Source of the DNA: Paractinoplanes polyasparticus
GTDB lineage: Bacteria; Actinomycetota; Actinomycetes; Mycobacteriales; Micromonosporaceae
Length of the DNA stretch: 64,000 nt
Assembly (NCBI RefSeq): GCF_019710575.1
Contig: NZ_JAHWFK010000033.1
Location: forward strand, 62,001 to 126,000
Direction of reading: 5' to 3'
Positions 1-64,000 of the stretch are shown in pieces (position 1 is the stretch's first letter; each line of letters begins with the position of its first letter). Both the position numbers and the translations under genes were made by a program. Under the pieces are notes generated by a model. The model ran no database searches. It worked only from the letters and a program-made list of their open reading frames with translations, and was not told where the DNA came from.

Positions 1-1106
1 CCCTGCCCGCCACCGGCATCACCCCGGTGATCTGCGGCGACGCCCACCTGGGCAACTTCGGCTTCTACGCCTCGCCCGAGCGCGAGCTGGTGTTCGACCT
101 CAACGACTTCGACGAGGCCCACCCCGGCGCGTGGGAGTGGGACCTGCGCCGGCTCGTGGTCAGCGTGTACGTGGCCGGCCGGCAGAACGGTTTCAAGGAG
201 AGCGCCTGCGCCGACGCCGTGCAGCACTGCGTCGAGGAGTACCAGCTGCAGATCCAGCACCTGGCCGAGCAGCCGCTGCTGGCCCGCTCGTTCGCCCAGA
301 TGGACGTCGACCGGCTGCGCTCGGCAGCCTCGCGGCCCAGCTTCCGGGCCGAGATCGACCGGGCCGCCCGCCGGGCCCGCCGCCGCACCAGCGACCGGGC
401 CCTCCCCCGCTTCACCGAACGGCGCGACGGCACGGCCCGGCTGGTCGAGGAGCCGCCGCTGATCACGCGGCCCAGCGACGGGGAACGAGAGCTGCTGACC
501 GAGGCCCTCGACGGCTACCTGAACACGTTGCCGCCGCACTGGGCGCGCATCCTGGCCGGCTACCGGATCGTCGACATCGCGCACAAGGTGGTCGGCGTGG
601 GGTCGGTGGGGTTGCGGGCGTACGTGGCGCTGTGTGAGGGATCCAGCCCCTCCGACGTCGTCTTCCTGCAGCTCAAGCAGGCCCGGCGCTCGGTCGTCGC
701 GCACCATCAGCACGGCGATGCGGCCTGGCACCGCCACCAGGGCCAGCGGGTGGTGGAGTACCAGCAGGCGCTGCAGACGGTGTCGGACCCGTTGCTCGGC
801 TGGGCCACGGTCGGCGACCTGCAGTTCTACGTGCGCCAGTTCCGCGACATGAAGGGCGCGATCGTCGTCGAGGGCATCGACGCGCCGGCGCTGGGCGACT
901 ACGCGGGCATCTGCGGCTACCTGCTGGCCAAGTCGCACGCCCGCACCAGCGGCGCCTCGATGATCGCCGGTTACATCGGCAGCAGCACCAAGCTGGCCGA
1001 CGCCCTGTGCCGCTTCGCCCGCGTGTACGCCGACCAGGTCGAGAGCGACCACGCCGAACTCGCCCGGGCCGTGCGCCAGGGCGTCCTCCCCGCCGAGCGC
1101 GCCTGA
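1..1106 (+). CDS. DUF2252 family protein, 5'-truncated by the window edge
   Basis: The reading frame is open from base 3 with no credible start before the window edge, so the N-terminus is missing; a GTG at 27 is an internal valine. The visible part is about 367 residues. Its start carries CGDAHLGNFG followed by DLNDFDEA. This resembles the catalytic-loop HxDxxxxN and the metal-binding Asp of aminoglycoside-phosphotransferase/kinase-like folds and is the signature of DUF2252. The biochemical role of the family is not established, so no substrate is assigned. The stop lies 24 nt before the next gene, which runs in the same direction. Confidence 0.85.
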   Translation, partial: LPATGITPVICGDAHLGNFGFYASPERELVFDLNDFDEAHPGAWEWDLRRLVVSVYVAGRQNGFKESACADAVQHCVEEYQLQIQHLAEQPLLARSFAQMDVDRLRSAASRPSFRAEIDRAARRARRRTSDRALPRFTERRDGTARLVEEPPLITRPSDGERELLTEALDGYLNTLPPHWARILAGYRIVDIAHKVVGVGSVGLRAYVALCEGSSPSDVVFLQLKQARRSVVAHHQHGDAAWHRHQGQRVVEYQQALQTVSDPLLGWATVGDLQFYVRQFRDMKGAIVVEGIDAPALGDYAGICGYLLAKSHARTSGASMIAGYIGSSTKLADALCRFARVYADQVESDHAELARAVRQGVLPAERA

Positions 1107-1130
1107 GTCCCGGACGCGCATGATGATCAC

Positions 1131-1535
1131 ATGAGTGGTCGCGTGAATCTGGACAACCCGTCGCTGCTGGAGTTCTGGACCGAGCGGCACCTGTGCACGC
1201 TGACCACCCTGCGCGCCGACGGGTCGCCGCACGTGGTCGCCGTGGGCGCCACCCTCGACCCGGCGGCCGGGCTGGCCCGGGTGATCTCGTCGTCCACCTC
1301 GGCCCACGTGCGGCACGTCCGGGCCGGCCAGCAGCGGGTGGCGATCTGCCAGGTCGAGGGCCCGCGCTGGGCCACCGTGGAGGGTCTCGCCGTCGTCCGC
1401 GACGACCCCGGCGCGGTGGCCGAGGCCGTCGAGCGTTACGCCGCGCGCTACCGGACGCCGCGCCCCAACCCGGCACGCGTGGCCATCGAGATCACGGTCA
1501 CGAAGATCCTGGGTTCGAGCCGTTTCACAGCGTAG
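1131..1535 (+). CDS. PPOX-class (pyridoxamine 5'-phosphate oxidase-like) flavin/F420-binding protein
   Basis: A 134-residue protein of the split-barrel fold found in short actinobacterial PPOX enzymes of the Rv1155/Rv2074 type. Visible hallmarks are the N-terminal LCTLTTLRADGSPHVVAVG strand-turn-strand, the RVISSSTSAHVRHVRAG segment expected near the cofactor phosphate, and a WATVEGLAVVRDD strand. Related proteins bind F420 or FMN and reduce varied substrates. The sequence does not tell which cofactor or substrate applies here. The ATG at 1131 is the natural start, giving normal family length. It converges on a small minus-strand gene that ends 3 nt beyond its stop. Confidence 0.8.
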   Translation: MSGRVNLDNPSLLEFWTERHLCTLTTLRADGSPHVVAVGATLDPAAGLARVISSSTSAHVRHVRAGQQRVAICQVEGPRWATVEGLAVVRDDPGAVAEAVERYAARYRTPRPNPARVAIEITVTKILGSSRFTA

Positions 1536-1538
1536 CTG

Positions 1539-1733
1539 TCAGGTGGCCGGGCGGGTGCGATACGCGGGGGCGCCGCGGTCGAGGCGCGAGGCCAGACGGT
1601 GGAGCGCCGCCGCCACCAGCAGGCGGGCGCGGCCGGGCGGAACCTCGGGGATCACGGGGCTGCCCGGCAGGGCGGAGCGCATGTGGTCGGTGTTGACGGC
1701 GGTCACGAGCGGGACGTAGCCGAGTTCCAGCAT
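1539..1733 (-). CDS. Small hypothetical protein (64 aa)
   Basis: The start is set by ATG at 1733 with the purine-rich ribosome site GAAGGGAAAG about 8 nt upstream on the minus strand. The product begins MLELGYVPLVTAVNTDHM and ends in an Arg-rich tail. No signal peptide, membrane segment or domain is recognised. It is divergent from the CGNR regulator at 1831 and shares its roughly 100-bp control region, so co-regulation is possible. The frame stays open further upstream, but that extension runs into the regulator and is not favoured. A chance ORF cannot be excluded. Confidence 0.5.
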   Translation of the reverse strand: MLELGYVPLVTAVNTDHMRSALPGSPVIPEVPPGRARLLVAAALHRLASRLDRGAPAYRTRPAT

Positions 1734-1763
1734 CGGAGATCTTTCCCTTCGCGTGATGCGGGC

Positions 1764-1769
1764 TAAACT
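1764..1769 (+). promoter_or_regulatory. Candidate -10 box (TAAACT) for the CGNR regulator gene
   Basis: TAAACT fits the TANNNT consensus and would start transcription near 1776, leaving a leader of about 55 nt before ATG 1831. The inverted repeat at 1772-1812 would then lie over the transcription start, where a repressor could act. No convincing -35 box is seen. Confidence 0.35.
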
Positions 1770-1771
1770 GC

Positions 1772-1812
1772 TTTGACTAGAAGCATAGGTAACCCGCCTG
1801 ATGCGAGTCAAA
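1772..1812. promoter_or_regulatory. Inverted repeat TTTGACT...AGTCAAA, candidate operator
   Basis: Perfect 7-bp half-sites lie at 1772-1778 and 1806-1812. The similarity continues inward as AGAAGCAT on the left against ATGCG on the right. A second, direct copy of the right half (TGATGCGGGCTAAAC at 1754-1768, against TGATGCGAGTCAAAC at 1799-1813, 12 of 15 identical) lies 45 bp upstream. The position between divergent genes suggests autoregulation by the adjacent CGNR protein. Confidence 0.45.
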
Positions 1813-1830
1813 CACTTTTTGGTGGAATCA

Positions 1831-2427
1831 ATGCACGCGTTCGAGTCCCTGGATGTCTTCGGCGGCGCCGCCAGCCTCGACTTCGCCAACACGGTCGACG
1901 GCCGGGGCACCGAACAGCCGGTGGACTACCTGCCGACCTACGCCGAACTGGCTGCCTGGTCGGCGTACATCGGGCTGATCGACACCGCGGACGCCGAACG
2001 GCTGGACCGGCACGACGCGCCGGCGACGCTACGCACCGCGCTGAGCCTGCGCGAAGCGGTCTTCCAGGTGTTCCGCGCCATCGGCCAGGGCCGGCCGGCG
2101 CCCGACGCCGCGCTCGACGAGGTGCGGCAGCGCTACGCCGAGTCGACGGCGGCGGCCCGTCTCGCCCCCGACGGCGCCGGCGCGTTCACCTGGCAGTTCG
2201 AGGGCGACGACCCGGACCGCGCCTGGTGGCCGATCGCCGTCGACGCCGTGCGCCTGCTCACCGGCGGGCCGCTCGACCGGATCAAGGTGTGCGCGGCCGA
2301 AGCCGGCTGCGTCGGGCTGTTCCTCGACACCAGCAAGAACCGGAGCCGCCGGTGGTGCACGATGGACGGCTGCGGCGTCGAGGCAAAGGTGAAACGCCAG
2401 GCCACCCGGCGCCGGGGCGGGCGCTAG
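1831..2427 (+). CDS. CGNR zinc-finger (ABATE-type) transcriptional regulator
   Basis: A 198-residue protein with the stress-induced ABATE architecture. An alpha-helical N-terminal domain contains GGAASLDFANTVDGRG and a LREAVFQVFRAI helix. The C-terminal zinc knuckle of the CGNR type contains C-x5-C, LFLDTSKNRSRRWC and xxxCG. The terminal tetrad is CGVE instead of CGNR, but the four Cys ligands are present. ATG 1831, with GGTGGA just upstream, is preferred over the in-frame ATG 1801 because the candidate operator half-site would lie inside the longer ORF. Such proteins are DNA-binding regulators, often beside transporters or oxidoreductases. The target here is unknown. Its stop overlaps the stop of the convergent mannosyltransferase gene. 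Confidence 0.85.
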   Translation: MHAFESLDVFGGAASLDFANTVDGRGTEQPVDYLPTYAELAAWSAYIGLIDTADAERLDRHDAPATLRTALSLREAVFQVFRAIGQGRPAPDAALDEVRQRYAESTAAARLAPDGAGAFTWQFEGDDPDRAWWPIAVDAVRLLTGGPLDRIKVCAAEAGCVGLFLDTSKNRSRRWCTMDGCGVEAKVKRQATRRRGGR

Positions 2428-3953
2428 ATCCAGCGGCTGCCCAGCCACATGCGGGCGCTCCAATCCTCGTACGGGATGGAAAGGCCCACGAAGATCGGGA
2501 AGAAATACGCGAAACAGAGAGCCACCACGGCGACGTACATGCCGACGGCGACTGTGCCTATGAGCTGGCGATCCGATCGGGCCTTGCCCTGGGTTATGCC
2601 GTCGGGCGGGGTCATGATCGCGCCCAGGACGTACACGACGGCGAGGATCAGGAACGGCAGCGCCGGCAGGACGTAGAACGAGAACATCGTCCGGCCGTCC
2701 TTGATCGCGTAGTAGAACCACGGGAGCAGGCCGGCCGCCACCGGGACGAGGATGGCCCAGGCCCGCCAGTCGCGCCGGGCCAGGCCGAACCAGATCAGCG
2801 CGGCCAGGGCGGGCAGGAAGGACCACCACAGGATCGGCGTGCCGAGCAGGATGATCTGGCGCGCGCAGCTGGGAGCGCCGCAGTCGGTCGCGCCGGGCCA
2901 GTAGAAGTTGACCGGGCGGCCGATCAACAGCCACTGCCAGGGCCAGGACTGGTACGGATGCTTCGAGGTCAGTCCGCTGTGGAACGAGTACGCCTCCTGG
3001 TGATAGTGCAGGAGGTTGAGCAGGGCGCCCAGCACCGGCGGCTCGCTCAGGCCGTTCGCCTCACGGAAGTGCCGGAAATAGCCGGTGTTGGTGACGAACC
3101 AGCCCGTCCAGGTGGCCAGGTAGAAGATGAAGGTCAGCACGACGCTGAGCGCGCCCCAGCCCAGGTCGGCCAGGATCGGGCCGCGCAGACCCGCCGACTG
3201 CCGCGCCCGCACCCGCCAGACGAGCACCAGCGCGCCGAAGAACGGCAGGAAGAACAGTGCGCTCCACTTCACGCCGCAGGCCAGCCCGAACAGCGCGCCC
3301 GCGGTCAGCAGCCACCACGGGACGATCCACCGCTTCCGGCCGGACTCGATCCGGCGCAGCAGGTTGCGCCGGTAGTGGTCGCGGTCGAGCAGGACCGCGG
3401 CGAACGCGGCCAGGACGAACAGGCCGAGGAAGATGTCGAGCAGCGACACCCGCGAGAGCACCAGCTGGAAGCCGTCCAGCGTCAGCAGCAGCCCGGCCGT
3501 GCCGGCCAGCACGATCGAATGGAACAGCCGGTACGCGACCCGGATCAGGATCATCACCATCAGCGTGCCGGCGATCGCCGTCGGGACGCGCCAGCCCCAC
3601 TCGTTGTTCCCGAAGACCATCTCGCCCAGCGCGATCAGCCACTTGCCCAGCGGAGGATGCACCACGTACGCCGGGCCGTTGGTCTTCTCGGCGTCCCACT
3701 CGACACCGTGCGTGAGCATGTCCCACGCGTCGGTCGGGTAGTACACCTCGTCGAAGATGTAGCCCTTGGCGTCGCCCAGCCCGTTCAGCCGCAGGACGGC
3801 CGCGATGGCCGTGATGATCGCGGTGACCAGCCACGAGTACGGGTTGAGCCAGTTCTCGAGCGTCGCCAGCCGCCGCCGGACGACGTCCGGCACGCCCGGC
3901 TCCGCCGGCGGTTCAGAATTCAGCTCGGTCTCTGCCGTCGCCGCTGTAGTCAC
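2424..3953 (-). CDS. pmt: Polyprenol-phosphate-mannose--protein mannosyltransferase (PMT family)
   Basis: A 509-residue polytopic membrane protein of glycosyltransferase family 39. Actinobacterial PMTs transfer mannose from polyprenyl-phosphate-mannose to Ser/Thr of secreted proteins during Sec export. Evidence is a cytosolic N-terminal tail, TM1 at about 40-56, and the conserved FDEVYYPTDAW loop with the catalytic-type Asp68-Glu69 pair. It continues with HPPLGKWLIALGE, about ten further hydrophobic segments and the usual C-terminal end EDWSARMWLGSRW. Length is typical. The GTG start has no Shine-Dalgarno but a -10-like TACGAT 6 nt upstream. Its stop codon interlocks with that of the convergent CGNR gene. 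The Thr/Pro-rich secreted proteins elsewhere in the window would be plausible substrates, which is inference. Confidence 0.95.
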   Translation of the reverse strand: MTTAATAETELNSEPPAEPGVPDVVRRRLATLENWLNPYSWLVTAIITAIAAVLRLNGLGDAKGYIFDEVYYPTDAWDMLTHGVEWDAEKTNGPAYVVHPPLGKWLIALGEMVFGNNEWGWRVPTAIAGTLMVMILIRVAYRLFHSIVLAGTAGLLLTLDGFQLVLSRVSLLDIFLGLFVLAAFAAVLLDRDHYRRNLLRRIESGRKRWIVPWWLLTAGALFGLACGVKWSALFFLPFFGALVLVWRVRARQSAGLRGPILADLGWGALSVVLTFIFYLATWTGWFVTNTGYFRHFREANGLSEPPVLGALLNLLHYHQEAYSFHSGLTSKHPYQSWPWQWLLIGRPVNFYWPGATDCGAPSCARQIILLGTPILWWSFLPALAALIWFGLARRDWRAWAILVPVAAGLLPWFYYAIKDGRTMFSFYVLPALPFLILAVVYVLGAIMTPPDGITQGKARSDRQLIGTVAVGMYVAVVALCFAYFFPIFVGLSIPYEDWSARMWLGSRWI

Positions 3954-3959
3954 CCCGGG

Positions 3960-3965
3960 ATCGTA
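3960..3965 (-). promoter_or_regulatory. Leaderless-type -10 box (TACGAT) for pmt
   Basis: On the minus strand TACGAT ends 6 nt before the GTG at 3953, and no ribosome-binding sequence lies between. This is the geometry expected if transcription starts at or next to the start codon. Confidence 0.5.
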
Positions 3966-4022
3966 GGGCCTGCCGGAAAGAAGTGAAGCCTTGGCATCTT
4001 CACCGAGCCGTTCCCGTTCCCG

Positions 4023-4460
4023 TCAGATCCGGCCGTCCGAGGTGAAGGGGCCGACCCGGGCCGGAAGCACGAGCCCGGCGGCGGCCAGCCGCATCAGAAG
4101 GTCGTGGAGCTGATTGCGGGAGAGAGCCTCGTGCGGGCCCAGCTCGGGATGATCGACGCCCAGGGCCTTCGCCGCCTCGATGCCCCGGGTGCTGATCGCC
4201 GCCTCGACCGCCCACAGGCGGTGGGCGCGCATCGCGAGGTGGGCCGACGCGGTGAGCTCACTGTGCAACCGGAGCAGGCGGCGCAGGTCGGCGGCCAGCT
4301 GCTCGATCGGCGGCCCGAACGGCTGCGGCGGCTGGGGCCGGGCCGCCTCCCACCGATCGGCGATGGCGCCGCACCACTTCGGCGCGAAGACCACGACCGC
4401 GCCGAGCAGTGTCGGCGTAGCCACGATCAGGGCGAGCTTTCCCACGTCCCAGACGTCCAC
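4023..4460 (-). CDS. Conserved hypothetical membrane-anchored protein (145 aa)
   Basis: GTG at 4460 is chosen because AGGGAG sits 6 nt upstream; in-frame upstream starts at 4490 and 4526 lack such a site. The product begins VDVWDVGKLALIVATPTLLG, a single N-terminal membrane helix (about residues 8-24). A cytosolic-looking helical region follows, with a Pro-rich stretch RPQPPQPFGPP and LRRLLRLHSELTASAHLAMRAHRLWAVEAAI. No catalytic motif is seen and no function is assigned. It runs in the same direction as pmt, about 70 nt upstream, but pmt has its own promoter-like sequence. Confidence 0.7.
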   Translation of the reverse strand: MDVWDVGKLALIVATPTLLGAVVVFAPKWCGAIADRWEAARPQPPQPFGPPIEQLAADLRRLLRLHSELTASAHLAMRAHRLWAVEAAISTRGIEAAKALGVDHPELGPHEALSRNQLHDLLMRLAAAGLVLPARVGPFTSDGRI

Positions 4461-4794
4461 TGATGCTCCCTGCCAACGGCGTCCACTCATGCTTTGCGCG
4501 ACGGCCTCTCGTGCGGCGGCGGACACGGCCGCAGGTCCGCCTTCGCATCGGCGTGCGTCGGCGTTCGGTTCTCGGCGCGTCCGGCCGTACCTCGACCATC
4601 CGTCGCACCGGCACCACCGTCAACCCGATTGCCCCGCACAACGCACCCGTGGTGCGTCACGTGCGAAAACACGACACCGTAGGCGCGGTCAGCGAACGCG
4701 GCCGGATGCTCCGCAACGCTCCGCGGGCCGTGGCCGGCCGCTCCGCCGGGCGCGGCCGGCCGCTCCGCCGGGCGCGGCAGGGCGGGCGTGGGGG
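4461..4794. other. Intergenic region of about 330 bp without a supported gene
   Basis: No frame here has a convincing start with sensible protein. It holds a perfect 7-bp hairpin (ACGCACC-cgt-GGTGCGT, 4641-4657) and a tandem repeat listed separately. The hairpin could end a transcript, but neither neighbouring gene stops nearby on the plus strand. Confidence 0.5.
4732..4775. repeat. Two perfect tandem copies of a 22-bp GC-rich unit
   Basis: The unit GGCCGGCCGCTCCGCCGGGC plus GC occurs at 4732-4753 and again, identical, at 4754-4775, just beyond the 3' end of the pirin gene. Probably a replication-slippage product; no function is inferred. Confidence 0.85.
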
Positions 4795-5841
4795 TCAGCG
4801 GACGCGGCTGCGGGGCACCAGGCGGGAGATGGGCATGGGCGGCGCCGGCAGGGGTGGGCCGTCGTAGCCGCGCACCTCACCGAAGCGGGGCGTGTGGTCG
4901 GCCCAGTCGGCCCGCATCTGGACGATCTCGTCGTGGTCGCGGGCGACGAAGTTCCACCACATGACCAGTCGTTCCTCGAACGGCTGGCCGCCCAGCAGGA
5001 GCAGCCGGGACGACGACTCGGTGGCGACCGTGACGGAAGTGCGGCCGGCGCCCAGGTAGAGGAGCGGCCCCGGCTTCAATGTGGCGTCGTCGACACTGGG
5101 GGCGCCGTCGAGCGCAAGCAGTGCGTACTCGAAATCGGGTCTCAAGGGCAGCTCGACCTGGGCCGACGGGGCCAGGGCGAGCTCTGCGCCGACCAGCGGG
5201 GTGTAGCAGCGCGCAGGCGAGGTGGCGCCGGCGAACGTGCCCATCAGGACCGTAGCGGTGACGCCGCTCCGGCTCTCACCGACCCCGCCGCCGAATGCCG
5301 CCCCGCTCCCGCCGGCCCCGCCGACTTCTGCGGCCTCAACCCCTTTCGCGCCGGCGCCGCCGATGTGGACCACGGGGAGATCGGCGTGGTGGGCGAAGGA
5401 CGGCGGCTGGTCGCGTGCGGCGTGGGGCAGGGCGACCCAGAGCTGGACGCCGTGCAGCACCGGAGAGTGCTCGCGCGGCGTCTCCTCCGAGTGGGAGATG
5501 CCGCGGCCGGCGGTCATCAGGTTGAGCCGGCCCGGGCGGATCTCTTGAAGATTGCCCAGGCTGTCGCGGTGCAGCACCTCGCCGGCGAGCAGCCAGGTGA
5601 CCGTCTGCAGGCCGGTGTGGGGATGCGGGCCGACGCGCATGCCCTCGGAGTCGCCGAGATCGTGCGGGCCGTAAGCGTCGAGGAAGCACCACGCGCCGAC
5701 CATGCGGCGCCGTCGGTTGGGCAGCGTGCGGGTGACGGCGAAGCCGCGCGGGCCGCCGAGTGCCACGGGAGCGCCCTCGAGCAGTTCCATGGCGGCCGGC
5801 GCGGTGAGGCCGACCTCGGGATCTGCTTCGAAGCTACTCAT
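4795..5841 (-). CDS. Pirin family protein
   Basis: A 348-residue bicupin of the pirin family. The N-terminal cupin carries the iron-ligand motif GPHPHTGLQTVTWLL and later GRGISHSEE, which supply the expected His/His/His/Glu set. WVALPH and a C-terminal domain with LLLLGGQPFEERLVMWWNFV follow. Some pirins have quercetinase activity and others act as regulatory partners; the substrate is unknown. It is longer than most pirins because of a Gly/Ala-rich insert (about residues 175-205) between the cupins. ATG 5841 is preferred over upstream in-frame starts, since TAGCGT lies 8 nt before it and no ribosome site is seen. Confidence 0.92.
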   Translation of the reverse strand: MSSFEADPEVGLTAPAAMELLEGAPVALGGPRGFAVTRTLPNRRRRMVGAWCFLDAYGPHDLGDSEGMRVGPHPHTGLQTVTWLLAGEVLHRDSLGNLQEIRPGRLNLMTAGRGISHSEETPREHSPVLHGVQLWVALPHAARDQPPSFAHHADLPVVHIGGAGAKGVEAAEVGGAGGSGAAFGGGVGESRSGVTATVLMGTFAGATSPARCYTPLVGAELALAPSAQVELPLRPDFEYALLALDGAPSVDDATLKPGPLLYLGAGRTSVTVATESSSRLLLLGGQPFEERLVMWWNFVARDHDEIVQMRADWADHTPRFGEVRGYDGPPLPAPPMPISRLVPRSRVR

Positions 5842-5849
5842 ACCGCGGG

Positions 5850-5855
5850 ACGCTA
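5850..5855 (-). promoter_or_regulatory. Leaderless-type -10 box (TAGCGT) for the pirin gene
   Basis: TAGCGT on the minus strand ends 8 nt before ATG 5841, with no Shine-Dalgarno sequence between. Confidence 0.45.
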
Positions 5856-5887
5856 CCCGCCGGGTGTGACAAAACAATGGGGGTGGC

Positions 5888-5922
5888 GAAACGGCGGCGG
5901 GGAGCTACCCCGCCGCCGTTTC
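5888..5922 (-). terminator. Strong hairpin, 15-bp perfect stem with 5-nt loop
   Basis: GAAACGGCGGCGGGG (5888-5902) pairs perfectly with CCCCGCCGCCGTTTC (5908-5922) around the loop AGCTA. On the minus strand it is followed by a stretch ending TTGTTTTG. It lies downstream of the 39-aa gene ending at 6018 and upstream of pirin, so it most likely ends the small gene's transcript and insulates pirin. Confidence 0.7.
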
Positions 5923-5951
5923 TGGTCCCGGCACTACCGCGCAGGCACGAC

Positions 5952-5986
5952 CTCACACCGGCATGGGGGGGGCAGGACGGTGTGAG
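5952..5986. other. Second inverted repeat downstream of the 39-aa gene
   Basis: CTCACACCG (5952-5960) and CGGTGTGAG (5978-5986) are perfect complements around a 17-nt G-rich loop. It lies between the small gene's stop and the strong hairpin at 5888, so it may be part of the same 3' untranslated region. Confidence 0.45.
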
Positions 5987-6017
5987 CGTTCGCGTAGCTG
6001 ATGCGCGGCGGCGGCCT

Positions 6018-6137
6018 TCAGAGACGGGGGCGACGGCCGCCGGCCGGGGAGTTGAGGGTCTCGAGCGTCCAGGCGTCGAGGCGGCGCAGAGCCACCCGCC
6101 AGGTGGCGCGAACGGCGCCGAGGTCCAGGCGCGGCAT
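6018..6137 (-). CDS. Small protein of 39 aa with ideal ribosome-binding site
   Basis: On the minus strand ATG 6137 is preceded by AAAGGAG with a spacing of 6 nt, the closest match to a consensus Shine-Dalgarno in this window. The predicted peptide starts MPRLDLGAVRATWRVALRRL and continues as an amphipathic basic helix with DAWTLETLN, ending in GRRPRL. No signal peptide or known family is recognised. A 9-bp hairpin (6172-6193) lies in the presumed leader and a strong terminator follows, so it looks like a self-contained transcription unit. It could be a regulatory or membrane-associated small protein. A longer form starting at 6200 is possible but lacks a ribosome site. Confidence 0.55.
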   Translation of the reverse strand: MPRLDLGAVRATWRVALRRLDAWTLETLNSPAGGRRPRL

Positions 6138-6671
6138 GATCCGCTCCTTTCGGTCGGTGTCGTGTGCTCCACCCGGGACGTCGTCGTCCCGGGCGCTCAT
6201 CCACCGTGACACTCCCTAGCACCTTGATCCGTTTCTGGGGAGCGTGTGTTGCGCCACTGATGGGTCGCGAGGTTACTCGTCCGTATCGCCGGAACGGGTT
6301 TAAGTGTTGCTTAAGTTCCGGGCGCGACGGTTCGTGACAGCACGGTCGCTCCGCCTGCTGATCTGTCGGCCGGCTGACAGCATTTGAACTGTTCGCCGCT
6401 GGTCCGCGTACTCTCCGCCGACGAAGAGACACGGCTCAGCCACGAGCCGGGGCCCCGGTGGGCTCCCGGCCCCGGGGCGACGCCGCGGGAAGTGCTCGGC
6501 CGGGTGCTGGCGCGGCCCGCAAATCCGTGGTTAACCTTCCACATCCACCGCGTGGGAGGGGATGATCCGGGCACGCGTGACGAACGGGGGGCGAGGCATG
6601 CGGCGATGGGGTGGGGGGCACTCCCGCTGGCGTCGTTCGCACGTTCGTCGGCACCGCCCGGGGGCAGCGGC
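6138..6671. other. Intergenic region (534 bp) before the giant repeat gene
   Basis: No gene is supported. It contains the leader hairpin of the 39-aa gene (6172-6193) and a short inverted repeat TTAAG-tgttg-CTTAA near 6300-6314. The frame of the giant protein is open back to 6384, but this part lacks its composition and a good start. Control sequences for both divergent genes must lie here; no clear -10/-35 pair was found for the plus strand. Confidence 0.4.
6172..6193 (-). promoter_or_regulatory. Leader hairpin upstream of the 39-aa gene
   Basis: CCCGGGACG-tcgt-CGTCCCGGG is a perfect 9-bp stem with a tetraloop, ending 34 nt before the small gene's start codon. It may be a 5'-UTR stability or attenuation element, or a palindromic protein-binding site. 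Confidence 0.4.
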
Positions 6672-9600
6672 ATGAGCTTCGAGGACGACGAATACTGGGA
6701 GGACGAGTACTCCGAGTACTCGATCATGCCCCAGTCCGCCGTTGTCCAGGAACGCCAGTACCAGCGGCGCGACTCCCCCGACCCGATCATCCCGACCCGC
6801 CGCGGCGAGCCCGGCAGCCAGGTCGACGAGCTGGCCGCCCGCCGCCAGCGCCGTGCCCACGGCAACGCGGGTGGTGAGCCGCGCGCGGCGTTCGACGCGG
6901 CGCGTCCCAGCTGGCTCGACGACCCGGACTTCTCCCCGGTCGACACGTCGCAGCCCAACCTGGCCGGCGACGACTTCAGCGACGTCGACTTCAACCGGCC
7001 CGAGCTGGGCGCCGACTTCGACGCGCCGGACACCTTCGCGGACTCGATCCAGCGGCGCCACAACGACCGCTACGACCGGCACGACGACATCGACGAGCCG
7101 TACGACCACCGCGACCTGGTGGCGTACGGCCACGGACCCAACCCGGGCGTCAAGACCGTCAGCCGCAGCGACGACGACGAGCCGGCCGGCCGGCGCCGGG
7201 AGCGTCAGCCCCGTCGCGCCACCGAGGAACGACGCCCTCGCCGCTCGCCCGACGAGCGCGACTCCCGCGGCCCCCGCCGCTCCTCCGACGAGCGCGATTC
7301 CCGCCGTTCCGACTCCCGCCGCTTCGCTGAGGAGCGTGACCAGCGCCGCTCCTCCGACGATCGCGATCCGCGGCGACCCGTCGAAGAGCGGCGCCCGCGC
7401 GACGAGCGTCAGGCTCCGGCCGCGCCGGCAGCCAGCGGCCGGGCCCGGGTGCCCGACGACCCGCACAACCTCTACCGCCGGCCCACCTCCCGGCGCGACG
7501 ACGCGTACGACCTTGACGACCGGCCCCGCCGCTCCCGCAGCGACGAGGGGCTTCGTTCCGGCGGGCGCGCCGAGATGCTCTGGGACGAGCCGGCCGCCAC
7601 CCAGCGCGGCTACGACGACAACGCGGACGTACGCGGGCGCGGGCGCACCGAGCGGCGCCGGCCCGACGGGTACGAGTTCGACGAGCGTCGCCGCGACGGC
7701 CGCAGCCCTTGGCCCGCGGAGGCCGAGGACGGCCGCAACCGCCCGCCGTCGCGCGACGACAACCGCCGCACCATCGACGGCGAGGTCCTCGACGAGCGGG
7801 CCCCGCGCACCATCGAGGGCGAGATCGTCGATGAACGGCGCCGCCCGGCCCGCGACGACCGCCGTGCGCCCACGGCCCGGCAGACCCGGGACGACCAGCA
7901 GGGCTGGGTCGAGGACGAGCGCTGGGACGACGGCCGTCCGGCCGGCAGTCAAGGCTGGGCCGACAACGACGGCCGGCCGGCCGGCGGCCAGGGCTGGGCC
8001 GAGAACGACGGCCGTCCAGCCGGCGGCCAGGGCTGGGCCGAGAACGACGGCCGTCCAGCCGGCGGCCAGGGCTGGGCCGAGAACGACGGCCGCCCGGCCG
8101 GCGGCCAAGGCTGGGCCGCGGACCAACGCCCCGACGACGGCCGTCCGGCCGACGGCGAGGGCTGGGTCGAACAGTCCCCGCGGACGGCGGGGCGGGCGAA
8201 GGTCTCGCCGACCTGGGTCGGCGAGGGCACGGCCGAGCACGACACGGTGGCCGCAGCCTCGGCGCCGGTCGCTCCGGCTTCGGCGCCGGTCGTCGAGCCT
8301 CGTACGGCTGAACCCGAACCTGACGGCCGGGACGGCGCCGGCGGGCCGCGCGTGATCAGCAAGGCCGTACCGCCCGCCGAGCCTCGCGTGGTCGGCAAGG
8401 AGGAGCCGCCGCCCGTACCCCGCGTGGTCAAGGCCGACCCGCCGAGCGCTCCGCGCGTCGTGGGAACGCATGCGCCGACACCGGCCGCGCGGGTGGTCAG
8501 CCCGCCGCCCGCGCCCGCCACCCCGGCTCCGGCCGCACCGCCGACGGTCGTTCCGGTCCCGGCCGGGTCTCCCCCGTCCGCTCCGCCTGCCCGCGTAGCG
8601 ACGCCGAGCGTGCCGCGGCCCGCTCCGGCCCGGCCCTCGGTGCCGCCGCAGCCTCCGGGCCTGATCCCGGCGGCCGCTGGTCCCGCACCGGCTGGCGCCG
8701 ACAGCCGGATTCCGGCCGGCCCGGAGCGCTCCCCCCGGAACGCTGAGCCCGGGACGACCACGCGTGACCTGCCCGGCCAGGCCGCAGCGCGCGGCCCGGT
8801 CGCACCCGGCCGTCGCGAAACCGAGCCGCCGCCGGCGCCGGACGGACCGGCCCAGTTCGCCGAGCGCGCACCCGTCGCACCCGGCCGGCACGAACCCAAG
8901 CCCGCACAGGCGCCGAACGGACCGACCCACCCCGACGCACGCGGACCCGTACCACCGCAAGCGCCGGACGGGTCGGCTCAGAGCGTCGCGCGTGGACCTC
9001 TGCCACCACACGCGCCCAACGGACCGACCCACCCCGACGCACGCGGACCCGTACCACCGCAAGCGCCGGACAGGTCGGCCCAAGGTGCCGCGCGTGGGCC
9101 TGTGCCGCCGAACGCATCCGGTGGATGGGCGCCACAGGCTCTCGAGCAGCCCGGGGTTCAGCCGCAGAACCCCGTCGACCCGTCGCTCATGACGACCGAC
9201 CCGCGGCTCCAGATGCCGCGCTCCAGGCGGAGCCCGCGCACCGCACACGTCTTCCTGGCCGAGGGTGACGACCCGTGGTCGATGGTGGCCGACGAGGCGC
9301 CCCCGGCCGCGTTGCCGAGCGGTGGCCTCGGCCGCCCGGTGTCGCCCGGTGCTCCCGGCCAGCCGCAGGGTGACACGTTGCCGCCCGCGGTCGCGGAGCA
9401 GCAGCTTTATCGGCCGGTGTCTCCGGCCGCGCCGCAGGCACCCGCAGCGAGCCTGCCCGGCACGCCGGTTTCAGCCCCGCACGGCCCCGAATCGCGCAGC
9501 AACGCGCCGGTCACGCCGCACGGGCCGGATCCGCGCGACGCTTCTCCGATCGCGCCCGGCATGCCGCGCATCAACGTCCCGGTCGCGCCCGGCAACCCGC

Positions 9601-12600
9601 AGAGCACTGGCCCGCGCACCGACGCTCCGAGCACCGCCCAGCACGGCGACGCACCGCAGAGCCAGGCGGCCCGCACCGACGCTCCGCCGGCGACCCGTCA
9701 GCCCGCCGCTCCGCAGCAGGCGGCCCACACCCACGCTCCGCCCGCGACCCGGCAACCCGGCGCTCCGCAGCAGGCGGCTCCCGATGCCTCGCTACCGATC
9801 AGGCAGTACGGCCCGCCGGCAAACCCGCATCCGGCACCCACGTCCCCGCCTGACCACGTTCCGCCCTACGGAGACCCGGCGCCGTCCCGCCCCCAGCCGA
9901 CCGGAGATTCCGGCCCCGGCCGGCAGCCTTCCGAGTGGGCGCCGCGACCCGAGGAGCAGGCCGCCGCCGACCACGCCCCCGGCCACCACAAGACAGGCGA
10001 CTTCTTCCGCCGCGCCGTGGACAAGCTCTTCGGCGGCTCCGCCCACGACGCGGACAAGCACCCGCACGGTCAGCCCTCCCCCGCCCAGCCGGACCGAGGC
10101 CAGCCGGACCGAGGCCAGCCGGACCGAGGCCAGCCGGCGGCAGGCCACTCCGTCGCGGATCAGCAGGTCCCCACCCGGCAGGCCCCAGCACCCCAGCACT
10201 TCGCCGCCGACCAGCACGAACAGGGACAGCACTCCCCCACGCCGCAGGTGCCCGGCCAGGACACGCCCGGTCAGCCCCTGTCCGGCCGCAGCACACCAGG
10301 CCAGTACGCGCCGGGCCAGCCGGCACCCGGCCAGCAAGCAGCCGGCTCCCGCGAAGCCGTTCAACACGCGCCGGATCAGCCCATGTCGGCCGCGCCCGGC
10401 CACCAGATGTCCGGCCCGCACACACCTGGCCGCCATACACCAAACCCTTACGCGCCGGACCAGTCGATGCCCGCCCGGCCCGCGCCGGACCACCAAGCAC
10501 CCGGCTACCGCGAAGCGGCGCAGCACGCTCGCACGCAGCCCAGGCCTGACCAGCACCAGCCTGGGCCGCACACACCCGCGCAGGCCGCCCCCGGCCAACA
10601 CGTGTCGCACGAGCACGCCCCCGCGCCCGACCGCCAAGGATCTGCGCGCAACACGCCGGGGCAGCACACACCTGGTCAGCCTGTGCACAGCCAGCACATG
10701 CCAGGTCACCTCGTGCCCGGCCAGCACGGGCCGGGTCAGCACACGCCCGGCCAGCACACGCCCGGCCTGACCACGGCCGGCCAGCACACGCCCGGCCAGC
10801 ACGAGCCCGGTCACCCTGCGCCCGGTCGTCAGCACACCCCGGGGCAGCAAGCCCAGCGCCAGCAAATCCCAGGTCAGCACGAGCCCGGCCAGCACACGCC
10901 CGATCAGAACGAGCTCGGCCAGCACACGGCCGGCCAGCAAGCCGCGCGCCAGCACATGCCGGGCCAGCACTGGCCCACGCCGGAGAAGCAACAACCCGCG
11001 CCGCACACGCCTGGCTACCAGGCTTCCAGCCAGCAGGCGGCGGGTCAGCAGGCGCACGGCCAGCAGGCGCAGAGCCAGCGGCCGCATGGCCAGCAGGTCC
11101 CGGCCCAGCACACGTCGGGCCAACCGCTACCCAGCCAATACACACCAGGCCACCACGCGACCGACCAGCCCACGCCGGGACAGCTTGTGCCCGGCCAGCA
11201 CACGCCGCCGCAGCAAACCGCGCGTCAGCAGACTCCAGGGCAGCTGGAGCAAACACACGAGCAACACCGACCTGCGCAGCAGGCGCCGGGCTACCCCCAT
11301 TCCCACCAGCACGCGGCGGATCAGCCGGCACCGGGTCAGCACCCGTCAGGTCAGGCGCTGCCCGGCGAACACCCGCCTGCGCCGGGTCAGCACACGCCGG
11401 CGCAGCACGCCGCGCGTCAACAGACGCCTGAACAGCAGGGGCCCGCGCCGGAGCAACTCGCGGCTGATCAGGCGGCACCGGGCCAGCACATGCCTGGCTA
11501 CCCGGCCTCCGGCCAGCAGGCGGCAGATCAACCGACACCGGGACAGCGCTCGTCGGGCCAACCGATCGCACCAGGGCCGCAAGCCGCGCGCCAGCAGACA
11601 GCCGGTCAGCGTGGGCCCGGGTCGGAGCAGCACGGGTCAGCGCAGCACGGCCAGTTCGTCGCTCCGCAGTCGGCGCCGGGCCAGCACGCGCCCGGTCAGC
11701 GCGGGTCGGGACCGGCCGCTGGCGGGCGGGACGGTGCGGAACGGGCCGGCGGTTCGGGGGCCGAGTCGCCGTGGGCGGGTGAGGGTGGGCGGCCTACATC
11801 GCTGGCGTCTGCGCCGGTCAGTTCGCCCCGTGGTGGTGTGGCGCCGCACAGCCCGGCTGCTCCGCGGCAGCCGCAGGGTGAGATGCCTACCCAGCCGTTG
11901 GGGCCGCGGCGGGGGGACGAGGCGTGGCCGGCCGGGGCAGGCCGGCACGACGTGTCCCCTGGCGCGCCGGCGGGATCGGGTGAGCCGGGGACCTTGTCGC
12001 AGATCGGCTTCCCTCTGCAGCCGCGGGCGGTGTCTCCGGGCGTCGGGGTGGATGCGCGCGTCGACGGTGCGGGCACCGAGCAGCGCGGGCTGGACGTGCC
12101 GGCTCAGCGGACTCCGGCTGAGGGGCCGCTCGCCGCGCCCGGGCTGACGAACGGTGGCGGTCCGGCGCCGGCCGATGACGACGGCCGGGCGGCACCGGGT
12201 GCCGAGTCCGAGCAAGCGGGGGCCGGTGAACGGTCGCCGAACGGCGATGCGGATCCGGCGCGGCTCGGTGCGCACGCGGCGCCATACATGGATCCGGACG
12301 GCACGTTGCACAACCTGCGGCCGATCGGTCGGCTTGCGGTGTCGGGGCCGGACGCGCCGCAGCGGGTCGCGGAGACCTCGTTCGGTGGGATGTGGTTCAG
12401 CCGGCCGACGGGTGAAGGGGCAGGCCCGGCCGGAGAGCTCTCGCAGAACGGTGATGGGCCGGTTGAGCCATCGGCCGGAGCCGATCAGCAGGATGCGGGG
12501 ACCGGCCAGCACGGGCAGCCGCCGGCCACCGGCCAAGCCGGATCGGCGGGCACGCAGCACGAGCAGCAGCGCACGCAGCACGAGCAGCAGCCGGAGGCGT

Positions 12601-13460
12601 TGTCCGAGCAAGGCGACGGGCAGGTCATCGACCTGGACCTGTCGGCGCTGTTCCAGGGTGTGACGATCACCGGGGAGCAACCGGCGGTCAAGGACGAGGC
12701 GCCCGGCGGCGCGGAGCCGGTGGACGCGGCTTCGGTGCGGGCGACGATCGACGAGCGGATGGCTGCTCCGCGGATGCCGCGGGAACTCCGGACCGAGCCG
12801 GTCAAGGAGCGGCCCGCTCTGTCGGCCGCGGACCTCGAAGCCATCCGGTGGCGGCTCGACGGCGGGACCCTGCGGGAGGTCGTCGACGACCGCGAGGCGC
12901 TGCGGGAACTCGGGGAACGCCTGGACGGGCCGTTGGCCGACGAGGTGGACAACGTCGCCAAGGCGGGGCTGCTCAGCGTGCGGGCCGAGGTGTACCGGCT
13001 GTTGGGTGAGCTCGGCATGGCAGCCGCCGCGAGCAGGCTGGCCCTGGCTCACGCCGAGTCGGCCCGGGACATGCAGTCCGAGGTGATCGCGCAGGCCGAG
13101 CTGGCGCACATCCTGCGGTTGCGCGGGGACTTCAAGGAGGCCGACCGGCTCTTCGCGAAGGCCACCGGATCCGAGGTGCCCGAGACGCTGCGCAGCGTGG
13201 TGCACGAGAACGCGGGCCGGTCCTGCTTCGATCAGGGGCGGCACATGGAGGCCCTCGACCACTTCGCGCGGGCTGTGCGTCTCGGCCGGCCCGAGGACAC
13301 GGACCTCGCGGCGCGTGTCGGCGTCTGCCTGGAGGCGGTCTACATTCACGTGCTGCGGGACGGCTGGGGACCCTACCCGCGCACGCGGGAGGACATTCTG
13401 GGACTCCGGAACGCCCTCGAGGAGTCGACGGCCGAGCAGCCGGTCATCCCGCCGCGCTGA
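6672..13460 (+). CDS. Giant low-complexity repeat protein with C-terminal TPR-like domain (about 2262 aa)
   Basis: ATG 6672 begins MSFEDDEYWEDEYSEYSIM. Regions in order: an acidic Tyr/Asp-rich head (1-170); an Arg/Asp/Glu-rich stretch of ERRPRR/DERDSRR motifs (170-420); five or so 13-residue repeats NDGRPAGGQGWAE (about 420-500); a Pro/Ala-rich linker; a Gln/His/Pro/Gly segment of about 500 residues built on GQHTPGQ-like units (about 1190-1690); a Gly/Pro linker. A folded C-terminus of about 220 residues has helical hairpins typical of TPRs (EVYRLLGELGMAAAASRLAL, QAELAHILRLRGDFKEADRLF, NAGRSCFDQGRHMEALDHFARAVRLG). There is no signal peptide or membrane helix. It is probably a cytosolic scaffold or condensate-forming protein, which is inference. 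Its 3' end overlaps the convergent diguanylate cyclase gene by 17 bp. Confidence 0.8.
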   Translation: MSFEDDEYWEDEYSEYSIMPQSAVVQERQYQRRDSPDPIIPTRRGEPGSQVDELAARRQRRAHGNAGGEPRAAFDAARPSWLDDPDFSPVDTSQPNLAGDDFSDVDFNRPELGADFDAPDTFADSIQRRHNDRYDRHDDIDEPYDHRDLVAYGHGPNPGVKTVSRSDDDEPAGRRRERQPRRATEERRPRRSPDERDSRGPRRSSDERDSRRSDSRRFAEERDQRRSSDDRDPRRPVEERRPRDERQAPAAPAASGRARVPDDPHNLYRRPTSRRDDAYDLDDRPRRSRSDEGLRSGGRAEMLWDEPAATQRGYDDNADVRGRGRTERRRPDGYEFDERRRDGRSPWPAEAEDGRNRPPSRDDNRRTIDGEVLDERAPRTIEGEIVDERRRPARDDRRAPTARQTRDDQQGWVEDERWDDGRPAGSQGWADNDGRPAGGQGWAENDGRPAGGQGWAENDGRPAGGQGWAENDGRPAGGQGWAADQRPDDGRPADGEGWVEQSPRTAGRAKVSPTWVGEGTAEHDTVAAASAPVAPASAPVVEPRTAEPEPDGRDGAGGPRVISKAVPPAEPRVVGKEEPPPVPRVVKADPPSAPRVVGTHAPTPAARVVSPPPAPATPAPAAPPTVVPVPAGSPPSAPPARVATPSVPRPAPARPSVPPQPPGLIPAAAGPAPAGADSRIPAGPERSPRNAEPGTTTRDLPGQAAARGPVAPGRRETEPPPAPDGPAQFAERAPVAPGRHEPKPAQAPNGPTHPDARGPVPPQAPDGSAQSVARGPLPPHAPNGPTHPDARGPVPPQAPDRSAQGAARGPVPPNASGGWAPQALEQPGVQPQNPVDPSLMTTDPRLQMPRSRRSPRTAHVFLAEGDDPWSMVADEAPPAALPSGGLGRPVSPGAPGQPQGDTLPPAVAEQQLYRPVSPAAPQAPAASLPGTPVSAPHGPESRSNAPVTPHGPDPRDASPIAPGMPRINVPVAPGNPQSTGPRTDAPSTAQHGDAPQSQAARTDAPPATRQPAAPQQAAHTHAPPATRQPGAPQQAAPDASLPIRQYGPPANPHPAPTSPPDHVPPYGDPAPSRPQPTGDSGPGRQPSEWAPRPEEQAAADHAPGHHKTGDFFRRAVDKLFGGSAHDADKHPHGQPSPAQPDRGQPDRGQPDRGQPAAGHSVADQQVPTRQAPAPQHFAADQHEQGQHSPTPQVPGQDTPGQPLSGRSTPGQYAPGQPAPGQQAAGSREAVQHAPDQPMSAAPGHQMSGPHTPGRHTPNPYAPDQSMPARPAPDHQAPGYREAAQHARTQPRPDQHQPGPHTPAQAAPGQHVSHEHAPAPDRQGSARNTPGQHTPGQPVHSQHMPGHLVPGQHGPGQHTPGQHTPGLTTAGQHTPGQHEPGHPAPGRQHTPGQQAQRQQIPGQHEPGQHTPDQNELGQHTAGQQAARQHMPGQHWPTPEKQQPAPHTPGYQASSQQAAGQQAHGQQAQSQRPHGQQVPAQHTSGQPLPSQYTPGHHATDQPTPGQLVPGQHTPPQQTARQQTPGQLEQTHEQHRPAQQAPGYPHSHQHAADQPAPGQHPSGQALPGEHPPAPGQHTPAQHAARQQTPEQQGPAPEQLAADQAAPGQHMPGYPASGQQAADQPTPGQRSSGQPIAPGPQAARQQTAGQRGPGSEQHGSAQHGQFVAPQSAPGQHAPGQRGSGPAAGGRDGAERAGGSGAESPWAGEGGRPTSLASAPVSSPRGGVAPHSPAAPRQPQGEMPTQPLGPRRGDEAWPAGAGRHDVSPGAPAGSGEPGTLSQIGFPLQPRAVSPGVGVDARVDGAGTEQRGLDVPAQRTPAEGPLAAPGLTNGGGPAPADDDGRAAPGAESEQAGAGERSPNGDADPARLGAHAAPYMDPDGTLHNLRPIGRLAVSGPDAPQRVAETSFGGMWFSRPTGEGAGPAGELSQNGDGPVEPSAGADQQDAGTGQHGQPPATGQAGSAGTQHEQQRTQHEQQPEALSEQGDGQVIDLDLSALFQGVTITGEQPAVKDEAPGGAEPVDAASVRATIDERMAAPRMPRELRTEPVKERPALSAADLEAIRWRLDGGTLREVVDDREALRELGERLDGPLADEVDNVAKAGLLSVRAEVYRLLGELGMAAAASRLALAHAESARDMQSEVIAQAELAHILRLRGDFKEADRLFAKATGSEVPETLRSVVHENAGRSCFDQGRHMEALDHFARAVRLGRPEDTDLAARVGVCLEAVYIHVLRDGWGPYPRTREDILGLRNALEESTAEQPVIPPR
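7925..8168 (+). repeat. 39-bp tandem repeats (13-aa NDGRPAGGQGWAE units) inside the giant gene
   Basis: Four near-identical 39-bp units plus diverged flanking copies encode NDGRPAGGQGWAE-like motifs. The middle copies are almost identical at DNA level, including a shared GTCCAGCC codon choice, which suggests recent slippage expansion rather than selection on protein alone. Confidence 0.85.
8916..9072 (+). repeat. 102-bp-period direct repeat inside the giant gene
   Basis: A block beginning AACGGACCGACCCACCCCG at 8916 recurs at 9018, nearly identical over about 55 bp. The period is 102 bp (34 codons), in frame. Confidence 0.8.
10085..11720 (+). repeat. Degenerate GQHTPGQ-type repeat tract inside the giant gene
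   Basis: It starts with three 15-bp units encoding QPDRG, then over 1.5 kb of short, diverged units encoding GQ[HQ]xPGQ motifs, such as CCCGGCCAGCACACG. The tract is in frame throughout, so length changes in multiples of three are tolerated. Confidence 0.85.
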
Positions 13461-14505
13461 TCTCGTTGTGCCGGCCCATGCCCTGCCGGGGCGCGGGTGG
13501 GCGGGCCATCGCCGTACGGCCCCGGCCGCCCTGTTTGGCCTCGTAGAGGGCCGCGTCCGACGCCGCCTGCAGGTCGCTCGGGGTGCCGGCGTGGTCGGGG
13601 AGCACGGCGACGCCGATGCTCAGCTCGGGCGGGCCGCACGGCAGGCCTTCGACCGCGGCCAGCACCGTACGCACCTCGTCGGCCGCCTTCCCCGCGCTGA
13701 CCCGGTCGGTGCGCAGCAGCACCACGAACTCGTCGCCGCCGAGCCGCGCCACCAGGTCGTCCTCGCGGCGCGCGACCACCCGCAGCGAGTTGGCGACAAC
13801 CTGCAGGGCCTGGTCACCCACCCCGTGGCCGTACGTGTCGTTGATCTTCTTGAAGTAGTCGATGTCGACCGTCATGAGGGCCAGCGACTCGCCGCTGCGC
13901 CGCGCCCACGTCACCGCGCGGACCAGCTCGACATCGAACGACCGCCGGTTGGCCACCCCGGTCAGCGGATCGGCCAGCGCCTGGGACTCGAGCACCTGGC
14001 GGAGCCGGTCGTTGCGGTTGCGCAGCGAGCCCACGACGAACGCGGTGAGGCTGAGCGCGACCGTCACCGAGATCCAGTCGGAGAGCGCCTTGGCGAAGTC
14101 CAGCGTCGAGAACGCCACCGCGGCGTGGCCGGCCGAGATCAGCACCAGCACCAGGCCCGCCATGCGGTTGCTGAGGAAGTTGGCCGCGTACAGCACGGGC
14201 CACAGATAGAAGAGCTGAGCGCCCGCGCTGGCGTCGTGCGACGCGAAGTTCATCCCGGCGATGATCGCGATGGCCGCGAACGGCGCGATCAGCCACCAGA
14301 CGCGCGGGATCCAACCGGGCCGCCACCGCGCCGCCGAACCCGCGACAGCCATGAAAAGGCAGGTCAACAAGGTGGCGACGACCCAACCGACCGGGTGTTC
14401 CTCCGGCAGCACGATGCCGGTCAGGAAGACGACGGGTACCGCAGCCAGCATCAGATACGCGACGCTGTGGGTTGCCCCCTGCTCGTCGCGGAGCTGGTAA
14501 CGCAC
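13444..14505 (-). CDS. Membrane-bound diguanylate cyclase (GGDEF)
   Basis: A 353-residue protein that makes c-di-GMP from two GTP. About six hydrophobic segments fill residues 14-160 (MASE-like, no recognised ligand site), followed by a short helix and a full GGDEF domain. Visible motifs are DPLTGVANRRSF (179-190), the metal-binding DIDYFKKINDTYGH (about 214-227), and intact GGDEF at 256-260. An RxxD product-inhibition site (R247-D250) lies five residues before it. The enzyme should therefore be active and feedback-inhibited. The GTG start is preceded by GGGAGGG about 10 nt upstream. It converges on the giant TPR gene with a 17-bp overlap. An EAL protein encoded near 48.5 kb could supply the opposing activity. 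Confidence 0.93.
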   Translation of the reverse strand: MRYQLRDEQGATHSVAYLMLAAVPVVFLTGIVLPEEHPVGWVVATLLTCLFMAVAGSAARWRPGWIPRVWWLIAPFAAIAIIAGMNFASHDASAGAQLFYLWPVLYAANFLSNRMAGLVLVLISAGHAAVAFSTLDFAKALSDWISVTVALSLTAFVVGSLRNRNDRLRQVLESQALADPLTGVANRRSFDVELVRAVTWARRSGESLALMTVDIDYFKKINDTYGHGVGDQALQVVANSLRVVARREDDLVARLGGDEFVVLLRTDRVSAGKAADEVRTVLAAVEGLPCGPPELSIGVAVLPDHAGTPSDLQAASDAALYEAKQGGRGRTAMARPPAPRQGMGRHNEISAAG

Positions 14506-14591
14506 CGTCCGCCCTCCCCCTCGTCACCGGAACAATCGGCCGCCCGCAGGAAATCATGAGCCGTTGGCCGCCCGGGCCGGACACTTCGCCG

Positions 14592-15500
14592 TCAGGCCGG
14601 GGATCGGTCACGATGGGCCAGGGTGACGCCGGCGCTGGCCACGGTCACCAGGGTGAGGGCGACGACTTCGGCCGGGCCCAGGCGCTGCCGGAGGATGATC
14701 AGGCCGGCCACGGCGGCGGCTGCGGGTTCGAGGCTCATCAGGATGCCGAAGACCCGGGTGGGTATGCGGCGCAGGGCATTCAGTTCCAGGCCGTACGAAA
14801 GGACTGACGACAGTACGGCCACGGCGGCCACACCGAACAGGAGTGAGGGGTGGTTGGTCACTTCGGCTGCTCCGGCGGCGCCGAAGGGCAGCACCAGGAC
14901 CGCCGCTACCGCCAGTGACACGGCCAGGCCGCCCGTGCCGGGGACCAGGCCGCCCAGGCGGGCGCTGAGCACGATGTACGCGGCCCAGAACAGGCCGGCC
15001 ACGAAGGCGAGCACGAGGCCGGCAATGGGGGCCGAGCCGCCGCTGTCGAAGCCGAGCAGCAGCACGCCCGCGGCGGCCAGCGCGGCCCACAGCAGGTCGA
15101 GCACCCGCCGGGTCTGCACCACGGCGAGGAGCAGCGGGCCCAGGAACTCGACGGTGACCGCGATGCCCAACGGGACCATGGACAGGGACAGGTAGAAGAT
15201 CAGGTTCATGCCGGCCATCGCGACGCCGAGCAGCCCGGCGGCTCGCCACGCCGCCGGCGACCAGGTTCTCAGGCGCGGCCGGGTGAAGGCCGCCAGGATG
15301 ATTGCCGCGAACGCGAGGCGCAGGAGGGTCACACCGGAGGCGCCCAGGTGGTCGAAGAGGCCGGTGGCGATCGCGCTGCCCACCTGCACCGACGCGATGG
15401 CCGTCAGAGCCATCAGGAGCGCGGGAGCCCGGAGAGGGAGCGCGGGAGCCCGGAGAGCCGGAAGGCGATGGGTGCGAAGGCGCGTCGGAGGACGGCTCAT
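14592..15500 (-). CDS. EamA/DMT-superfamily transporter (RhtA-like)
   Basis: A 302-residue membrane protein with about ten hydrophobic segments arranged as two EamA repeats. Visible motifs include GASGVTLLRLAFAA, YLSLSMVPLGIAVTVEFLGPLL and the second-repeat LNALRRIPTRVFGILMSLEPAAAA. The family exports amino acids and other small metabolites such as homoserine and threonine. The substrate here is not predictable. ATG 15500 overlaps the stop of the MacB-like permease as ATGA, so it is probably translated from the same mRNA. The N-terminal 30 residues contain a small APAL repeat. Linkage of a DMT exporter to a MacAB-like operon is unusual. Confidence 0.88.
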   Translation of the reverse strand: MSRPPTRLRTHRLPALRAPALPLRAPALLMALTAIASVQVGSAIATGLFDHLGASGVTLLRLAFAAIILAAFTRPRLRTWSPAAWRAAGLLGVAMAGMNLIFYLSLSMVPLGIAVTVEFLGPLLLAVVQTRRVLDLLWAALAAAGVLLLGFDSGGSAPIAGLVLAFVAGLFWAAYIVLSARLGGLVPGTGGLAVSLAVAAVLVLPFGAAGAAEVTNHPSLLFGVAAVAVLSSVLSYGLELNALRRIPTRVFGILMSLEPAAAAVAGLIILRQRLGPAEVVALTLVTVASAGVTLAHRDRSPA

Positions 15501-16681
15501 TCGGTGCGCAGGGCGACGACAGGGTCGAGGCGGCCGGCGCGCTGGGCGGGGACCACGCCGAAGATGATGCCGACGATCGCCGAGACGCCGAAGGCCAGGG
15601 CCAGCGACCACCACGTGATCGCGGCCGGGACCGGGGACAGCGCGTCGACCAGCAGCGCGGCGGTGACGCCGAGGGCCATGCCGAGCACGCCGCCGATCGT
15701 GGTGAGCAGCACCGCCTCGAGCAGGAACTGCACGCCGATGTCGCGGGGGCGGGCGCCGACGGCCTTGCGCAGGCCGATCTCCCTGGTCCGTTCGCGGACC
15801 GAGACCAGCATGATGTTGGAGACGCCGACGCCGCCGACGAGCAGGCTGATGCCCGCGATGGCGGCCAGCACCCCGGTCAGCACGCCGAGGATGTCGCCCA
15901 GCACGCCGAGGATCTGTTCCTGGGTGACGGCGCTGAAGTCGCTGTCGGGGTGGCGCTCGGTCAGGGTGTCGACGACGGCCGTGCTGAGCTGGTTGATGCG
16001 TTCGCGGTCGGGGGCCCGGATGGCCAGGCCGTCGATGCGCTCGGTGCCGAGCAGCCGCTGGGCCGCGGTGACGGGCACGTGCACCTCGCTGTCGCGGTCG
16101 ACGCCGAGGCTCTGGCCGAGCCGTTCGAACGTGCCGATGACCCGGAACCGGACGCCGCCGATGGTGATCTGCCGGCCGATCGGGTCGCGGTCGCCGAACA
16201 GGGTGGTGGCCGTGCCGGCGCCGAGCACCGCCACCCGGCGGCCGGTCGTCACATCCGTACGCGTGAGATAGGAACCCCGGTCGAGCCGGCGCACGAAGAC
16301 GGTCGGGGTGTTGTCGAGGACGCCCTGCATGCTGGCGAAGGCCGACCGGGAGCCGGCGCGCACGGTCTCGCCCGAGGCGATCGTGGCGGCGACCCGGTCG
16401 CGGTCGCCCACCACGCGGGCCACGGCCTCGACGTCGTCCAGCGTCATCGTCGAGGCGGCGGGGGCCGACCCGGCCTCGAGCCGGCCCGGCACGACCAGCA
16501 GCAGGTTGGAGCCGAGCCCCTCGACCTGCTGCTCGATCTGGCCCTTGGTGCCGGTGCCGATGCCGACCAGGGCCACCACCGCGGCCACGCCGATGACGAC
16601 CCCGAGCATGGTGAGGACGCTGCGCAACCGGTTGGCCCGCAGCGCGTCGAGCGCGACCCGCCACGCCTCGGCCACCCTCAT
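15497..16681 (-). CDS. MacB-like ABC transporter permease (FtsX fold)
   Basis: A 394-residue permease starting MRVAEAWRVALDALRANRLRS. TM1 (about 20-42) is followed by a large extracytoplasmic MacB_PCD domain (about 45-260) and three C-terminal helices containing the FtsX hallmark REIGLRKAVGA. It belongs to mechanotransmission exporters that work with an ATPase and a periplasmic or cell-wall adaptor, exporting peptides, antibiotics or lipoproteins. It is coupled to the ATPase gene by an ATGA overlap at 16678-16681 and to the EamA gene at 15497-15500. Length and topology are normal for the three-component actinobacterial type, where ATPase and permease are separate. Confidence 0.93.
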   Translation of the reverse strand: MRVAEAWRVALDALRANRLRSVLTMLGVVIGVAAVVALVGIGTGTKGQIEQQVEGLGSNLLLVVPGRLEAGSAPAASTMTLDDVEAVARVVGDRDRVAATIASGETVRAGSRSAFASMQGVLDNTPTVFVRRLDRGSYLTRTDVTTGRRVAVLGAGTATTLFGDRDPIGRQITIGGVRFRVIGTFERLGQSLGVDRDSEVHVPVTAAQRLLGTERIDGLAIRAPDRERINQLSTAVVDTLTERHPDSDFSAVTQEQILGVLGDILGVLTGVLAAIAGISLLVGGVGVSNIMLVSVRERTREIGLRKAVGARPRDIGVQFLLEAVLLTTIGGVLGMALGVTAALLVDALSPVPAAITWWSLALAFGVSAIVGIIFGVVPAQRAGRLDPVVALRTE

Positions 16682-17361
16682 GCGTCGGCCTCCGAGACGA
16701 TCAGGCCGTCGCGCATGACGATCTGGTGCTCGGCGCGGGCGGCCACCTCGCGGTCGTGGGTGACCAGCACGACGGCGACGCCCTCGGCGTTGAGCGATTC
16801 GAGCAGGGCGAGCACCGACTGGCCGGTGGCCGAGTCGAGATTGCCGGTGGGCTCGTCGGCCAGCAGCACCGACGGGCCGGTGACCAGGGCCCGGGCGATC
16901 GCCACGCGCTGCTGCTCGCCGCCGGACATCTGATTGGGGCGGTGGTCGACGCGGTGCGACAACCCGACGCGGCCGAGCATCTCGGTGGCCCGGGCCCGCC
17001 GCTCGCGCCGGCCGATGCCGCGGTAGACCAGCGGCAGGGCGACGTTGTCGCGGGCCGTGGTGCGGGCGAGCAGATGGAACGACTGGAAGACGAACCCGAT
17101 GGTCTCGTTGCGCAGCTTGGCCATCTCGCCCGGGGTGAGCCCGGAGACGTCCCGCCCACCGATCAGCAGGGTGCCGCCGGTGGGGCGGTCGAGGCCGCCG
17201 AGCAGGTGCATCAGCGTCGACTTGCCCGAGCCGGAGGTGCCGACGATGGCCAGGTAGTCGCCGGGCTCGATGGTCAGCGACACGCCCCGCAGCGCGGGCA
17301 CGGACACGCCGTCGAGGTCGTAGGTGCGGCTGACGCCGGTCGCGACGATGGCCGCCGTCAT
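16678..17361 (-). CDS. ABC transporter ATP-binding protein (MacB/LolD-like)
   Basis: A 227-residue ATPase with Walker A GTSGSGKST (about 36-44), Q-loop in VFQSFHLL, signature MSGGEQQRVAIARAL, Walker B VLLADEPTGNLDS and the switch His in VTHDREVA. The LAR(T)..N(V)ALPLVYRG segment is typical of the LolD/MacB subfamily. It energises the adjacent FtsX-fold permease. The start codon overlaps the adaptor's stop (ATGA, 17358-17361), so subunits are probably made in fixed proportion. Confidence 0.96.
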   Translation of the reverse strand: MTAAIVATGVSRTYDLDGVSVPALRGVSLTIEPGDYLAIVGTSGSGKSTLMHLLGGLDRPTGGTLLIGGRDVSGLTPGEMAKLRNETIGFVFQSFHLLARTTARDNVALPLVYRGIGRRERRARATEMLGRVGLSHRVDHRPNQMSGGEQQRVAIARALVTGPSVLLADEPTGNLDSATGQSVLALLESLNAEGVAVVLVTHDREVAARAEHQIVMRDGLIVSEADA

Positions 17362-18677
17362 GAGGGCCGGTCGCCCGGCTGGATCTCGTCGGCGCCCGAG
17401 ACCGCTATGCGCTGGCCGGCGTCGAGGCCGCCGGTGACCTGGACGATGTCCTCACCCTGCACGCCGAGGGTCACCGGCACCCGCTCGTAGCTGTCGCCGC
17501 GGACCGCCCACACCGTGTCGCGCCCGTCGACGTTGATGATGGCCGAGGCGGGCACGGTGACGGCGTCGTCGGCCTCGCGCACCTGCAGCCGGATCACCGC
17601 GCTCATGCCGGGCCGGGGCGAGGGCGCGTCCTCGCCGGGGGTGAGGTCGAGGCGAACCTTGTACGAAACCCCGCCGCGCGCCGACGTGGTCGGGAGCAGG
17701 TCGATGGAGCGCACGCTCGCCGCGTAGGCCGAACCGGTGGCCGCGTCGAGCTCGACGGTGGCCTTGACCCCGGGCTTGACCAGCAGCACGTCGGTCTCGT
17801 CGACCTCGGCCAGCAGCCCGAGGCGGCTCACGTCGACCACGGTGAACAGCGGGGTGCCGGCCGCGACGTAGGCGCCCCGGGGCACGGCCGTGTCGACCCC
17901 GGGCAGCCCACTGCCCCCACCGGCCGCGGCCGGAGCAGCGCCGCCGGATGACAGCAGGTCGCCCAGCGACGACGGACTCGCCCCGGCCGTGCCGCCGAAC
18001 TGCACGACCCCCGCCACCGGCGCCCGCAGGGTCAGCGCCTCGACGGCCGCGTCGGCCAGCTCGTAAGCCTGCTGGGCCTGCAGCCGTTGGGCCGCCGACA
18101 GCGAGCTGACCGCCTCGCCCAGCGACGCCACGCCCCGCTCGACCGAGCGCAGGGCCGCAGCCGCCGCGGACGAGGCCGCCGAGTATTGCTGGTTGGCCGC
18201 GTCGACCTGTTTGAGGAGCACCTCGCGCAGGGCCGGGTCGGCGATCCTGGCGGCGGCCGCCCGGGCCTGCTCGAAGGCGTCGGCCGCCTGCTTGTCGGTC
18301 TTGCGCCGTACAGAAGAGAAGCCGCTCGAGGAAGAGAAGCCGCCCCCACCGCGGGACGCCTCGTCGAGCGCCCGCTCGGCGGAGCGGCGCCGGGCCTCGA
18401 GCTCGGGAGCGTCGATGACCGCGAGGACCTGGCCCTTGCTGACCCGGCGGCCGGGCTCGACCCGCAGGTCGTCGAGGGTGCCGGCGGCGGGCGCGCTGAC
18501 CGTGGCCGCGGCCCGGGCGGTCACCGAGCCGGGCGCCTCGACGATCTCGGCCACCGTGCCGCGCGTGGCCTCGCCCAGGCGCACGTCGGTCGGCTCGTCA
18601 CCGCAGGAAGCGGCGGTCGACGAGACCAGCAGGACCCCGGCGACGGCAAGAACAAAAGGGCGGCGGTGTTCGGACAC
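17358..18677 (-). CDS. MacA/HlyD-like adaptor lipoprotein
   Basis: A 439-residue adaptor. The N-terminal hydrophobic segment ends in a lipobox-like SSTAASC (Cys about 25), so it is probably a lipid-anchored extracytoplasmic protein. A first half-lipoyl/barrel-sandwich motif (APAAGTLDDLRVEPGRRVSKGQVLAVID) precedes a long Ala-rich helical hairpin (about 75-205). The second lipoyl half (RAPVAGVVQ), a beta-barrel domain and a membrane-proximal domain follow. A Ser/Gly patch (GGGGFSSSSGFSS) interrupts the hairpin. GTG 18677 is chosen because a TAGAGT box ends 7 nt before it; GTG 18686 and 18707 are alternatives. It is the first gene of a four-gene coupled operon. Confidence 0.9.
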   Translation of the reverse strand: MSEHRRPFVLAVAGVLLVSSTAASCGDEPTDVRLGEATRGTVAEIVEAPGSVTARAAATVSAPAAGTLDDLRVEPGRRVSKGQVLAVIDAPELEARRRSAERALDEASRGGGGFSSSSGFSSVRRKTDKQAADAFEQARAAAARIADPALREVLLKQVDAANQQYSAASSAAAAALRSVERGVASLGEAVSSLSAAQRLQAQQAYELADAAVEALTLRAPVAGVVQFGGTAGASPSSLGDLLSSGGAAPAAAGGGSGLPGVDTAVPRGAYVAAGTPLFTVVDVSRLGLLAEVDETDVLLVKPGVKATVELDAATGSAYAASVRSIDLLPTTSARGGVSYKVRLDLTPGEDAPSPRPGMSAVIRLQVREADDAVTVPASAIINVDGRDTVWAVRGDSYERVPVTLGVQGEDIVQVTGGLDAGQRIAVSGADEIQPGDRPS

Positions 18678-18684
18678 GCACGCC

Positions 18685-18690
18685 ACTCTA
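18685..18690 (-). promoter_or_regulatory. Leaderless-type -10 box (TAGAGT) for the MacA-like operon
   Basis: TAGAGT on the minus strand ends 7 nt before GTG 18677 with no ribosome site. It also decides the start: an initiation codon at 18707 would lie upstream of this promoter. Confidence 0.45.
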
Positions 18691-18714
18691 TGTCGGCCCA
18701 CCGACAAGAAAGGA

Positions 18715-18749
18715 ACGAAGGCGGACCCCCCGTGGTGGCCCGCCTTCGT
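18715..18749 (-). terminator. Intrinsic terminator after the L,D-transpeptidase gene
   Basis: A perfect 10-bp stem ACGAAGGCGG / CCGCCTTCGT (18715-18724 with 18740-18749) and a 15-nt loop are followed on the minus strand by the pyrimidine-rich TCCTTTCTTGTC. It lies 16 nt beyond the stop at 18765. Confidence 0.8.
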
Positions 18750-18764
18750 CCAGTGGTGAAGCGA

Positions 18765-19493
18765 TCAGGTGCCGGGACGACGCCCGATCAGCTTGACCCG
18801 CATACCGATCTTGCCGACGTTCCAGTACGTGCGAGCGTCGCTCGGCAGAAGGTTCACGCAGCCGTGGGACCCGCGCCACTTGTCGTGGATGTAGGTCGTC
18901 GTCTGGTGGAAGCCCTTACCGCCCTGGAAGCGCTGCCAGTAGGGCAGCCACACCTCGTACGGGTCGGACCATTCCTTCTTCGTGCGCTTGTTGATCTTGT
19001 ATGTGCCGGCGGGCGTGCGGTAGTTCTTCATGCCCGTGCGGACCACGGTCGGAGCGGCGAACTGCTTGCCGTTCTTCATGATCCACGACGTCTGCTGCGT
19101 CAGGTTGACGCAGAACGTGTAGCCCGACTTCTTCGGCTTGCATGCCGCGACCTTGGTGGCCGCGAGGCGCTTGGCCACGTCCCACGTCGTCGGGCCGGCC
19201 AGACCAGCGGCGGGCTGAATGCCGTACCGCTTCTGGAACTTCTTGATGATCTTGCAGTCGGCGGCGGACTGCTTGCCGTCGACCTTGGTCTTGCCGAACA
19301 TGCCGATCTTGTTGATCAGCGTCTCGACCTGCTTCTGGTACTTGCCGGTCGAACAGCCCGCCGCGGCGGCTTTGGTCACCACTGTCGTAGCCACGGCGGC
19401 GCTCGCCCCGGCCGGTGACAGCGCCACCGCGCCGAGACCGCCGCCGACCATCGCCGCCAACGCGACTCCGGCCGCAACCCGTCTCGATCCCAC
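18765..19493 (-). CDS. Secreted L,D-transpeptidase (YkuD) with peptidoglycan-binding-like domain
   Basis: A 242-residue exported protein. GTG 19493 follows GGGGAGG with 7-nt spacing. It has a signal peptide of about 32 residues ending near AGASA, then a Cys-paired helical region (CSTGKYQKQVETLINKIG ... ADCKIIKKFQKRYGIQP) resembling a PG_binding_1 domain. The C-terminal YkuD domain has YIHDKWRGSHGCVNL; the catalytic Cys is about residue 212. It should form 3-3 cross-links in peptidoglycan or attach proteins to it. It sits after the CAP gene on the same strand but has its own ribosome site and terminator. Confidence 0.92.
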   Translation of the reverse strand: MGSRRVAAGVALAAMVGGGLGAVALSPAGASAAVATTVVTKAAAAGCSTGKYQKQVETLINKIGMFGKTKVDGKQSAADCKIIKKFQKRYGIQPAAGLAGPTTWDVAKRLAATKVAACKPKKSGYTFCVNLTQQTSWIMKNGKQFAAPTVVRTGMKNYRTPAGTYKINKRTKKEWSDPYEVWLPYWQRFQGGKGFHQTTTYIHDKWRGSHGCVNLLPSDARTYWNVGKIGMRVKLIGRRPGT

Positions 19494-19624
19494 TGTGGTT
19501 CCTCCCCAGAAACGTGTGCGCACATAGAAGCACAGCAGTGCCGCTCACGACTCCCCGGGAAGGAGCGTGGCGCGAAACCGGTAGGTCACATCGGTCCGCG
19601 CGCACGCCGCTTGAGAGAAGTTCG

Positions 19625-20554
19625 TCAGGATTCCGGGGTAGCGAAGTCCTGCACCCAGTACGGGGTGCGGTCGCGCGCGATGGCCAGGCCGACACCCATC
19701 TCGTGCAGCCGGCAGTCGAGGATGTTCTCGCGGTGGGTGGGGCTGTTCATCCAGCCGTTGACCACCTCGTACGCGCTGTCGGCGCCGCGGGCGATGTTCT
19801 CGCCGTAACGCTTCCACCTGTATCCCCGGTCGCTCACCCGGTCGCCCGCGCTGTCGCCGCTGGGCGACTCGTGTGCGAAGTAGTCGCGGCGAGCCATGTC
19901 GGCCGCGTGGTCGTTGGCCGCCTCGATCAGCCGCCGGTCCAGAGTGAATGGATCGCAGCCGCCGTGCCGCCGGTTCTGGTTGATCAGGCGGAGGACCCGC
20001 TGCTGCACGGGCGCGGCCGGGCTGGCTGAGACATCGGAAGCGGTGACGGCCTGGCGTGCGCCGGCCATCACGTCGGCGGCGGGCCGCTGCACCTGGCGCG
20101 GCTGTTCCCGCACGACCCTGGGCTGCTCGCGGTGCTGTTGCTTCGGCTGCGCCGCGAGGGCCTGATGCTTGGGCCGAGTGGGGGCCTGGGCGTCATCCCG
20201 TACGGAGTTCTGAGGCTGAGCCGGGGGCAGAGCGACCCGGTTCTGCTGCCGGCGCACGTGGTCGTCGCCCTGGACGGAGGAGCCGGGCCGGGAACGGGAG
20301 TCGTCGAGCGCCGGCCCCCGACCGGCGGACGGCTCGCCGTCGCCGGAGTCGCCGGAGTCATCGGAATCGCCGCCTGCCAAGTCGCCGCCGGAGAAGCCGC
20401 TCCCGTCGTCACCGCCCCCGAACAGGCTCGGCCACCAGAAGCTGCTCCAGCCCGGCGTTTCCGGCCTCTCGTCGGCGGCCGCCGAGGTCGCCACGAAGCC
20501 GCCCCCGAGCAGAAGCGCCGCCGCCGCACTGACCACCACGACTGGTTTCCGCAT
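19625..20554 (-). CDS. Secreted CAP-domain (SCP/PR1-like) protein
   Basis: A 309-residue protein starting MRKPVVVVSAAAALLLGGG, a signal peptide with likely cleavage near SAAA-DE. An Asp/Gly/Ser-rich low-complexity region (about 35-90) and a Gln/Arg/Pro-rich linker follow. The C-terminal CAP domain (about 185-309) shows LRLINQNRRHGGC, the active-cavity type HAADMARRDYFAHESPSG and RYGENIARG, and NGWMNSPTHRENIL. Bacterial CAP proteins are extracellular and their molecular role is largely unknown. GGGG lies 4-7 nt before the ATG. It is followed 131 nt later by the L,D-transpeptidase gene, suggesting a cell-wall context. Confidence 0.9.
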   Translation of the reverse strand: MRKPVVVVSAAAALLLGGGFVATSAAADERPETPGWSSFWWPSLFGGGDDGSGFSGGDLAGGDSDDSGDSGDGEPSAGRGPALDDSRSRPGSSVQGDDHVRRQQNRVALPPAQPQNSVRDDAQAPTRPKHQALAAQPKQQHREQPRVVREQPRQVQRPAADVMAGARQAVTASDVSASPAAPVQQRVLRLINQNRRHGGCDPFTLDRRLIEAANDHAADMARRDYFAHESPSGDSAGDRVSDRGYRWKRYGENIARGADSAYEVVNGWMNSPTHRENILDCRLHEMGVGLAIARDRTPYWVQDFATPES

Positions 20555-20857
20555 ACCCCGTAATCCCCATCCTCCAGGGCCACCCGGCCGCTCCGGGTCA
20601 CCTCCACCGGAGGTCAACGTCACAAACCGGGCACGGTCACTTGCGGTCCGCCCAGCCGTCACCGGGCAGGCACCGGCCGGTGTCGCTGCCACGGGGAGCG
20701 CCAGCAGGAGTTTTGCCGTTTCTCCGGGCAGCACGGACGTCGCACAAACGCACCGACAAACCGGACAGTTCATGCGTACGGGGTAAGCCTGCGGTGCTGT
20801 TGTTCCCGTCCGTGCGGAGGTCGCAGCGCCGGGCAGCGGACTGGCAACCTCGTCGCG
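20555..20857. other. Divergent intergenic region (303 bp) with a 12-bp palindrome
   Basis: It separates the CAP gene (minus) from the acyltransferase gene (plus). No gene is supported. CACCGGCCGGTG at 20671-20682 is a perfect palindrome and might be an operator. No clear -10 boxes close to either start were found. Confidence 0.4.
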
Positions 20858-22273
<1,416 letters not shown>

Positions 22274-22314
22274 GCGGTGTGAAGGAATCTCGGAAAAGCG
22301 GGATGAAGGCTCGC

Positions 22315-22320
22315 TAATCT
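22315..22320 (+). promoter_or_regulatory. Leaderless-type -10 box (TAATCT) for the chemosensory operon
   Basis: TAATCT ends 6 nt before ATG 22327, with no Shine-Dalgarno. It is the only promoter-like element before the seven-gene operon. CGGAAA lies 18 nt further upstream as a poor -35. Confidence 0.5.
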
Positions 22321-22326
22321 GAGCGA

Positions 22327-22827
22327 ATGCGGCAGTACGGACAAGCGCCCGCGCACGCCGACGAGAGCGCCGGCGCCGGAGTGGTTGCGCTCGTCTTCCG
22401 GGCCGGCCCGCTGCTGTGTGCGGTCCAACTGGACGAGGTCGTCGAGACCATGCGGCCGCTGGAGGCCCGCGCTCTGGCCGGCACCCCGCCCTTCGTGCGC
22501 GGCATCACCGTGCTGCGCGGCGTGCCCACCCCGGTCATCGACGTGTCGCGGCTGCTCGGGGGCGGGCCGGCCGACGCCGAGCGCTACCTGGCCGTCCGCA
22601 CCGAGCGCGGCACCATCGCGCTGGCGACCGGCGAGGTGCTCGGCATCCGGGTCGTCGAGGCCGAGGCCACCGGTGGCCACCCGGCGCTGCTCGGCGGCGG
22701 CAGCACCCGCATGGTCGCGGGCGTCGGCACCCTCGGCGCCGAGCCGCTCCTGCTGCTGCAGAGCCTGCGCGCGGTGCCCGACGAGGTCTGGGAAGCGGCA
22801 GCCGTGAACGCGGGTGAGCCCTCGTGA
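22327..22827 (+). CDS. cheW: CheW-like coupling protein 1
   Basis: A 166-residue single CheW domain. The N-terminal strand VVALVFRAGPLLCAVQLDEVVETMRP, then GTPPFVRGITVLRGVPTPVIDVSRLLG, is the classical CheW SH3-like pattern that docks CheA and receptors. It is the first gene of the operon; GTGA at 22824-22827 overlaps the start of cheR. The operon also encodes a second CheW-like protein, as in Wsp-type systems where WspB and WspD serve different partners. Confidence 0.92.
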   Translation: MRQYGQAPAHADESAGAGVVALVFRAGPLLCAVQLDEVVETMRPLEARALAGTPPFVRGITVLRGVPTPVIDVSRLLGGGPADAERYLAVRTERGTIALATGEVLGIRVVEAEATGGHPALLGGGSTRMVAGVGTLGAEPLLLLQSLRAVPDEVWEAAAVNAGEPS

Positions 22828-24236
22828 GCGACTCGGCGCACGTCGCCCGCTTCCGCGAGCTGCTGGCCCGGCTGCTGGGCTGGACCTTCGCCGACAACGA
22901 CGCCCCGCCGCTGGCCGGCCTGCTGCGGGACCGGGCCGACGACCACGGGATGAGCGTCGGCGCCTACCTGGCCCGGCTGGCCTCGCGACCCTGGGAGGCC
23001 GAGCTGTCGGTGCTCGTCGAGCGGCTCAGCATCACCGAGACCTACTTCTTCCGGCACGGCGAGCAGTTCACGGCGCTGCGCGAGGACGCCCTGCCCGAGC
23101 GGGCCGACGCCCGCTCGTCGCAGCGGATCCTGCGGATGCTCTCGGTGGCCTGCTCGTCCGGCGAGGAGGCGTACTCGCTGGCCATCAGCGGGCGGCAGGT
23201 GCGGTCCGACCCCGACTGGATCATCGACGTGACCGGCATCGACGCCAACCCGGCGGTGCTGCGCAAGGCGGACGCGGCCTGGTACTCCGCGTGGTCGCTG
23301 CGGGAGACGCCGGACGCTGTGCGCCGGCGCTGGTTCTGTCCCGACGACGGCGGTTTCCGGGTGGTCGACGAGATCCGCCGCCTGGTGCGTTTCCGGCGGG
23401 TGAACGTGGCCGAGTCCGGCGACGGCGTCTGGAACCACGGCCAGTACGACGTCATCTTCTGCCGCAACCTGCTGATGTACCTGACCCCGGCGGTGACCTC
23501 GGCGCTGGTCGAGCGGATGACCAACGCGCTCGCGCCCGGTGGCTATCTGTTCCTCGGGCACACCGACTCGCTCGGCCGCGACCCGGCCGGGCTGGAACTG
23601 CGGCACACCCACAGGACGTTCTACTACCGCCGCGCGGGTGGCCCGCCCCCGGCCCAGCGGATTTCGTCGCTGCCGGCCCCGGGCGAGTCGTCCGCCGTAG
23701 CCCCGGAACCGGGAACGCCCGCGCCGCGGATGGACGACGACATCTACGAGCGCAGCCTCGACCTGCTGCGGCAGGAGCGTTTCAGCGCCGCGCTGGAGCT
23801 GATCGCCGTGCCCCGGACCGGCATGCCGGGGGCCCGCGACCAGCTGCTGCACGGCGTTCTGCTCGCCCAGTCGGGCCGGCTGAGCGAGGCGATCGAGCTG
23901 GCCCGCCGGCTGAGCGAGGAGAACGGCCTCAACGCGGACGCGCACCAGCTGCTCGGGCTCTGCCTGGAGGACGGCTCAGCGGTGGCTGAGGCCATCGGGC
24001 AGTACCGCCTGGCCGCGTACCTGGACCCGGGGTTCGCCCTGCCCCGGATGCGGCTGGGGCAGCTCGCGCGGCGGCAGGGCGACGACCGCGTCGCGGCCGG
24101 TGAGCTGGAGCGCGCGCTGGAGCTGCTGGCGCGGGAGGACGACGAGCGCATCACCCTGTTCGGCGGGGGTTTCGGCCGCCTCGCGCTGACCGTGGTGTGC
24201 CGCTCCGAACTCGACGCGTGCGCGGTGCGCCCGTGA
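22824..24236 (+). CDS. cheR: CheR methyltransferase with C-terminal TPR region (WspC-like)
   Basis: A 470-residue protein. The N-terminal helical CheR domain has the TETYFFR motif. The SAM-binding methyltransferase domain has LSVACSSGEEAYSL, VTGIDAN, VIFCRNLLMYL and FLGHTDSLG. A Pro-rich linker (about 270-305) follows, and the last 160 residues form tandem TPR-like helices (HGVLLAQSGRLSEAIELARRL, HQLLGLCLEDGSAVAEAIGQYRLAAYLDPG). It methylates receptor glutamates. The TPR tail is characteristic of CheR proteins in alternative-function (Wsp-like) systems. It starts inside the cheW stop (GTGA) and its own stop overlaps the second cheW. Confidence 0.95.
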   Translation: MSDSAHVARFRELLARLLGWTFADNDAPPLAGLLRDRADDHGMSVGAYLARLASRPWEAELSVLVERLSITETYFFRHGEQFTALREDALPERADARSSQRILRMLSVACSSGEEAYSLAISGRQVRSDPDWIIDVTGIDANPAVLRKADAAWYSAWSLRETPDAVRRRWFCPDDGGFRVVDEIRRLVRFRRVNVAESGDGVWNHGQYDVIFCRNLLMYLTPAVTSALVERMTNALAPGGYLFLGHTDSLGRDPAGLELRHTHRTFYYRRAGGPPPAQRISSLPAPGESSAVAPEPGTPAPRMDDDIYERSLDLLRQERFSAALELIAVPRTGMPGARDQLLHGVLLAQSGRLSEAIELARRLSEENGLNADAHQLLGLCLEDGSAVAEAIGQYRLAAYLDPGFALPRMRLGQLARRQGDDRVAAGELERALELLAREDDERITLFGGGFGRLALTVVCRSELDACAVRP

Positions 24237-24802
24237 CCGCCCGCTCCGGCTCGGTCTCCCGGCGCGTCGACCAGCTGCGCGACGACTTCGACCGGTCCTT
24301 CGCCGAGCCGGCCCGCAGCCATGACGAGGAGCATCTGGAGCTCCTGACCGTCCGGGCCGGCGGGCGCCCGTACGCGATCAAGCTCTCGCAGAGTTCCGGC
24401 GTGCACCCCGACCGCCCGGTGACGCCCCTGCCCGGGCCCCTGCCCGCGCTGCTCGGCCTGGCCGGATTCGCCGGGGCGGTGGTGCCCGTCTACGACCTCG
24501 CCGCGCTGCTCGACCATCCGGTTGCCGAGGTGCCGCGCTGGCTGGTCCTGGCGGCCGGCACGCCGCCGCTCGGGCTGGCCTTCCACGAGTTGGACGGGCA
24601 TGTGCGGGCCGCCGTCTCGGACATCATCCGCGAGACGGGTCAGGACGGCGAGGACGGCGGCCGCGGCCGCGGCGGCACCCTGCGCGGGCTCGTCGACCTG
24701 CCCGGCGGCAGCCGCCCGATCATCGACATCCCGGCCGCGCGGGCCCTGGTGCACGCGCTGGCCGGACACGCGCAAGCCACCGACGAGGAGAACGCACCAT
24801 GA
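24233..24802 (+). CDS. CheW-like coupling protein 2 (WspD-like position)
   Basis: A 189-residue protein, with GTG 24233 chosen because it forms the same GTGA overlap as its neighbour. An N-terminal helix ([19 protein letters not shown]) precedes a CheW domain with [45 protein letters not shown] and a [12 protein letters not shown] end. An Asp/Gly-rich loop ([13 protein letters not shown]) interrupts the domain. N-terminal helices before the CheW fold also occur in WspD. ATGA at 24799-24802 overlaps the receptor gene. Confidence 0.9.
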
Positions 24803-26271
24803 TGGCCGAACGCACCTTCGGCACGAAGCTCGCCGCCGGCTTCGGGCTGACCCTGGCGCTCACGCTGCTGATGACGGCGACCTCGGTGCTGACCCTGCGC
24901 TACGTGATGAACAGCAAGGACAACGTGATCACGTCGGCGCGGGTGAACCTGGTCGGCTCCGAGGAGCTCAACGGCCACATGGAGTCGCGGATCGCCGACT
25001 ACCGCGCCTACCTGCTCGTCGGCACCGACGAGTATCTGCGAGCCGCCGAGCAGGATCGGGCGAACTTTCTCGCCGAGGCCGGCCGGCTCCGCGAGTCGAT
25101 GACCGACGCGACGTCGCAGGAGCTTCTCGATGCGGTCACCGCGGCCGAGGAGAAACACGCCGCCGTTCTGACGCCGATCATGGAACAGCGCTCGCGGCTG
25201 AACGATCTGCGCAACGTCACCCAGCTCGCCGGCAATCAGGAGCTCAAGGCGGCCCGGATCGCGGTGCAGCAGGCGCTCGCCGCGCTCATCGAGCGGCAGT
25301 CGATCGTGGTGGACACCCGCCGGGACGAGTCGTCGAGCCGTGCCACCATGGCGAGCGCGTTCATCATCGTGATCGGCGCCGTGCTCATCCTCGGGGCCGC
25401 CGCGGTGGCCTGGAAGCTGAGCCGTGACCTGCGCCGGGAGGTGGGGGCCGCGGTCGGCCACATCCAGAGCTCCTCGGCCCAGCTCGAGGCGGCCGCCGCG
25501 CAACAGGCCTCCGGGGGCCGGGACCAGGCCAGCGCGATGAACGAGATCACCACGACGATCAGCGAGCTGCTGATCACCTCGCGGCAGATCGCGGACAGCG
25601 CCCAGCGGGTCTCGAAGATCGCTGAGGAGACGGCGGAGGCCGCCCGCACCGGCGACGCCACCGTGGAGCAGACCCGGACGTCGATCGCCGCCATCCGCAC
25701 CCAGGTCGACCAGATCGTGCAGCACATGCTCGCGCTGGGCGAGAAGTCGCAGCAGATCGGCGGGGTCGCCGACCTGGTGTCCGAGCTTGCCGAGCAGACC
25801 AACATCCTGGCCATCAACGCGACCATCGAGGCCAGCGGCGCCGGCGAGTGGGGCCGGCGGTTCGCGGTGGTCGCCGAGGAGATCCGCAAGCTGGCCGACC
25901 GGACGGCCGGGTCGGCCAAGGAGATCCGGGCGCTCATCGAGGACGTCCGCGGGGCGGTGAACACGACCGTGATGGCCACCGAGATCGGCGCCAAAGCGGT
26001 CGACTCCGGGTCGCGGCAGTTCGACGACGCCACCAGCTCGTTCCGGCGGATCGCCGGGCTGGTGTCGACCACCAGCGACGCCACCCGCGAGATCGAGCTC
26101 TCCACCAAGCAGCAGACCACCGCCGTCGAGCAGGTCAACATCGCGGCCTCGGACACCGCCCGGGTCACCCGCGAGACCGAGGCCAGCGCCGTGCAGACCA
26201 AGCAGACCGCGGCCCACCTCAGCACGCTCTCCAGCGAGCTGCTGGACCTGGTCGGCACCGGGCGACACTGA
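24799..26271 (+). CDS. Methyl-accepting chemotaxis protein without recognisable HAMP domain
   Basis: A 490-residue receptor. TM1 is about residues 11-34, the extracytoplasmic helical sensor about 35-183 (CHASE3/4HB-like, [19 protein letters not shown]), and TM2 about 186-207. The signalling coiled coil begins almost at once ([27 protein letters not shown]), leaving no room for a HAMP domain of about 50 residues. The hairpin tip is well kept: [39 protein letters not shown]. Methylation-type Gln/Glu/Ala heptads flank it. The immediately repeated ATGATG gives two possible starts, 24799 and 24802. It is the only receptor gene in the operon. Confidence 0.94.
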
Positions 26272-26296
26272 CATGGGGGCCGAGCTTGCGATGTCA
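26269..26296 (+). promoter_or_regulatory. Inverted repeat in the receptor-cheA gap
   Basis: TGACAT (26269-26274) and ATGTCA (26291-26296) flank 16 nt. This 93-nt gap is the only non-overlapping junction in the operon, and cheA has no clear ribosome site. The element may control cheA translation or mark an internal promoter. Confidence 0.35.
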
Positions 26297-26364
26297 TGCC
26301 CTCCTGGCCCTCGTCTGCGAGGCCGTCGGAGGCGCACGCTGTGTGCCACTCGGTGCAGTCGGTC

Positions 26365-28494
26365 ATGACGCGGGATCCGCTGCGCTACTTCCGGATCGAG
26401 GCCAAGGAGCTGGTCGACCAGATCAGCGCGGGCGTGCTCGACCTGGACCAGCAGCCCGAGGCCGACGTGGTGGCCCGGCTGCTGCGGTTCGCGCACACCC
26501 TCAAGGGCGCGGCCCGGGTCGTCAGGCAGCAGGAGATCGCGGACCGGGCCCACGAGTTCGAGGAGGTGCTGGTCCCGCACCGGGACGAGAGCACCCCGGC
26601 GCTCCCGGCCGACCAGATGCGCGAGCTGCTGCGCCTGAACGACGAGATCTCCGGATTTGTGACGGCCCTGTCGGCGCCCGCGCCACCGGTGGCCGAGCCG
26701 GCGCCCGCCGAACCGGAGGAGCCGATCCGCACGGTTCCCCTGAACGCGCCCACCACGCAGGCCGAGGTCGATCAGGCCCACGTCGACGCCGAGCTGGCCC
26801 GGGGGGCCGACGCGGCCTCGGACCGGCCCGAGCGGGCCGCCACGGCCGACCTCGACGACCTGCTCGACGCCATCGGCGAGGCCAGCTCCCGCATCGCCCC
26901 GCTGCGCGACGGCGGCCGGACGCTGAACCGCCTGCACCGCAACGTCGAGACGCTGGGTGAGCGCATGCGGGTCGGGCGCACCACCGTCTCGGACGCCTCC
27001 GCCCGCACCTCCGTGCGGCGGCTCGCGGGCGAGCTGGGCGCGCTCGGCCGCCGGCTCACCGACGCCGTGGACCAGGTCGAACGCGAGCTCGACGAGGTGC
27101 GCGGGCGGGCCGAGGGGCTGCGCCTGGTGCCGGCCGGATCGATCTTCACGGCGCTGCGCCGGGCCGTGCGGGACGCGGCCGAGGCCGAGGGCAAGCCGGT
27201 CCGGTTCCAGGCCAGCGGGGCCGACGTCCGGATGGGCCCCCACCTGCTCAACCTGATCAGCGGCGCCTACCTGCACGTCGTGCGCAACGCGGTCGTGCAC
27301 GGCATCGAGCCCGAGAAGCAGCGCATCGCCGCCGGCAAGCCCGTCGAGGGTACGGTCGCCGTGCACGTCGAGCGGCGCGGCCGGTACGCCGAGTTCCGCT
27401 GCGCCGACGACGGCCGCGGCTTCGACCTGGCCGCCCTGCGCCGCACCGCCGAGGAGCGCGGCCTGCTCGCCCCCGGCCTGGATCCGGGCCCGCAGGGGCT
27501 GATCGACCTGGTGCTGCACGGCGGGATCAGCACCGCGCCCGGTGTCACCGAGGTGGCCGGCCGCGGCATCGGCATGGACGTCGTCCGGGACGTGGCCCTG
27601 CAACTGGGCGGCGAGGTGTCCATCGCCAACCGGCCGGGCCAGGGCGCCACCGTACGCCTGATCGTGCCCCTGACCCTGCTGAGCATGAACGGGCTGATCG
27701 TCGAGGCCGCCGGCACCACCACCACGATGCCGCTGGACGCGGTGCGCCGGTGTGTGCGCCTGGGCCCCGACGAGGTGGCCACCGCGACCGCGACCGCCCG
27801 GCTCGCCCACGAGCGCGAGGTGCTGCCGTTCCTGCCGCTGGCTCAGGCGCTGCGCGTGCCGGCCGGCGAGGAGCCCCGCTCCGGGGTCGCGGTGGTGCTG
27901 ACCGCCGACCGCGACACCGTGGCGATCGGCGTCGACCGGCTGGCCGGCATCTCCACGCTGGTCGCCCGCCCGCTGCCGGATCTGGCTCCGGCCGCCCCGG
28001 TGATCGGCAGCGTCTCGATCGACCTGGACGGCAATCCCCGGCTCGTGCTGGACGCGCACGGGCTGGTGGCCGAGGCCCGGCAGGAGAGCACCACCGCGCG
28101 CGGCGACGCCGCGGCGGCGGCCCGGCCCAGGATGCCGATCCTGGTCGTCGACGACTCGCTGACCACCCGCATGCTCGAGCGCAGCATCCTCGAGTCGGCC
28201 GGCTACGAGGTCGACCTGGCCGCCTCGGGCGAGGAGGGCCTGGAACGGGCCCGCAGCCGCCGGTACGGCCTCTATCTGACCGACATCGACATGCCCGGCA
28301 TCGACGGCTTCACGTTCGTCGCCCGGACCCGGGCCGACCCGCAGCTGGCCCACGTGCCGGCGATCCTGGTGAGTTCGCGGGCCAGCGCCGAGGACAGGCG
28401 CCGAGGCGCCGAGGCGGGCGCCTCGGCGTACGTGGTCAAGGGCGAGTTCAACCAGGAGGAGCTGCTCACGCACATCCGGAGGCTGATCCTCTGA
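26365..28494 (+). CDS. cheA: Hybrid chemotaxis histidine kinase CheA with C-terminal receiver (WspE-like)
   Basis: A 709-residue kinase starting MTRDPLRYFRIEAKELVDQ. The HPt domain has the phospho-accepting His at about 44 (FAHTLKGAARVV). An acidic/Pro-rich linker, a dimerisation helix pair, an ATPase domain (N-box HVVRNAVVHGIE, G1 DDGRGFD, G2 GRGIGMDVV) and a CheW-like regulatory domain follow. The receiver domain at about 589-709 has VVDDS, Asp about 640 (LTDIDMPG) and Lys in YVVKG. A CheY-binding P2 domain is not evident, which fits phosphotransfer through its own receiver. ATG 26296 is an alternative start but adds an atypical N-terminus. TGATG at the end couples it to cheB. Confidence 0.95.
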   Translation: MTRDPLRYFRIEAKELVDQISAGVLDLDQQPEADVVARLLRFAHTLKGAARVVRQQEIADRAHEFEEVLVPHRDESTPALPADQMRELLRLNDEISGFVTALSAPAPPVAEPAPAEPEEPIRTVPLNAPTTQAEVDQAHVDAELARGADAASDRPERAATADLDDLLDAIGEASSRIAPLRDGGRTLNRLHRNVETLGERMRVGRTTVSDASARTSVRRLAGELGALGRRLTDAVDQVERELDEVRGRAEGLRLVPAGSIFTALRRAVRDAAEAEGKPVRFQASGADVRMGPHLLNLISGAYLHVVRNAVVHGIEPEKQRIAAGKPVEGTVAVHVERRGRYAEFRCADDGRGFDLAALRRTAEERGLLAPGLDPGPQGLIDLVLHGGISTAPGVTEVAGRGIGMDVVRDVALQLGGEVSIANRPGQGATVRLIVPLTLLSMNGLIVEAAGTTTTMPLDAVRRCVRLGPDEVATATATARLAHEREVLPFLPLAQALRVPAGEEPRSGVAVVLTADRDTVAIGVDRLAGISTLVARPLPDLAPAAPVIGSVSIDLDGNPRLVLDAHGLVAEARQESTTARGDAAAAARPRMPILVVDDSLTTRMLERSILESAGYEVDLAASGEEGLERARSRRYGLYLTDIDMPGIDGFTFVARTRADPQLAHVPAILVSSRASAEDRRRGAEAGASAYVVKGEFNQEELLTHIRRLIL

Positions 28495-29561
28495 TGATCC
28501 GTGTCCTGCTCGTCGAGGATTCCGCCACCATGCGCAACCACCTGCGCGAGTCGCTCGCCGCCGACCCCGAGCTGCAGGTGGTGGGTGAGGCCACCGACGG
28601 GGGCGACGCGGTCGCGATGGTCGCGCGCCTGCGGCCCGACGTGGTGACCATGGACATGATGCTGCCGACGATGAGCGGCCTGGTCGCCACCGAGCACATC
28701 ATGGCCGAGCACCCGACGCCGATCCTGGTCGTCTCGTCGGCCGACCGCAAGGAGCTGTTCAGCACGTACAACGCGCTGGCCGCGGGGGCGGTCGACGTGC
28801 TCGAGAAGCCGCGCGGCGACGCCACGGACGCCGACTGGGGGCGGCGGCTGTGCGCGGCCGTCCGCCTCGTCTCGCGCATCCGGGTGATCACCCACCCCCG
28901 GGCCCGGCTGGACGGTCGCGGCCGCCCGGCCGCCGAGCCGCCGGTCACTCCGCCGGTGGCCACGCCGGTGTCCGACGCCCTGCGCGTGGTCGCCCTGGGC
29001 GCCTCGACCGGCGGCCCGGGCGCGCTGACCGAGCTGCTGCGCGCGCTGCCGGCCGGCTTCCCGCCGCCGGTGCTCTGTGTGCAGCACATCGCGGCCAGCG
29101 AGCCGTTCGCCGTCGCGTTCTCGGACTGGCTGGCCGGGCAGACCGGGCGCGACGTCAGCTACGCCCGGGACCGCACGCCGGTGGCCGCGCTGACCGGCCG
29201 GGTGGTGCTCGCCCCGCCCGACCGGCACCTGCTGGTGCGCGACGGGATGCTCCGGGTCACCGACGGCCCGCCCCGGCACTCCTGCCGCCCCTCGGTCGAC
29301 GTGCTCTTCGAGTCGGTGGCCGCCGAGTACGGCGCGACCGCGGCCGGCTGCCTGCTCACCGGCATGGGCCGGGACGGCGCCGAGGGACTGCTGACCATGC
29401 GGGCCCGGGGCGCGGTCACCTTCGCCCAGGACGAGGCGAGCTGCGTCGTGTACGGGATGCCCCGCGAGGCCGCCCTGCTCGGCGCGGCCGCCTACGTGTT
29501 GTCGCCGGCCCGGATGGCGGCCCGGATCGTCGAGCTCCAGCCCGCGGGGAGCCGGCGATGA
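28494..29561 (+). CDS. cheB: Chemotaxis protein-glutamate methylesterase CheB (WspF-like)
   Basis: A 355-residue response-regulator methylesterase. The receiver has VEDSATMRN and the phospho-Asp in VTMDMMLPTMSG (about residue 56), followed by a linker and the esterase domain with the Ser-His-Asp triad in GASTGGPGAL, VQHIAAS and LTGMGRDGAEG. It removes receptor methyl groups and counteracts CheR. The ATG shares one base with the cheA stop (TGATG), and its own stop overlaps the next gene (ATGA). No stand-alone CheY gene follows. Confidence 0.96.
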   Translation: MIRVLLVEDSATMRNHLRESLAADPELQVVGEATDGGDAVAMVARLRPDVVTMDMMLPTMSGLVATEHIMAEHPTPILVVSSADRKELFSTYNALAAGAVDVLEKPRGDATDADWGRRLCAAVRLVSRIRVITHPRARLDGRGRPAAEPPVTPPVATPVSDALRVVALGASTGGPGALTELLRALPAGFPPPVLCVQHIAASEPFAVAFSDWLAGQTGRDVSYARDRTPVAALTGRVVLAPPDRHLLVRDGMLRVTDGPPRHSCRPSVDVLFESVAAEYGATAAGCLLTGMGRDGAEGLLTMRARGAVTFAQDEASCVVYGMPREAALLGAAAYVLSPARMAARIVELQPAGSRR

Positions 29562-31549
29562 TCCACCGCGTGCTGATCGTGGACGACAGCCTCACCGTCC
29601 GGATGGACCTGCACGAGACCTTCGAGGCGGACGGCTTCCGCACGATCCTGTGCGCCACCGGGAGCGAGGCGCGGGCGGCCTTCGTCGGCGACGACTTCGA
29701 CGTGGCCGTGCTCGACGTGCTGCTGCCCGACGCCGACGGGCTGGAGCTGCTCACCGAGCTGCGCGGCATGCCGAGCCGGGCCCAGGTGGTGACCGTGCTG
29801 CTGAGCAGCGAGGACGAGGTCGCCGACCGGCTCGCGGGGCTACGCACCGGCGCCGACGAGTACGTCGGAAAACCGTACGATGCAGGATACGTCGTGGCCC
29901 GCGTGCGCCAGCTGCTGCGCGAGGGTGCAGCCCGCGCCGACGACCGCACCACCGTGCTCATCGTGGACGACAGCATGACCTTCCGCGAGCAGCTGCGGGA
30001 GCTGCTCGAAAGCGAAGGCTACGCCGTGCTGACCGCCCCCAGCGGCGAGGACGGCCTGCGCGTGGCGGCCGACCGGCGGCCGCAGGCGGTGATCGTCGAC
30101 GGCGTGATGCCCGGCATCGACGGCGCCACCGTGATCCGCCGCATCCGGCTCGACCCGGCGCTGCGCGACATCCCGTGCATCCTGATGACCGCGGCCGACG
30201 ACTACGCCACCGAGCTGCAGATGCTCGACGCCGGCGCCGACGCGTTCGTGCGCAAGCAGCAGAACCTGGCGATCGTGCCGGCCAAGTTGAACGCCGTGCT
30301 GCGGCAGAGCTCCGAGCAGCTGCCGATCGACCTGACCGGCAGCCTGCACGGGCCGAGCAAGGTGCTGGCGCTGACCCCGGACCGGCAGCGGCTGGCCGGC
30401 CTGGCCGCGGCGCTGCGTGACGAGGGCTACGACGTGATCCCGGTGGCCGCCACCGACGACGCGCTCGACCTGCTCGCCGCCCAGCCGGTCGACTGCATCG
30501 TGCTGGGTCTCGGCCTCTCGGGCGATCTGGGCCGGGAGGCGTGCCGGCGGATCAAGGAAGTGCCGGTGATCGGCGAGACCCCGATCGTGATGACCGGGAC
30601 CACCGACGACGACATGCTGGCCTGCCTGGAGGCGGGGGCGGACGATTACGTACGGGCGGATTCCGGCCCCGAGGCGCTGCGCGCCCATGTGCGTACGCAG
30701 ATCCGGCGCAAGCAGTCGCACGACGAGAGCCGCCGCATCCGCGAGGAGCTGATGCGCCGCGAGCTGGACGCCGCCGAGGAACGGTCGGCCCGGCAGCTGG
30801 CGGAGACCCGGGCCGCCCTCGTCGAGGAGCTGGAGTGGCGCAACCGCGAGCTGGAGGCGTTCTCGGGCTCGGTCTCGCACGACCTGCGGGGCCCGCTCCA
30901 GGTGATCAGCAGCTTCGCCGAGCACATGCTGGACGACGAGGACGACCCGCTCAGCACCGAGATGCGGCGCCGGCTGAGCCGCATCCAGGCCGCCGCCCAC
31001 CGGATGGCCGACCTGGTCGAGTCGCTGCTGATCCTGGCCCGGGCCAGCCGCGGCGACCTGCGCCGGTCCGAGTTCGACCTGACCGCCACGACGTGGCAGG
31101 TGATCGGCGAGGTCGAGGCGCGCGACCCGGACCACAAGGTCGCCTTCACCGTTCGCGACGGCATGGGCGCGGACGCCGACGAGGGACTGGTCCGGGTGAT
31201 CCTGGAGAACCTGATCAACAACGCCGTGAAGTTCACCCGCAAGGTCGAGCGCCCCGCGATCGAGGTGGGCGAGACAGCCGAGGGGTTCTTCGTGCGCGAC
31301 AACGGCGCGGGCTTCCCCGCGGGCAAGGCCGGCGAGCTGTTCCGGCCGTTCGCCCGCCTGCACAGCGCCAAGGACTTCCCCGGCACCGGCATCGGCCTGA
31401 CCACGGTGCACCGGGCGGTCGAGCGCCACGGCGGCGAGATCTGGGCCGAGGGCGAGGACGGGCGCGGCGCGACCTTCTGGTTCACACTGCCCCCGGCCCC
31501 GGACCCCGGCGGACCGGACCGGCGGGCTCAGGCCCGCCGGACCGGCTGA
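29558..31549 (+). CDS. Triple-receiver hybrid histidine kinase, putative output of the chemosensory operon
   Basis: A 663-residue soluble protein with REC1 (about 1-122, Asp53), REC2 (131-250, Asp181) and REC3 (266-383). A coiled coil (390-430), HisKA (His441 in SGSVSHDLRGPLQV) and HATPase (LENLINNAVKF, DNGAGF, GTGIGLTTV) follow. In REC3 the phospho-acceptor position reads VLGLGL instead of VLDxxL (Gly317) and the usual Lys is replaced (YVRAD), so it is a pseudo-receiver. It occupies the place WspR holds in Wsp operons. CheA or its receiver could phosphorylate REC1/REC2 and gate the kinase, whose downstream regulator is not encoded here. ATGA overlap with cheB. Confidence 0.93.
   Translation: MIHRVLIVDDSLTVRMDLHETFEADGFRTILCATGSEARAAFVGDDFDVAVLDVLLPDADGLELLTELRGMPSRAQVVTVLLSSEDEVADRLAGLRTGADEYVGKPYDAGYVVARVRQLLREGAARADDRTTVLIVDDSMTFREQLRELLESEGYAVLTAPSGEDGLRVAADRRPQAVIVDGVMPGIDGATVIRRIRLDPALRDIPCILMTAADDYATELQMLDAGADAFVRKQQNLAIVPAKLNAVLRQSSEQLPIDLTGSLHGPSKVLALTPDRQRLAGLAAALRDEGYDVIPVAATDDALDLLAAQPVDCIVLGLGLSGDLGREACRRIKEVPVIGETPIVMTGTTDDDMLACLEAGADDYVRADSGPEALRAHVRTQIRRKQSHDESRRIREELMRRELDAAEERSARQLAETRAALVEELEWRNRELEAFSGSVSHDLRGPLQVISSFAEHMLDDEDDPLSTEMRRRLSRIQAAAHRMADLVESLLILARASRGDLRRSEFDLTATTWQVIGEVEARDPDHKVAFTVRDGMGADADEGLVRVILENLINNAVKFTRKVERPAIEVGETAEGFFVRDNGAGFPAGKAGELFRPFARLHSAKDFPGTGIGLTTVHRAVERHGGEIWAEGEDGRGATFWFTLPPAPDPGGPDRRAQARRTG
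31519..31540. terminator. Hairpin at the convergent end of the chemosensory operon
   Basis: CCGGCGGGC-tcag-GCCCGCCGG is a 9-bp perfect stem with a tetraloop inside the last codons of the hybrid kinase. The amidase gene ends one base after the kinase stop on the other strand. It could act on both transcripts. Confidence 0.5.
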
Positions 31550-33784
31550 CTACTTGACGTACGTGAGGCCGTCCGAGATGACGGTCGGGCGGCCCTTGGT
31601 GCCCACGACCACGACCGAGACGGTGTGGGCGCCCGCGGTCAGCGCTTTGACCCAGATCGTCTGCCGGTGCGTGGTCTTCGCCGCCCTGGTGTCCACGGTG
31701 GTCACCTTGACGCCGTCGACGTAGATGGCGGCCTGGCCCGTCGCCGTCGTGCGGGTGAAGGTCAGCGCGGCCGAGCGCCCGTTGAACACGTACGCCAATT
31801 TGGCGTTCTTGGCCGACGCGGCGAGCGCCTTGCCCCCCAGGTAGGTGGTGGCGGCCGAGCGCGTGCTCCAGGTGCCGGTGCGCTTGGCCGACGTCTCGGG
31901 CATCTGGACGATCGTCCGGGTGACGGTCGAGACGCCCTCGTTGTAGGCCATGTCGGAGGCCTGCACGGTGTACTTCACGGCCACGTTCGGCTTGACCGTC
32001 GCGTTCCACACCGTGGACGTGCCGAGCATCGGGACCTCGTTCGGCGACAGGGCGAACTGACGGGCGATCCGGCCGTTGTTGTCGGCCGACTTGAAGTTCA
32101 CCGCGACCGGCACCGAGGTGGCGGAGTACGTCCCGGTCTTCAGGGCCACCCACGGCGGGGTCGGGAAGGTCGGCTTGGTCACGTCACCGATGACCTTGGT
32201 GACCGGCGTGATGTCGGTCGCGCCGGTCACGTGCACCACGCGGACCGCCACGTTGTGCGGGCCCGGGGTGACGGTGATCTTCGCGCTGCCCGCGGTGTTG
32301 TTGCCCGGGCCGGTCGCCACGACCTTGCTGTCGACCAGCACCTCGAAGCGGCTGACGTCGGCCGCCTGGCCGCCGACCCGGTAGTAGACGGTCCCGTCCT
32401 CCCGCACGTAGAAAGGCGGGGTGGTCGGCTCGCCGCCGCTGACCGAGACGATCTGGAGGCCCGGCAGCGCGGCCCGGCCGCGGATCTGGCCCAGCAACGG
32501 ATAGAACAGGTCACCCGGGCACTCCGTCTCGGCGCCGTCCCGGTGACCGGCGATGCGCGGGAAGGGCACCACGGTGCCCTTCGGCCACTTCATGCCGTCG
32601 ATGCCCGCGACCAGCGTCGTGGTGCCGGTCGGGTCGTTGCCGTACGCGCCGATGCGGGCCGCCGCCAGTTCGGCGATCGAAGTGAGGGCCGCGTTGCTCG
32701 GCCGCACGGTGGTGTAGTCGCCGATCAGCGCGATGCCGGCCGTGGCGGTGTTGAAGCCGGCCACGTGCGCGCCGACCACAGCCTTGCCGACGCCACCGGC
32801 CCGGCCCTCGTAGATTGTGCCGCAGTTGTCGACGAGGAAGTTGTAGCCGATGTCGTCGAAGCCCTCGGAGATGTCGGTCGCCATGATCGCGCGGACGAAG
32901 TCCGGGGCGTCGGCGCACGTCTTCGGGAACTCGGTGCCGGTGTGGTGCACCCAGACCAGCTTCACGCCCTCTCCAGCGATCGTCGGCGGGGCCTTGACCA
33001 GGCTCTCGTTCGCCTTCCAGCCGGCTCGGGACACATAGGCCGGCATCCCCGGATTCGGCACCGGCGGGGGCACCGACGTGGGCGGCGGAGTCGGTGTCGT
33101 GGCCTTCGGGGCGGGCGGAGTCGCCGTCGTCGCGGGCGGCTTGGTGGCCGTCGTCGCGCCCGGGACGGGGCTCGCGGGCGGCGGCGCCTTGGGCACGGTG
33201 GGCGTCGGCACCGGCTCGCCGCCCCCGCGGCCGCCGGACTCGGGGGCGTTGGGGTCGATCAGCTTGAGCAGGAGCCCGGCCGGCAGCGGCTTGGTGGCGG
33301 CGCCGACGAGCCGGGCGGCCACGCCGTCGGACGGGCCGGTCCAGAGCGGCGCGGTGCGGCCGCGCGCCTTGGCCCGTTCGCCCGCCAGGTCGGCCGCGTC
33401 CTCGGCGACCGACAGGTTCTTCCAGCCGGTCCACTGACCCGTGCCGGCGTTGCGGGTGCGCACCTGGACGGTGCCGTCGGGCGCGTCCTTCGGGCTGTTC
33501 CAGCTGACGCTGATCATGCTGAAGTTCTCGGTCGGCCGCTGCGGCAGCGAGAACTTGCGGCCCAGGTTGCCGAGGTCGACCTGGTCGATCCGGATGCCGG
33601 ACGGCTTGGCGGCGGCCGCAGCCGCCTTGACCGGCGCCGCCGGCGGCTCGGCCTCGGCGTGCGCCTCGTCACCGGAGACGAACCGCGCCACCGCGTCGCC
33701 GGAGCCGGTGAGGACGGCGACGCCGCCACCCGCCGCGAGCACCGCCGCCGCGGTTCCGATGCCTATTGCCAGTCGACGCCTCAC
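31550..33784 (-). CDS. Secreted PGRP-family N-acetylmuramoyl-L-alanine amidase
   Basis: A 744-residue exported enzyme. An N-terminal signal/anchor (about 5-26) is followed by a beta domain with VSWNSPKDAPDGTVQVRTRN. A Pro/Thr-rich linker (about 190-245) and the PGRP zinc amidase domain (about 248-430) come next. Zinc ligands are visible as His280 (VWVHHTG), His414 (IAGHRDG) and Cys422 (ECPGD), with a Tyr in YNFLV. The C-terminal 300 residues look like Ig-like and cell-wall or glycan-binding beta domains. It should cleave the muramoyl-alanine bond of peptidoglycan. The GTG start has GGGGG about 6 nt upstream. It converges on the chemosensory operon with one base between stops. Confidence 0.92.
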   Translation of the reverse strand: MRRRLAIGIGTAAAVLAAGGGVAVLTGSGDAVARFVSGDEAHAEAEPPAAPVKAAAAAAKPSGIRIDQVDLGNLGRKFSLPQRPTENFSMISVSWNSPKDAPDGTVQVRTRNAGTGQWTGWKNLSVAEDAADLAGERAKARGRTAPLWTGPSDGVAARLVGAATKPLPAGLLLKLIDPNAPESGGRGGGEPVPTPTVPKAPPPASPVPGATTATKPPATTATPPAPKATTPTPPPTSVPPPVPNPGMPAYVSRAGWKANESLVKAPPTIAGEGVKLVWVHHTGTEFPKTCADAPDFVRAIMATDISEGFDDIGYNFLVDNCGTIYEGRAGGVGKAVVGAHVAGFNTATAGIALIGDYTTVRPSNAALTSIAELAAARIGAYGNDPTGTTTLVAGIDGMKWPKGTVVPFPRIAGHRDGAETECPGDLFYPLLGQIRGRAALPGLQIVSVSGGEPTTPPFYVREDGTVYYRVGGQAADVSRFEVLVDSKVVATGPGNNTAGSAKITVTPGPHNVAVRVVHVTGATDITPVTKVIGDVTKPTFPTPPWVALKTGTYSATSVPVAVNFKSADNNGRIARQFALSPNEVPMLGTSTVWNATVKPNVAVKYTVQASDMAYNEGVSTVTRTIVQMPETSAKRTGTWSTRSAATTYLGGKALAASAKNAKLAYVFNGRSAALTFTRTTATGQAAIYVDGVKVTTVDTRAAKTTHRQTIWVKALTAGAHTVSVVVVGTKGRPTVISDGLTYVK

Positions 33785-33838
33785 ACTGACCCCCGTTGAT
33801 TCTGATCAAAGCCGGGCGTGAGGGTATCGAACGAGAAT

Positions 33839-34471
33839 TCAGCTCGCCATCCCGAACCAGGGCCGGCAGGGCGGGAATCCGGTCACACTGACGTCGGCTC
33901 CGGACCAGCGCTCGGCGGTAAGCCGGAAATGCCGGAGTTCGACCACATCACCGCCGGTGTCGACGATGGTGCTGACCCCGTTCTCGGCGTAGCCGACCCG
34001 GCGCGAGACGCCCGCCGAGGCCGCGTTCGTGGTGGTGGCCGAGGTGATGGCCCCGGCCGCGCCGAGCTCGCCGAAAGCGAACTGCAGCATCGCCGTACGC
34101 ATCGTCACCCCGAGCCCCCGGCCCCGCACCTCGGGCACGAGCCAGGACGCCGAGTCCACGGTCCGCAGGACCGGGAAGTTGTCGCCCTCGAGGGTCTGCA
34201 CCCCGACCAGGTCGCCGCCGTGCACGACCGCGAAGTGCAGTACCCAGGACTCCGGCGACCAGGTGCCCAGCGCCTTCCAGTAGCCCTGACAGAACAGGCG
34301 TTTCTCGTTCTCGGCGTAGCTCTGCGACTCGAACAACGCCAGTCGCGGGTCGTGCCCGACGTCGCCGGGCAGGACCGCCGCCAGGTGGGGCAGGTCGGCC
34401 TCGGTCATCGGGCGCAGCACCACGTCGCGGAAGGCCAGCCGGACGCCGAACAGGGGCCAGAACTCGTTCAT
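33839..34471 (-). CDS. GNAT family N-acetyltransferase
   Basis: A 210-residue protein with the RimJ/RimL-like pattern VVLRPMTEADLPHLAAVLP, followed by SWLVPEVRGRGLGVTMRTAML. This is the acetyl-CoA pyrophosphate loop (RGRGLG), and SATTTNAASAGVSRRVGY is the C-terminal motif B. The substrate is unknown. The ATG at 34471 is preceded by a -10-like TATAGA 7 nt upstream. It is flanked by the PGRP amidase and the ABC permease genes, all on the minus strand but with separate control sequences. Confidence 0.9.
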   Translation of the reverse strand: MNEFWPLFGVRLAFRDVVLRPMTEADLPHLAAVLPGDVGHDPRLALFESQSYAENEKRLFCQGYWKALGTWSPESWVLHFAVVHGGDLVGVQTLEGDNFPVLRTVDSASWLVPEVRGRGLGVTMRTAMLQFAFGELGAAGAITSATTTNAASAGVSRRVGYAENGVSTIVDTGGDVVELRHFRLTAERWSGADVSVTGFPPCRPWFGMAS

Positions 34472-34478
34472 GCCCTGC

Positions 34479-34484
34479 TCTATA
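34479..34484 (-). promoter_or_regulatory. Leaderless-type -10 box (TATAGA) for the acetyltransferase
   Basis: TATAGA on the minus strand ends 7 nt before ATG 34471. No Shine-Dalgarno is present. It is the least canonical of the leaderless set, since its last base is A. Confidence 0.4.
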
Positions 34485-34512
34485 GCGCATCCGACCGGCC
34501 TTCCGCCCCCGA

Positions 34513-37035
34513 TTACTCCGCGGCGAGCGCGGCGACGGGGCTCACCCTGGCGGCGCGGCGGGCGGGCAGCACGCCGGCCAGCGCGGTCAGCACGACCAGG
34601 ACGGCGAAGACCACCGCGAGCTGGGCGACCGGCACGGTCAGGGGCGCGTTGACGCCCAGCGCCTCGACGGCCAGCCAGGCGTACGGAACCCCGAGCGCCA
34701 GCCCGAGGGCGGCGCCGATCACCCCGTACAGTGCCGATTCGGCCGTCAGCATGGTGCGCAGACCGCCCTTGGAGAGGCCGACCGCTCGCAGCACCCCGGA
34801 CTCGCGGACCCGCTCGACCACCGACAGCGCCGTCGTGGTGCCGACGCCGACCACCGCGATGACGACCGTGAGGCCGATCAGGCCGATCACGATCACCAGC
34901 AGCATGGTGACGTTGTCGTTGATCTGGTCACGCTGGTCGGCCAGCACGTCGATGCGCCACATGCCGCCGGCCGCGGCCTGCGCGTCCTGAATCGCCCGGT
35001 TGCCGTCGGTGCGGGCCCGCTCGCCGCTCGCCGCCGCGTCGGCCAGCACCCCGGCGTACGTCGCCGGCGCGCCCAGCCTGGTCAGGTCGGCCGGGTCGAG
35101 CACAGCCGAGGCGTGCAGCGGCGCGTCTTCGGGCAGCACGGCGGCCACCGTCAGCTTGGCCGAGCGCTTGGCCGCCACGAAGTCCACCTGGTCACCGACG
35201 CGGACCCCGGTGACGTCGGCCGCGAAGCCGGACAGCACCACCTTGCCGGGACCGGCCGCGGCCAGCGACCCGGACGCCGCGTCCAGCTTCTTCAGCTGCG
35301 GCAGCCCGCTCATCACCAGGTCGGTGATCGGCAGCTCGAGCTGCCCGCCGATCCTGGCGTCCAGCCGCCGGTACGGGCTGACGTTGCTGATCTTGTCGTT
35401 CTTCCGCAGCTGCTCGACCAGGGTGGCCGGCACCGGGTCCTGGTCCACGCCGGTCAGCTCGTAGTCCGACGGCGAGGACACGGCTGTCTCCCGGTCGACC
35501 AGGACCCGGAACGACGCGCCGCCGACCAGGGCGCCGGCGATCAGCGTGACGCCGAGCGCCACCACCACCGAGACCGCGGCGGCCCGGCGCGGCGCCGAGC
35601 CCACTCCCCCGGCGGCCAGCCGGCCGACCGGGCCCGAGCGCCGGATCGGCCAGCCCAGCAGCGCCAGCACCGGCCGCACCAGCACCGGGCCCAGCGCAAC
35701 CAGGGCGAAGAAGGCGAACGCGCCGGACGCGACGATGGCGAACAGCATCGGCTGGGCGTCGTAGTTCTTCGGATCGCGGCCGGGCAGGTTCGTGACCACG
35801 TAGCCGGCGAGCAGCACCGCGCCCACGGTCAGCAGCAGGCCGACGGCCCAGCGCAGCTTGCCGATGTCGCGCCGCGCCCCGGTCGTGCCGGAGCCGCGCA
35901 GCGCCTCCAGCGGCGAGACCCGCGAGGCCGACGCGGCCGGGGCGAGCACGGCCAGCACGGTGATCACGACGGCCAGCGCGATCGTGCCGAGCGCGGCCGG
36001 CACCGGTACGCCGGGTGAAGCGATCTGCTTGTCGAACCACCCGGCTACGGCCGGCACGAGATGGCCGACGCCGAGCGCGATCAGCACGCCCACCGTGCCG
36101 GCGGCCAGGCCGGTCAGCGCGCCCTCGGTGGCCAGCGCCCCGGTGATCGAGCGGCGACCGGCGCCGACCGCCCGCAGCAGGGCCAGCTGGCGCATCCGCT
36201 GGGCGAAGACGATGCGGAACGTCGACGTGGCGACCAGGCCCGCCGCGACCACGGCGATGGCGACGAACATGGCGATCACGGCGAAGATCGCGTTGACGTC
36301 CGAGACCTTGGCCTCGGCCTCCTCGTGCCGCACCGTGGCGCCATCGCTGGCCTGCGGCCGCGAGTCGGCTCCGACCCCGGCGAAGACTTCGTTGATCCGG
36401 CTCTGGACGGCAGCCTGATCCGCGCCGGGTGCCACGCGGACGTCGATCTGGCTCAGGAACGGCGCGCCGGTCAGCTTCACCAGGTCGGCCGTGGGGGCGT
36501 ACGCCTGGAAACCGAAATCGTCGCGGGCCGCGACCACCCCGACCACCTTGAGCTTCGACTTGGCCTGGGGTTCGCCCTCCTCGTCGTAGCGGATCTGGGC
36601 GTCGACCGTGCTGCCCAGCTTGAGACCCATCCGCTCGACCGTGCGCGGGGTGACCGCGACCTCGCCCGGCGCCGACGGGAACCGGCCCTGGCTGACCGTG
36701 GTCAGCGCGAGCGGCCCGGTGCCCGGGTCGGCCAGCAGCTGCAGATACTCGCCGCCGACCTGGCCGCCGTAGTCGATCCGGCCGACCGCCTCCTCGACGC
36801 CGGCCGCCTTCTGCACGGCGGCCAGCAGCTTCGCGTCGATCGTGCCGTTGCGCACGACCACGTCGACCGCCTCGGGCGTGCCGCTCAGGCCGTTGAGCAC
36901 GTTGCGCTCGGTCATCTGCTGGGCCAGCACCGTGGCGTAGACGACGAACGAGACCACCAGCACGGCGAGGCCGGTGAGCAGCAGGCGCGACGGGCGGCGG
37001 GCCACACCGCGCAACTGGGTGCGGAGCACGCTCAT
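34513..37035 (-). CDS. ABC transporter permease, FtsX family with two FtsX domains
   Basis: An 840-residue permease starting MSVLRTQLRGVARRPSRLLL. TM1 leads to a large extracytoplasmic domain. A first FtsX core of three helices includes LALLRAVGAGRRSI, two middle helices follow, then a second extracytoplasmic domain and a second FtsX core (VLRAVGLSKGGLRTMLTAES). The ten-helix layout is usual for actinobacterial export or stress permeases of the DUF214/YbbP kind. The substrate is unknown. Its start overlaps the ATPase stop (ATGA, 37032-37035). The operon is divergent from a NarL-type two-component pair that may control it. Confidence 0.93.
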   Translation of the reverse strand: MSVLRTQLRGVARRPSRLLLTGLAVLVVSFVVYATVLAQQMTERNVLNGLSGTPEAVDVVVRNGTIDAKLLAAVQKAAGVEEAVGRIDYGGQVGGEYLQLLADPGTGPLALTTVSQGRFPSAPGEVAVTPRTVERMGLKLGSTVDAQIRYDEEGEPQAKSKLKVVGVVAARDDFGFQAYAPTADLVKLTGAPFLSQIDVRVAPGADQAAVQSRINEVFAGVGADSRPQASDGATVRHEEAEAKVSDVNAIFAVIAMFVAIAVVAAGLVATSTFRIVFAQRMRQLALLRAVGAGRRSITGALATEGALTGLAAGTVGVLIALGVGHLVPAVAGWFDKQIASPGVPVPAALGTIALAVVITVLAVLAPAASASRVSPLEALRGSGTTGARRDIGKLRWAVGLLLTVGAVLLAGYVVTNLPGRDPKNYDAQPMLFAIVASGAFAFFALVALGPVLVRPVLALLGWPIRRSGPVGRLAAGGVGSAPRRAAAVSVVVALGVTLIAGALVGGASFRVLVDRETAVSSPSDYELTGVDQDPVPATLVEQLRKNDKISNVSPYRRLDARIGGQLELPITDLVMSGLPQLKKLDAASGSLAAAGPGKVVLSGFAADVTGVRVGDQVDFVAAKRSAKLTVAAVLPEDAPLHASAVLDPADLTRLGAPATYAGVLADAAASGERARTDGNRAIQDAQAAAGGMWRIDVLADQRDQINDNVTMLLVIVIGLIGLTVVIAVVGVGTTTALSVVERVRESGVLRAVGLSKGGLRTMLTAESALYGVIGAALGLALGVPYAWLAVEALGVNAPLTVPVAQLAVVFAVLVVLTALAGVLPARRAARVSPVAALAAE

Positions 37036-37784
37036 CGCGCGACCGCCAGGCTCTGCAGGGCGTCCGACACCGAGGTGATGTCGGGGTGGTCGATCTCGCC
37101 GGCGACCCGGCCGTCGGCCAGCAGCACGACGCGGTCGGCGTACGCGGCGGCGCTCGGGTCGTGGGTCACCATCACGATCGTCTGGCCCAGCTCGCGTACG
37201 GAATTGCGCAGGAACAACAGCACCTCGGCCCCCGATCGCGAGTCCAGGTTGCCGGTCGGCTCGTCGGCGAACACCACTTCGGGCCGCGACATCAGCGCCC
37301 GGGCGATCGCCACCCGCTGCTGCTGACCGCCGGAGAGCTCGCCCGGCCGGTGGTCGAGGCGGCTCGTGATCCCCAGCGACTCGGTCAGGTGCCCGTAGAG
37401 GTGCGGATCGGGACGGCGGCCGGAGAGCTCCAGCGGCAGCATGATGTTCTGCGCCGCGGTCAGCTGCGGCAGCAGGTTGAAGGCCTGGAAGACGAAGCCG
37501 ATCCGCTCCCGGCGCACCTTGGTCAGCACCTTGTCGGGCTGCTTGGTCAGGTCGGTGCCGCCGAGCAGAGCCTGCCCCGAGGTGGCGGTGTCCAGGCCGG
37601 CCAGGCAGTGCATCAGGGTGGACTTGCCGGAACCGGACGGTCCCATGATGGCAGTGAACTGGGCGCGGGCGAACCCGACGGTGACACCGTCCAGCGCCCG
37701 GACCGCCGTGTCCCCACTGCCGTAGACCTTGACCAGGTCGACGGCGGCGACCGCGGCCAACGTGTCCACGCTCTGCGTCTGCAT
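37032..37784 (-). CDS. ABC transporter ATP-binding protein for the FtsX-type permease
   Basis: A 250-residue ATPase with Walker A MGPSGSGKSTLMH, Q-loop FVFQAFNLLP, signature LSGGQQQRVAIARAL, Walker B VVFADEPTGNLDS and VTHDPSAAAYADR. ATG 37784 (MQTQSVDTL) is chosen because GGAGAA lies 4 nt upstream. The next in-frame ATG, 15 nt earlier, lacks such a site. It is coupled to the permease by ATGA. Only 150 bp separate it from the divergent histidine kinase start. Confidence 0.95.
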   Translation of the reverse strand: MQTQSVDTLAAVAAVDLVKVYGSGDTAVRALDGVTVGFARAQFTAIMGPSGSGKSTLMHCLAGLDTATSGQALLGGTDLTKQPDKVLTKVRRERIGFVFQAFNLLPQLTAAQNIMLPLELSGRRPDPHLYGHLTESLGITSRLDHRPGELSGGQQQRVAIARALMSRPEVVFADEPTGNLDSRSGAEVLLFLRNSVRELGQTIVMVTHDPSAAAYADRVVLLADGRVAGEIDHPDITSVSDALQSLAVAR

Positions 37785-37912
37785 GATTTCTCCGCTCAAT
37801 GACGTTCTCGACGCGGCACATCATGTGGGGAGCCGATCGGCCGGCACATCAGCCGCGAGCCAGGCCCCCGATCCGGGGCGGATCTGTCTTTCGGCCGATG
37901 GGAGCCCCCGTA

Positions 37913-37928
37913 CCAGCGCATACGCTGG
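37913..37928. promoter_or_regulatory. Palindrome CCAGCG-cata-CGCTGG overlapping the histidine kinase promoter
   Basis: It has perfect 6-bp half-sites with a 4-bp centre. The -10-like TACGCT (37921-37926) lies inside it and ends 8 nt before ATG 37935, so a protein bound here would occlude the promoter. Its place between divergent operons makes it a candidate response-regulator or repressor site. Confidence 0.45.
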
Positions 37929-37934
37929 ACGACG

Positions 37935-39125
37935 ATGCAGACCAACCCCAACCGGACCGTCCTTCGCCGCCTGGCGCAGTTCCTCGCGCTCTTCGGGATG
38001 GCGCTGCTCGGCCTGTTCGACGTCGCCCAGGGCATCTTCAACGGCTCCGGGGTGCTGGGTCTGATCCAGGTCGGGCTCGCGCTGGCGGCGGCCGCGGTGT
38101 GGCTGCCCGTGCACCGCACCGGCTCCACCCGGCTGCCCAAGGCGGCGATCGTGCTCGGCGCCGCCTCACTGCTGACGACGCTGGCCACCGGCGCCTCGGC
38201 GGACGGCTCGTACGGGACGGCGAGCTGGGGTCTCGCCGAGTCGGCGGCCCTGCTCGGCGTCTGTTACGTCCTGGCCCGGCACTCCCCGCCCGGCCTCGCG
38301 GTCACAGCGCTGTTCGTGGTGGGGGCGGCGGTCAGCTTCATGCCGCTGCGCAGCGGTCAGACATCGCTCTACGTCATCTTCGGACTGATCCAGGCGCTCG
38401 CCGCCGCGGCCGCCATCGGCCTCGGCATCTACCTGCGGATCATCGAGGGCTCGCGGCAGCGGGCGGTCGACGCCGTACGGGCCGAGCAGCGCGCCGAGTT
38501 CGCCCGCGACCTGCACGACTTCATCGCCCATCACGTCACCGGCATCGTCGTGCAGGCCCAGGGAGCCAAGTTCATCGCCGAGCAGGACCCGCAGCGCGTG
38601 CTCCAGGCGCTCGACCAGATCGAGCAGGCCGGCGCCGAGACGATGACCTCGATGCGGCGGATGGTCGGCGTGCTCCGCGACCCCGACTCGAAGCCGGACG
38701 CCCCGCTGGCGCCCGTGGCCGGCGTCCACGACCTGGGCACGCTGCTCGAACAGTTCAACTCGGCCGGCGGCGCCACGGCCCGGATGCACCTCGACGGCTG
38801 GATCGACGGACTGCCCGTCGAGATCTCCACGTCGGCCTACCGCGTGGTCATGGAGGCTCTGACCAACGTGCGCCAGCACGCTCCCGAGGCGACCGCGGCC
38901 GACATCTGGATCCGCCGCACCCCCGAGTGGCTGCTGGTGCGCGTGGCCAACGACGGGGTGATCCCGGCCCGCACGGGCACCCCGCGGGAACGGGCAGGGT
39001 ACGGTCTCGTGGGCCTGACCGAACGGGTCCGCGCGGTCGGCGGCCGCATCACGGCCATGCCGGGCATCGAGGGCGGCTGGGTGGTCGACGCCGCGTTCCC
39101 GATCGACCCCAGGACGGACCCATGA
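37935..39125 (+). CDS. NarL-type sensor histidine kinase
   Basis: A 396-residue kinase with about six membrane helices (12-35, 40-58, 70-86, 98-114, 119-136, 142-168). HisKA_3 follows with the phospho-accepting His194 (ARDLHDFIAHHVTG), and an HATPase_c domain with an N-box-like MEALTNVRQHAPEA and YGLVGLTERVRAVGG. The sensor lacks a distinct extracellular domain, which suggests intramembrane sensing. It is co-transcribed with the response regulator (ATGA overlap at 39122-39125). Divergence from an FtsX-type ABC operon resembles detoxification modules in which the kinase senses transporter load or cell-envelope stress. Confidence 0.93.
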   Translation: MQTNPNRTVLRRLAQFLALFGMALLGLFDVAQGIFNGSGVLGLIQVGLALAAAAVWLPVHRTGSTRLPKAAIVLGAASLLTTLATGASADGSYGTASWGLAESAALLGVCYVLARHSPPGLAVTALFVVGAAVSFMPLRSGQTSLYVIFGLIQALAAAAAIGLGIYLRIIEGSRQRAVDAVRAEQRAEFARDLHDFIAHHVTGIVVQAQGAKFIAEQDPQRVLQALDQIEQAGAETMTSMRRMVGVLRDPDSKPDAPLAPVAGVHDLGTLLEQFNSAGGATARMHLDGWIDGLPVEISTSAYRVVMEALTNVRQHAPEATAADIWIRRTPEWLLVRVANDGVIPARTGTPRERAGYGLVGLTERVRAVGGRITAMPGIEGGWVVDAAFPIDPRTDP

Positions 39126-39760
39126 TCCGCGTACTGATCGCCGACGACCAGGCCATGGTCCGCACCGGCTTCGGCATGATCATCGGCGCTCAGCCCGACA
39201 TGGAGGTCGTCGGCGAGGCCGCCGACGGCGTCGAGGCGGTGGCCATGGCCCGCAAGCTCAAGCCCGACGTGGCCCTGCTCGACATCCGCATGCCCAAGAT
39301 GGACGGCTTGGAAGCCCTGCGTCTGCTGTCCGGCCCCGGCGTGACGGACCCGGTCAAGGTGGTCGTGGTGACCACCTTCGACCTCGACGAGTACGTCCAC
39401 CAGGCCCTGCGCAACGGCGCGGCCGGCTTCCTGCTGAAGGACTCCGGCCCGGCCCTGCTGGTCGAGGCAGTACGCGCCGCCGTCTCAGGCGACGCCCTGA
39501 TCAGCCCGTCCATCACCGTCCGCCTGCTGGAACACCTGTCACCCCCAGCCCCGTCCGGCGACGACGGCGGCCTCTCGCCCCGCGAGCTCGACGTCGTGCG
39601 CCTGGCCGCCAAGGGCCTGACCAACGCCGAGATAGCCGCCCAGCTGTTCATCTCGATCGGCACGGTCAAGACCCACGTGGGCAGCGTGATGACCAAGCTG
39701 AACGCCCGCAACCGGGTAGAGATCGCCGCCTGGGCCTGGGAGCGCCGCCTGCTCGGCTGA
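39122..39760 (+). CDS. NarL/FixJ-family response regulator
   Basis: A 212-residue regulator. The receiver has acidic pocket ADDQ, phospho-Asp54 (LLDIRMPKMDG), Thr in VVVTTF and Lys106 (FLLKD). The C-terminal LuxR helix-turn-helix is LSPRELDVVRLAAKGLTNAEIAAQLF...GTVKTHVGSVMTKL. It is paired with the preceding kinase through an ATGA overlap. The likely target is the palindrome at 37913 and/or the divergent ABC operon, which is inference. Confidence 0.96.
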   Translation: MIRVLIADDQAMVRTGFGMIIGAQPDMEVVGEAADGVEAVAMARKLKPDVALLDIRMPKMDGLEALRLLSGPGVTDPVKVVVVTTFDLDEYVHQALRNGAAGFLLKDSGPALLVEAVRAAVSGDALISPSITVRLLEHLSPPAPSGDDGGLSPRELDVVRLAAKGLTNAEIAAQLFISIGTVKTHVGSVMTKLNARNRVEIAAWAWERRLLG

Positions 39761-39763
39761 GCC

Positions 39764-39949
39764 TCAGCGGGCGGCGGCGGACTTGTCGAGCTCGCGGCCG
39801 ACCCATGCGTTCACGGCGAGGATGCCAATGCCGCAGACGAGCATGACGACCAGGATCAGGCCGATCACCCACGGCCAGCCACGGCGGGTCGAGGAGCTTG
39901 TCTCCGAGCTCTCGAACGGCCACTCGGAATCGTCGCCCGGATCGTCCAC
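39764..39949 (-). CDS. Small single-pass membrane protein (61 aa)
   Basis: The product has an acidic N-terminus (DDPGDDSEWPFESSETSS), one membrane helix (WPWVIGLILVVMLVCGIGIL, about 26-45) and a short basic/Ala tail. The GTG at 39949 follows a TACTAT box by exactly 6 nt, located in the 16-bp space after the beta-helix lipoprotein gene. The orientation suggests N-out or N-in ambiguity. No family is recognised. Its location directly after the lipoprotein gene suggests a linked role. Confidence 0.75.
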   Translation of the reverse strand: MDDPGDDSEWPFESSETSSSTRRGWPWVIGLILVVMLVCGIGILAVNAWVGRELDKSAAAR

Positions 39950-39955
39950 GTGCAG

Positions 39956-39961
39956 ATAGTA
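39956..39961 (-). promoter_or_regulatory. Leaderless-type -10 box (TACTAT) for the 61-aa membrane protein
   Basis: TACTAT on the minus strand ends 6 nt before GTG 39949 and lies between two tightly spaced genes, so the small gene can be transcribed by itself. Confidence 0.5.
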
Positions 39962-39965
39962 GTAG

Positions 39966-41165
39966 CTACTTCCTGAGGGTTGAGCGGGTGATCGACGGTT
40001 TGCCCCGGCCGAGGTAGAAGATGCCGGGCAGCCCGGCCGTCTCGAAGCCGGCGCTCGGGTTGTCCAGCAGCTTCGAGTTGCGGATCTTCAGGGTGCCGGT
40101 GCGGTCGTTGCTGACGAAGAAGACCGCGCTGCCGCCCTCGGCGGCCTTGTTGTCGCGGATGACCGTGCCGTCCAGGGTGAGCGTGAAGGTGTTGCCGTCC
40201 AGGTAGATCGCGCCGCCGCTGCCGCCGCCGGGGGTTCCGCCGCGGGCCGGGTTGGCGCCCCGGCCGACCGCCGCGTTGCCGGTGAAGACGCTGTTGAGCA
40301 CCGTCCACGAGACGCCGATGCTGCTCAGGGCCGAGCCGTTCGAGCACACGCCGCCGGTGAAGGTGCTGTTGACGACGTACACCGGCCGATCCCCGCTCTG
40401 GTCGAGCGCGCGGACGGCCGCGCCGCCGAGGTCCGGGCCCGTACGGTCGCAGCGGTTGCCGACGAAGCGCGAGTTGACCACCTTGAGCCGCCCGCCGCGG
40501 GCGAAGATCGCCCCACCGCCGCCGCCCTCCGCGGTCTGCCCCGTGCTGTTGCCCTTGGCGAGGACCAGATTCTGCACGGTGAGCCGCGGCGTCGCCTGAT
40601 CGTCGCAGTGCGCGGTCGTCCACGTCTGGGCCTCGTCACACGTGTTCATGTAGAGGATGCGGCGCTTGCCCGCGCCGCTCAGCGTGACCCGCCCACCCCC
40701 GTCGAGCACCACCGTGGAGCTGGTGTTCCGCACCTTGGCCGTGGCCGTCATCGTGATCGTCACCGGCGCGGGCCCGCAGTCGAAGACGATGACTCCCCCG
40801 CGCGCGACCGCCTTCACCACCGCGGCCGAGGTGCAACTGGCCGGGGTGCCGTTTCCCACCGTACGGTCCGGCTTGCTGGTGTCGACGGCCCGCGCCTCAG
40901 CCGGAATCGTCGCCCGCCCAGCCGGATTCCCCGCCTTGGGTAACGCCGTGGGCACCGTCCTGGTGGCCGTCGGCCGAGGCGAGAGCGACGCCGGCGCAAC
41001 CGCCGGGCCGGAGCGACCGGGCCTGGCCGAGGCTGGGGCAGCCTGGAGGCCGCTCGGCGCGGGATCCACCCGCACCGGCGTGCGCGCTGCCTCGTCGGCG
41101 CAGCCACCGAGCGTCGCCACGCCCATCAGAGCCGCCGTCAGCATCGCCAGTTCCCGCTTGAGCAC
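39966..41165 (-). CDS. Secreted lipoprotein with right-handed beta-helix repeats
   Basis: A 399-residue protein. The signal sequence has lipobox TLGGC (Cys about 22), followed by a Pro/Ala/Thr-rich linker (25-100). A parallel beta-helix region (about 110-399) shows recurrent turns such as VVLDGGGRVTLSG, NLVLAKGNSTG, AIFARGGRLKVVNSRFVGNRC, VYVVNSTFTGGVC and TLDGTVIRDNKAAEGG. This pattern resembles polymorphic-outer-membrane-type and carbohydrate-active beta-helices, but no catalytic residues are identifiable. The GTG start lies 6 nt after TACAGT, with no ribosome site. It is probably anchored outside the membrane and could bind or modify glycans. Confidence 0.85.
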   Translation of the reverse strand: MLKRELAMLTAALMGVATLGGCADEAARTPVRVDPAPSGLQAAPASARPGRSGPAVAPASLSPRPTATRTVPTALPKAGNPAGRATIPAEARAVDTSKPDRTVGNGTPASCTSAAVVKAVARGGVIVFDCGPAPVTITMTATAKVRNTSSTVVLDGGGRVTLSGAGKRRILYMNTCDEAQTWTTAHCDDQATPRLTVQNLVLAKGNSTGQTAEGGGGGAIFARGGRLKVVNSRFVGNRCDRTGPDLGGAAVRALDQSGDRPVYVVNSTFTGGVCSNGSALSSIGVSWTVLNSVFTGNAAVGRGANPARGGTPGGGSGGAIYLDGNTFTLTLDGTVIRDNKAAEGGSAVFFVSNDRTGTLKIRNSKLLDNPSAGFETAGLPGIFYLGRGKPSITRSTLRK

Positions 41166-41171
41166 GGGCCG

Positions 41172-41177
41172 ACTGTA
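41172..41177 (-). promoter_or_regulatory. Leaderless-type -10 box (TACAGT) for the beta-helix lipoprotein
   Basis: TACAGT on the minus strand ends 6 nt before GTG 41165, with no Shine-Dalgarno. Confidence 0.5.
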
Positions 41178-41205
41178 GAGCTCCCGCCGCGCCTGGAGAA
41201 GGGGC

Positions 41206-42029
41206 TCAGCAGACAGACGCCGGGATGACCGCCGGGGCGATCTCGGCCGGGGTCAGGTCGCGGCCGGCTATGCGGCAGGCGGCGGCCACCCACTCCTCGG
41301 GACGGGCGTCCCAGCTGTGCACGGCGCCGTCGGTGGAGACGATCGTGACGGTGTGCCCGTCGGGCCGGAACGCGGGACGGGTCCGGACGCCCCGAGACGA
41401 ACGCCGCGAGGGCGCCGCCGGGGGCGACCACCGCCTCGGCGTCCGAGAGGTCCACCCCCGCGTCGAGGGCGCGCCGTGTCAGCACCCGGCGGTCGCCCCG
41501 CAGATCCCAGATCAGCGTCGTCCCGTCGCGGTCGCCAGCGCCGCCTCGACCCGCAACTCCTCGGCCTCGAGCCGCAGTTCCGCGAGCCGCCCGGCCTCGA
41601 TGCGCCCCGGCTCCCACGCCTCCAGCTCGGGCAGGGCCGGTCCGCGCCACAGCGCCAGCGCCTCGCCGGCCACGAACAGGGCGTGGTCGGCCGCGTCCAG
41701 CACAAGCAGTTCCCGCGCCCGGTCGAGCAGTCGTTCGAAGCGGCGGGCGTCGACCTCGTCGGCCCCGGCCGCGAGGCGGTAGCGGACGACACGGTCTCGA
41801 TCAGGTCGGCGCCGAGCACCCGGCGCAGCCGGGCGACACAGCCCTGCAGCACCTTGCGCCACGACGCCGGTGGCCGCCCGCCCCACAACGCCTCGGCCGG
41901 CTGCTCCGGCCGCACGGCGGCGCCGCCCGTGGCCACGAGCGCGGCCAGCACGGTGCGGTCGCGCGAGGAGAGCCGGGCCGGCTGCCCGCCGCTGTCGATG
42001 GTCAGTGGGCCCAGCACAGCGATACCCAC
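41206..42029 (-). pseudogene. Remnant of a SARP-type regulator with WD40 repeats (internally deleted, frameshifted)
   Basis: Read across three frames, it shows a SARP/OmpR-type winged helix (VLGPLTIDSGGQPARLSSRDRT ... LRRVLGADLIETV) and, after a +1/-1 shift near 41790, a BTAD helical domain (YRLAAGADEVDARRFERLL ... RLELRLEAEE-type pattern). Then, abruptly, come WD40-type sequence in another frame (DGTTLIWDLRG) and a final WD40 end (DGAVHSWDARPEEWVAAACRIAGRDL), back in the BTAD frame after a shift near 41395. The NB-ARC ATPase and most WD40 repeats expected in such nSTAND regulators are absent. Full-length members are usually over 1000 residues. The junction lies at GCGACCGCGACGG (about 41524-41536). 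It is therefore a deletion relic, not a functional short SARP. Confidence 0.8.
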
Positions 42030-42163
42030 ATCCGGACTGTCCGCCCGGCCGGTGCGGGTGTCAACGGCGCCGATACCGCTCTGATACCGCCGCGACGGCG
42101 AACCGGCACCGGCCGGCCCGACAAAACGAGGGGTCAGCCGATGCCGAATCCTGGGAGTGCGCG

Positions 42164-42553
42164 ATGACAACAACACGAGATTTCACCCGGCGGTGGGGTC
42201 CGGCCCTGCTCGTGGCCGGCGTCCTGGCCGGCGGCGCGATGGCGCCCGGGCCTGGACCGTGCACCCGGTTCGTGACGCCGGCGACAGCCAGTGCCGGGGA
42301 GTGGATCCCGGCGCTGGCCTACCGGCACCACGACCGGAAGGGCCCGCTGGAGGTCCGGTTTGACGAGAAACCCGTCGCTTACAGGCTGCTCCGCTACGCC
42401 GCTTCTCCTACCCCTGGTGTCACCGAGTTGTTCCTCACCGTCGGCGTGCCGAGCGGGTCGGCGCGCGGCCGGCACGAGATCCAGCTGTACGAGCCGTCCG
42501 GCAGCGGACGGCCCGGGAAACTGGCGGTCAGCACGATCATGCTCGGGCCCTGA
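42164..42553 (+). CDS. Small secreted hypothetical protein (129 aa)
   Basis: ATG 42164 follows GGGAG by 7 nt. The protein starts MTTTRDFTRRWGPALLVAGV, a Tat/Sec-like signal peptide of about 40 residues. A short beta-rich domain (RKGPLEVRFDEKPVAYRLLRYA ... TELFLTVGVPSG) follows. It is not recognised as a known family; Pro-kumamolisin or Ig-like adhesin folds could look similar. It ends just before a strong hairpin shared with the convergent glyoxylate operon. GC usage is like its neighbours. Confidence 0.65.
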   Translation: MTTTRDFTRRWGPALLVAGVLAGGAMAPGPGPCTRFVTPATASAGEWIPALAYRHHDRKGPLEVRFDEKPVAYRLLRYAASPTPGVTELFLTVGVPSGSARGRHEIQLYEPSGSGRPGKLAVSTIMLGP

Positions 42554-42561
42554 CATGCGCG

Positions 42562-42595
42562 GGGCGCGGCCACGGGAACCCCGGTGGCCGCGCCC
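42562..42595. terminator. Bidirectional terminator hairpin between convergent genes
   Basis: GGGCGCGGCCAC (42562-42573) pairs perfectly with GTGGCCGCGCCC (42584-42595), and the loop contains a further GGG/CCC pairing. It lies between the stop at 42553 on the plus strand and the aceB stop at 42610 on the minus strand. Confidence 0.75.
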
Positions 42596-42609
42596 TCGTC
42601 AGTGGCCGG

Positions 42610-44234
42610 TCAGACGGCGACCGTCGCCTGCGTGGGCTCCGGGGTCGGGGCGGCGCTGGACAGGTGCCGCAGGTAGGCCGGCAGGGTCAGGAACTCGGGA
42701 CAGGTGCGTTCCGAGAGCAGCACCGTCAGCAGGGTGCGGGCCTGGCCGAAGCGGCGGGCCGCGTCCTCGTCGAGGGCGCCGGTCTCGCTGAGCACGTCCA
42801 GCTCCTCGCGCAGCATCCGGCCGACCAGGGCCGCGCTGACCGGGACGCCGTAGTCGGTCGGGGTGGCGGAGTGGATCCACTGCCAGAGCTGGGTGCGGCA
42901 GATCTCGGCGGTCGCCGCGTCCTCCATCAGACCGCCCAGGGCCACCGCGCCCCGGCCGCCCAGCCAGGCGGCGATGTAGCGCAGCGCCACGCTGACGTTG
43001 GTGCGCAGCGCGACCTCGCTGACCTGGACCCCGAGGGCGCGCACGTCGAGCAGCTCGGTCGCGGTGACCCGCACGTCGTCGCGCTTGCGGACGATCTGGT
43101 GCGGTTCCTCGCCGAGCCACTGGTCGAAGACCTCGCGGCAGGTGTCGACCAGGCCGGGGTGGGCGACCCAGCTGCCGTCGAAACCGTCGCCGACCTCGCG
43201 CCGCTTGTCCTGGCGCACCTGGTTGAGCGCGCGCTTGGCGGCGACCGGGTCGCGGCTGGGGACGACCGCGGCCATGCCGCCGATGGCGTGGGCGTTCCGG
43301 CGGTGGCACGTGCGCACCAGGAGCTCGGTGTAGGCCCGCATGAACGGGGTCGTCATCGTGACCTGGGAGCGCTCGGGCAGGACCACGTCGGGGCGGTTCT
43401 TGATCATGCTGAACAGGTAGTCCCAGCGGCCCGCGTTCAGGCCGGCCGAGTGCTCGCGCAGCTCGTACAGGATCTCGTCCATCTCGAACGCGGCCGTGAT
43501 CGTCTCGATGAGCACGGTGGCCCGGATGGCGCCCCGCTCGATGCCGAGCGCTTCCTGGGCGTACAAGAAGACGTCGTTCCACAGCCGGGCCTCGAGGTGC
43601 GACTCGAGCTTGGGCAGGTAGAAGTACGGGCCGCTGCCCCGCTCGAGCTGGCGCTGCGCGCAGTGGAACAGGTAGAGGCCGAAGTCGAACAGCGACGCGG
43701 AGACCGGCCGCCCGCCGATGCGCAGGTGACTCTCGGGCAGGTGCCAGCCCCGCGGGCGCACCATGATGGTCGGGATCCAGCCGTTGACCCGGTACTCCTT
43801 GCCCTCGGGCGTGGTGAAGTCGAGCCGGCCGTCCAGCGCGTCCTTCAGGTTGAGCTGGCCGAGCACCACGTTCTCCCAGGTGGGTGACGTGGCGTCCTCG
43901 AAGTCGGCCATCCACACCTTGGCGCCGGAGTTGAGCGCGTTGACCGTCATCTTGCGCTCGGGCGGCCCGGTGATCTCGACGCGCCGGTCGAGCAGGTCGG
44001 GCGCCGGCGCCGCGACGGTCCAGCTCGCGTCGTCCCGGATGTGCGCGGTCGAGGGCAGGAAGTCCAGGTCGTCGGTGCGGGTGGTGCGCCGGCGGCGACG
44101 GCGGTCCAGCAGCTGGACCCGGCGGGCGCCGAACTCGCGGTCGAGCGCGACCACGAACGCGATGGCCTCGGGGGTCAGCACCTCGGCGTAGCGGCCCTCG
44201 GTCGTCCCCGTGATCGTGATTTCCTCGGTACCCA

Positions 44235-44235
<1 letters not shown>
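42610..44235 (-). CDS. aceB: Malate synthase A
   Basis: A 541-residue enzyme condensing glyoxylate and acetyl-CoA to malate in the glyoxylate shunt. Family landmarks visible are [59 protein letters not shown], the long [38 protein letters not shown] segment with substrate-binding residues, and the C-terminal [15 protein letters not shown]. Length is typical for the AceB (type A) form. It follows isocitrate lyase with a one-base stop/start overlap (TGATG at 44235) and ends at a strong hairpin. Probably repressed by the divergent RamB homologue when acetate or fatty acids are absent. Confidence 0.97.
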
Positions 44236-45524
<1,289 letters not shown>

Positions 45525-45622
45525 GTTCTCTCAGTCCCTCCGCTTGCCATTGCCAGGTGGAAGAACTTCACTTTCGCGCTTCCCGCCAGCCCCTCTGAAG
45601 ACATTTGTGAGCAGAAGAAACG

Positions 45623-45633
45623 CAGAATTTCTG
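45623..45633. promoter_or_regulatory. Palindrome CAGAA-T-TTCTG in the aceA-ramB intergenic region
   Basis: An 11-bp perfect palindrome ends 2 nt before the -10-like TAGCGT of ramB, with a further CAGAA 9 bp upstream. It is a plausible autoregulatory or aceA-control site. It does not match the published corynebacterial RamB box by eye, so assignment to RamB is inference. Confidence 0.4.
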
Positions 45634-45634
45634 T

Positions 45635-45640
45635 TAGCGT
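45635..45640 (+). promoter_or_regulatory. Leaderless-type -10 box (TAGCGT) for ramB
   Basis: TAGCGT ends 8 nt before ATG 45649 and no Shine-Dalgarno is present. It supports the start at 45649 over the open upstream frame from 45523. Confidence 0.45.
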
Positions 45641-45648
45641 CAAAACCC

Positions 45649-47073
45649 ATGACCGATCTCGTCACCCTGGGCCAGCGGCTACGCCACCAACGCAAATCGA
45701 AGGGCATGACGTTGGAGCAGCTCAGCGAGGCGGTGGGCCGGGCGCCGTCGCAGCTGTCGCTCATCGAGAACGGCAAGCGCGAGCCCCGGCTGTCGGTGCT
45801 CGAGGCGATCGCCGGGGCGCTCGGCGTCCCGCTGCAGGACCTGCTGCGGCCCGAGGCGCCGTCGCGCCGCGCCGGCCTCGAGATCGACCTGACCCGGTTT
45901 CAGGAGTCACCGGCGTACGCGGCCCTCGGTCTGCCGGCGGTCAAGGGCGGGCGCCGCCTGCCTCTCGACGCGCTCGAGTCGCTGGTGGGCCTGCACCGCG
46001 AGCTCAACCGGCTGCTGACCGAGCAGAGCGCGACCCCCGAGGTCGCCCGCCGGGCCAACGCCCAGCTGCGGATCGACATGCGCGAGCGCGACAACTACTT
46101 CGCCGAGATCGAGCGGGCGGCAGCCGACGTGTCGCGCTCGGTGAAGCACGCGACGGGCCCGTTGTCCCAGCGCGGGATCCTCGACATCGCCGCGCACCTG
46201 GGCTTCACGTTGCACTACGTGAGCGACCTGCCCGGCTCGACACGCTCGGTGACCGACCTGGTCAACCGGAAGATCTATCTGCCCCAGGTGGCCAGCGGCA
46301 AGGGGCACGACCCGCGGGCCGTGGTGCTGCAGACGCTGGGCCATTTCGTGCTCGGGCATCCGGAGCCGGCCGACTACGGCGACTTCCTGCGGCAGCGGGT
46401 CGAGGCGAACTACTTCGCGGCGGCGCTGCTGATGCCCGAGACCTTCGCCGTCCAGTTCCTCAAGGCGGCCAAGGCCGACCGGGCCCTGGCCATCGACGAC
46501 TTCCGGGACGCGTTCGGCGTCTCCTACGAGACCGCGGCCCACCGCTTCACCAACCTGGCGACCCACCACTTCGGCATCCCGGTGCACTTCACCCGGGTGC
46601 ACGAGAACGGGATCGTCTACAAGGCGTACGAGAACGACGGCGTCCGCTTCCCGTCCGACGTCACCGGCGCCATCGAGGGCCAGCCGATCTGCCGCAGGTG
46701 GGCGTCCCGCACGATCTTCGGCTCGGACGACCCGTACTCGTCGTTCTACCAGTTCACCGACACGTCGTCGGGCACGTACTGGTGCACCGTCCACATCGAG
46801 TCGACCCGCTCCGGCGAATTCTCGGTCACGGTCGGCACCCCGTACGAGCACGCGCGCTGGTTCCGGGGCGGAGACACGTCCCGGCGTACGGTGTCCCGCT
46901 GCCCCGACCCCGCCTGCTGCCGCCGTCCACCGGCCGCACTGGTCGACCGCTGGGCCGGCCAGGCCTGGCCCAGCGCCCGCGTCCACTCCCACCTGCTGGC
47001 CGCGCTGCCCCCCGGCACGTTCCCCGGCGTCGACGCCCAGGACGTCTACGAGTTCCTGGAGCGGCGGGCCTGA
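45649..47073 (+). CDS. ramB: RamB-type XRE regulator of acetate metabolism
   Basis: A 474-residue regulator. The N-terminal XRE helix-turn-helix (LGQRLRHQRKSKGMTLEQLSEAVGRAPSQLSLIENGKREPRLSVL, about 7-52) is followed by a central region and an IrrE/DUF955-like segment (HFVLGHPEPADYGDFLRQRVEANYFAAALLMP). The C-terminal short-chain fatty-acyl regulator domain has CRRW, FQFTDTSSGTYWC-like pattern and a Cys cluster (RCPDPACCRRP). RamB homologues repress aceA/aceB and sense acetate-derived metabolites, and some respond to propionyl-CoA pathways. Placement divergent from aceA-aceB fits exactly. The predicted upstream extension lacks regulator-like composition. Confidence 0.93.
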   Translation: MTDLVTLGQRLRHQRKSKGMTLEQLSEAVGRAPSQLSLIENGKREPRLSVLEAIAGALGVPLQDLLRPEAPSRRAGLEIDLTRFQESPAYAALGLPAVKGGRRLPLDALESLVGLHRELNRLLTEQSATPEVARRANAQLRIDMRERDNYFAEIERAAADVSRSVKHATGPLSQRGILDIAAHLGFTLHYVSDLPGSTRSVTDLVNRKIYLPQVASGKGHDPRAVVLQTLGHFVLGHPEPADYGDFLRQRVEANYFAAALLMPETFAVQFLKAAKADRALAIDDFRDAFGVSYETAAHRFTNLATHHFGIPVHFTRVHENGIVYKAYENDGVRFPSDVTGAIEGQPICRRWASRTIFGSDDPYSSFYQFTDTSSGTYWCTVHIESTRSGEFSVTVGTPYEHARWFRGGDTSRRTVSRCPDPACCRRPPAALVDRWAGQAWPSARVHSHLLAALPPGTFPGVDAQDVYEFLERRA

Positions 47074-47075
47074 AC

Positions 47076-47081
47076 TACGCT
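47076..47081 (+). promoter_or_regulatory. Leaderless-type -10 box (TACGCT) for the 322-aa membrane protein
   Basis: TACGCT begins 2 nt after the ramB stop and ends 7 nt before ATG 47089, with no ribosome site between. Confidence 0.5.
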
Positions 47082-47088
47082 GCCGCCC

Positions 47089-48057
47089 ATGATCGGTGGG
47101 GTGCGGCTCGGCGTCGCTGTGCTGGTGGGCTGGGCCGGGGCGTGGCTCTGGGCGTACGGGATCGCGGTTCTGCAACCGCTGTGCGAACCGGGATCGCCGT
47201 TCTGGGAGCTCGCCGAGAACAACTCGTACTGGGCGCGCGACGTGCGGTGGGCGGCGGTCCTCGCGGTGTCGGCGGTCCTGGCCGCGGTGTCCCGTCGATC
47301 GTGGCTGATCGCCGTGGCCGTGCCCTGGCTGGCGGCCGACATCGTGCTGGATCGGATCGACCCGGGACGTCCGGCACTGCTGCCGGCCACGCTGATCGCC
47401 GGCGTGGCAGTGACCGCGGTGGCGATCCCGGCCGCGCTCCGGCCGCCGGGCCGGCCGCTCGCCCTCTGGATCCCGCTGGCCTGCCTGTTCACGGCGAGCA
47501 CGATCGTCGCGCTGGAGTCACCGAGCGACGCCGAACCCCAGCTCGCCCTGTCCCGCCTGGCCGCCTACGTCGTCTGCGCGATCGCCACGGTCGTGTGCGT
47601 GCTCGCCTCGCTGACCCCGAGCGCCCTGCAACGCCGGTGGCCGGCGGTGGCCGGCCTGGCCGTCGGGGTGACCCTGTTCGGCCTGCCCCTCCCGCCGCTG
47701 GTCACGTTCGGGCTGATGGTGCTGGGCGCGGCCACCGTCGTGCTGCTGCGCGAACCGTGGGGCGGAGTGCGGCGGGCCGCCGGTGTGGTGGCGCTGCACG
47801 CGGCGGGTCTGGTCGCCGTCGGCTTCGTCCTGCTCTTCTCGCTGCTCCAGGCCGGGCGACCGTTCACCGCGCTGGCCGGCAACGAGGCAGTCAACACCGC
47901 CGACTCCGACCCGAGCCTGCTGATCTGGTCGGTCGCCGTGGCCGTGGCCTGGGCGGTCCTGGTGCGCCTGAGCAAGGCGATCGCGGCTACGCCGGCTGCA
48001 GCTCCGGCGAGCGGGCCGGGGCAAGGCGCCCGAGCAGGGAGCGCGCCGCCTCGATGA
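47089..48057 (+). CDS. Hypothetical polytopic membrane protein (322 aa)
   Basis: About eight or nine hydrophobic segments span residues 5-300, starting MIGGVRLGVAVLVGWAGAWL, with short loops and an Ala/Gly/Pro-rich cytosolic end. One loop contains CEPGSPFWELAENNSYWARDV. No transporter signature or catalytic motif is recognised. It lies 15 nt after ramB but has its own promoter-like box. Its last 71 bp overlap the convergent DICT-domain gene, so the tail may be poorly conserved. Confidence 0.7.
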   Translation: MIGGVRLGVAVLVGWAGAWLWAYGIAVLQPLCEPGSPFWELAENNSYWARDVRWAAVLAVSAVLAAVSRRSWLIAVAVPWLAADIVLDRIDPGRPALLPATLIAGVAVTAVAIPAALRPPGRPLALWIPLACLFTASTIVALESPSDAEPQLALSRLAAYVVCAIATVVCVLASLTPSALQRRWPAVAGLAVGVTLFGLPLPPLVTFGLMVLGAATVVLLREPWGGVRRAAGVVALHAAGLVAVGFVLLFSLLQAGRPFTALAGNEAVNTADSDPSLLIWSVAVAVAWAVLVRLSKAIAATPAAAPASGPGQGARAGSAPPR

Positions 48058-48517
48058 CCAGGGCACGGTCGTGGGTCAGGGCGAACTCGAAGCGGCGCTC
48101 ACGGTCCGGGCCGGTGTCGCCCAGGTCGCGGGCGACGAGCGCGGCCGCCCGATGCGGGCCGACCACGATGACGTTCCACTCGCCGCGCAGCGCGTCGTGG
48201 TCCTCGAGACGCGCGCCGCGCACCCCGGGGATCGGCTCGTCGGTGAGCCCGGTGCCGAGCGCGGCCACCAGCGGGCTGTGCGCGGCGATGCCGGCGAAGC
48301 GCCGGGCGGTGGCCGGCGTGAAGTGCCGGGCGTCCTGGAAGCACGCGAGCAGGACGGGCGGCTCGCCGCCGTCGAAGGCCAGCGCCTCGAGGTGCCGGCT
48401 CATCGGCATGAGCTGCGCCTTGGTGGCGCGGGTGACGGGTCGGCGGGCGCCCACGATGGCGAACGGCGTGCGGTCCTCCGGCCGCGGCGGCGGGATGAAC
48501 GGCAGCGTGGCGGTCAT
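47987..48517 (-). CDS. DICT sensory domain protein
   Basis: A 176-residue protein whose whole length resembles the DICT domain: FAIVGARRPVTRATKAQLMPMSRHLEALAF, LLACFQDARHFTPATARRFAGIAAHSPLVAALG, GEWNVIVVGPHRAAALVARDLGD and RRFEFALTHDRALVIEAARSLL. DICT is known as a sensory domain, often fused behind EAL or GGDEF domains. Here it is a separate ORF whose start overlaps the EAL gene stop (ATGA, 48514-48517), so the two are very likely partners. Its 3' end overlaps the convergent membrane-protein gene by 71 bp. Confidence 0.85.
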   Translation of the reverse strand: MTATLPFIPPPRPEDRTPFAIVGARRPVTRATKAQLMPMSRHLEALAFDGGEPPVLLACFQDARHFTPATARRFAGIAAHSPLVAALGTGLTDEPIPGVRGARLEDHDALRGEWNVIVVGPHRAAALVARDLGDTGPDRERRFEFALTHDRALVIEAARSLLGRLAPARSPELQPA

Positions 48518-49233
48518 GCCGGCGACGACCGGAAGGGGGCGGGGCGGCCGAAGTGCCAGCCCTGACCGACGGTGGCGCCCATCGTGCGGGCGATCGCCAG
48601 GTGCTCCGGGGTCTCGATGCCCTCGGCCAGCACGACCGCGCCGCTCGCCTCGGCGTAGGCGGCGACCGCGGCGACCACGCGGGCGGTGTGCGGGTCGCCG
48701 GGCGCCCGCAGCAGGCCCATGTCCAGCTTGACCACGTCGGGGTGCAGGAACGGCATGAGCGCGAGCGACATCGGGTCGGCGCCGACGTCGTCGAGGGCGA
48801 CACCCCAGCCCGCCGCACGGGCCGCCGCCGCTGCGCTGAGCAGGCCGGACGGGTCGACGGCGATGGCCCGCTCGGTCATCTCGGTGACCACCCGCAGGCG
48901 GTGGCGGGCGAGCTCGATGATCGGAGCCAGATCGAGCGGGCAGGGGGTGCCCGCGGCCGACGGCTCCATGTTGACGAAGAGGGTGAGCGCGGGATCGAGG
49001 TCGGCGGCCAGCGCGCCCTCGTAGGCGCGGGCACGGCAGATCCAGTCGAGCTCGCTCTCACGGCCGGCTTCGTGGGCAGCGGCGAACAGGGCGCCCGGCT
49101 GCTCCCACAAGCTGCCGGCCGGGCCACGGCTAAGGGCCTCGTAACCCAGCACCCGTCCGGTGGAGATCTCGACCAGCGGCTGGAAGAGCGTGGTCACCGC
49201 CCGCCGGTCGAGCACATCGTGAATGTCGCGCAT
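48514..49233 (-). CDS. EAL-domain c-di-GMP phosphodiesterase
   Basis: A 239-residue, single-domain EAL protein. Catalytic-site motifs are FQPLVEISTGRVLGYEALSRG (the EAL Glu), VNMEP (Asn), TEMTER (Glu), DDVGAD (metal Asp pair, replacing DDFG), VKLDM (Lys) and LAEGIETPEHL (general-base region Glu). All metal ligands appear present, so activity is expected. It is translated with the DICT protein via ATGA. The ATG has AGGTGAG close upstream. It is divergent from the polysaccharide monooxygenase gene across a region with a conspicuous hairpin. Confidence 0.93.
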   Translation of the reverse strand: MRDIHDVLDRRAVTTLFQPLVEISTGRVLGYEALSRGPAGSLWEQPGALFAAAHEAGRESELDWICRARAYEGALAADLDPALTLFVNMEPSAAGTPCPLDLAPIIELARHRLRVVTEMTERAIAVDPSGLLSAAAAARAAGWGVALDDVGADPMSLALMPFLHPDVVKLDMGLLRAPGDPHTARVVAAVAAYAEASGAVVLAEGIETPEHLAIARTMGATVGQGWHFGRPAPFRSSPA

Positions 49234-49255
49234 GGCTCACCTATCGACCCCGCAA

Positions 49256-49299
49256 CGGCCGCAGTTAACAAATGCGGCCGCTCTCTTTACTGTTAACAA
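49256..49299. promoter_or_regulatory. Hairpin with GTTAACAA loop plus repeated GTTAACAA
   Basis: CGGCCGCA (49256-49263) pairs with TGCGGCCG (49273-49280) around the 9-nt loop GTTAACAAA. The octamer GTTAACAA recurs at 49292-49299, a 28-bp period, or nearly three helical turns. AT-rich octamers are rare in this DNA. It sits between the divergent EAL and monooxygenase genes. Confidence 0.55.
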
Positions 49300-49367
49300 G
49301 GTTTAACTTATGTTTGTCGATATCCAGTCACCTCGTCATCCCCCCATGAAGCCAAGGAGTCCCCTTC

Positions 49368-50108
49368 ATGAGACGCAGGTTCACCCTTCCCGCACTGACC
49401 GTCGCCACTACCGCGGCCGCCCTCACCGTCGGAGTCGCCCCGGCTTCGGCTCACGGCTACATCTCGTCCCCGCCCAGCCGCCAGGCCAACTGCGCCAGCG
49501 GCGCCGTCGCCAACTGCGGCGACATCGTCTACGAGCCGCAGAGCGTCGAGGCGGCCAAGGGCTCCATGCAGTGCAACGGCAGCGGCAGCCGGTTCGCTGT
49601 GCTCAACGACAACAGCCGCAACTGGCCGGCCGCCTCGGTCGGGCAGTCGGTCACCTTCAACTGGGTGCTGACGGCCCGGCACTCGACCGCCACGTGGGAG
49701 TACTTCATCGGCAACACGCGGCTCGCCTCGTTCAACGACGGGGGCGCGCAGCCCGGCGCCACCAAGTCGCACACGGTCAGCATGGGCGGCTTCAGCGGCC
49801 GGCAGACCGTGCTCGCCCGATGGAACGTCGCCGACACGGCCATGGCGTTCTACGCCTGCGTCGATCTCAACATCGGCGGTGGCGGTGGCAACCCGCCGCC
49901 CACGACTCCCCCGCCCACCAACCCGCCCCCGACGACCCCGCCGCCCACCACCCCGCCGCCGGCCAGCGGCACGTGGCGCGCCGGCTCGGCCTACCAGCCG
50001 GGCAACGTCGTCACCTACAACGGCCGCTCGTACACCTGCCGCCAGGCGCACACCGCGCTCACCGGCTGGGAGCCGCCGAACGTCCCCGCCCTGTGGTCCG
50101 CGAGCTAG
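49368..50108 (+). CDS. AA10 lytic polysaccharide monooxygenase with C-terminal carbohydrate-binding module
   Basis: A 246-residue secreted copper enzyme. The signal peptide ends ASA (residue 28), exposing the N-terminal His29 (HGYISSPPSR) required for the copper histidine brace. The second His is about 105 (TARHSTATWEYF). Paired cysteines and the FYACVDLNI end complete the AA10 domain. A Pro/Thr linker of about 35 residues joins a CBM5/12-type module (WRAGSAYQPGNVVTYNGRSYTCRQAHTAL...WEPPNVPALW). It oxidatively cleaves chitin or cellulose; the substrate is not decided by sequence alone. AAGGAG lies 9 nt before the ATG. A lipoprotein gene overlaps its end. Confidence 0.96.
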   Translation: MRRRFTLPALTVATTAAALTVGVAPASAHGYISSPPSRQANCASGAVANCGDIVYEPQSVEAAKGSMQCNGSGSRFAVLNDNSRNWPAASVGQSVTFNWVLTARHSTATWEYFIGNTRLASFNDGGAQPGATKSHTVSMGGFSGRQTVLARWNVADTAMAFYACVDLNIGGGGGNPPPTTPPPTNPPPTTPPPTTPPPASGTWRAGSAYQPGNVVTYNGRSYTCRQAHTALTGWEPPNVPALWSAS

Positions 50109-50641
50109 TCGCGGCCGCGCTGGCCCTCCTGCTGGTCTCCGGCTGCGATGCGCAGCCGGAGGCCGGTGCGCCGCCCTTCAACGACACCGACGTGATGTTC
50201 CTCCAGATGGGCCTGACCCAGATCGACGAGGGCGACCAGGTGGCGGCCCTGGCCGAGCAGAGGGCCACCGATCCGCGCCTGCGCAGCCTGGCCACGGAGC
50301 TGCGCGCCCAGTGGCGCGAGGAATCGGCGACCATGCAGCGCCGGCTGCAGGACTGGAAGCAACCGCTGGAGGCCGATCCGTCGGCCGGGGCTCACGCGGG
50401 CCACGGCGACCTGCACAACCTGCGCCCGTCCGACATCGGCGAGCTGAGCGACACCCGGGGCAAGGACTTCGACCGTACGGCTGTGACCCTGCTCCTGGGC
50501 CACCTGGGCAACTGCGTCGAGACCGCCCGCATGGAGTCAGCCGGCGGCGCCCATCCCGACGCCCGGGCCCTCGGGGCGAACGTCGCGAGCCGCCGTCAGT
50601 CCCAGATCCAGAGCCTGCTCAAGCTGGCGGCCGAACCCTGA
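50093..50641 (+). CDS. DUF305-like lipoprotein
   Basis: GTG 50093 lies inside the last codons of the monooxygenase gene (16-bp overlap). The 182-residue product begins VVRELVAAALALLLVSGCDAQ, with lipobox VSGC and Cys at 18. The mature part matches DUF305 (ferritin-like helical, often metal-related): DTDVMFLQMGLTQIDEGDQVAALAEQ...LRSLATELRAQWREESATMQRRLQDW, and a second half with RTAVTLLLGHLGNCVETARME. The His-His pair usual in FLxxMxxHHxxA is replaced by LTQ, so metal binding may be lost. A HAGHGDLH loop remains. Its 3' end overlaps the opposing hydrolase gene by 105 bp. Confidence 0.8.
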   Translation: MVRELVAAALALLLVSGCDAQPEAGAPPFNDTDVMFLQMGLTQIDEGDQVAALAEQRATDPRLRSLATELRAQWREESATMQRRLQDWKQPLEADPSAGAHAGHGDLHNLRPSDIGELSDTRGKDFDRTAVTLLLGHLGNCVETARMESAGGAHPDARALGANVASRRQSQIQSLLKLAAEP

Positions 50642-51430
50642 CGGATCCTCCAGCCACGGGCTGTGCCCCGCGCCCGGCACGATGACGACCGCACAACCGA
50701 GCCGGTCGCCGAGCCGGCGCAGAGCCTCGGCCGGCCGGCTGTCCCCCGCGCCGCCGATGATCACCGTGCCGGGCGGCAGCCGTTCGCGGAGCTCGTCCAG
50801 ATGTGACTCCAGCGGGTCGGCCCGGCCGGCCGCGTTGAGGTGCCGGTTCATCGTGTAGTTGACCGGCCGCACGCTGAGCGCCGAGGCGTGCGCCCAGTCC
50901 CAGGCCCGCGTCCGGTCGGCGTGGTCGGTGAACCAGGCCAGCGTGAGGTACTCGACCTCCTCGGCCTCGGTGCGCGCGGCGATGCCGTCGAGCTCCTCCA
51001 GCCGGGCCTGCTGCGCGCCGGTGCGCCGCTCGCGCTGGGCCGCCCGGTCCGCTTCCCGCCACGGCTCCACGAACGGCCCGGCGATCAGCACCAGCCCCGC
51101 CACACGCTCCGGGTGCGCCAGCAGGAAACGACAAGCCAGTTCGGTTCCGTACGAGTGCCCGACCAGCACAGCCGTGCGGTGCCCCCAGGCGTCGAGCAGC
51201 AGGCTCAGGTCACGGACGTGCCGCCCGAGCGTGTGCTCCCCCGCCCAGCGCGACCCGCCGGTGCCCCGCTGGTCGTAGCGGTGAACCACGCCCAGGTGCT
51301 CGACGAGCCCGGCCACCGGCGCCAGATAGTCGGGCAGCCCCGGCCCGCCGTTGACCAGGACCACCGGCCGGCCCGTCCCCCTCCCGGTCCACGTGCGCAG
51401 CCGCACCCCGTCGTCCATCACCACGTCCAT
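50537..51430 (-). CDS. Alpha/beta hydrolase (proline iminopeptidase-like)
   Basis: A 297-residue hydrolase. It shows PVVLVNGGPGLPDYLAPV (oxyanion HGGPG-type loop, here NGGPG), VHRYDQRGTGGSR and the nucleophile elbow VGHSYGTELA (Ser in GHSYG). A cap domain (about 140-205) follows, with a late acid near GAGDSRPAEALRR and the catalytic His in VPGAGHSPWLEDP. The substrate is unknown. ATG 51430 has a TACGCT box 7 nt upstream. About 28 C-terminal residues run past the fold and overlap the lipoprotein gene on the other strand by 105 bp. Confidence 0.9.
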   Translation of the reverse strand: MDVVMDDGVRLRTWTGRGTGRPVVLVNGGPGLPDYLAPVAGLVEHLGVVHRYDQRGTGGSRWAGEHTLGRHVRDLSLLLDAWGHRTAVLVGHSYGTELACRFLLAHPERVAGLVLIAGPFVEPWREADRAAQRERRTGAQQARLEELDGIAARTEAEEVEYLTLAWFTDHADRTRAWDWAHASALSVRPVNYTMNRHLNAAGRADPLESHLDELRERLPPGTVIIGGAGDSRPAEALRRLGDRLGCAVVIVPGAGHSPWLEDPSGFGRQLEQALDLGLTAARDVRPEGPGVGMGAAG

Positions 51431-51437
51431 GGCCCCG

Positions 51438-51443
51438 AGCGTA
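51438..51443 (-). promoter_or_regulatory. Leaderless-type -10 box (TACGCT) for the hydrolase
   Basis: TACGCT on the minus strand ends 7 nt before ATG 51430. It is back-to-back with the box of the divergent acetyltransferase, only 45 bp away. Confidence 0.5.
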
Positions 51444-51488
51444 GGCACCACTGCGCCAAGGCCCGCGGTCCCGGTGCCGACGCGTCTG

Positions 51489-51494
51489 TAGATT
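51489..51494 (+). promoter_or_regulatory. Leaderless-type -10 box (TAGATT) for the second acetyltransferase
   Basis: TAGATT ends 6 nt before ATG 51501, with no Shine-Dalgarno. Confidence 0.5.
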
Positions 51495-51500
51495 CGGCTC

Positions 51501-52034
51501 ATGCCCGAACTGATCGCACCCACCACCCGGCTGCACGCCTCGTGGAAAGAGGCCCGTGACGAGTGGCCGCCCGGCGCGCACATGGACGGCCACAGCGTAC
51601 GAGCGACCGACGACGTCGACTCGGCGGAAGGGTTCGCCGAGTGGGTGGCCCGCCTGCGCGACGAGGAGGATCCGTCGACCCCGCTCGACGAGGGCCTGGT
51701 GCACTGCACGTACCGCTGGATCGTCGAGGACGACGAGTATCTGGGCGCCGTCGCCCTGCGCCACACGCTCAACGACTTCTTGCTCAACGTGGGCGGCCAC
51801 ATCGGCTACGGCGTCCGTCCCTCGGCCCGCCGCCAGGGTCTCGCCGGCTGGGCGCTCGGCCGCACCCTGGAAACGGCGCGCACGCTCGGCCTCGACCGGG
51901 TGCTGGTCACCTGCATCCCGTCGAACGTCGCGTCGGCCCGCACGATCGAGAAGAACGGCGGCGTCTACGAGGACACCCGCACCACCGGCCCCGACACGGT
52001 GAAGCGCTACTGGATCACGCTGGCCTCGGCCTGA
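51501..52034 (+). CDS. GNAT family N-acetyltransferase
   Basis: A 177-residue protein with the YesJ/predicted-acetyltransferase pattern: EYLGAVALRHTLNDFLLNVGGHIGYGVRPSARRQGLAGWALGRTL. The acetyl-CoA loop is RRQGLA, and VLVTCIPSNVASARTIEKNGGVYEDT is motif B, in which the Asn and aromatic region bind CoA. Acetyl acceptor unknown. Its last 20 bp overlap the frame of the decayed nitronate monooxygenase fragment on the opposite strand. Confidence 0.9.
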   Translation: MPELIAPTTRLHASWKEARDEWPPGAHMDGHSVRATDDVDSAEGFAEWVARLRDEEDPSTPLDEGLVHCTYRWIVEDDEYLGAVALRHTLNDFLLNVGGHIGYGVRPSARRQGLAGWALGRTLETARTLGLDRVLVTCIPSNVASARTIEKNGGVYEDTRTTGPDTVKRYWITLASA

Positions 52035-52391
52035 CCGCCCGGGCCAGGGCCCGCTCCACCGCGGACCGGTCGATCGCCCACGTGAGGAACCCGATACCCC
52101 ACGCCGGTCGGTGCGGTCCGCCGGAATCGCCACCTCGCGGTCCAGCCAGCGCGGATCCCCGTCGGCGGCGCCGAGCATCCCGAGCCCGCCCCCGTTCGAC
52201 ACCGCCGCCGCCAGCGCACCCCCGGCGGTGCCCCCCATCGGCGCCAGCGCGATCGGATGCCGCACCCCGAACATCTCGGTAAACCTCGTCGACAACGCCA
52301 TGTCCGTGGATCCGCCCCTCGTCGCCAGCGTGATCGGATACCGCAGTCCGAACTGTTCCGTGAGCTCTCGACCGTCATCGTCGCGGATCAG
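52015..52391 (-). pseudogene. Nitronate monooxygenase relic with duplicated N-terminal start
   Basis: From ATG 52301 the frame reads MALSTRFTEMFGVRHPIALA, then PMGGTAGGALAAAVSNGGGLGML, the FMN-binding N-terminus of nitronate monooxygenases (2-nitropropane dioxygenases). A frameshift near 52105 is needed to continue with GIGFLTWAIDRSAVERALA. The sequence then stops at 52015, so about 230 residues of the barrel and the catalytic His are missing. Just upstream (52302-52391) a second related copy reads LTEQFGLRYPITLATRGGSTD. The DNA of both copies aligns (GATCGGATnCCGCAnnCCGAAC). Two successive truncated starts imply duplication before decay. Confidence 0.75.
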
Positions 52392-52404
52392 AGCCGCCGG
52401 GTCT

Positions 52405-52475
52405 GTGCGTGACCACTCACGCACGTCGCCGTGGTGGGGTGAGCGTTCTGGACGCGCCAGCGGCCAGCTCACCCC
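52405..52475 (-). terminator. Pair of hairpins downstream of the 412-aa gene
   Basis: GGGGTGAGC / GCTCACCCC (52436-52444 with 52467-52475; 22-nt loop) and GTGCGTGA-ccac-TCACGCAC (52405-52424) are perfect stems. They lie 80-150 nt beyond the stop at 52559 and would stop transcription before the monooxygenase relic. There is no T-run. Confidence 0.5.
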
Positions 52476-52558
52476 GCCGCGGCCCTCGGCGTGAGCAGCG
52501 GCCCGTACCACCCACCCCGCTACGACATAGGTCTTGACGTTTTCCTGCGCTGGATCCG

Positions 52559-53797
52559 TTACTTGCGGTTGATCGTGTAGTGCAGCACCAGGAATGGCAT
52601 CCCGTAGAGCGAGAACGCGTGCTCGGCGCGCAGCCCGCCGTTCTCGGTGAAGACGTCCAGTTGTTCGGTGAAGCCGTGCACCGCCAGCGTCGTCAGGTCG
52701 CGCGTCCCCGGATCGATGTATGTCAGATAATGGCCGGGATGGGCCAGCTCGCTGCGGCTGGTCAGCACCAGGCCCCCGCCCGCGCGAGGCAGCGGCGCCA
52801 GCGTGGCCGTGAAGCTGCCCTGGGGCACCGGGAAGCCGACGCTCACATAGCCGCGGCCCTCGTGCCGGTACGTGGTGTAGATCCCCACGTAGATCGGCTC
52901 GTCGGTGTCGGCGTACGAGCGGATCCAGCCGCGCACGCCGATCAGGCCGGCGCCGTCGGGGGTGATCGTGTCGATGCGGCTGCGCACGCCGCGCAGGGTC
53001 TCGCGCTGGTTCATCGGCACGTTGGCCTGGCCCAGCGGCCGCGCCACGAACGTGCGGTAGAGCAGATAGCCGGGGCGCACCCAGTGCCGCCACTCGGGCC
53101 GGATGTCGAGCCGGAAGCGGGTGGTGTGCTCGTAGAACTCGCGCACCAGCGGGTCGACCCCGGCCGGGTCGAAGCCGGGGCCGGCGAGGTCGTCGAGCGA
53201 GGCCACGATTCCCACGTCGGGGGCGTCCGCCTCGTACCGGCCGCCCAGCACCTCGGCCAGTTCCCGGACGTATCCGGTGCCGACATAATTCGTCCGGGCC
53301 TCGAGCGGCACCACGAACGGCAGGTCCGCCGCCGGGACGCGCTCGGCCAGCAGATCCACCTGCGGATCGCGGAACAACACGGCCGACAGCGCCCGGAAGC
53401 CGACCACCGTGCTCGCCGCCACCACGGCCGGCGGAGTGTCGCGGCCCCACGCCGCTCCGACCGCGGCGCCGACCACCGGGCCCAGCAGCACCTTCTGCGG
53501 CCGCAGCCCGAGCGCGCCGGCCACCGCGCCCGCGGCCACGCCCACCGTCACCGGCCGGGCCCTCATCAGCCGGCCGCCGATCGCCGCCACGGCGCCGCTC
53601 ATCACCACTCGCGACCACCACGCCGGGATCTCGCCCGGCCGTTGCCGCGCCCGGGCGACCGCCTCGGTCACGGCGAGCGCCGCCGCGCCCACGGGAGCAC
53701 CGCGCCGCCCCGCCAGCGCGGCACCGGCCAGCGCCCCCACCGCGGCGGCCAAACCGATGCCGCCGACCCGTTTCCCCCAACCGTCCCGCCCCGTCAT
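52559..53797 (-). CDS. Conserved hypothetical protein with N-terminal Gly/Ala-rich hydrophobic region (412 aa)
   Basis: The first 140 residues are Gly/Ala/Val-rich with several weakly hydrophobic helices ([48 protein letters not shown]), suggesting membrane association. The remainder is soluble-like with [50 protein letters not shown] and a beta-rich end ([45 protein letters not shown]). I do not recognise the family. Its good codon bias and length argue for a real gene. It stands alone between hairpins and the mannitol dehydrogenase control region. Confidence 0.75.
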
Positions 53798-54024
53798 GAG
53801 CGCACGCTAACAAGCCGGCCGCCGGTTCGGCGCACGAGAAACGGGCATGGAGACGGCAAGGTCGGTCATCGCGGGTCCGGTGTGGCACACGAACGGCCGT
53901 CCGCGGCTACGGCCGGCGTGACCGCGACGTGCAGAAGATCCCTCAGCTCGGTCGCCGGTGACCTTTACGAACCAATGCGATGCTGTGGGTTATCCCCGTT
54001 CCACTGCCGGGAGGAAGAGCCACC

Positions 54025-55494
54025 ATGCTGCCCCTCAACGCCGAGAACCTGTCCCGACTGCCCGCCGATCTGGCCGTCCCCACGTACGACCGCGGCGCCC
54101 TGCGCACCGGCATCGTGCACTTCGGGGTGGGCGGCTTCCACCGCGCCCATCAGGCGATGTACCTCGACCGCCTGATGAACGACGGCAAGGCCCTCGACTG
54201 GGCGATCTGCGGGGTCGGGGTGATGCCGGCCGACCGGCGCATGCAGCAGGTGCTCGACGCCCAGGACGGCCTCTACACGCTGGTGGTCAAGGCGCCCGAC
54301 GGCACGCTCGAGGCCCGCGTCATCGGCTCGATCCGGGAGTACCTGTTCGCGCCGGACGACCCGGAGGCCGTGATCGAGAAGATGGCCTCCCCCGAGGTCC
54401 GGATCGTGTCGCTCACGGTCACCGAGGGCGGCTACAACTTCAACGCGGTCACCGGCGAGTTCATGGCCGACAACAAGGACATCCAGCACGACCTGGCGTT
54501 GCCCAACCAGCCGCGTACGACGTTCGGACTCATCACGGCCGCGATCGAGCGCCGCCGCGAGCGCGATCTGCCCGCCTTCACGATCATGAGCTGCGACAAC
54601 ATTCAGGGCAACGGGGACGCGGCCCGGCGCAGCTTCGTCGCGTTCGCCGCCCTGCGGAATCCGGCCCTGGCCACGTACGTGGACGAGAACGTGCGTTTCC
54701 CGAACAGCATGGTCGACCGCATCACCCCGGTGACGACCGACGAGGACCGCGACGAGGTCCGCAAGCACTTCGGCGTCGACGACGGCTGGCCAGTGGTGTG
54801 CGAGCCGTTCACGCAGTGGACGCTGGAGGACAGCTTCGGTGCCGGCCGCCCGGCCTGGGAAGAGGCCGGCGTGCAGGTGGTGCCCGACGTCGAGCCGTAC
54901 GAGCTGATGAAGTTGCGCCTGCTCAACGCCTCACACCAGGCGCTGTGCTACTTCGGCTACCTGTCCGGCTACCGCCTGGTGCACGACGTGGCCCGGGACC
55001 CCGCCTTCGCGAAGTTCCTGCTCACATACATGAAGCGCGAGGCCGAGCCCACCCTCGAGCCCGTCCCCGGCATCAACCTCGACGAATACCAGCACCAGCT
55101 GATCGAGCGCTTCTCCAACGCCCAGGTCAAGGACACGGTGGCGAGGCTGTGCGCGGAGAGCTCGGACCGCATCCCCAAGTGGCTGCTCCCCGTGATCCGC
55201 CACAACCTGGACACCGGCGGCGAGATCAAGCTGGCCACCGCGGTCGTGGCTTCGTGGGCCCGCTACGACGAGGGCACCGACGAGCAGGGCGCCCCGATCG
55301 ACATCGTCGACCGCCTCCGCGACGAGCTGAACGCGATCGCCCTGACCCAGCGCGACAACCCCACCGCGTTCATCCGGAACCGCGAACTCTTCGGCAACCT
55401 GGCCGACAACGCCCGCTTCGTCGAGGCGTACACCGAGGTGCTCGAGAGCCTCCACACCCGCGGAGCGAAGGCGACGCTCGAAGCGCTGATCTGA
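54025..55494 (+). CDS. Mannitol dehydrogenase family (polyol/hexuronate) oxidoreductase
   Basis: A 489-residue long-chain polyol dehydrogenase. The N-terminal Rossmann part has GIVHFGVGGFHRAHQAMYLDRL and VSLTVTEGGY. The catalytic Lys is in the C-terminal helical domain (YELMKLRLLNASHQALCYFGYL), with the expected Asn/His following. It interconverts D-mannitol and fructose or related polyols/hexuronates with NAD(H). ATG 54025 follows GAGGAAGAG with suitable spacing; an upstream in-frame ATG at 53980 adds a non-homologous extension. No transporter is adjacent. The stop abuts the convergent PAP2 gene, forming TGATCA. Confidence 0.95.
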   Translation: MLPLNAENLSRLPADLAVPTYDRGALRTGIVHFGVGGFHRAHQAMYLDRLMNDGKALDWAICGVGVMPADRRMQQVLDAQDGLYTLVVKAPDGTLEARVIGSIREYLFAPDDPEAVIEKMASPEVRIVSLTVTEGGYNFNAVTGEFMADNKDIQHDLALPNQPRTTFGLITAAIERRRERDLPAFTIMSCDNIQGNGDAARRSFVAFAALRNPALATYVDENVRFPNSMVDRITPVTTDEDRDEVRKHFGVDDGWPVVCEPFTQWTLEDSFGAGRPAWEEAGVQVVPDVEPYELMKLRLLNASHQALCYFGYLSGYRLVHDVARDPAFAKFLLTYMKREAEPTLEPVPGINLDEYQHQLIERFSNAQVKDTVARLCAESSDRIPKWLLPVIRHNLDTGGEIKLATAVVASWARYDEGTDEQGAPIDIVDRLRDELNAIALTQRDNPTAFIRNRELFGNLADNARFVEAYTEVLESLHTRGAKATLEALI

Positions 55495-56193
55495 TCAGTG
55501 GGCCACTCGGCGCACGCCGGGGCGGAAGCGGCTGGGCACCGCCCACTTGACGGCTCGGTTCAGGACCTGGCAGGACATGATGACGACGCAGGTGACGCCG
55601 TTGAGGAACGAGGCCAGCACGTCCGTGGGGTGGTGCATGCCGCGGTAGAGGCGGGCCGTCGCGACGCCGATCGGGATCAGGACGAGCAGCCAGGCCAGGC
55701 GCTTGGCCCAGGTGTGGCGCAGCAGGGTGAACAGCAGCAGGGCCAGGCCGACGTAGAGCGCGACCGCGGCCGAGGTGTGCCCCGACGGGAAGCTGGACGT
55801 GGGCGGGGAGTCGTCCATGCGGCGCACGGTGGGGCGCTCGCGGTCGATCATCAGCGTGGTGAAGAAGAAGACCAGGGCCTGCGCGGTCACGCCGAGGCAG
55901 AGGTAGAGCGGCTCGCGCCAGCGGTGCAGCTTGAGGTAGAGGATGGCCGCGGCCACGCCGGTGACGGCGATGATGACCGGGGTGCTGCCGATCAGGCTGA
56001 CGATCTCGCTGATCACGTTGAGCGGGCCGTCACGATGGGCCTCGAAGGAACGGTTGACGTCGTCCTCGACGGTGAGCGGCCAGGAGTGGTCGACCACCCG
56101 GGTCACCAGCAGGCCGAGACCCACCATCACTCCGAAGAGGATGGTCACCGGCAGCAGCAGACGCTTGGCGATTTGCGCGATCAGCGGGGGCAT
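55495..56193 (-). CDS. PAP2-family membrane phosphatase 1
   Basis: A 232-residue protein with about six membrane helices and the three phosphatase motifs: DRERPTVRR (K/RxxxxxxRP-like), SSFPSGHTSA (PSGH) and RLYRGMHHPTDV (SRxxxxxHxxxD-like). Such enzymes dephosphorylate undecaprenyl-pyrophosphate, phosphatidic acid or related lipids at the outer membrane face. It is followed upstream by a second PAP2 gene on the same strand 31 nt away; the two share length and topology but are clearly diverged. Confidence 0.94.
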   Translation of the reverse strand: MPPLIAQIAKRLLLPVTILFGVMVGLGLLVTRVVDHSWPLTVEDDVNRSFEAHRDGPLNVISEIVSLIGSTPVIIAVTGVAAAILYLKLHRWREPLYLCLGVTAQALVFFFTTLMIDRERPTVRRMDDSPPTSSFPSGHTSAAVALYVGLALLLFTLLRHTWAKRLAWLLVLIPIGVATARLYRGMHHPTDVLASFLNGVTCVVIMSCQVLNRAVKWAVPSRFRPGVRRVAH

Positions 56194-56224
56194 GACCGCG
56201 CTGTCTACCCAGTCACGCTTGTCG

Positions 56225-56923
56225 CTACTCCCGCGTCGTGCCCGCGCCGACCGGAACCAGCCGCCGGCGCCGGCGGGCGGCGAACGCGGCCATCGTCGCG
56301 GCCACCACGAGCAGGCCGAGCAGCCAGCCGCCGAGCACGTCGCTGAGCCAGTGCACGCCCAGCCCGATCCGGAACAGGCCGGTCACGGCCGGGACGACCA
56401 GGCCGCCGGCGATCAGCCAGCGGCGGAGGCGTGGCCGGTGCCGGGTCATCGGCAGCAGCACGGCCAGCACGACCGCGGCGCCGAGCGCGTTGTTCAGCGC
56501 GTGACCGGACGGGAACGAATACCCGACCGCCGTGGCCACCGGGTCGAGGAACGACGGCCGATCCCGTTCGAAGACCAGTTTCAGCAGCACGCCCAGTAGT
56601 CCGCCGGCCGTCATCGTGATGCCCACCCACCAGGCCAGCGAGCGGGCGCCCCGCCGGACCAGCCAGATGACCAGTCCGAGGGCCGCGACCCGCCACGTCC
56701 ACGGGTCGAAGACGAGGCACCAGGCCCACATGAAGTCGACCAGCCCCGGATGCCCCGATGCGAAGCCGTGCACGGAAACGCTGACGTCCTCGTCGAGCCG
56801 GTGCAGCCAGTCCACCTCGCCCACGACCATGGCCGTGAGCACCGCGAACGGCACCAGCAGAACGACGGTCCCGGCCGCGGCCCCGGCCAGCCGGAATTCG
56901 AGGGCGTGCTCCTGGTCCCGCAT
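56225..56923 (-). CDS. PAP2-family membrane phosphatase 2
   Basis: A 232-residue protein with six predicted helices and motifs FERDRPSFLDP, GYSFPSGHALNN and GLFRIGLGVHWLSDVLGG. The last motif retains the catalytic-type His and Asp. Probably a lipid (pyro)phosphatase like its neighbour, with which it may form a two-gene transcription unit. Tandem PAP2 genes can act on different lipid carriers; no substrate is inferable here. GTATAGC lies about 9 nt before the ATG on the minus strand. Confidence 0.93.
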   Translation of the reverse strand: MRDQEHALEFRLAGAAAGTVVLLVPFAVLTAMVVGEVDWLHRLDEDVSVSVHGFASGHPGLVDFMWAWCLVFDPWTWRVAALGLVIWLVRRGARSLAWWVGITMTAGGLLGVLLKLVFERDRPSFLDPVATAVGYSFPSGHALNNALGAAVVLAVLLPMTRHRPRLRRWLIAGGLVVPAVTGLFRIGLGVHWLSDVLGGWLLGLLVVAATMAAFAARRRRRLVPVGAGTTRE

Positions 56924-56968
56924 GGCGACTAGCTATACCCGGACATTCACCGCTGATACACATTCCGT

Positions 56969-58170
56969 TCACCCGGATCGGGCCGGCCGGATCGTGGCCG
57001 TCCGGCGCTCATCGTCTTCAGCAGGCAGAGGCGGCGCGACCGGCTCGGCCGTGACCGGCGCCGCGGGCCACAACACGCGGAAGGCGAGGAACGCGGCCAC
57101 CGCCACCAGTCCGGCCGCCACCAGCGACACCAGGGCGAACGCGAACCCGTAGGCGTCGTCGGCCCGCTCCAGCAGCGCCGCGCTCAGCTGACCGGGCAGG
57201 CGTCCGGCCGCGGCCGCCGCGTCCATCAGCGTCCCGTCGGGCGGCAGGCCGGGCACTCCGGACATCCCGCTCCGGTACGCCGCCACGACCACCGAGCCGA
57301 GCACGGCGATGCCGATGGCGCCGCCCAGTTCGGCTCCCGTCTCGGTGACGGCCGCGGCCATGCCCGCGAGGACCGTACGGACGAAACCACCAGATCAGTG
57401 GTGAGCGTGTAGACCGGCGCGAGCCCCAGCCCGCCGATGACCATCCCGGCCACCAGCGCGGGCAACCCGCCGCCGTACGGGGCCAGCGCCGTCAACGCAT
57501 GACCGGCCGCCATCACGACCGCGCCGACCGCGACCACCCGCCCGGCCGGGAACCAGCGCACCAGCACCGGCCCGAGCAGCGACGCCAGCAGGAACGCCCC
57601 GACCGACGGCAGCGCCCAGAGCCCGGCCCGCAGCGGCGACAGGTCGAGCACGACCTGCAGGTACTGCACGATCGCCAGCTGGGTGCCGTAGAGGACGAAG
57701 AACGAGAGCGCGTTGGCGGCCAGACCGACCCGCACCCGGCCGTCGCGGAACATGGTGAGGTCGAGCAGCGGCTGCTCGACCCGGCGCTGGCGGCGCAGGA
57801 ACAGGGCGAGCAGGAGGCCGGCGACCACGATCGACAGCAACGGCACGGCCGGCCGGCCCTCGGCGGCGAGGCGCTTGATCCCGTACACGAAACGAGAACC
57901 GCGGCCAGGCTGAGCACCGCCCCGCCCAGGTCGAAACCCCGGGCCGAGGTGTCGCGGGCCTCGGGCAGCAGCGCCGGGCCCAGCACGACCAGCAGCAACG
58001 TCGCGGGCACGGCGAGCAGGAAGACCGAGCCCCAACCAGAAGTGCTCGAGCAGCACGCTGCCGATCAGCGGCGCGGCCAGACCGCCGAGCGAGAACGACG
58101 CGCTCCACGCCGAGCGCGATGCCCCGCTGCCGGGCGTCGGCGAACATCGCCCGTAACGCAATGAATACCT
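56969..58170 (-). pseudogene. DHA2-type MFS drug exporter, 5'-truncated with four frameshifts
   Basis: Successive frames reconstruct an EmrB/QacA-like exporter: LRAMFADARQRGIALGV, then WSASFSLGGLAAPLIGSVLLEHFW, GSVFLLAVPATLLLVVLG and FVYGIKRLAAEGRPA. It continues to LTTDLVVSSV and ends VLAGMAAAVTETGAELGGA to 56969. Shifts lie near 58110 (lost base at GGCGTGG), 58033 (extra T in TGGTTGGGG), 57893 (CTCGTTTCG) and 57378. The first four membrane helices expected before LRAMF are absent. The divergent promoter region of the CGNR gene begins there instead. It is therefore inactive unless the reads are wrong at four places. Confidence 0.85.
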
Positions 58171-58231
58171 TCATGACGTTACGGTCGACCGACGCCCAAC
58201 GCAACGCGAAGAACAGTCTCATTGCGTTACG
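58152..58231. promoter_or_regulatory. Three copies of TCATTGCGTTACG around the second CGNR gene start
   Basis: CGTAACGCAATGA (58152-58164) is the exact inverse of TCATTGCGTTACG (58219-58231). A third copy, TCATGACGTTACG (58171-58183, 11 of 13), faces the first to form a close palindrome. The right copy overlaps the -10-like TACGCT. This looks like operator clusters of an autoregulated efflux locus, although the left copy also encodes MFS residues (FIALR). Confidence 0.55.
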
Positions 58232-58233
58232 CT
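58228..58233 (+). promoter_or_regulatory. Leaderless-type -10 box (TACGCT) for the second CGNR regulator
   Basis: TACGCT ends 6 nt before ATG 58240. It is embedded in the TCATTGCGTTACG repeat, so a bound repressor would block it. Confidence 0.5.
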
Positions 58234-58239
58234 GACCGC

Positions 58240-58704
58240 ATGCGGGTGACCGACATGGACATCGCCGAGGTGGTGGCCCTCGTCAACGAGTGGGGCACCG
58301 AACCCTGCCGGGTCGACGGCCGCGCCCCGCGGCCCGGCCCTGAGCTGACCGCGCTGGCCGACGAACTGCACCCCATCTTCGCGACCACCGACCCCACCAC
58401 CCGGGCGCGCCTGGTCACGACGTTGCTGCAGGTCACAGACGTACGCCCCGAACTGGCCCCCGACCTGGCCGAGTCCTGGACCGTGCAAGATCCGGCCCAA
58501 GCCGGCCGAGCCGCCGCCGCCCTTGCCCTGCGCCACCACCTGGCCGAATACCCCGGCCGCCTGGGCCTGTGCGCCGACGACCAGTGCGCCGACGTCTACG
58601 TGGACGCCTCCCCCGCCGGCAAGCGCCGCTTCTGCTGCCTGACCTGCCAGAACCGGGCCCGCGCAGCCGCCTTCCGGCGCCGCCGGGCACAGAACCGCGC
58701 ATAG
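58240..58704 (+). CDS. CGNR zinc-finger (ABATE-type) regulator 2
   Basis: A 154-residue regulator. The helical N-terminal ABATE-like domain (DIAEVVALVNEWG...LTALADELHPIF) is followed by the zinc knuckle LGLCADDQCADVYVDASPAGKRRFCCLTCQNR, whose terminal tetrad is CQNR rather than CGNR. The tail AFRRRR is basic. ATG 58240 is supported by the leaderless -10 box; ATG 58255 is possible. It is divergent from the wrecked DHA2 pump and was probably its local repressor. It differs clearly from the first CGNR protein at 1831, which is longer and has a different upstream repeat. Confidence 0.88.
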   Translation: MRVTDMDIAEVVALVNEWGTEPCRVDGRAPRPGPELTALADELHPIFATTDPTTRARLVTTLLQVTDVRPELAPDLAESWTVQDPAQAGRAAAALALRHHLAEYPGRLGLCADDQCADVYVDASPAGKRRFCCLTCQNRARAAAFRRRRAQNRA

Positions 58705-58723
58705 CTCGGCCGGACGGCGACCC

Positions 58724-59350
58724 TCAAGAGCGGCCGTTGCCTTTCCGGGACCGGCCGCCTCGCCCGTAGTTGATCGTGATGTCGTTGACGCTGCGGTCGC
58801 CTTGGATCACCGGACCGTCCCCGTTGGCGTTGCGGGAGCCCGGGTACGGATGGGCGGGCACCGGCGACACGTACCCCGCGACCCTCGGTGTGGCCTGCCG
58901 CTCCGGCATGAATGATCCGGACTCCGCGATGCCGCGCTGCAAAGAACTGGCAGCCTGAGCCCGCGCCAGAGCCTTGTCGAGCTTCTTCACCGTCCCGCCG
59001 ACCCTGGAGGTGGGCGAGACCTCGCTGCGGCGGGTCATCGTGTTGCCGTAGCCCACCATGACGGCCGAGGCGAAGTCGACCCTGGCGCCGCCGAACGAGT
59101 GCTTCACCGACGCGCCCCCGTCGGCCAGGCCTTTCGCGCCGTGCAGAAGGTCACGCGTATCGAGGTCGCCCACCGCGGTGAGCATCTTCGCGGCCGGGTC
59201 GGCCGCACCGGGTTCGTGCCGGAACGCCGCAGCGAGGTCAGCGTTCAGCTCCGGGCGCTCGTTCAGCATCTCGGCCACCGGGATGACCGTCTCGCGTACG
59301 TGGTAGTGGGTATTGACCCGTATTTCCGCCTGGTCACCCTGGTTGACCAC
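58724..59350 (-). CDS. Hypothetical protein (208 aa), possibly the 3' half of a frameshifted gene
   Basis: From GTG 59350 the product reads VVNQGDQAEIRVNTHYHVRET, then a helical region (LNERPELNADLAAAFRHEP) and VKKLDKALARAQAASSLQRG. It ends in a Pro/Gly-rich tail with DITINYGRGGRSRKGNGRS. Codon bias is typical of real coding DNA. No family is recognised; the C-terminal NDITINYG element is also seen in proteins of unknown function. The preceding frame (59263-59622) flows into it if one base is shifted near 59350, giving AERGLR-SEVVNQGDQ. The two may therefore be one disrupted gene. Confidence 0.6.
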   Translation of the reverse strand: MVNQGDQAEIRVNTHYHVRETVIPVAEMLNERPELNADLAAAFRHEPGAADPAAKMLTAVGDLDTRDLLHGAKGLADGGASVKHSFGGARVDFASAVMVGYGNTMTRRSEVSPTSRVGGTVKKLDKALARAQAASSLQRGIAESGSFMPERQATPRVAGYVSPVPAHPYPGSRNANGDGPVIQGDRSVNDITINYGRGGRSRKGNGRS

Positions 59351-59622
59351 CTCAGACCGCGCTCCGCCTCGGCCACTTCGGTCGCCACCTGCCGCGCGGC
59401 CATGACCATGGGAGCGGAACGACCCGGCTCGCCGGCGCCCATCGTCCGTCGAGCGCAGCCCCGCAGCACTTCGACCGCCGCGTACACGGCCCGAAGTCGC
59501 GGCTCACCGGCGGTCTGTGTGCCCAGCTCGCCGACCGTCCGCTGCACGTCCGTCCAGCGCGCTCCCTCCCGAACCTCGGAGGCTCGCGACGGCGGCCTCA
59601 GCGACCCGGCGGCCCGTGCCAC
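59263..59622 (-). CDS. Hypothetical ORF (119 aa), probable 5' part of the same disrupted gene
   Basis: From GTG 59622: VARAAGSLRPPSRASEVREG, then a helical segment WTDVQRTVGELGTQTAGEPRLRAVYAAVEVLRGC and APMVMAARQVATEVAEAERGLR. After that the frame turns to low-quality sequence (RKYGSIPTTTYARRSSRW). Third-position bias supports coding down to about 59345, where the frame of the next gene takes over. No domain recognised. It is either a separate overlapping gene or the first half of a frameshifted one. Confidence 0.45.
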   Translation of the reverse strand: MARAAGSLRPPSRASEVREGARWTDVQRTVGELGTQTAGEPRLRAVYAAVEVLRGCARRTMGAGEPGRSAPMVMAARQVATEVAEAERGLRWSTRVTRRKYGSIPTTTYARRSSRWPRC

Positions 59623-59792
59623 GCGTCAACGGTCGGGTAGGCATCCTGGGAAGGCAGCCAGGACGGGGTTGCCCCGCCGGCATCGGGATCGAACCGCTCG
59701 TGGGCAGCCGGCTCGGGAACCGTGGGCGAGCTGTCCCAGGCCCCGGGCCGGATCCTGTCGTATCGACCAGTTTCGTGGTCCTTAGTGACATG
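59598..59792 (-). pseudogene. Coding-like stretch without a start codon
   Basis: One minus-strand frame reads HVTKDHETGRYDRIRPGAWD, then SSPTVPEPAAHERFDPDAGG and ATPSWLPSQDAYPTVDAWHG, ending at a TGA at 59598. Composition is protein-like and codon bias good, but no ATG, GTG or TTG precedes it before an in-frame stop near 59830. ATG 59791 lies in the adjacent frame, so a small deletion just after the start would explain the state. It overlaps the start of the next ORF by about 25 bp. No family recognised. Confidence 0.4.
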
Positions 59793-59841
59793 GTGCCACC
59801 AGCCCGAGACGCAGAGTCGCCGGCGCTGTTTTCGGACAGAC

Positions 59842-61164
59842 TCAGCTCAGGTAGCCCAGCTCCGGCAGCTTTTCCTGGTAGGCGTCGATGAGCCGGCGCG
59901 CCACCGGCACCGAGTCGATTAGGGGGTGGGCGGCCATCGCCCGCACGGCCAGCACCCGGGATCCCGTCTCGGCCGCGGTCAGCACGGCCCGGTCGGTGGC
60001 CTTGATGCGCCGCACCAGCTCGACGCCGTGCGACGGCAACCCGCCCGACGGCAGCGGCCTCGCCCCGGACCCGTCGACCACGCACGGCACCTCGACCACG
60101 GCGTCGTCGTCCAGGTCGGCCAGCGTGCCCCGGTTGCGGACGTTCAGGATCAGCTCCTGCCGCGCGTCCTGGGCGATGGCCAGCATCAACGCCAGGGCGA
60201 CGTCCTCGTAACCGCCGCCCTCGGCGTCGTCGCGCTCGCCGAGGCCCTCCATCGCCATGTACGTCGCATCCCGCTGACGACGCACGGCGTCCCAGGCCTC
60301 GTACGCGTCGCCCTCGGTCGTGGTCAGCATGTCGTAGCAGTCCCGTTGCTGGCGAAGCAGGAACTCGCCGCGGGTTTCCCCGGCCGCCAGCGAAGCCCGC
60401 ACGACTGCCTCGTTGTCGTAGTAGTAGTGCAGGTACTCGTTCGGCACGGCGCCGAGCGACCGGAGCCGATCCGCACCGAAGAGCCGTCCTTCCTCGAAGG
60501 ACTCGAGGGCGGGCGAGGCCAACAGCTGCGGGAGCAGGTCACGCTTCCCTTCCCGTACGGCGGTCAGCCAGCCCAAGTGGTTCAGGCCGGCGTACTCGAC
60601 AGTCGCCGTTCCCCGCGTCAGCCCAAGTGCGCGCACCACCCGCCTGGCCAGCGCGGAGGGCGAGTCACAGATGCCGATCACCCGGTCGCCCAGGAACTCC
60701 GCCATCGCCTCGGTCACCAGCCCGGCCGGGTTCGTGAAGTTGATGACCCAGGCGTCCGGCGCGACCAGGCTGATCCGCCGGGCGATGGCCCGCGCGACCG
60801 GTACCGTCCGCAGCCCGTACGCGATGCCGCCGGCCCCGACCGTCTCCTGCCCCAGCACGCCCTCGCCGAGGGCGACCCGCTCGTCGATCACGCGCCCCTC
60901 GAGCCCGTGCACCCGGATCGCGCTGAAGACGAAGTCGGCCCCGGTCAGCGCCTCGGTCAGGTCGGTCGTGGCCTCGACCGAGGGCGCGCCGACGGCCCCG
61001 CCGGCCTGGTCGCGCAGCACCCGCCCGATCGCGGTCAGCCGCGAGCCGTCGACGTCGTGCAGCACGACCTCGGAGATCGGCGAGTCGCCGTTGAGCAGCG
61101 CGCCGTAGACGAGGGGCACCCGGAATCCGCCACCGCCCAGGACGACCAGTCGCTTACCGGGCAT
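59842..61164 (-). CDS. Glycoside hydrolase family 4, 6-phospho-beta-glucosidase-like
   Basis: A 440-residue NAD- and metal-dependent glycosidase. Evidence is the N-terminal dinucleotide motif VVLGGGGFRVPLVYG, FVFSAIRVHGLEGRVIDERVALGEGVLGQETVGAGG, WVINFTNPAGLVTEAM, the metal/substrate Cys-type GICDSP and His in YAGLNHLGW. GH4 enzymes cleave 6-phosphorylated disaccharides by a redox-assisted elimination. The closest pattern is CelF/LicH-like 6-phospho-beta-glucosidases. It overlaps the PfkB kinase gene by 11 bp, suggesting joint action on phosphorylated sugars. No PTS gene is visible in the window. Confidence 0.94.
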   Translation of the reverse strand: MPGKRLVVLGGGGFRVPLVYGALLNGDSPISEVVLHDVDGSRLTAIGRVLRDQAGGAVGAPSVEATTDLTEALTGADFVFSAIRVHGLEGRVIDERVALGEGVLGQETVGAGGIAYGLRTVPVARAIARRISLVAPDAWVINFTNPAGLVTEAMAEFLGDRVIGICDSPSALARRVVRALGLTRGTATVEYAGLNHLGWLTAVREGKRDLLPQLLASPALESFEEGRLFGADRLRSLGAVPNEYLHYYYDNEAVVRASLAAGETRGEFLLRQQRDCYDMLTTTEGDAYEAWDAVRRQRDATYMAMEGLGERDDAEGGGYEDVALALMLAIAQDARQELILNVRNRGTLADLDDDAVVEVPCVVDGSGARPLPSGGLPSHGVELVRRIKATDRAVLTAAETGSRVLAVRAMAAHPLIDSVPVARRLIDAYQEKLPELGYLS

Positions 61165-62179
61165 GGGCGTCCGACAGCCGGGCGATCGTGGCGGTCGCGC
61201 GGCGCACCGTGCGCTGCTCGCCGCGGGGAATGACGTCGTCGAGGAAGGCGTACCGTTCCGCCAACGGCGACGACCGGGCGCCGCGCCACCAGTCCGCGAT
61301 GTCGCCCCAACCGGGCGCGGACAGCGACCCCCCGAAGTGCTGCACCGACAGCGCGGCGATCAGGTTGGCGAACGCCAGGCTCTGGGCCAGCGGCCAGTCG
61401 CGCAGGCTGCCCAGGATGAAGCCGGCTGTGAAGACGTCCCCGGCGCCGGTCGGGTCGAGGGCCGGCACCGGTACGGCCGGCACGTGCACGGTCTCGCCGG
61501 TGCGCGCGTCGTGGGCCAGCACCCCGTCGCCGCCGCAGGTCACGACCACGACCGGAGCCAGGCCGGCCAGCTTCTCCAGCGCCGCTGAGGGGGTGGCAGC
61601 CCGCGTGTACTGCATGGCCTCGACCGCGTTGGGCACGAAGGCGTGGCAGTCCTCGAGCATGTCGAGCACCTCGACCGGCCATTCGGCGCTCGCGTCCCAG
61701 CCCACGTCGGCGAAGACCAGCGTCCCCGCCTCCCGGGCCCGGCGCACCCAGGGCAGCCGGTCCTTGGTGAGCGAGACCGAGGCGGCCCGGGCGCCCGGGA
61801 GCTCGCCGACCAGCCCGTCGGCGTTGAGGGGCAGCGGGTGCCCGTGCGTGATCATGCTGCGGTCCCGGTCGTACGCGAGCGAGACGGTGACCGGCAAGTG
61901 GCCGTCGATACGGCGGGACGCGCTCAGGTCGATGTTCTCCTGCCCGCACAGGATGTCGGCGCAGAAATCGCCGTACGCGTCGGTCGCCAGCGCCGTGCCC
62001 AGCCCGGTGCGCAGGCCGAGGCGGGACGCGGCGACGGCAAGGTTGGCGATGCCGCCCGGGCAGGAGCCCATGCCGCGGGCCCACACCTCGGTGCCGGGCT
62101 CGGGAACACCCTCGAGCCCGGTGAAGACGATGTCGAGGAAGACGACACCTGGGACGAACAGGTCCAGTGCCGGGTTCAT
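61154..62179 (-). CDS. PfkB-family carbohydrate kinase
   Basis: A 341-residue ribokinase-fold kinase. The N-terminal sugar-binding glycines are in GSCPGGIANLAVAASRLGLRTGLGTALATDAYGDF. The C-terminal ATP motif and catalytic base are in DPTGAGDVFTAGFILGSLRDW, followed by SVQHFGGSLSAPGW. It phosphorylates a sugar or nucleoside whose identity is not readable. A leaderless -10 box precedes ATG 62179. The 11-bp overlap with the GH4 gene suggests that it supplies or processes the 6-phosphosugar that GH4 uses or releases, which is inference. Confidence 0.93.
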   Translation of the reverse strand: MNPALDLFVPGVVFLDIVFTGLEGVPEPGTEVWARGMGSCPGGIANLAVAASRLGLRTGLGTALATDAYGDFCADILCGQENIDLSASRRIDGHLPVTVSLAYDRDRSMITHGHPLPLNADGLVGELPGARAASVSLTKDRLPWVRRAREAGTLVFADVGWDASAEWPVEVLDMLEDCHAFVPNAVEAMQYTRAATPSAALEKLAGLAPVVVVTCGGDGVLAHDARTGETVHVPAVPVPALDPTGAGDVFTAGFILGSLRDWPLAQSLAFANLIAALSVQHFGGSLSAPGWGDIADWWRGARSSPLAERYAFLDDVIPRGEQRTVRRATATIARLSDAHAR

Positions 62180-62185
62180 CTGGAG

Positions 62186-62191
62186 ATCCTA
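62186..62191 (-). promoter_or_regulatory. Leaderless-type -10 box (TAGGAT) for the PfkB-GH4 pair
   Basis: TAGGAT on the minus strand ends 6 nt before ATG 62179. With the hairpin just upstream, it lets the kinase-GH4 pair be transcribed apart from the xylosidase gene. Confidence 0.5.
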
Positions 62192-62206
62192 TGCCGCACG
62201 ACGGGC

Positions 62207-62241
62207 GGTGGGGCCCGCTGACCAGGGTGGCGAGCCCCACC
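62207..62241 (-). terminator. Hairpin between the GH31 and PfkB genes
   Basis: GGTGGGGC (62207-62214) pairs with GCCCCACC (62234-62241) across a 19-nt loop, 9 nt past the stop at 62250. There is no T-run, so termination is likely partial. Confidence 0.5.
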
Positions 62242-62249
62242 TTGCCGTT

Positions 62250-64000
62250 CTAGCCGGCCACCCAGCTCGCGTCGCCGGCGCCGAGGTCGGCTGCCGCGCC
62301 CCCGATGATCTCCACGCGCCAGGGCAGCGAGGGACCCGAGCGCTCGACCCGGATCGCCGTGCCGTCCCGGGTCACCGTGAACGTGCTCTCGCCGACCCGC
62401 ACGGACGTGCTGCCCTCGGCCGGCTCGAACACCCGCAGCGTCACGCCGTCCGCGTAGTCGTAGTCGGGCCGGTCGGTCCGGTTGCCGATCGGGATGACCG
62501 CACCCGGCCGCACCAGCAACGGCACGCTGCCGAAGCCGTGCGTCTCGTGCACCCAGCCCGGGCCCGCGACGACGTCGCCGGTGAGGAAGCTGGTCCACCG
62601 CCCGGCCGGCACGTAGTAGCTGACCTCGCCACCCTCGCTGAACACCGGCGCCACCAGCAGGTCGCCGCCGAGCAGGTACTGCCGGTCGACGTAGGTCACC
62701 GCCGGGTCGTCCGGGAAACCCAGCATCATCGGGCGCATCACCGGCAGGCCCTGCTCATGGGCCTGACGCGCGGCTTCCCAGAGGTACGGCATGAGGCTGT
62801 ACTTCAGGTGCGTGAAGGAGCGCAGCACCTCGACCGACTCGTCGTCGAACAGCCACGGCACCCGGTAGGAGTGGTTGCCGTGCAGGCGGCTGTGCGACGA
62901 CAGCAACCCGAAGGCGATCCACCGCTTGAAGACGGCCGGGTCGGGCCGCCCCTCGAAGCCGCCGATGTCGTGGCTCCAGAAGCCGAAGCCCGAGCTCATC
63001 AGGGACAGACCGCCGCGCAGGCTCTCGGCCATCGACTCGTACGTCGCGGAGTTGTCGCCACCCCAGTGCACCGGGAACTGCTGGCCGCCGACGGTGGCCG
63101 ACCGCGCGAACAGGACGGCCTCGCCCTCGCCTCGGGCCTCTTTCAGGACGTCGAACACGACCTGGTTGTAGAGCTGCGTGTAGTAGTTGTGCATCCGCTC
63201 GGGGTCGGAGCCGTCGTGCCACACCACATCGGTCGGCACCCGCTCGCCGAAGTCCGACTTGAAGGCGTCGACGCCCATCTCGACCAGGACGGCGAGCTTC
63301 GCCGCGTACCACTCCCGCGCGGCCGGGTTGGTGAAGTCGACCAGCGCCATGCCGGCCTGCCACCTGTCCCACTGCCAGACGTCCCCGTCGGCCTTCTTCA
63401 CGAGATAGCCGTTGGCACGGCCCTCTTCGAACATGGCCGAGCGCTGCGCGATGTACGGGTTGATCCACAGACAGGTCCGCAGGCCGCGGTCGTGCAGCCG
63501 CTTCAGCATGCCCGGCGGGTCGGGGAAGATCGCCGGGTCCCACTCGAAGTCGCACCAGTGGAACTCGCGCATCCAGAAGGTGTCGAAATGGAAGACGCTC
63601 AGCGGCAGATCCCGCTCGGCCATCCCGTCGACGAACGAGGTCACCGTCTCCTCGTCGTACGGCGTGGTGAAGCTCGTCGTCAACCAGAGCCCGAAGGACC
63701 AGGCCGGCGGCAGGGCCGGGCGACCGGTCAGCGCGGTGTACTTGCGCAGGATGTCGGCCGGGGTGGGGCCGTAGATGATCAGGTACGACAGGGTCTGCCC
63801 GGCCACGCTGAACTGGGTGCGCGACACCATCTCGCTGGCCACCTCGAACGACACCCTGCCCGGGTGGTCCACGAGGACGCCGTACCCGCGGTTCGTCAGA
63901 TAGAACGGCACATTCTTGTACGCCAGCTCGCTGCTGGTGCCGCCGTCCTCGTTCCAGATGTCGATGCTCTGGCCGTTCTTCACGTACGGGCCGAAGCGCT
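62250..64000 (-). CDS. GH31 alpha-xylosidase (YicI-like), N-terminus outside the window
   Basis: 583 residues of the C-terminal part are visible, beginning [20 protein letters not shown]. This segment, and [49 protein letters not shown], are typical of YicI. The catalytic nucleophile Asp is in [10 protein letters not shown] (the KxDFGE form favours alpha-xylosidase over alpha-glucosidase). The acid/base Asp is in [13 protein letters not shown]. The C-terminal beta domains end WVAG. It releases xylose from isoprimeverose or xyloglucan fragments. The start lies beyond base 64000. It is the first visible gene of a sugar-use cluster with PfkB and GH4. Confidence 0.95.

Follow-up and report, generated by a model that had tools for sequence, protein, structure and literature searches.

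A seven-gene chemosensory operon of Paractinoplanes polyasparticus with a second protein kinase as its predicted output

This locus raises the question of what a chemosensory pathway controls when its last gene encodes a histidine kinase and no linked output regulator is found within the operon. In the window, i.e. the whole stretch of 64,000 nucleotides of Paractinoplanes polyasparticus DNA that was analysed, translations and Pfam matches assign seven open reading frames between positions 22327 and 31549, all on the + strand, to CheW, CheR-TPR, CheW, MCP, CheA-REC, CheB and a kinase, here called K. An earlier note, made from the sequence alone, had described these as seven coupled genes, and this description held: all lie where they had been placed, each has Pfam support, and four-base overlaps in the sequence bear out the coupling at five junctions (W1/R, R/W2, W2/M, A/B and B/K). 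The exception is cheA, as the MCP/cheA junction is the only one without an overlap, the annotated cheA start lying 24 bases past the MCP stop. A genuine seven-gene sensory operon is confirmed, in which a second protein kinase is predicted to take up the signals of the receptor; it has the following features:

22267..22326, + strand: upstream region with a TAATCT box 6 bases before the start (read by eye, without statistics)
22327..22827, + strand: cheW, first coupling protein (Pfam CheW, 61.2 bits)
22824..24236, + strand: cheR-TPR methyltransferase (Pfam CheR, 152 bits; TPR_16 at residues 342-403, sub-threshold)
24233..24802, + strand: cheW, second coupling protein (Pfam CheW, 44 bits)
24799..26271, + strand: chemoreceptor MCP (Pfam MCPsignal, 128 bits, the sole domain matched; hydropathy; hairpin count)
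26296..28494, + strand: cheA-REC hybrid kinase with Hpt, P3-P4-P5 and REC (Pfam Hpt-HATPase-CheW-REC)
28491..29561, + strand: cheB methylesterase with receiver (Pfam REC and CheB_methylest, 186 bits)
29558..31549, + strand: output kinase K, predicted domain order REC-REC-pseudoREC-HisKA-HATPase (Pfam; AlphaFold2 model)

Of 20 same-genus loci, 19 have the first cheW at the head of the operon. In CheR the TPR_16 match is weak (28.5 bits against a Pfam cut-off of 32.7). The MCP has two hydrophobic stretches by hydropathy, its sensor region is without a Pfam match, no HAMP domain is hit, and its hairpin arms measure 20.0 and 20.3 heptads when the tip is placed by estimate and no class model is applied; this length would fit 40H, the receptor type named for the alternative cellular function (ACF) class (PMC10746217). 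Since most orthologue alignments to CheA begin near residue 18-26, Met24 (26365) is the likelier true start of this protein rather than 26296. Across 31 operons CheA retains His67 in 29, and Asn331 and the REC Asp663 in all 31, and the CheB catalytic residues Ser172, His199 and Asp295 are each present in 31 of 31; the catalytic residues of the operon are intact, with the third receiver of K being degenerate. The missing His67 of locus L074 is a trimming artefact. Locus L034 lacks Hpt according to Pfam, and a custom Hpt profile gave it a false score, this locus being part of that profile's own alignment.

What kind of protein, then, is K? The earlier note had called it a triple-receiver kinase, and Pfam indeed finds three REC stretches, but only two of them appear competent, as can be seen from these positions:

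29714..29716, + strand: REC1 phospho-acceptor codon, Asp53 (Asp in 31 of 31 operons)
30098..30100, + strand: REC2 phospho-acceptor codon, Asp181 (Asp in 31 of 31 operons)
30506..30508, + strand: REC3 degenerate position, Gly317 replacing Asp (among 31 operons, Gly in 23, Asp in 5, Ala in 2 and Ser in 1)
30668..30934, + strand: long helix of residues 371-459 that bridges REC3 and kinase core and contains His441 (AlphaFold2 secondary structure)

Because REC3 has neither the phospho-accepting Asp nor an acidic pocket, K reads as a protein with two competent receivers and one pseudo-receiver. His441 is kept in 31 of 31 operons, and Pfam finds neither an Hpt nor a GGDEF domain in K. The AlphaFold2 model (pLDDT 82.4, pTM 0.49) predicts three receiver folds followed by a single helix, residues 371-459, leading into the kinase, with the arrangement of the domains uncertain given the pTM. 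For REC1, the alignment held no other rows. Elsewhere in the phylum, none of 295 other genomes showed a full-length K: 30 of them have a match at E <= 1e-45, and these matches represent the kinase core, because the earliest of them begins at residue 337. On plasmids, too, there was no full-length K, the four matching records covering the core only.

The remaining parts are those of the Wsp system of Pseudomonas, as the earlier note had recognized. Both comprise an MCP, two CheW proteins, a CheR-TPR, a CheA-REC, a CheB and an output regulator encoded last, whereas the gene order differs (W-R-W-M-A-B-K in the window, M-W-R-W-A-B-GGDEF in Wsp) and the REC-GGDEF output WspR is replaced by a kinase. 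It was also correct that the hybrid CheA comes without a separate CheY, since Pfam detects no CheY-like gene among the seven. By contrast, the view that a kinase in place of a cyclase is exceptional has to be given up: among 80 related loci, the gene next after cheB encodes a kinase module in 31 cases and a GGDEF domain in 30, and HisKA-HATPase is described for around 40% of the response regulators of cheR-TPR clusters (PMC3447774). Domain architectures in these loci, and in the family and plasmid loci described below, were assigned with profiles from the window's own family, and with Pfam on 21 proteins of related loci. In 18 of the 80 loci the order is W-R-W-M-A-B and a receiver-kinase gene directly follows cheB; the M-W-R-W-A-B order occurs in 17, mostly from Pseudomonas, all of which (17/17) have a REC-GGDEF output. 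Alphaproteobacterial operons (Methylobacterium, Microvirga, Pseudoroseomonas, Acidisoma) share the order W-R-W-M-A-B-kinase with the window, their cheB being followed by a REC-REC-kinase whose second REC is degenerate in several cases, and often by another receiver or kinase gene, a point of difference from the window; Methylobacterium bullatum and Pseudoroseomonas cervicalis carry the same order on plasmids as well. The window CheA is 34% identical to that of P. cervicalis. The cheB of the P. cervicalis plasmid operon is read in two frames.

Two traits described for ACF clusters, a multidomain response regulator as output and a CheR fused to TPR (PMC3447774), are present here, as K fuses its RECs to HisKA-HATPase and CheR carries the weak TPR match. 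The operon is a known sort of ACF-class pathway, with one N-terminal receiver more on its kinase than the alphaproteobacterial REC-REC-kinases have. As to the relation of CheA, CheB and CheR to the flagellar F class, mean profile scores for these proteins favour ACF over F, both for the window and for 12 of 12 family members, with margins below those of held-out ACF proteins, and in a tree of CheA, CheB and CheR together (64 rows, taking in 33 of the 80 related loci and 12 family loci) the family has its own stem and the F-class rows form a separate clade (support 96). AU tests, however, do not reject a grouping of the family with the F class (p 0.34, 0.51), which the earlier note had named as speaking against its reading, nor with the alphaproteobacterial kinase operons (0.57) or Wsp (0.64). 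In a CheA tree of 104 rows, built without 17 of the 80 related loci, of which 14 are from Pseudomonas, and with a selection of the family and class loci, the family sits on a long stem adjoining L056, an actinobacterial REC-GGDEF system (support 83); its half of the tree also contains the F-class CheAs of the source genome and Wsp, and the alphaproteobacterial kinase-output clade lies apart from it.

A worked-out precedent for the kinase-output design is the CheA3-CheS3 pair of Rhodospirillum centenum, in which CheA3 phosphorylates REC1 of CheS3 and thereby controls CheS3 and cyst development (PMC3868531). By that description, and without comparison of sequence or gene order, the R. centenum Che3 cluster, which controls development, resembles the window in having a CheA-REC, two CheW, CheR, CheB, an MCP and a soluble kinase with N-terminal receivers, the last of which is degenerate, with Ala in place of Asp in the second REC of CheS3. 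The window, too, encodes within a single operon both a CheA-REC and a further kinase that bears receivers at its N-terminus. CheS3, in contrast, has two RECs, a PAS domain and an HWE kinase, whereas K has three RECs (two of them apparently competent), HisKA/HATPase and no PAS, and the R. centenum cluster encodes CheY3, whereas such a single-domain receiver target is absent among the seven genes of the window (PMC3868531).

Our best explanation, which we hold to be probably correct, is that this operon is the che3 of the Actinoplanes lineage, an ACF-type pathway with a soluble, receiver-gated histidine kinase as its output and most likely in the service of the zoospore life cycle. In this scheme, for which we infer each phosphotransfer step, the sign of control, what K acts on and what role the pathway plays, the MCP and two CheW proteins would control CheA, and phosphorylated CheA would pass phosphate to its own REC, acting as a sink, to CheB for adaptation, in which CheR-TPR also takes part, and to REC1, REC2 or both in K. 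Phosphorylated REC1/REC2 may then alter the autokinase activity of K via the pseudo-receiver REC3 and the continuous helix, and K would phosphorylate an unlinked response regulator. The earlier note had instead favoured a phosphorelay running from the chemoreceptor through receiver domains into the second kinase and an unlinked regulator. In detail, this would lead from CheA to a receiver of K, from there to K's own His441 and then to a regulator. Receivers and HisKA do share one polypeptide chain by Pfam, but we give this route only a very small chance: the phosphorylated receiver of CheS3 acts by controlling the kinase, no phosphate is exchanged between the two, and the CheS3 kinase does not phosphorylate its own REC1 (PMC3868531). 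In K, moreover, a relay would call for back-transfer from receiver to HisKA without an Hpt, which is not usual chemistry.

Whether K belongs firmly to the operon and where the operon occurs bear directly on its function. CheA and K are found in the identical 74 of 250 family genomes. As K is adjacent in all 74 cases, the pairing goes beyond chance and K is a fixed part of the operon, which disposes of the concern in the earlier note that the kinase might be absent from most orthologous operons. The neighbourhood survey it had proposed found the seven genes in this order in 19 same-genus loci out of 20, in all 10 loci examined from other family genera (10 of the 17 such operon-bearing genomes) and in two further loci out of two, those of A. 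missouriensis and of another genome, G226. A new finding concerns its distribution in the family sample, where it occurs within the set of flagellated genomes and not outside it: FlhA is present in 86 of 250 genomes, and the operon in 74 of these 86—leaving 12 flagellated genomes without it—versus 0 of the 164 without FlhA. This nesting may stem from shared ancestry, the counts having been made without a species tree. With the operon confined, in this sample, to genomes with flagellar genes, it could therefore play a part in the life cycle of swimming spores.

The same distribution would also suit a further flagellar chemotaxis system that steers zoospores, with phosphorylated CheA acting on a CheY made elsewhere and K being a side branch, and the deep tree does not reject F-class sisterhood. 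We nevertheless regard steering as unlikely, since the genome has three other chemosensory clusters, one of them about 15 kb from FlhA on the same contig, while the parts of this operon are of ACF type (CheR-TPR, CheA-REC, no CheY) and the profile scores favour ACF. In addition, the che 3 operon of A. missouriensis (AMIS_52400 onward) is orthologous and has the same seven genes, and the authors who described it state, from unpublished data, that it is seemingly unrelated to zoospore chemotaxis; their text on che 3 names the MCP and CheAY and leaves the kinase unmentioned (PMC11064477). That a role other than flagellar steering might be served, as had been proposed, is plausible, and our best guess is one in the zoospore life cycle. 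The output of che3 would most likely bear on the sporangium, on dormancy or release, on the motility programme or on germination, and not on swimming direction. Going further, che3 could act across the lineage as a switch in the life cycle of zoospore-forming actinomycetes, i.e. a receptor array gating K, kept only together with flagellated spores, not involved in steering but timing spore formation, release, swimming or settling, and thus an actinobacterial counterpart of cyst control in R. centenum; this we put forward tentatively, as a possibility with the greater weight still against it.

A specific target for K would be AsfR, a stand-alone receiver which is needed for the release of A. 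missouriensis spores from sporangia and requires its Asp72 (PMC11960193), and which K would drive as CheS3 drives CheY3. The kinase of AsfR was not found among 33 orphan kinases tested, 17 receiver-bearing ones were left out, and K may belong to the latter (PMC11960193); moreover, of the 74 genomes with the operon, 64 have AsfR. However, at E <= 1e-25 it is not found in the other 10, it does occur in 7 genomes without the operon, including all 4 operon-less same-genus genomes of the sample, and it follows flagella (70 of 71 AsfR genomes) about as well as it follows che3. As its profile across genomes does not follow that of the operon, AsfR is a weak rival, and we think it improbable as the target of K.

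If the life-cycle reading is true, a chemotaxis-type receptor array would top a developmental decision in sporangium-forming actinomycetes, in which the early part of spore release has few known components (PMC11960193). If it is false, che3 adds another kinase-output operon to the ACF class, a design that is common and already worked out in another bacterium. Given the nesting of che3 in flagellated genomes and its reported non-role in zoospore chemotaxis, the life-cycle reading is directly testable in A. missouriensis. Working genetics exist for this species.

Upstream of the operon, the window has a divergent CAP-domain gene, whereas an AT3 acyltransferase, as described for atsA (PMC11064477), lies directly upstream of che 3 in A. 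missouriensis. Control of the operon by TcrA was considered and rejected: a TcrA box (<=2 mismatches) is absent directly upstream of cheW both in the window (7 matches overall versus 11.6 expected) and in the A. missouriensis locus L183 (6 versus 3.3 expected, with 6 reached in 25 of 200 shuffles). In the upstream regions of 31 other operons, again read by eye and without statistics, the counterpart of the TAATCT box is TAGCCT or similar.

All seven reading frames claimed by the earlier note were found in their places at 22327-31549, where they encode CheW, CheR-TPR, a second CheW, an MCP, CheA-REC, CheB and an output kinase, K, with the architecture REC1-REC2-REC3-HisKA-HATPase; Pfam backs each of these domains, the TPR weakly. 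Because of four-base overlaps at five of the six junctions, the genes look like a single translation-coupled operon. The exception is the MCP/cheA junction, at which the listed start of cheA lies 24 bases past the MCP stop, with Met24 (26365), 93 bases past this stop, as the likelier start. The operon and its neighbours, the latter assigned with Pfam, are arranged as follows:

19625-22201, divergent, CAP domain gene, upstream neighbour of the operon
22327-31549, forward strand, seven-gene operon
29558-31549, forward strand, output kinase K
31550-33784, convergent, amidase gene, downstream neighbour of the operon

The operon is orthologous to the che 3 operon of A. missouriensis, and its host belongs to the Actinoplanes genus group: the same-genus genome G178, in which the corresponding locus was found, is that of A. 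missouriensis 431, and it has a 450-aa AT3 acyltransferase (Pfam match 3-324) directly upstream of the operon as well as AsfR, a 138-aa receiver with D27, D28, D72, S100 and K122 at about the expected positions.

No TcrA box, as defined in PMC12691653, lies directly ahead of the operon. In 10 of the 31 relatives whose upstream regions were inspected (L035, L037, L040, L041, L042, L045, L046, L048, L183 and L193), cheW is preceded by a palindrome like GCGAGC-GAA-GCTCGC and then by a TAGCCT-like box, the last base of which lies about six bases ahead of the start codon; read by eye, the two could possibly be an operator and a near-leaderless promoter, and the window has the palindrome in a degenerate form only. 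Elsewhere in the window, an ABC ATPase (16678-17361, minus strand) and an HlyD-type membrane-fusion protein (17358-18707, minus strand) form a pair with an L,D-transpeptidase (18765-19523) on one side and an EamA-domain ORF (14592-16664) on the other. In the same direction as K and some 6 kb downstream of it, an ORF at 37799-39760 combines REC and LuxR-type DNA-binding domains; Pfam matches nothing in the 440 residues ahead of its REC, and these may lie outside the gene.

Active-site residues were compared in 31 operons, i.e. the window, 20 same-genus loci and 10 loci of other genera of the family. Invariant are Asp53 of REC1, Asp181 of REC2, His441 of HisKA and the tested N-box and G1 residues in K, Asn331, Asp371 and the REC Asp663 in CheA, and Asp55 and the catalytic triad in CheB. 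The P1 His67 of CheA is present in 29 of the 31, the exceptions being L034, where Pfam finds no Hpt, and L074, a trimming artefact at a locus where Hpt was detected. REC3 of K is degenerate, with Asp at the phospho-site in five operons and Gly in 23, so that the pathway has four receivers whose active site is complete (CheA-REC, CheB-REC, REC1 and REC2). In an AlphaFold2 model of K (pLDDT 82.4, pTM 0.49), built on a 14-row alignment in which no other row covers REC1, all three receivers keep the receiver fold, and a single helix (371-459) joins REC3 to the His441 helix. According to PMC3868531, CheA3 of R. centenum hands phosphate to REC1 of CheS3, and the authors propose that this lowers the activity of the CheS3 kinase; CheY3 is phosphorylated only by CheS3~P, the outcome being control of cyst formation, and the second receiver of CheS3 has no Asp. 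By analogy with CheA3-CheS3, we infer that CheA would gate K through REC1 and/or REC2, every phosphate step being a prediction.

The earlier note had pointed to a kinase in the place of a diguanylate cyclase; the novelty of this output does not hold up. A contig scan with an alignment led by alphaproteobacterial CheA yielded at least 80 loci, picked by similarity rather than as a census; of the 80 listed, 31 have a kinase module in the next gene after cheB with a recognized domain, 30 have GGDEF there and 13 have other receivers, while six are cut or unclear. The order W-R-W-M-A-B occurs in 29 of them (18 kinase, five GGDEF, six receiver only) and the Wsp order M-W-R-W-A-B in 17, all with GGDEF, with other or partial orders in the remaining 34. 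On a Methylobacterium bullatum plasmid, W-R-W-M-A-B is followed by a REC-REC-kinase (two REC, HisKA at the cut-off and HATPase by Pfam), and likewise on a Pseudoroseomonas cervicalis plasmid, whose kinase, recognized by our own profiles, is 59.9% identical to that of M. bullatum and whose cheB, read in two frames, is not annotated. In contrast to such REC-REC-kinases, K has one extra N-terminal receiver by alignment, and its REC3 aligns with their second, often degenerate, receiver. An operon with kinase output therefore belongs to a known kind, and a role in the life cycle is a testable hypothesis.

Six actinobacterial species, including three of Actinoplanes, are listed with the alternative cellular function (ACF) class in PMC10746217, and PMC3447774 ties CheR-TPR, almost absent from Gram-positives, to ACF clusters, with HisKA-HATPase on about 40% of the response regulators in CheR-TPR clusters. 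In a profile test of 10 ACF against 10 flagellar (F) sequences over 12 draws, with F rows that were all actinobacterial, the window's mean ACF-over-F scores were +23.9 bits for CheA (lowest draw -3.3), +42.0 for CheB and +25.5 for CheR, and ACF was favoured on average in 12 of 12 family members for each protein. Held-out ACF sequences had means above these (+135, +68 and +113 for CheA, CheB and CheR; positive in 100, 100 and 97% of 348), whereas held-out F means were negative (-169, -85 and -120), with one of 12 positive for CheB. Trees give no firm deep placement of the family's CheA, CheB and CheR, and the CheA tree speaks, if anything, against any particular affinity with the alphaproteobacterial clade that has kinase outputs. 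The MCP arms, at about 20 heptads, fit 40H, the chemoreceptor type named for ACF.

Full-length K was found in 20 of 23 same-genus relatives, with the complete seven-gene order in 19 of these 20 loci, and in none of the matches listed in the 16 other relatives searched. Across 250 Micromonosporaceae genomes (E <= 1e-70), K and CheA occur in the identical 74, i.e. 57 of the 61 of the genus plus 17 from five other genera, and by coordinates they share a contig in 74 of 74, with gaps of 1037-2292 bases. The full order was present in all 10 other-genus genomes checked of the 17 with K and CheA, as well as in A. missouriensis and G226; in family genomes beyond the order-checked loci, the count refers to A-K adjacency. 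Outside the family, the best long CheA matches in a class sample of 394 genomes are 32-39% identical, all 29 class loci fetched there hold an operon of another type, and a phylum sample of 296 genomes gave no full-length K outside the window's own genome. At L034:8157-10922 (G006:C12:415497-433467), in a single genome of the genus, the locus lacks cheR, the MCP and the two cheW genes, and CheA HATPase-CheW-REC, which has no Hpt match, carries an in-frame fusion to a Ser/Thr protein kinase domain (PF00069, 147 bits), with CheB and K coming next; this single case may be decay or a new input. In other families of the class, loci L053-L055, L057-L072 and L083-L091 carry CheW-MCP(-MCP)-CheA-REC and then a REC protein (REC-GAF in nine of nine given to Pfam), and neither CheR nor CheB turned up in the fetched stretches, of which some were short; they represent a compact ACF-like system that perhaps lacks adaptation enzymes. 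Another actinobacterial locus, L056 (G334:C62:96000-110956), encodes MCP, CheW, CheA-REC, CheB and CheR with a Wsp-like REC-GGDEF output.

Of the 250 family genomes, 86 carry FlhA (PF00771), among them all 74 with the operon, and the operon occurs in none of the 164 without FlhA; 12 flagellated genomes, four of them in the window's genus, lack it. By genus, the operon is found in 6 of 10 flagellated versus 0 of 34 non-flagellated genera (Fisher p 3e-5, overstated because genera are treated as independent). In the literature on Actinoplanes chemotaxis within our scope, mostly outside subscription papers, we met neither this nesting nor a description of the kinase gene, and for tests of che 3 only an unpublished remark that it seemingly does not serve zoospore chemotaxis (PMC11064477). 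Taking this remark together with the nesting in flagellated genomes, our best guess is that the operon serves the zoospore life cycle at a step other than steering.

AsfR, which is needed for spore release in A. missouriensis, was assessed as a target of K by its presence profile: it occurs in 71 family genomes, 64 of them operon-bearing, and thus in seven without the operon, and is absent from 10 with it. Beyond the window, at a distance of some 50 kb from the operon, the genome also encodes an AsfR paralogue of 47% identity (G000:C56:144156-144560), a possible, loosely linked candidate target of K; several close relatives have a similar paralogue, likewise about 50 kb from the operon.
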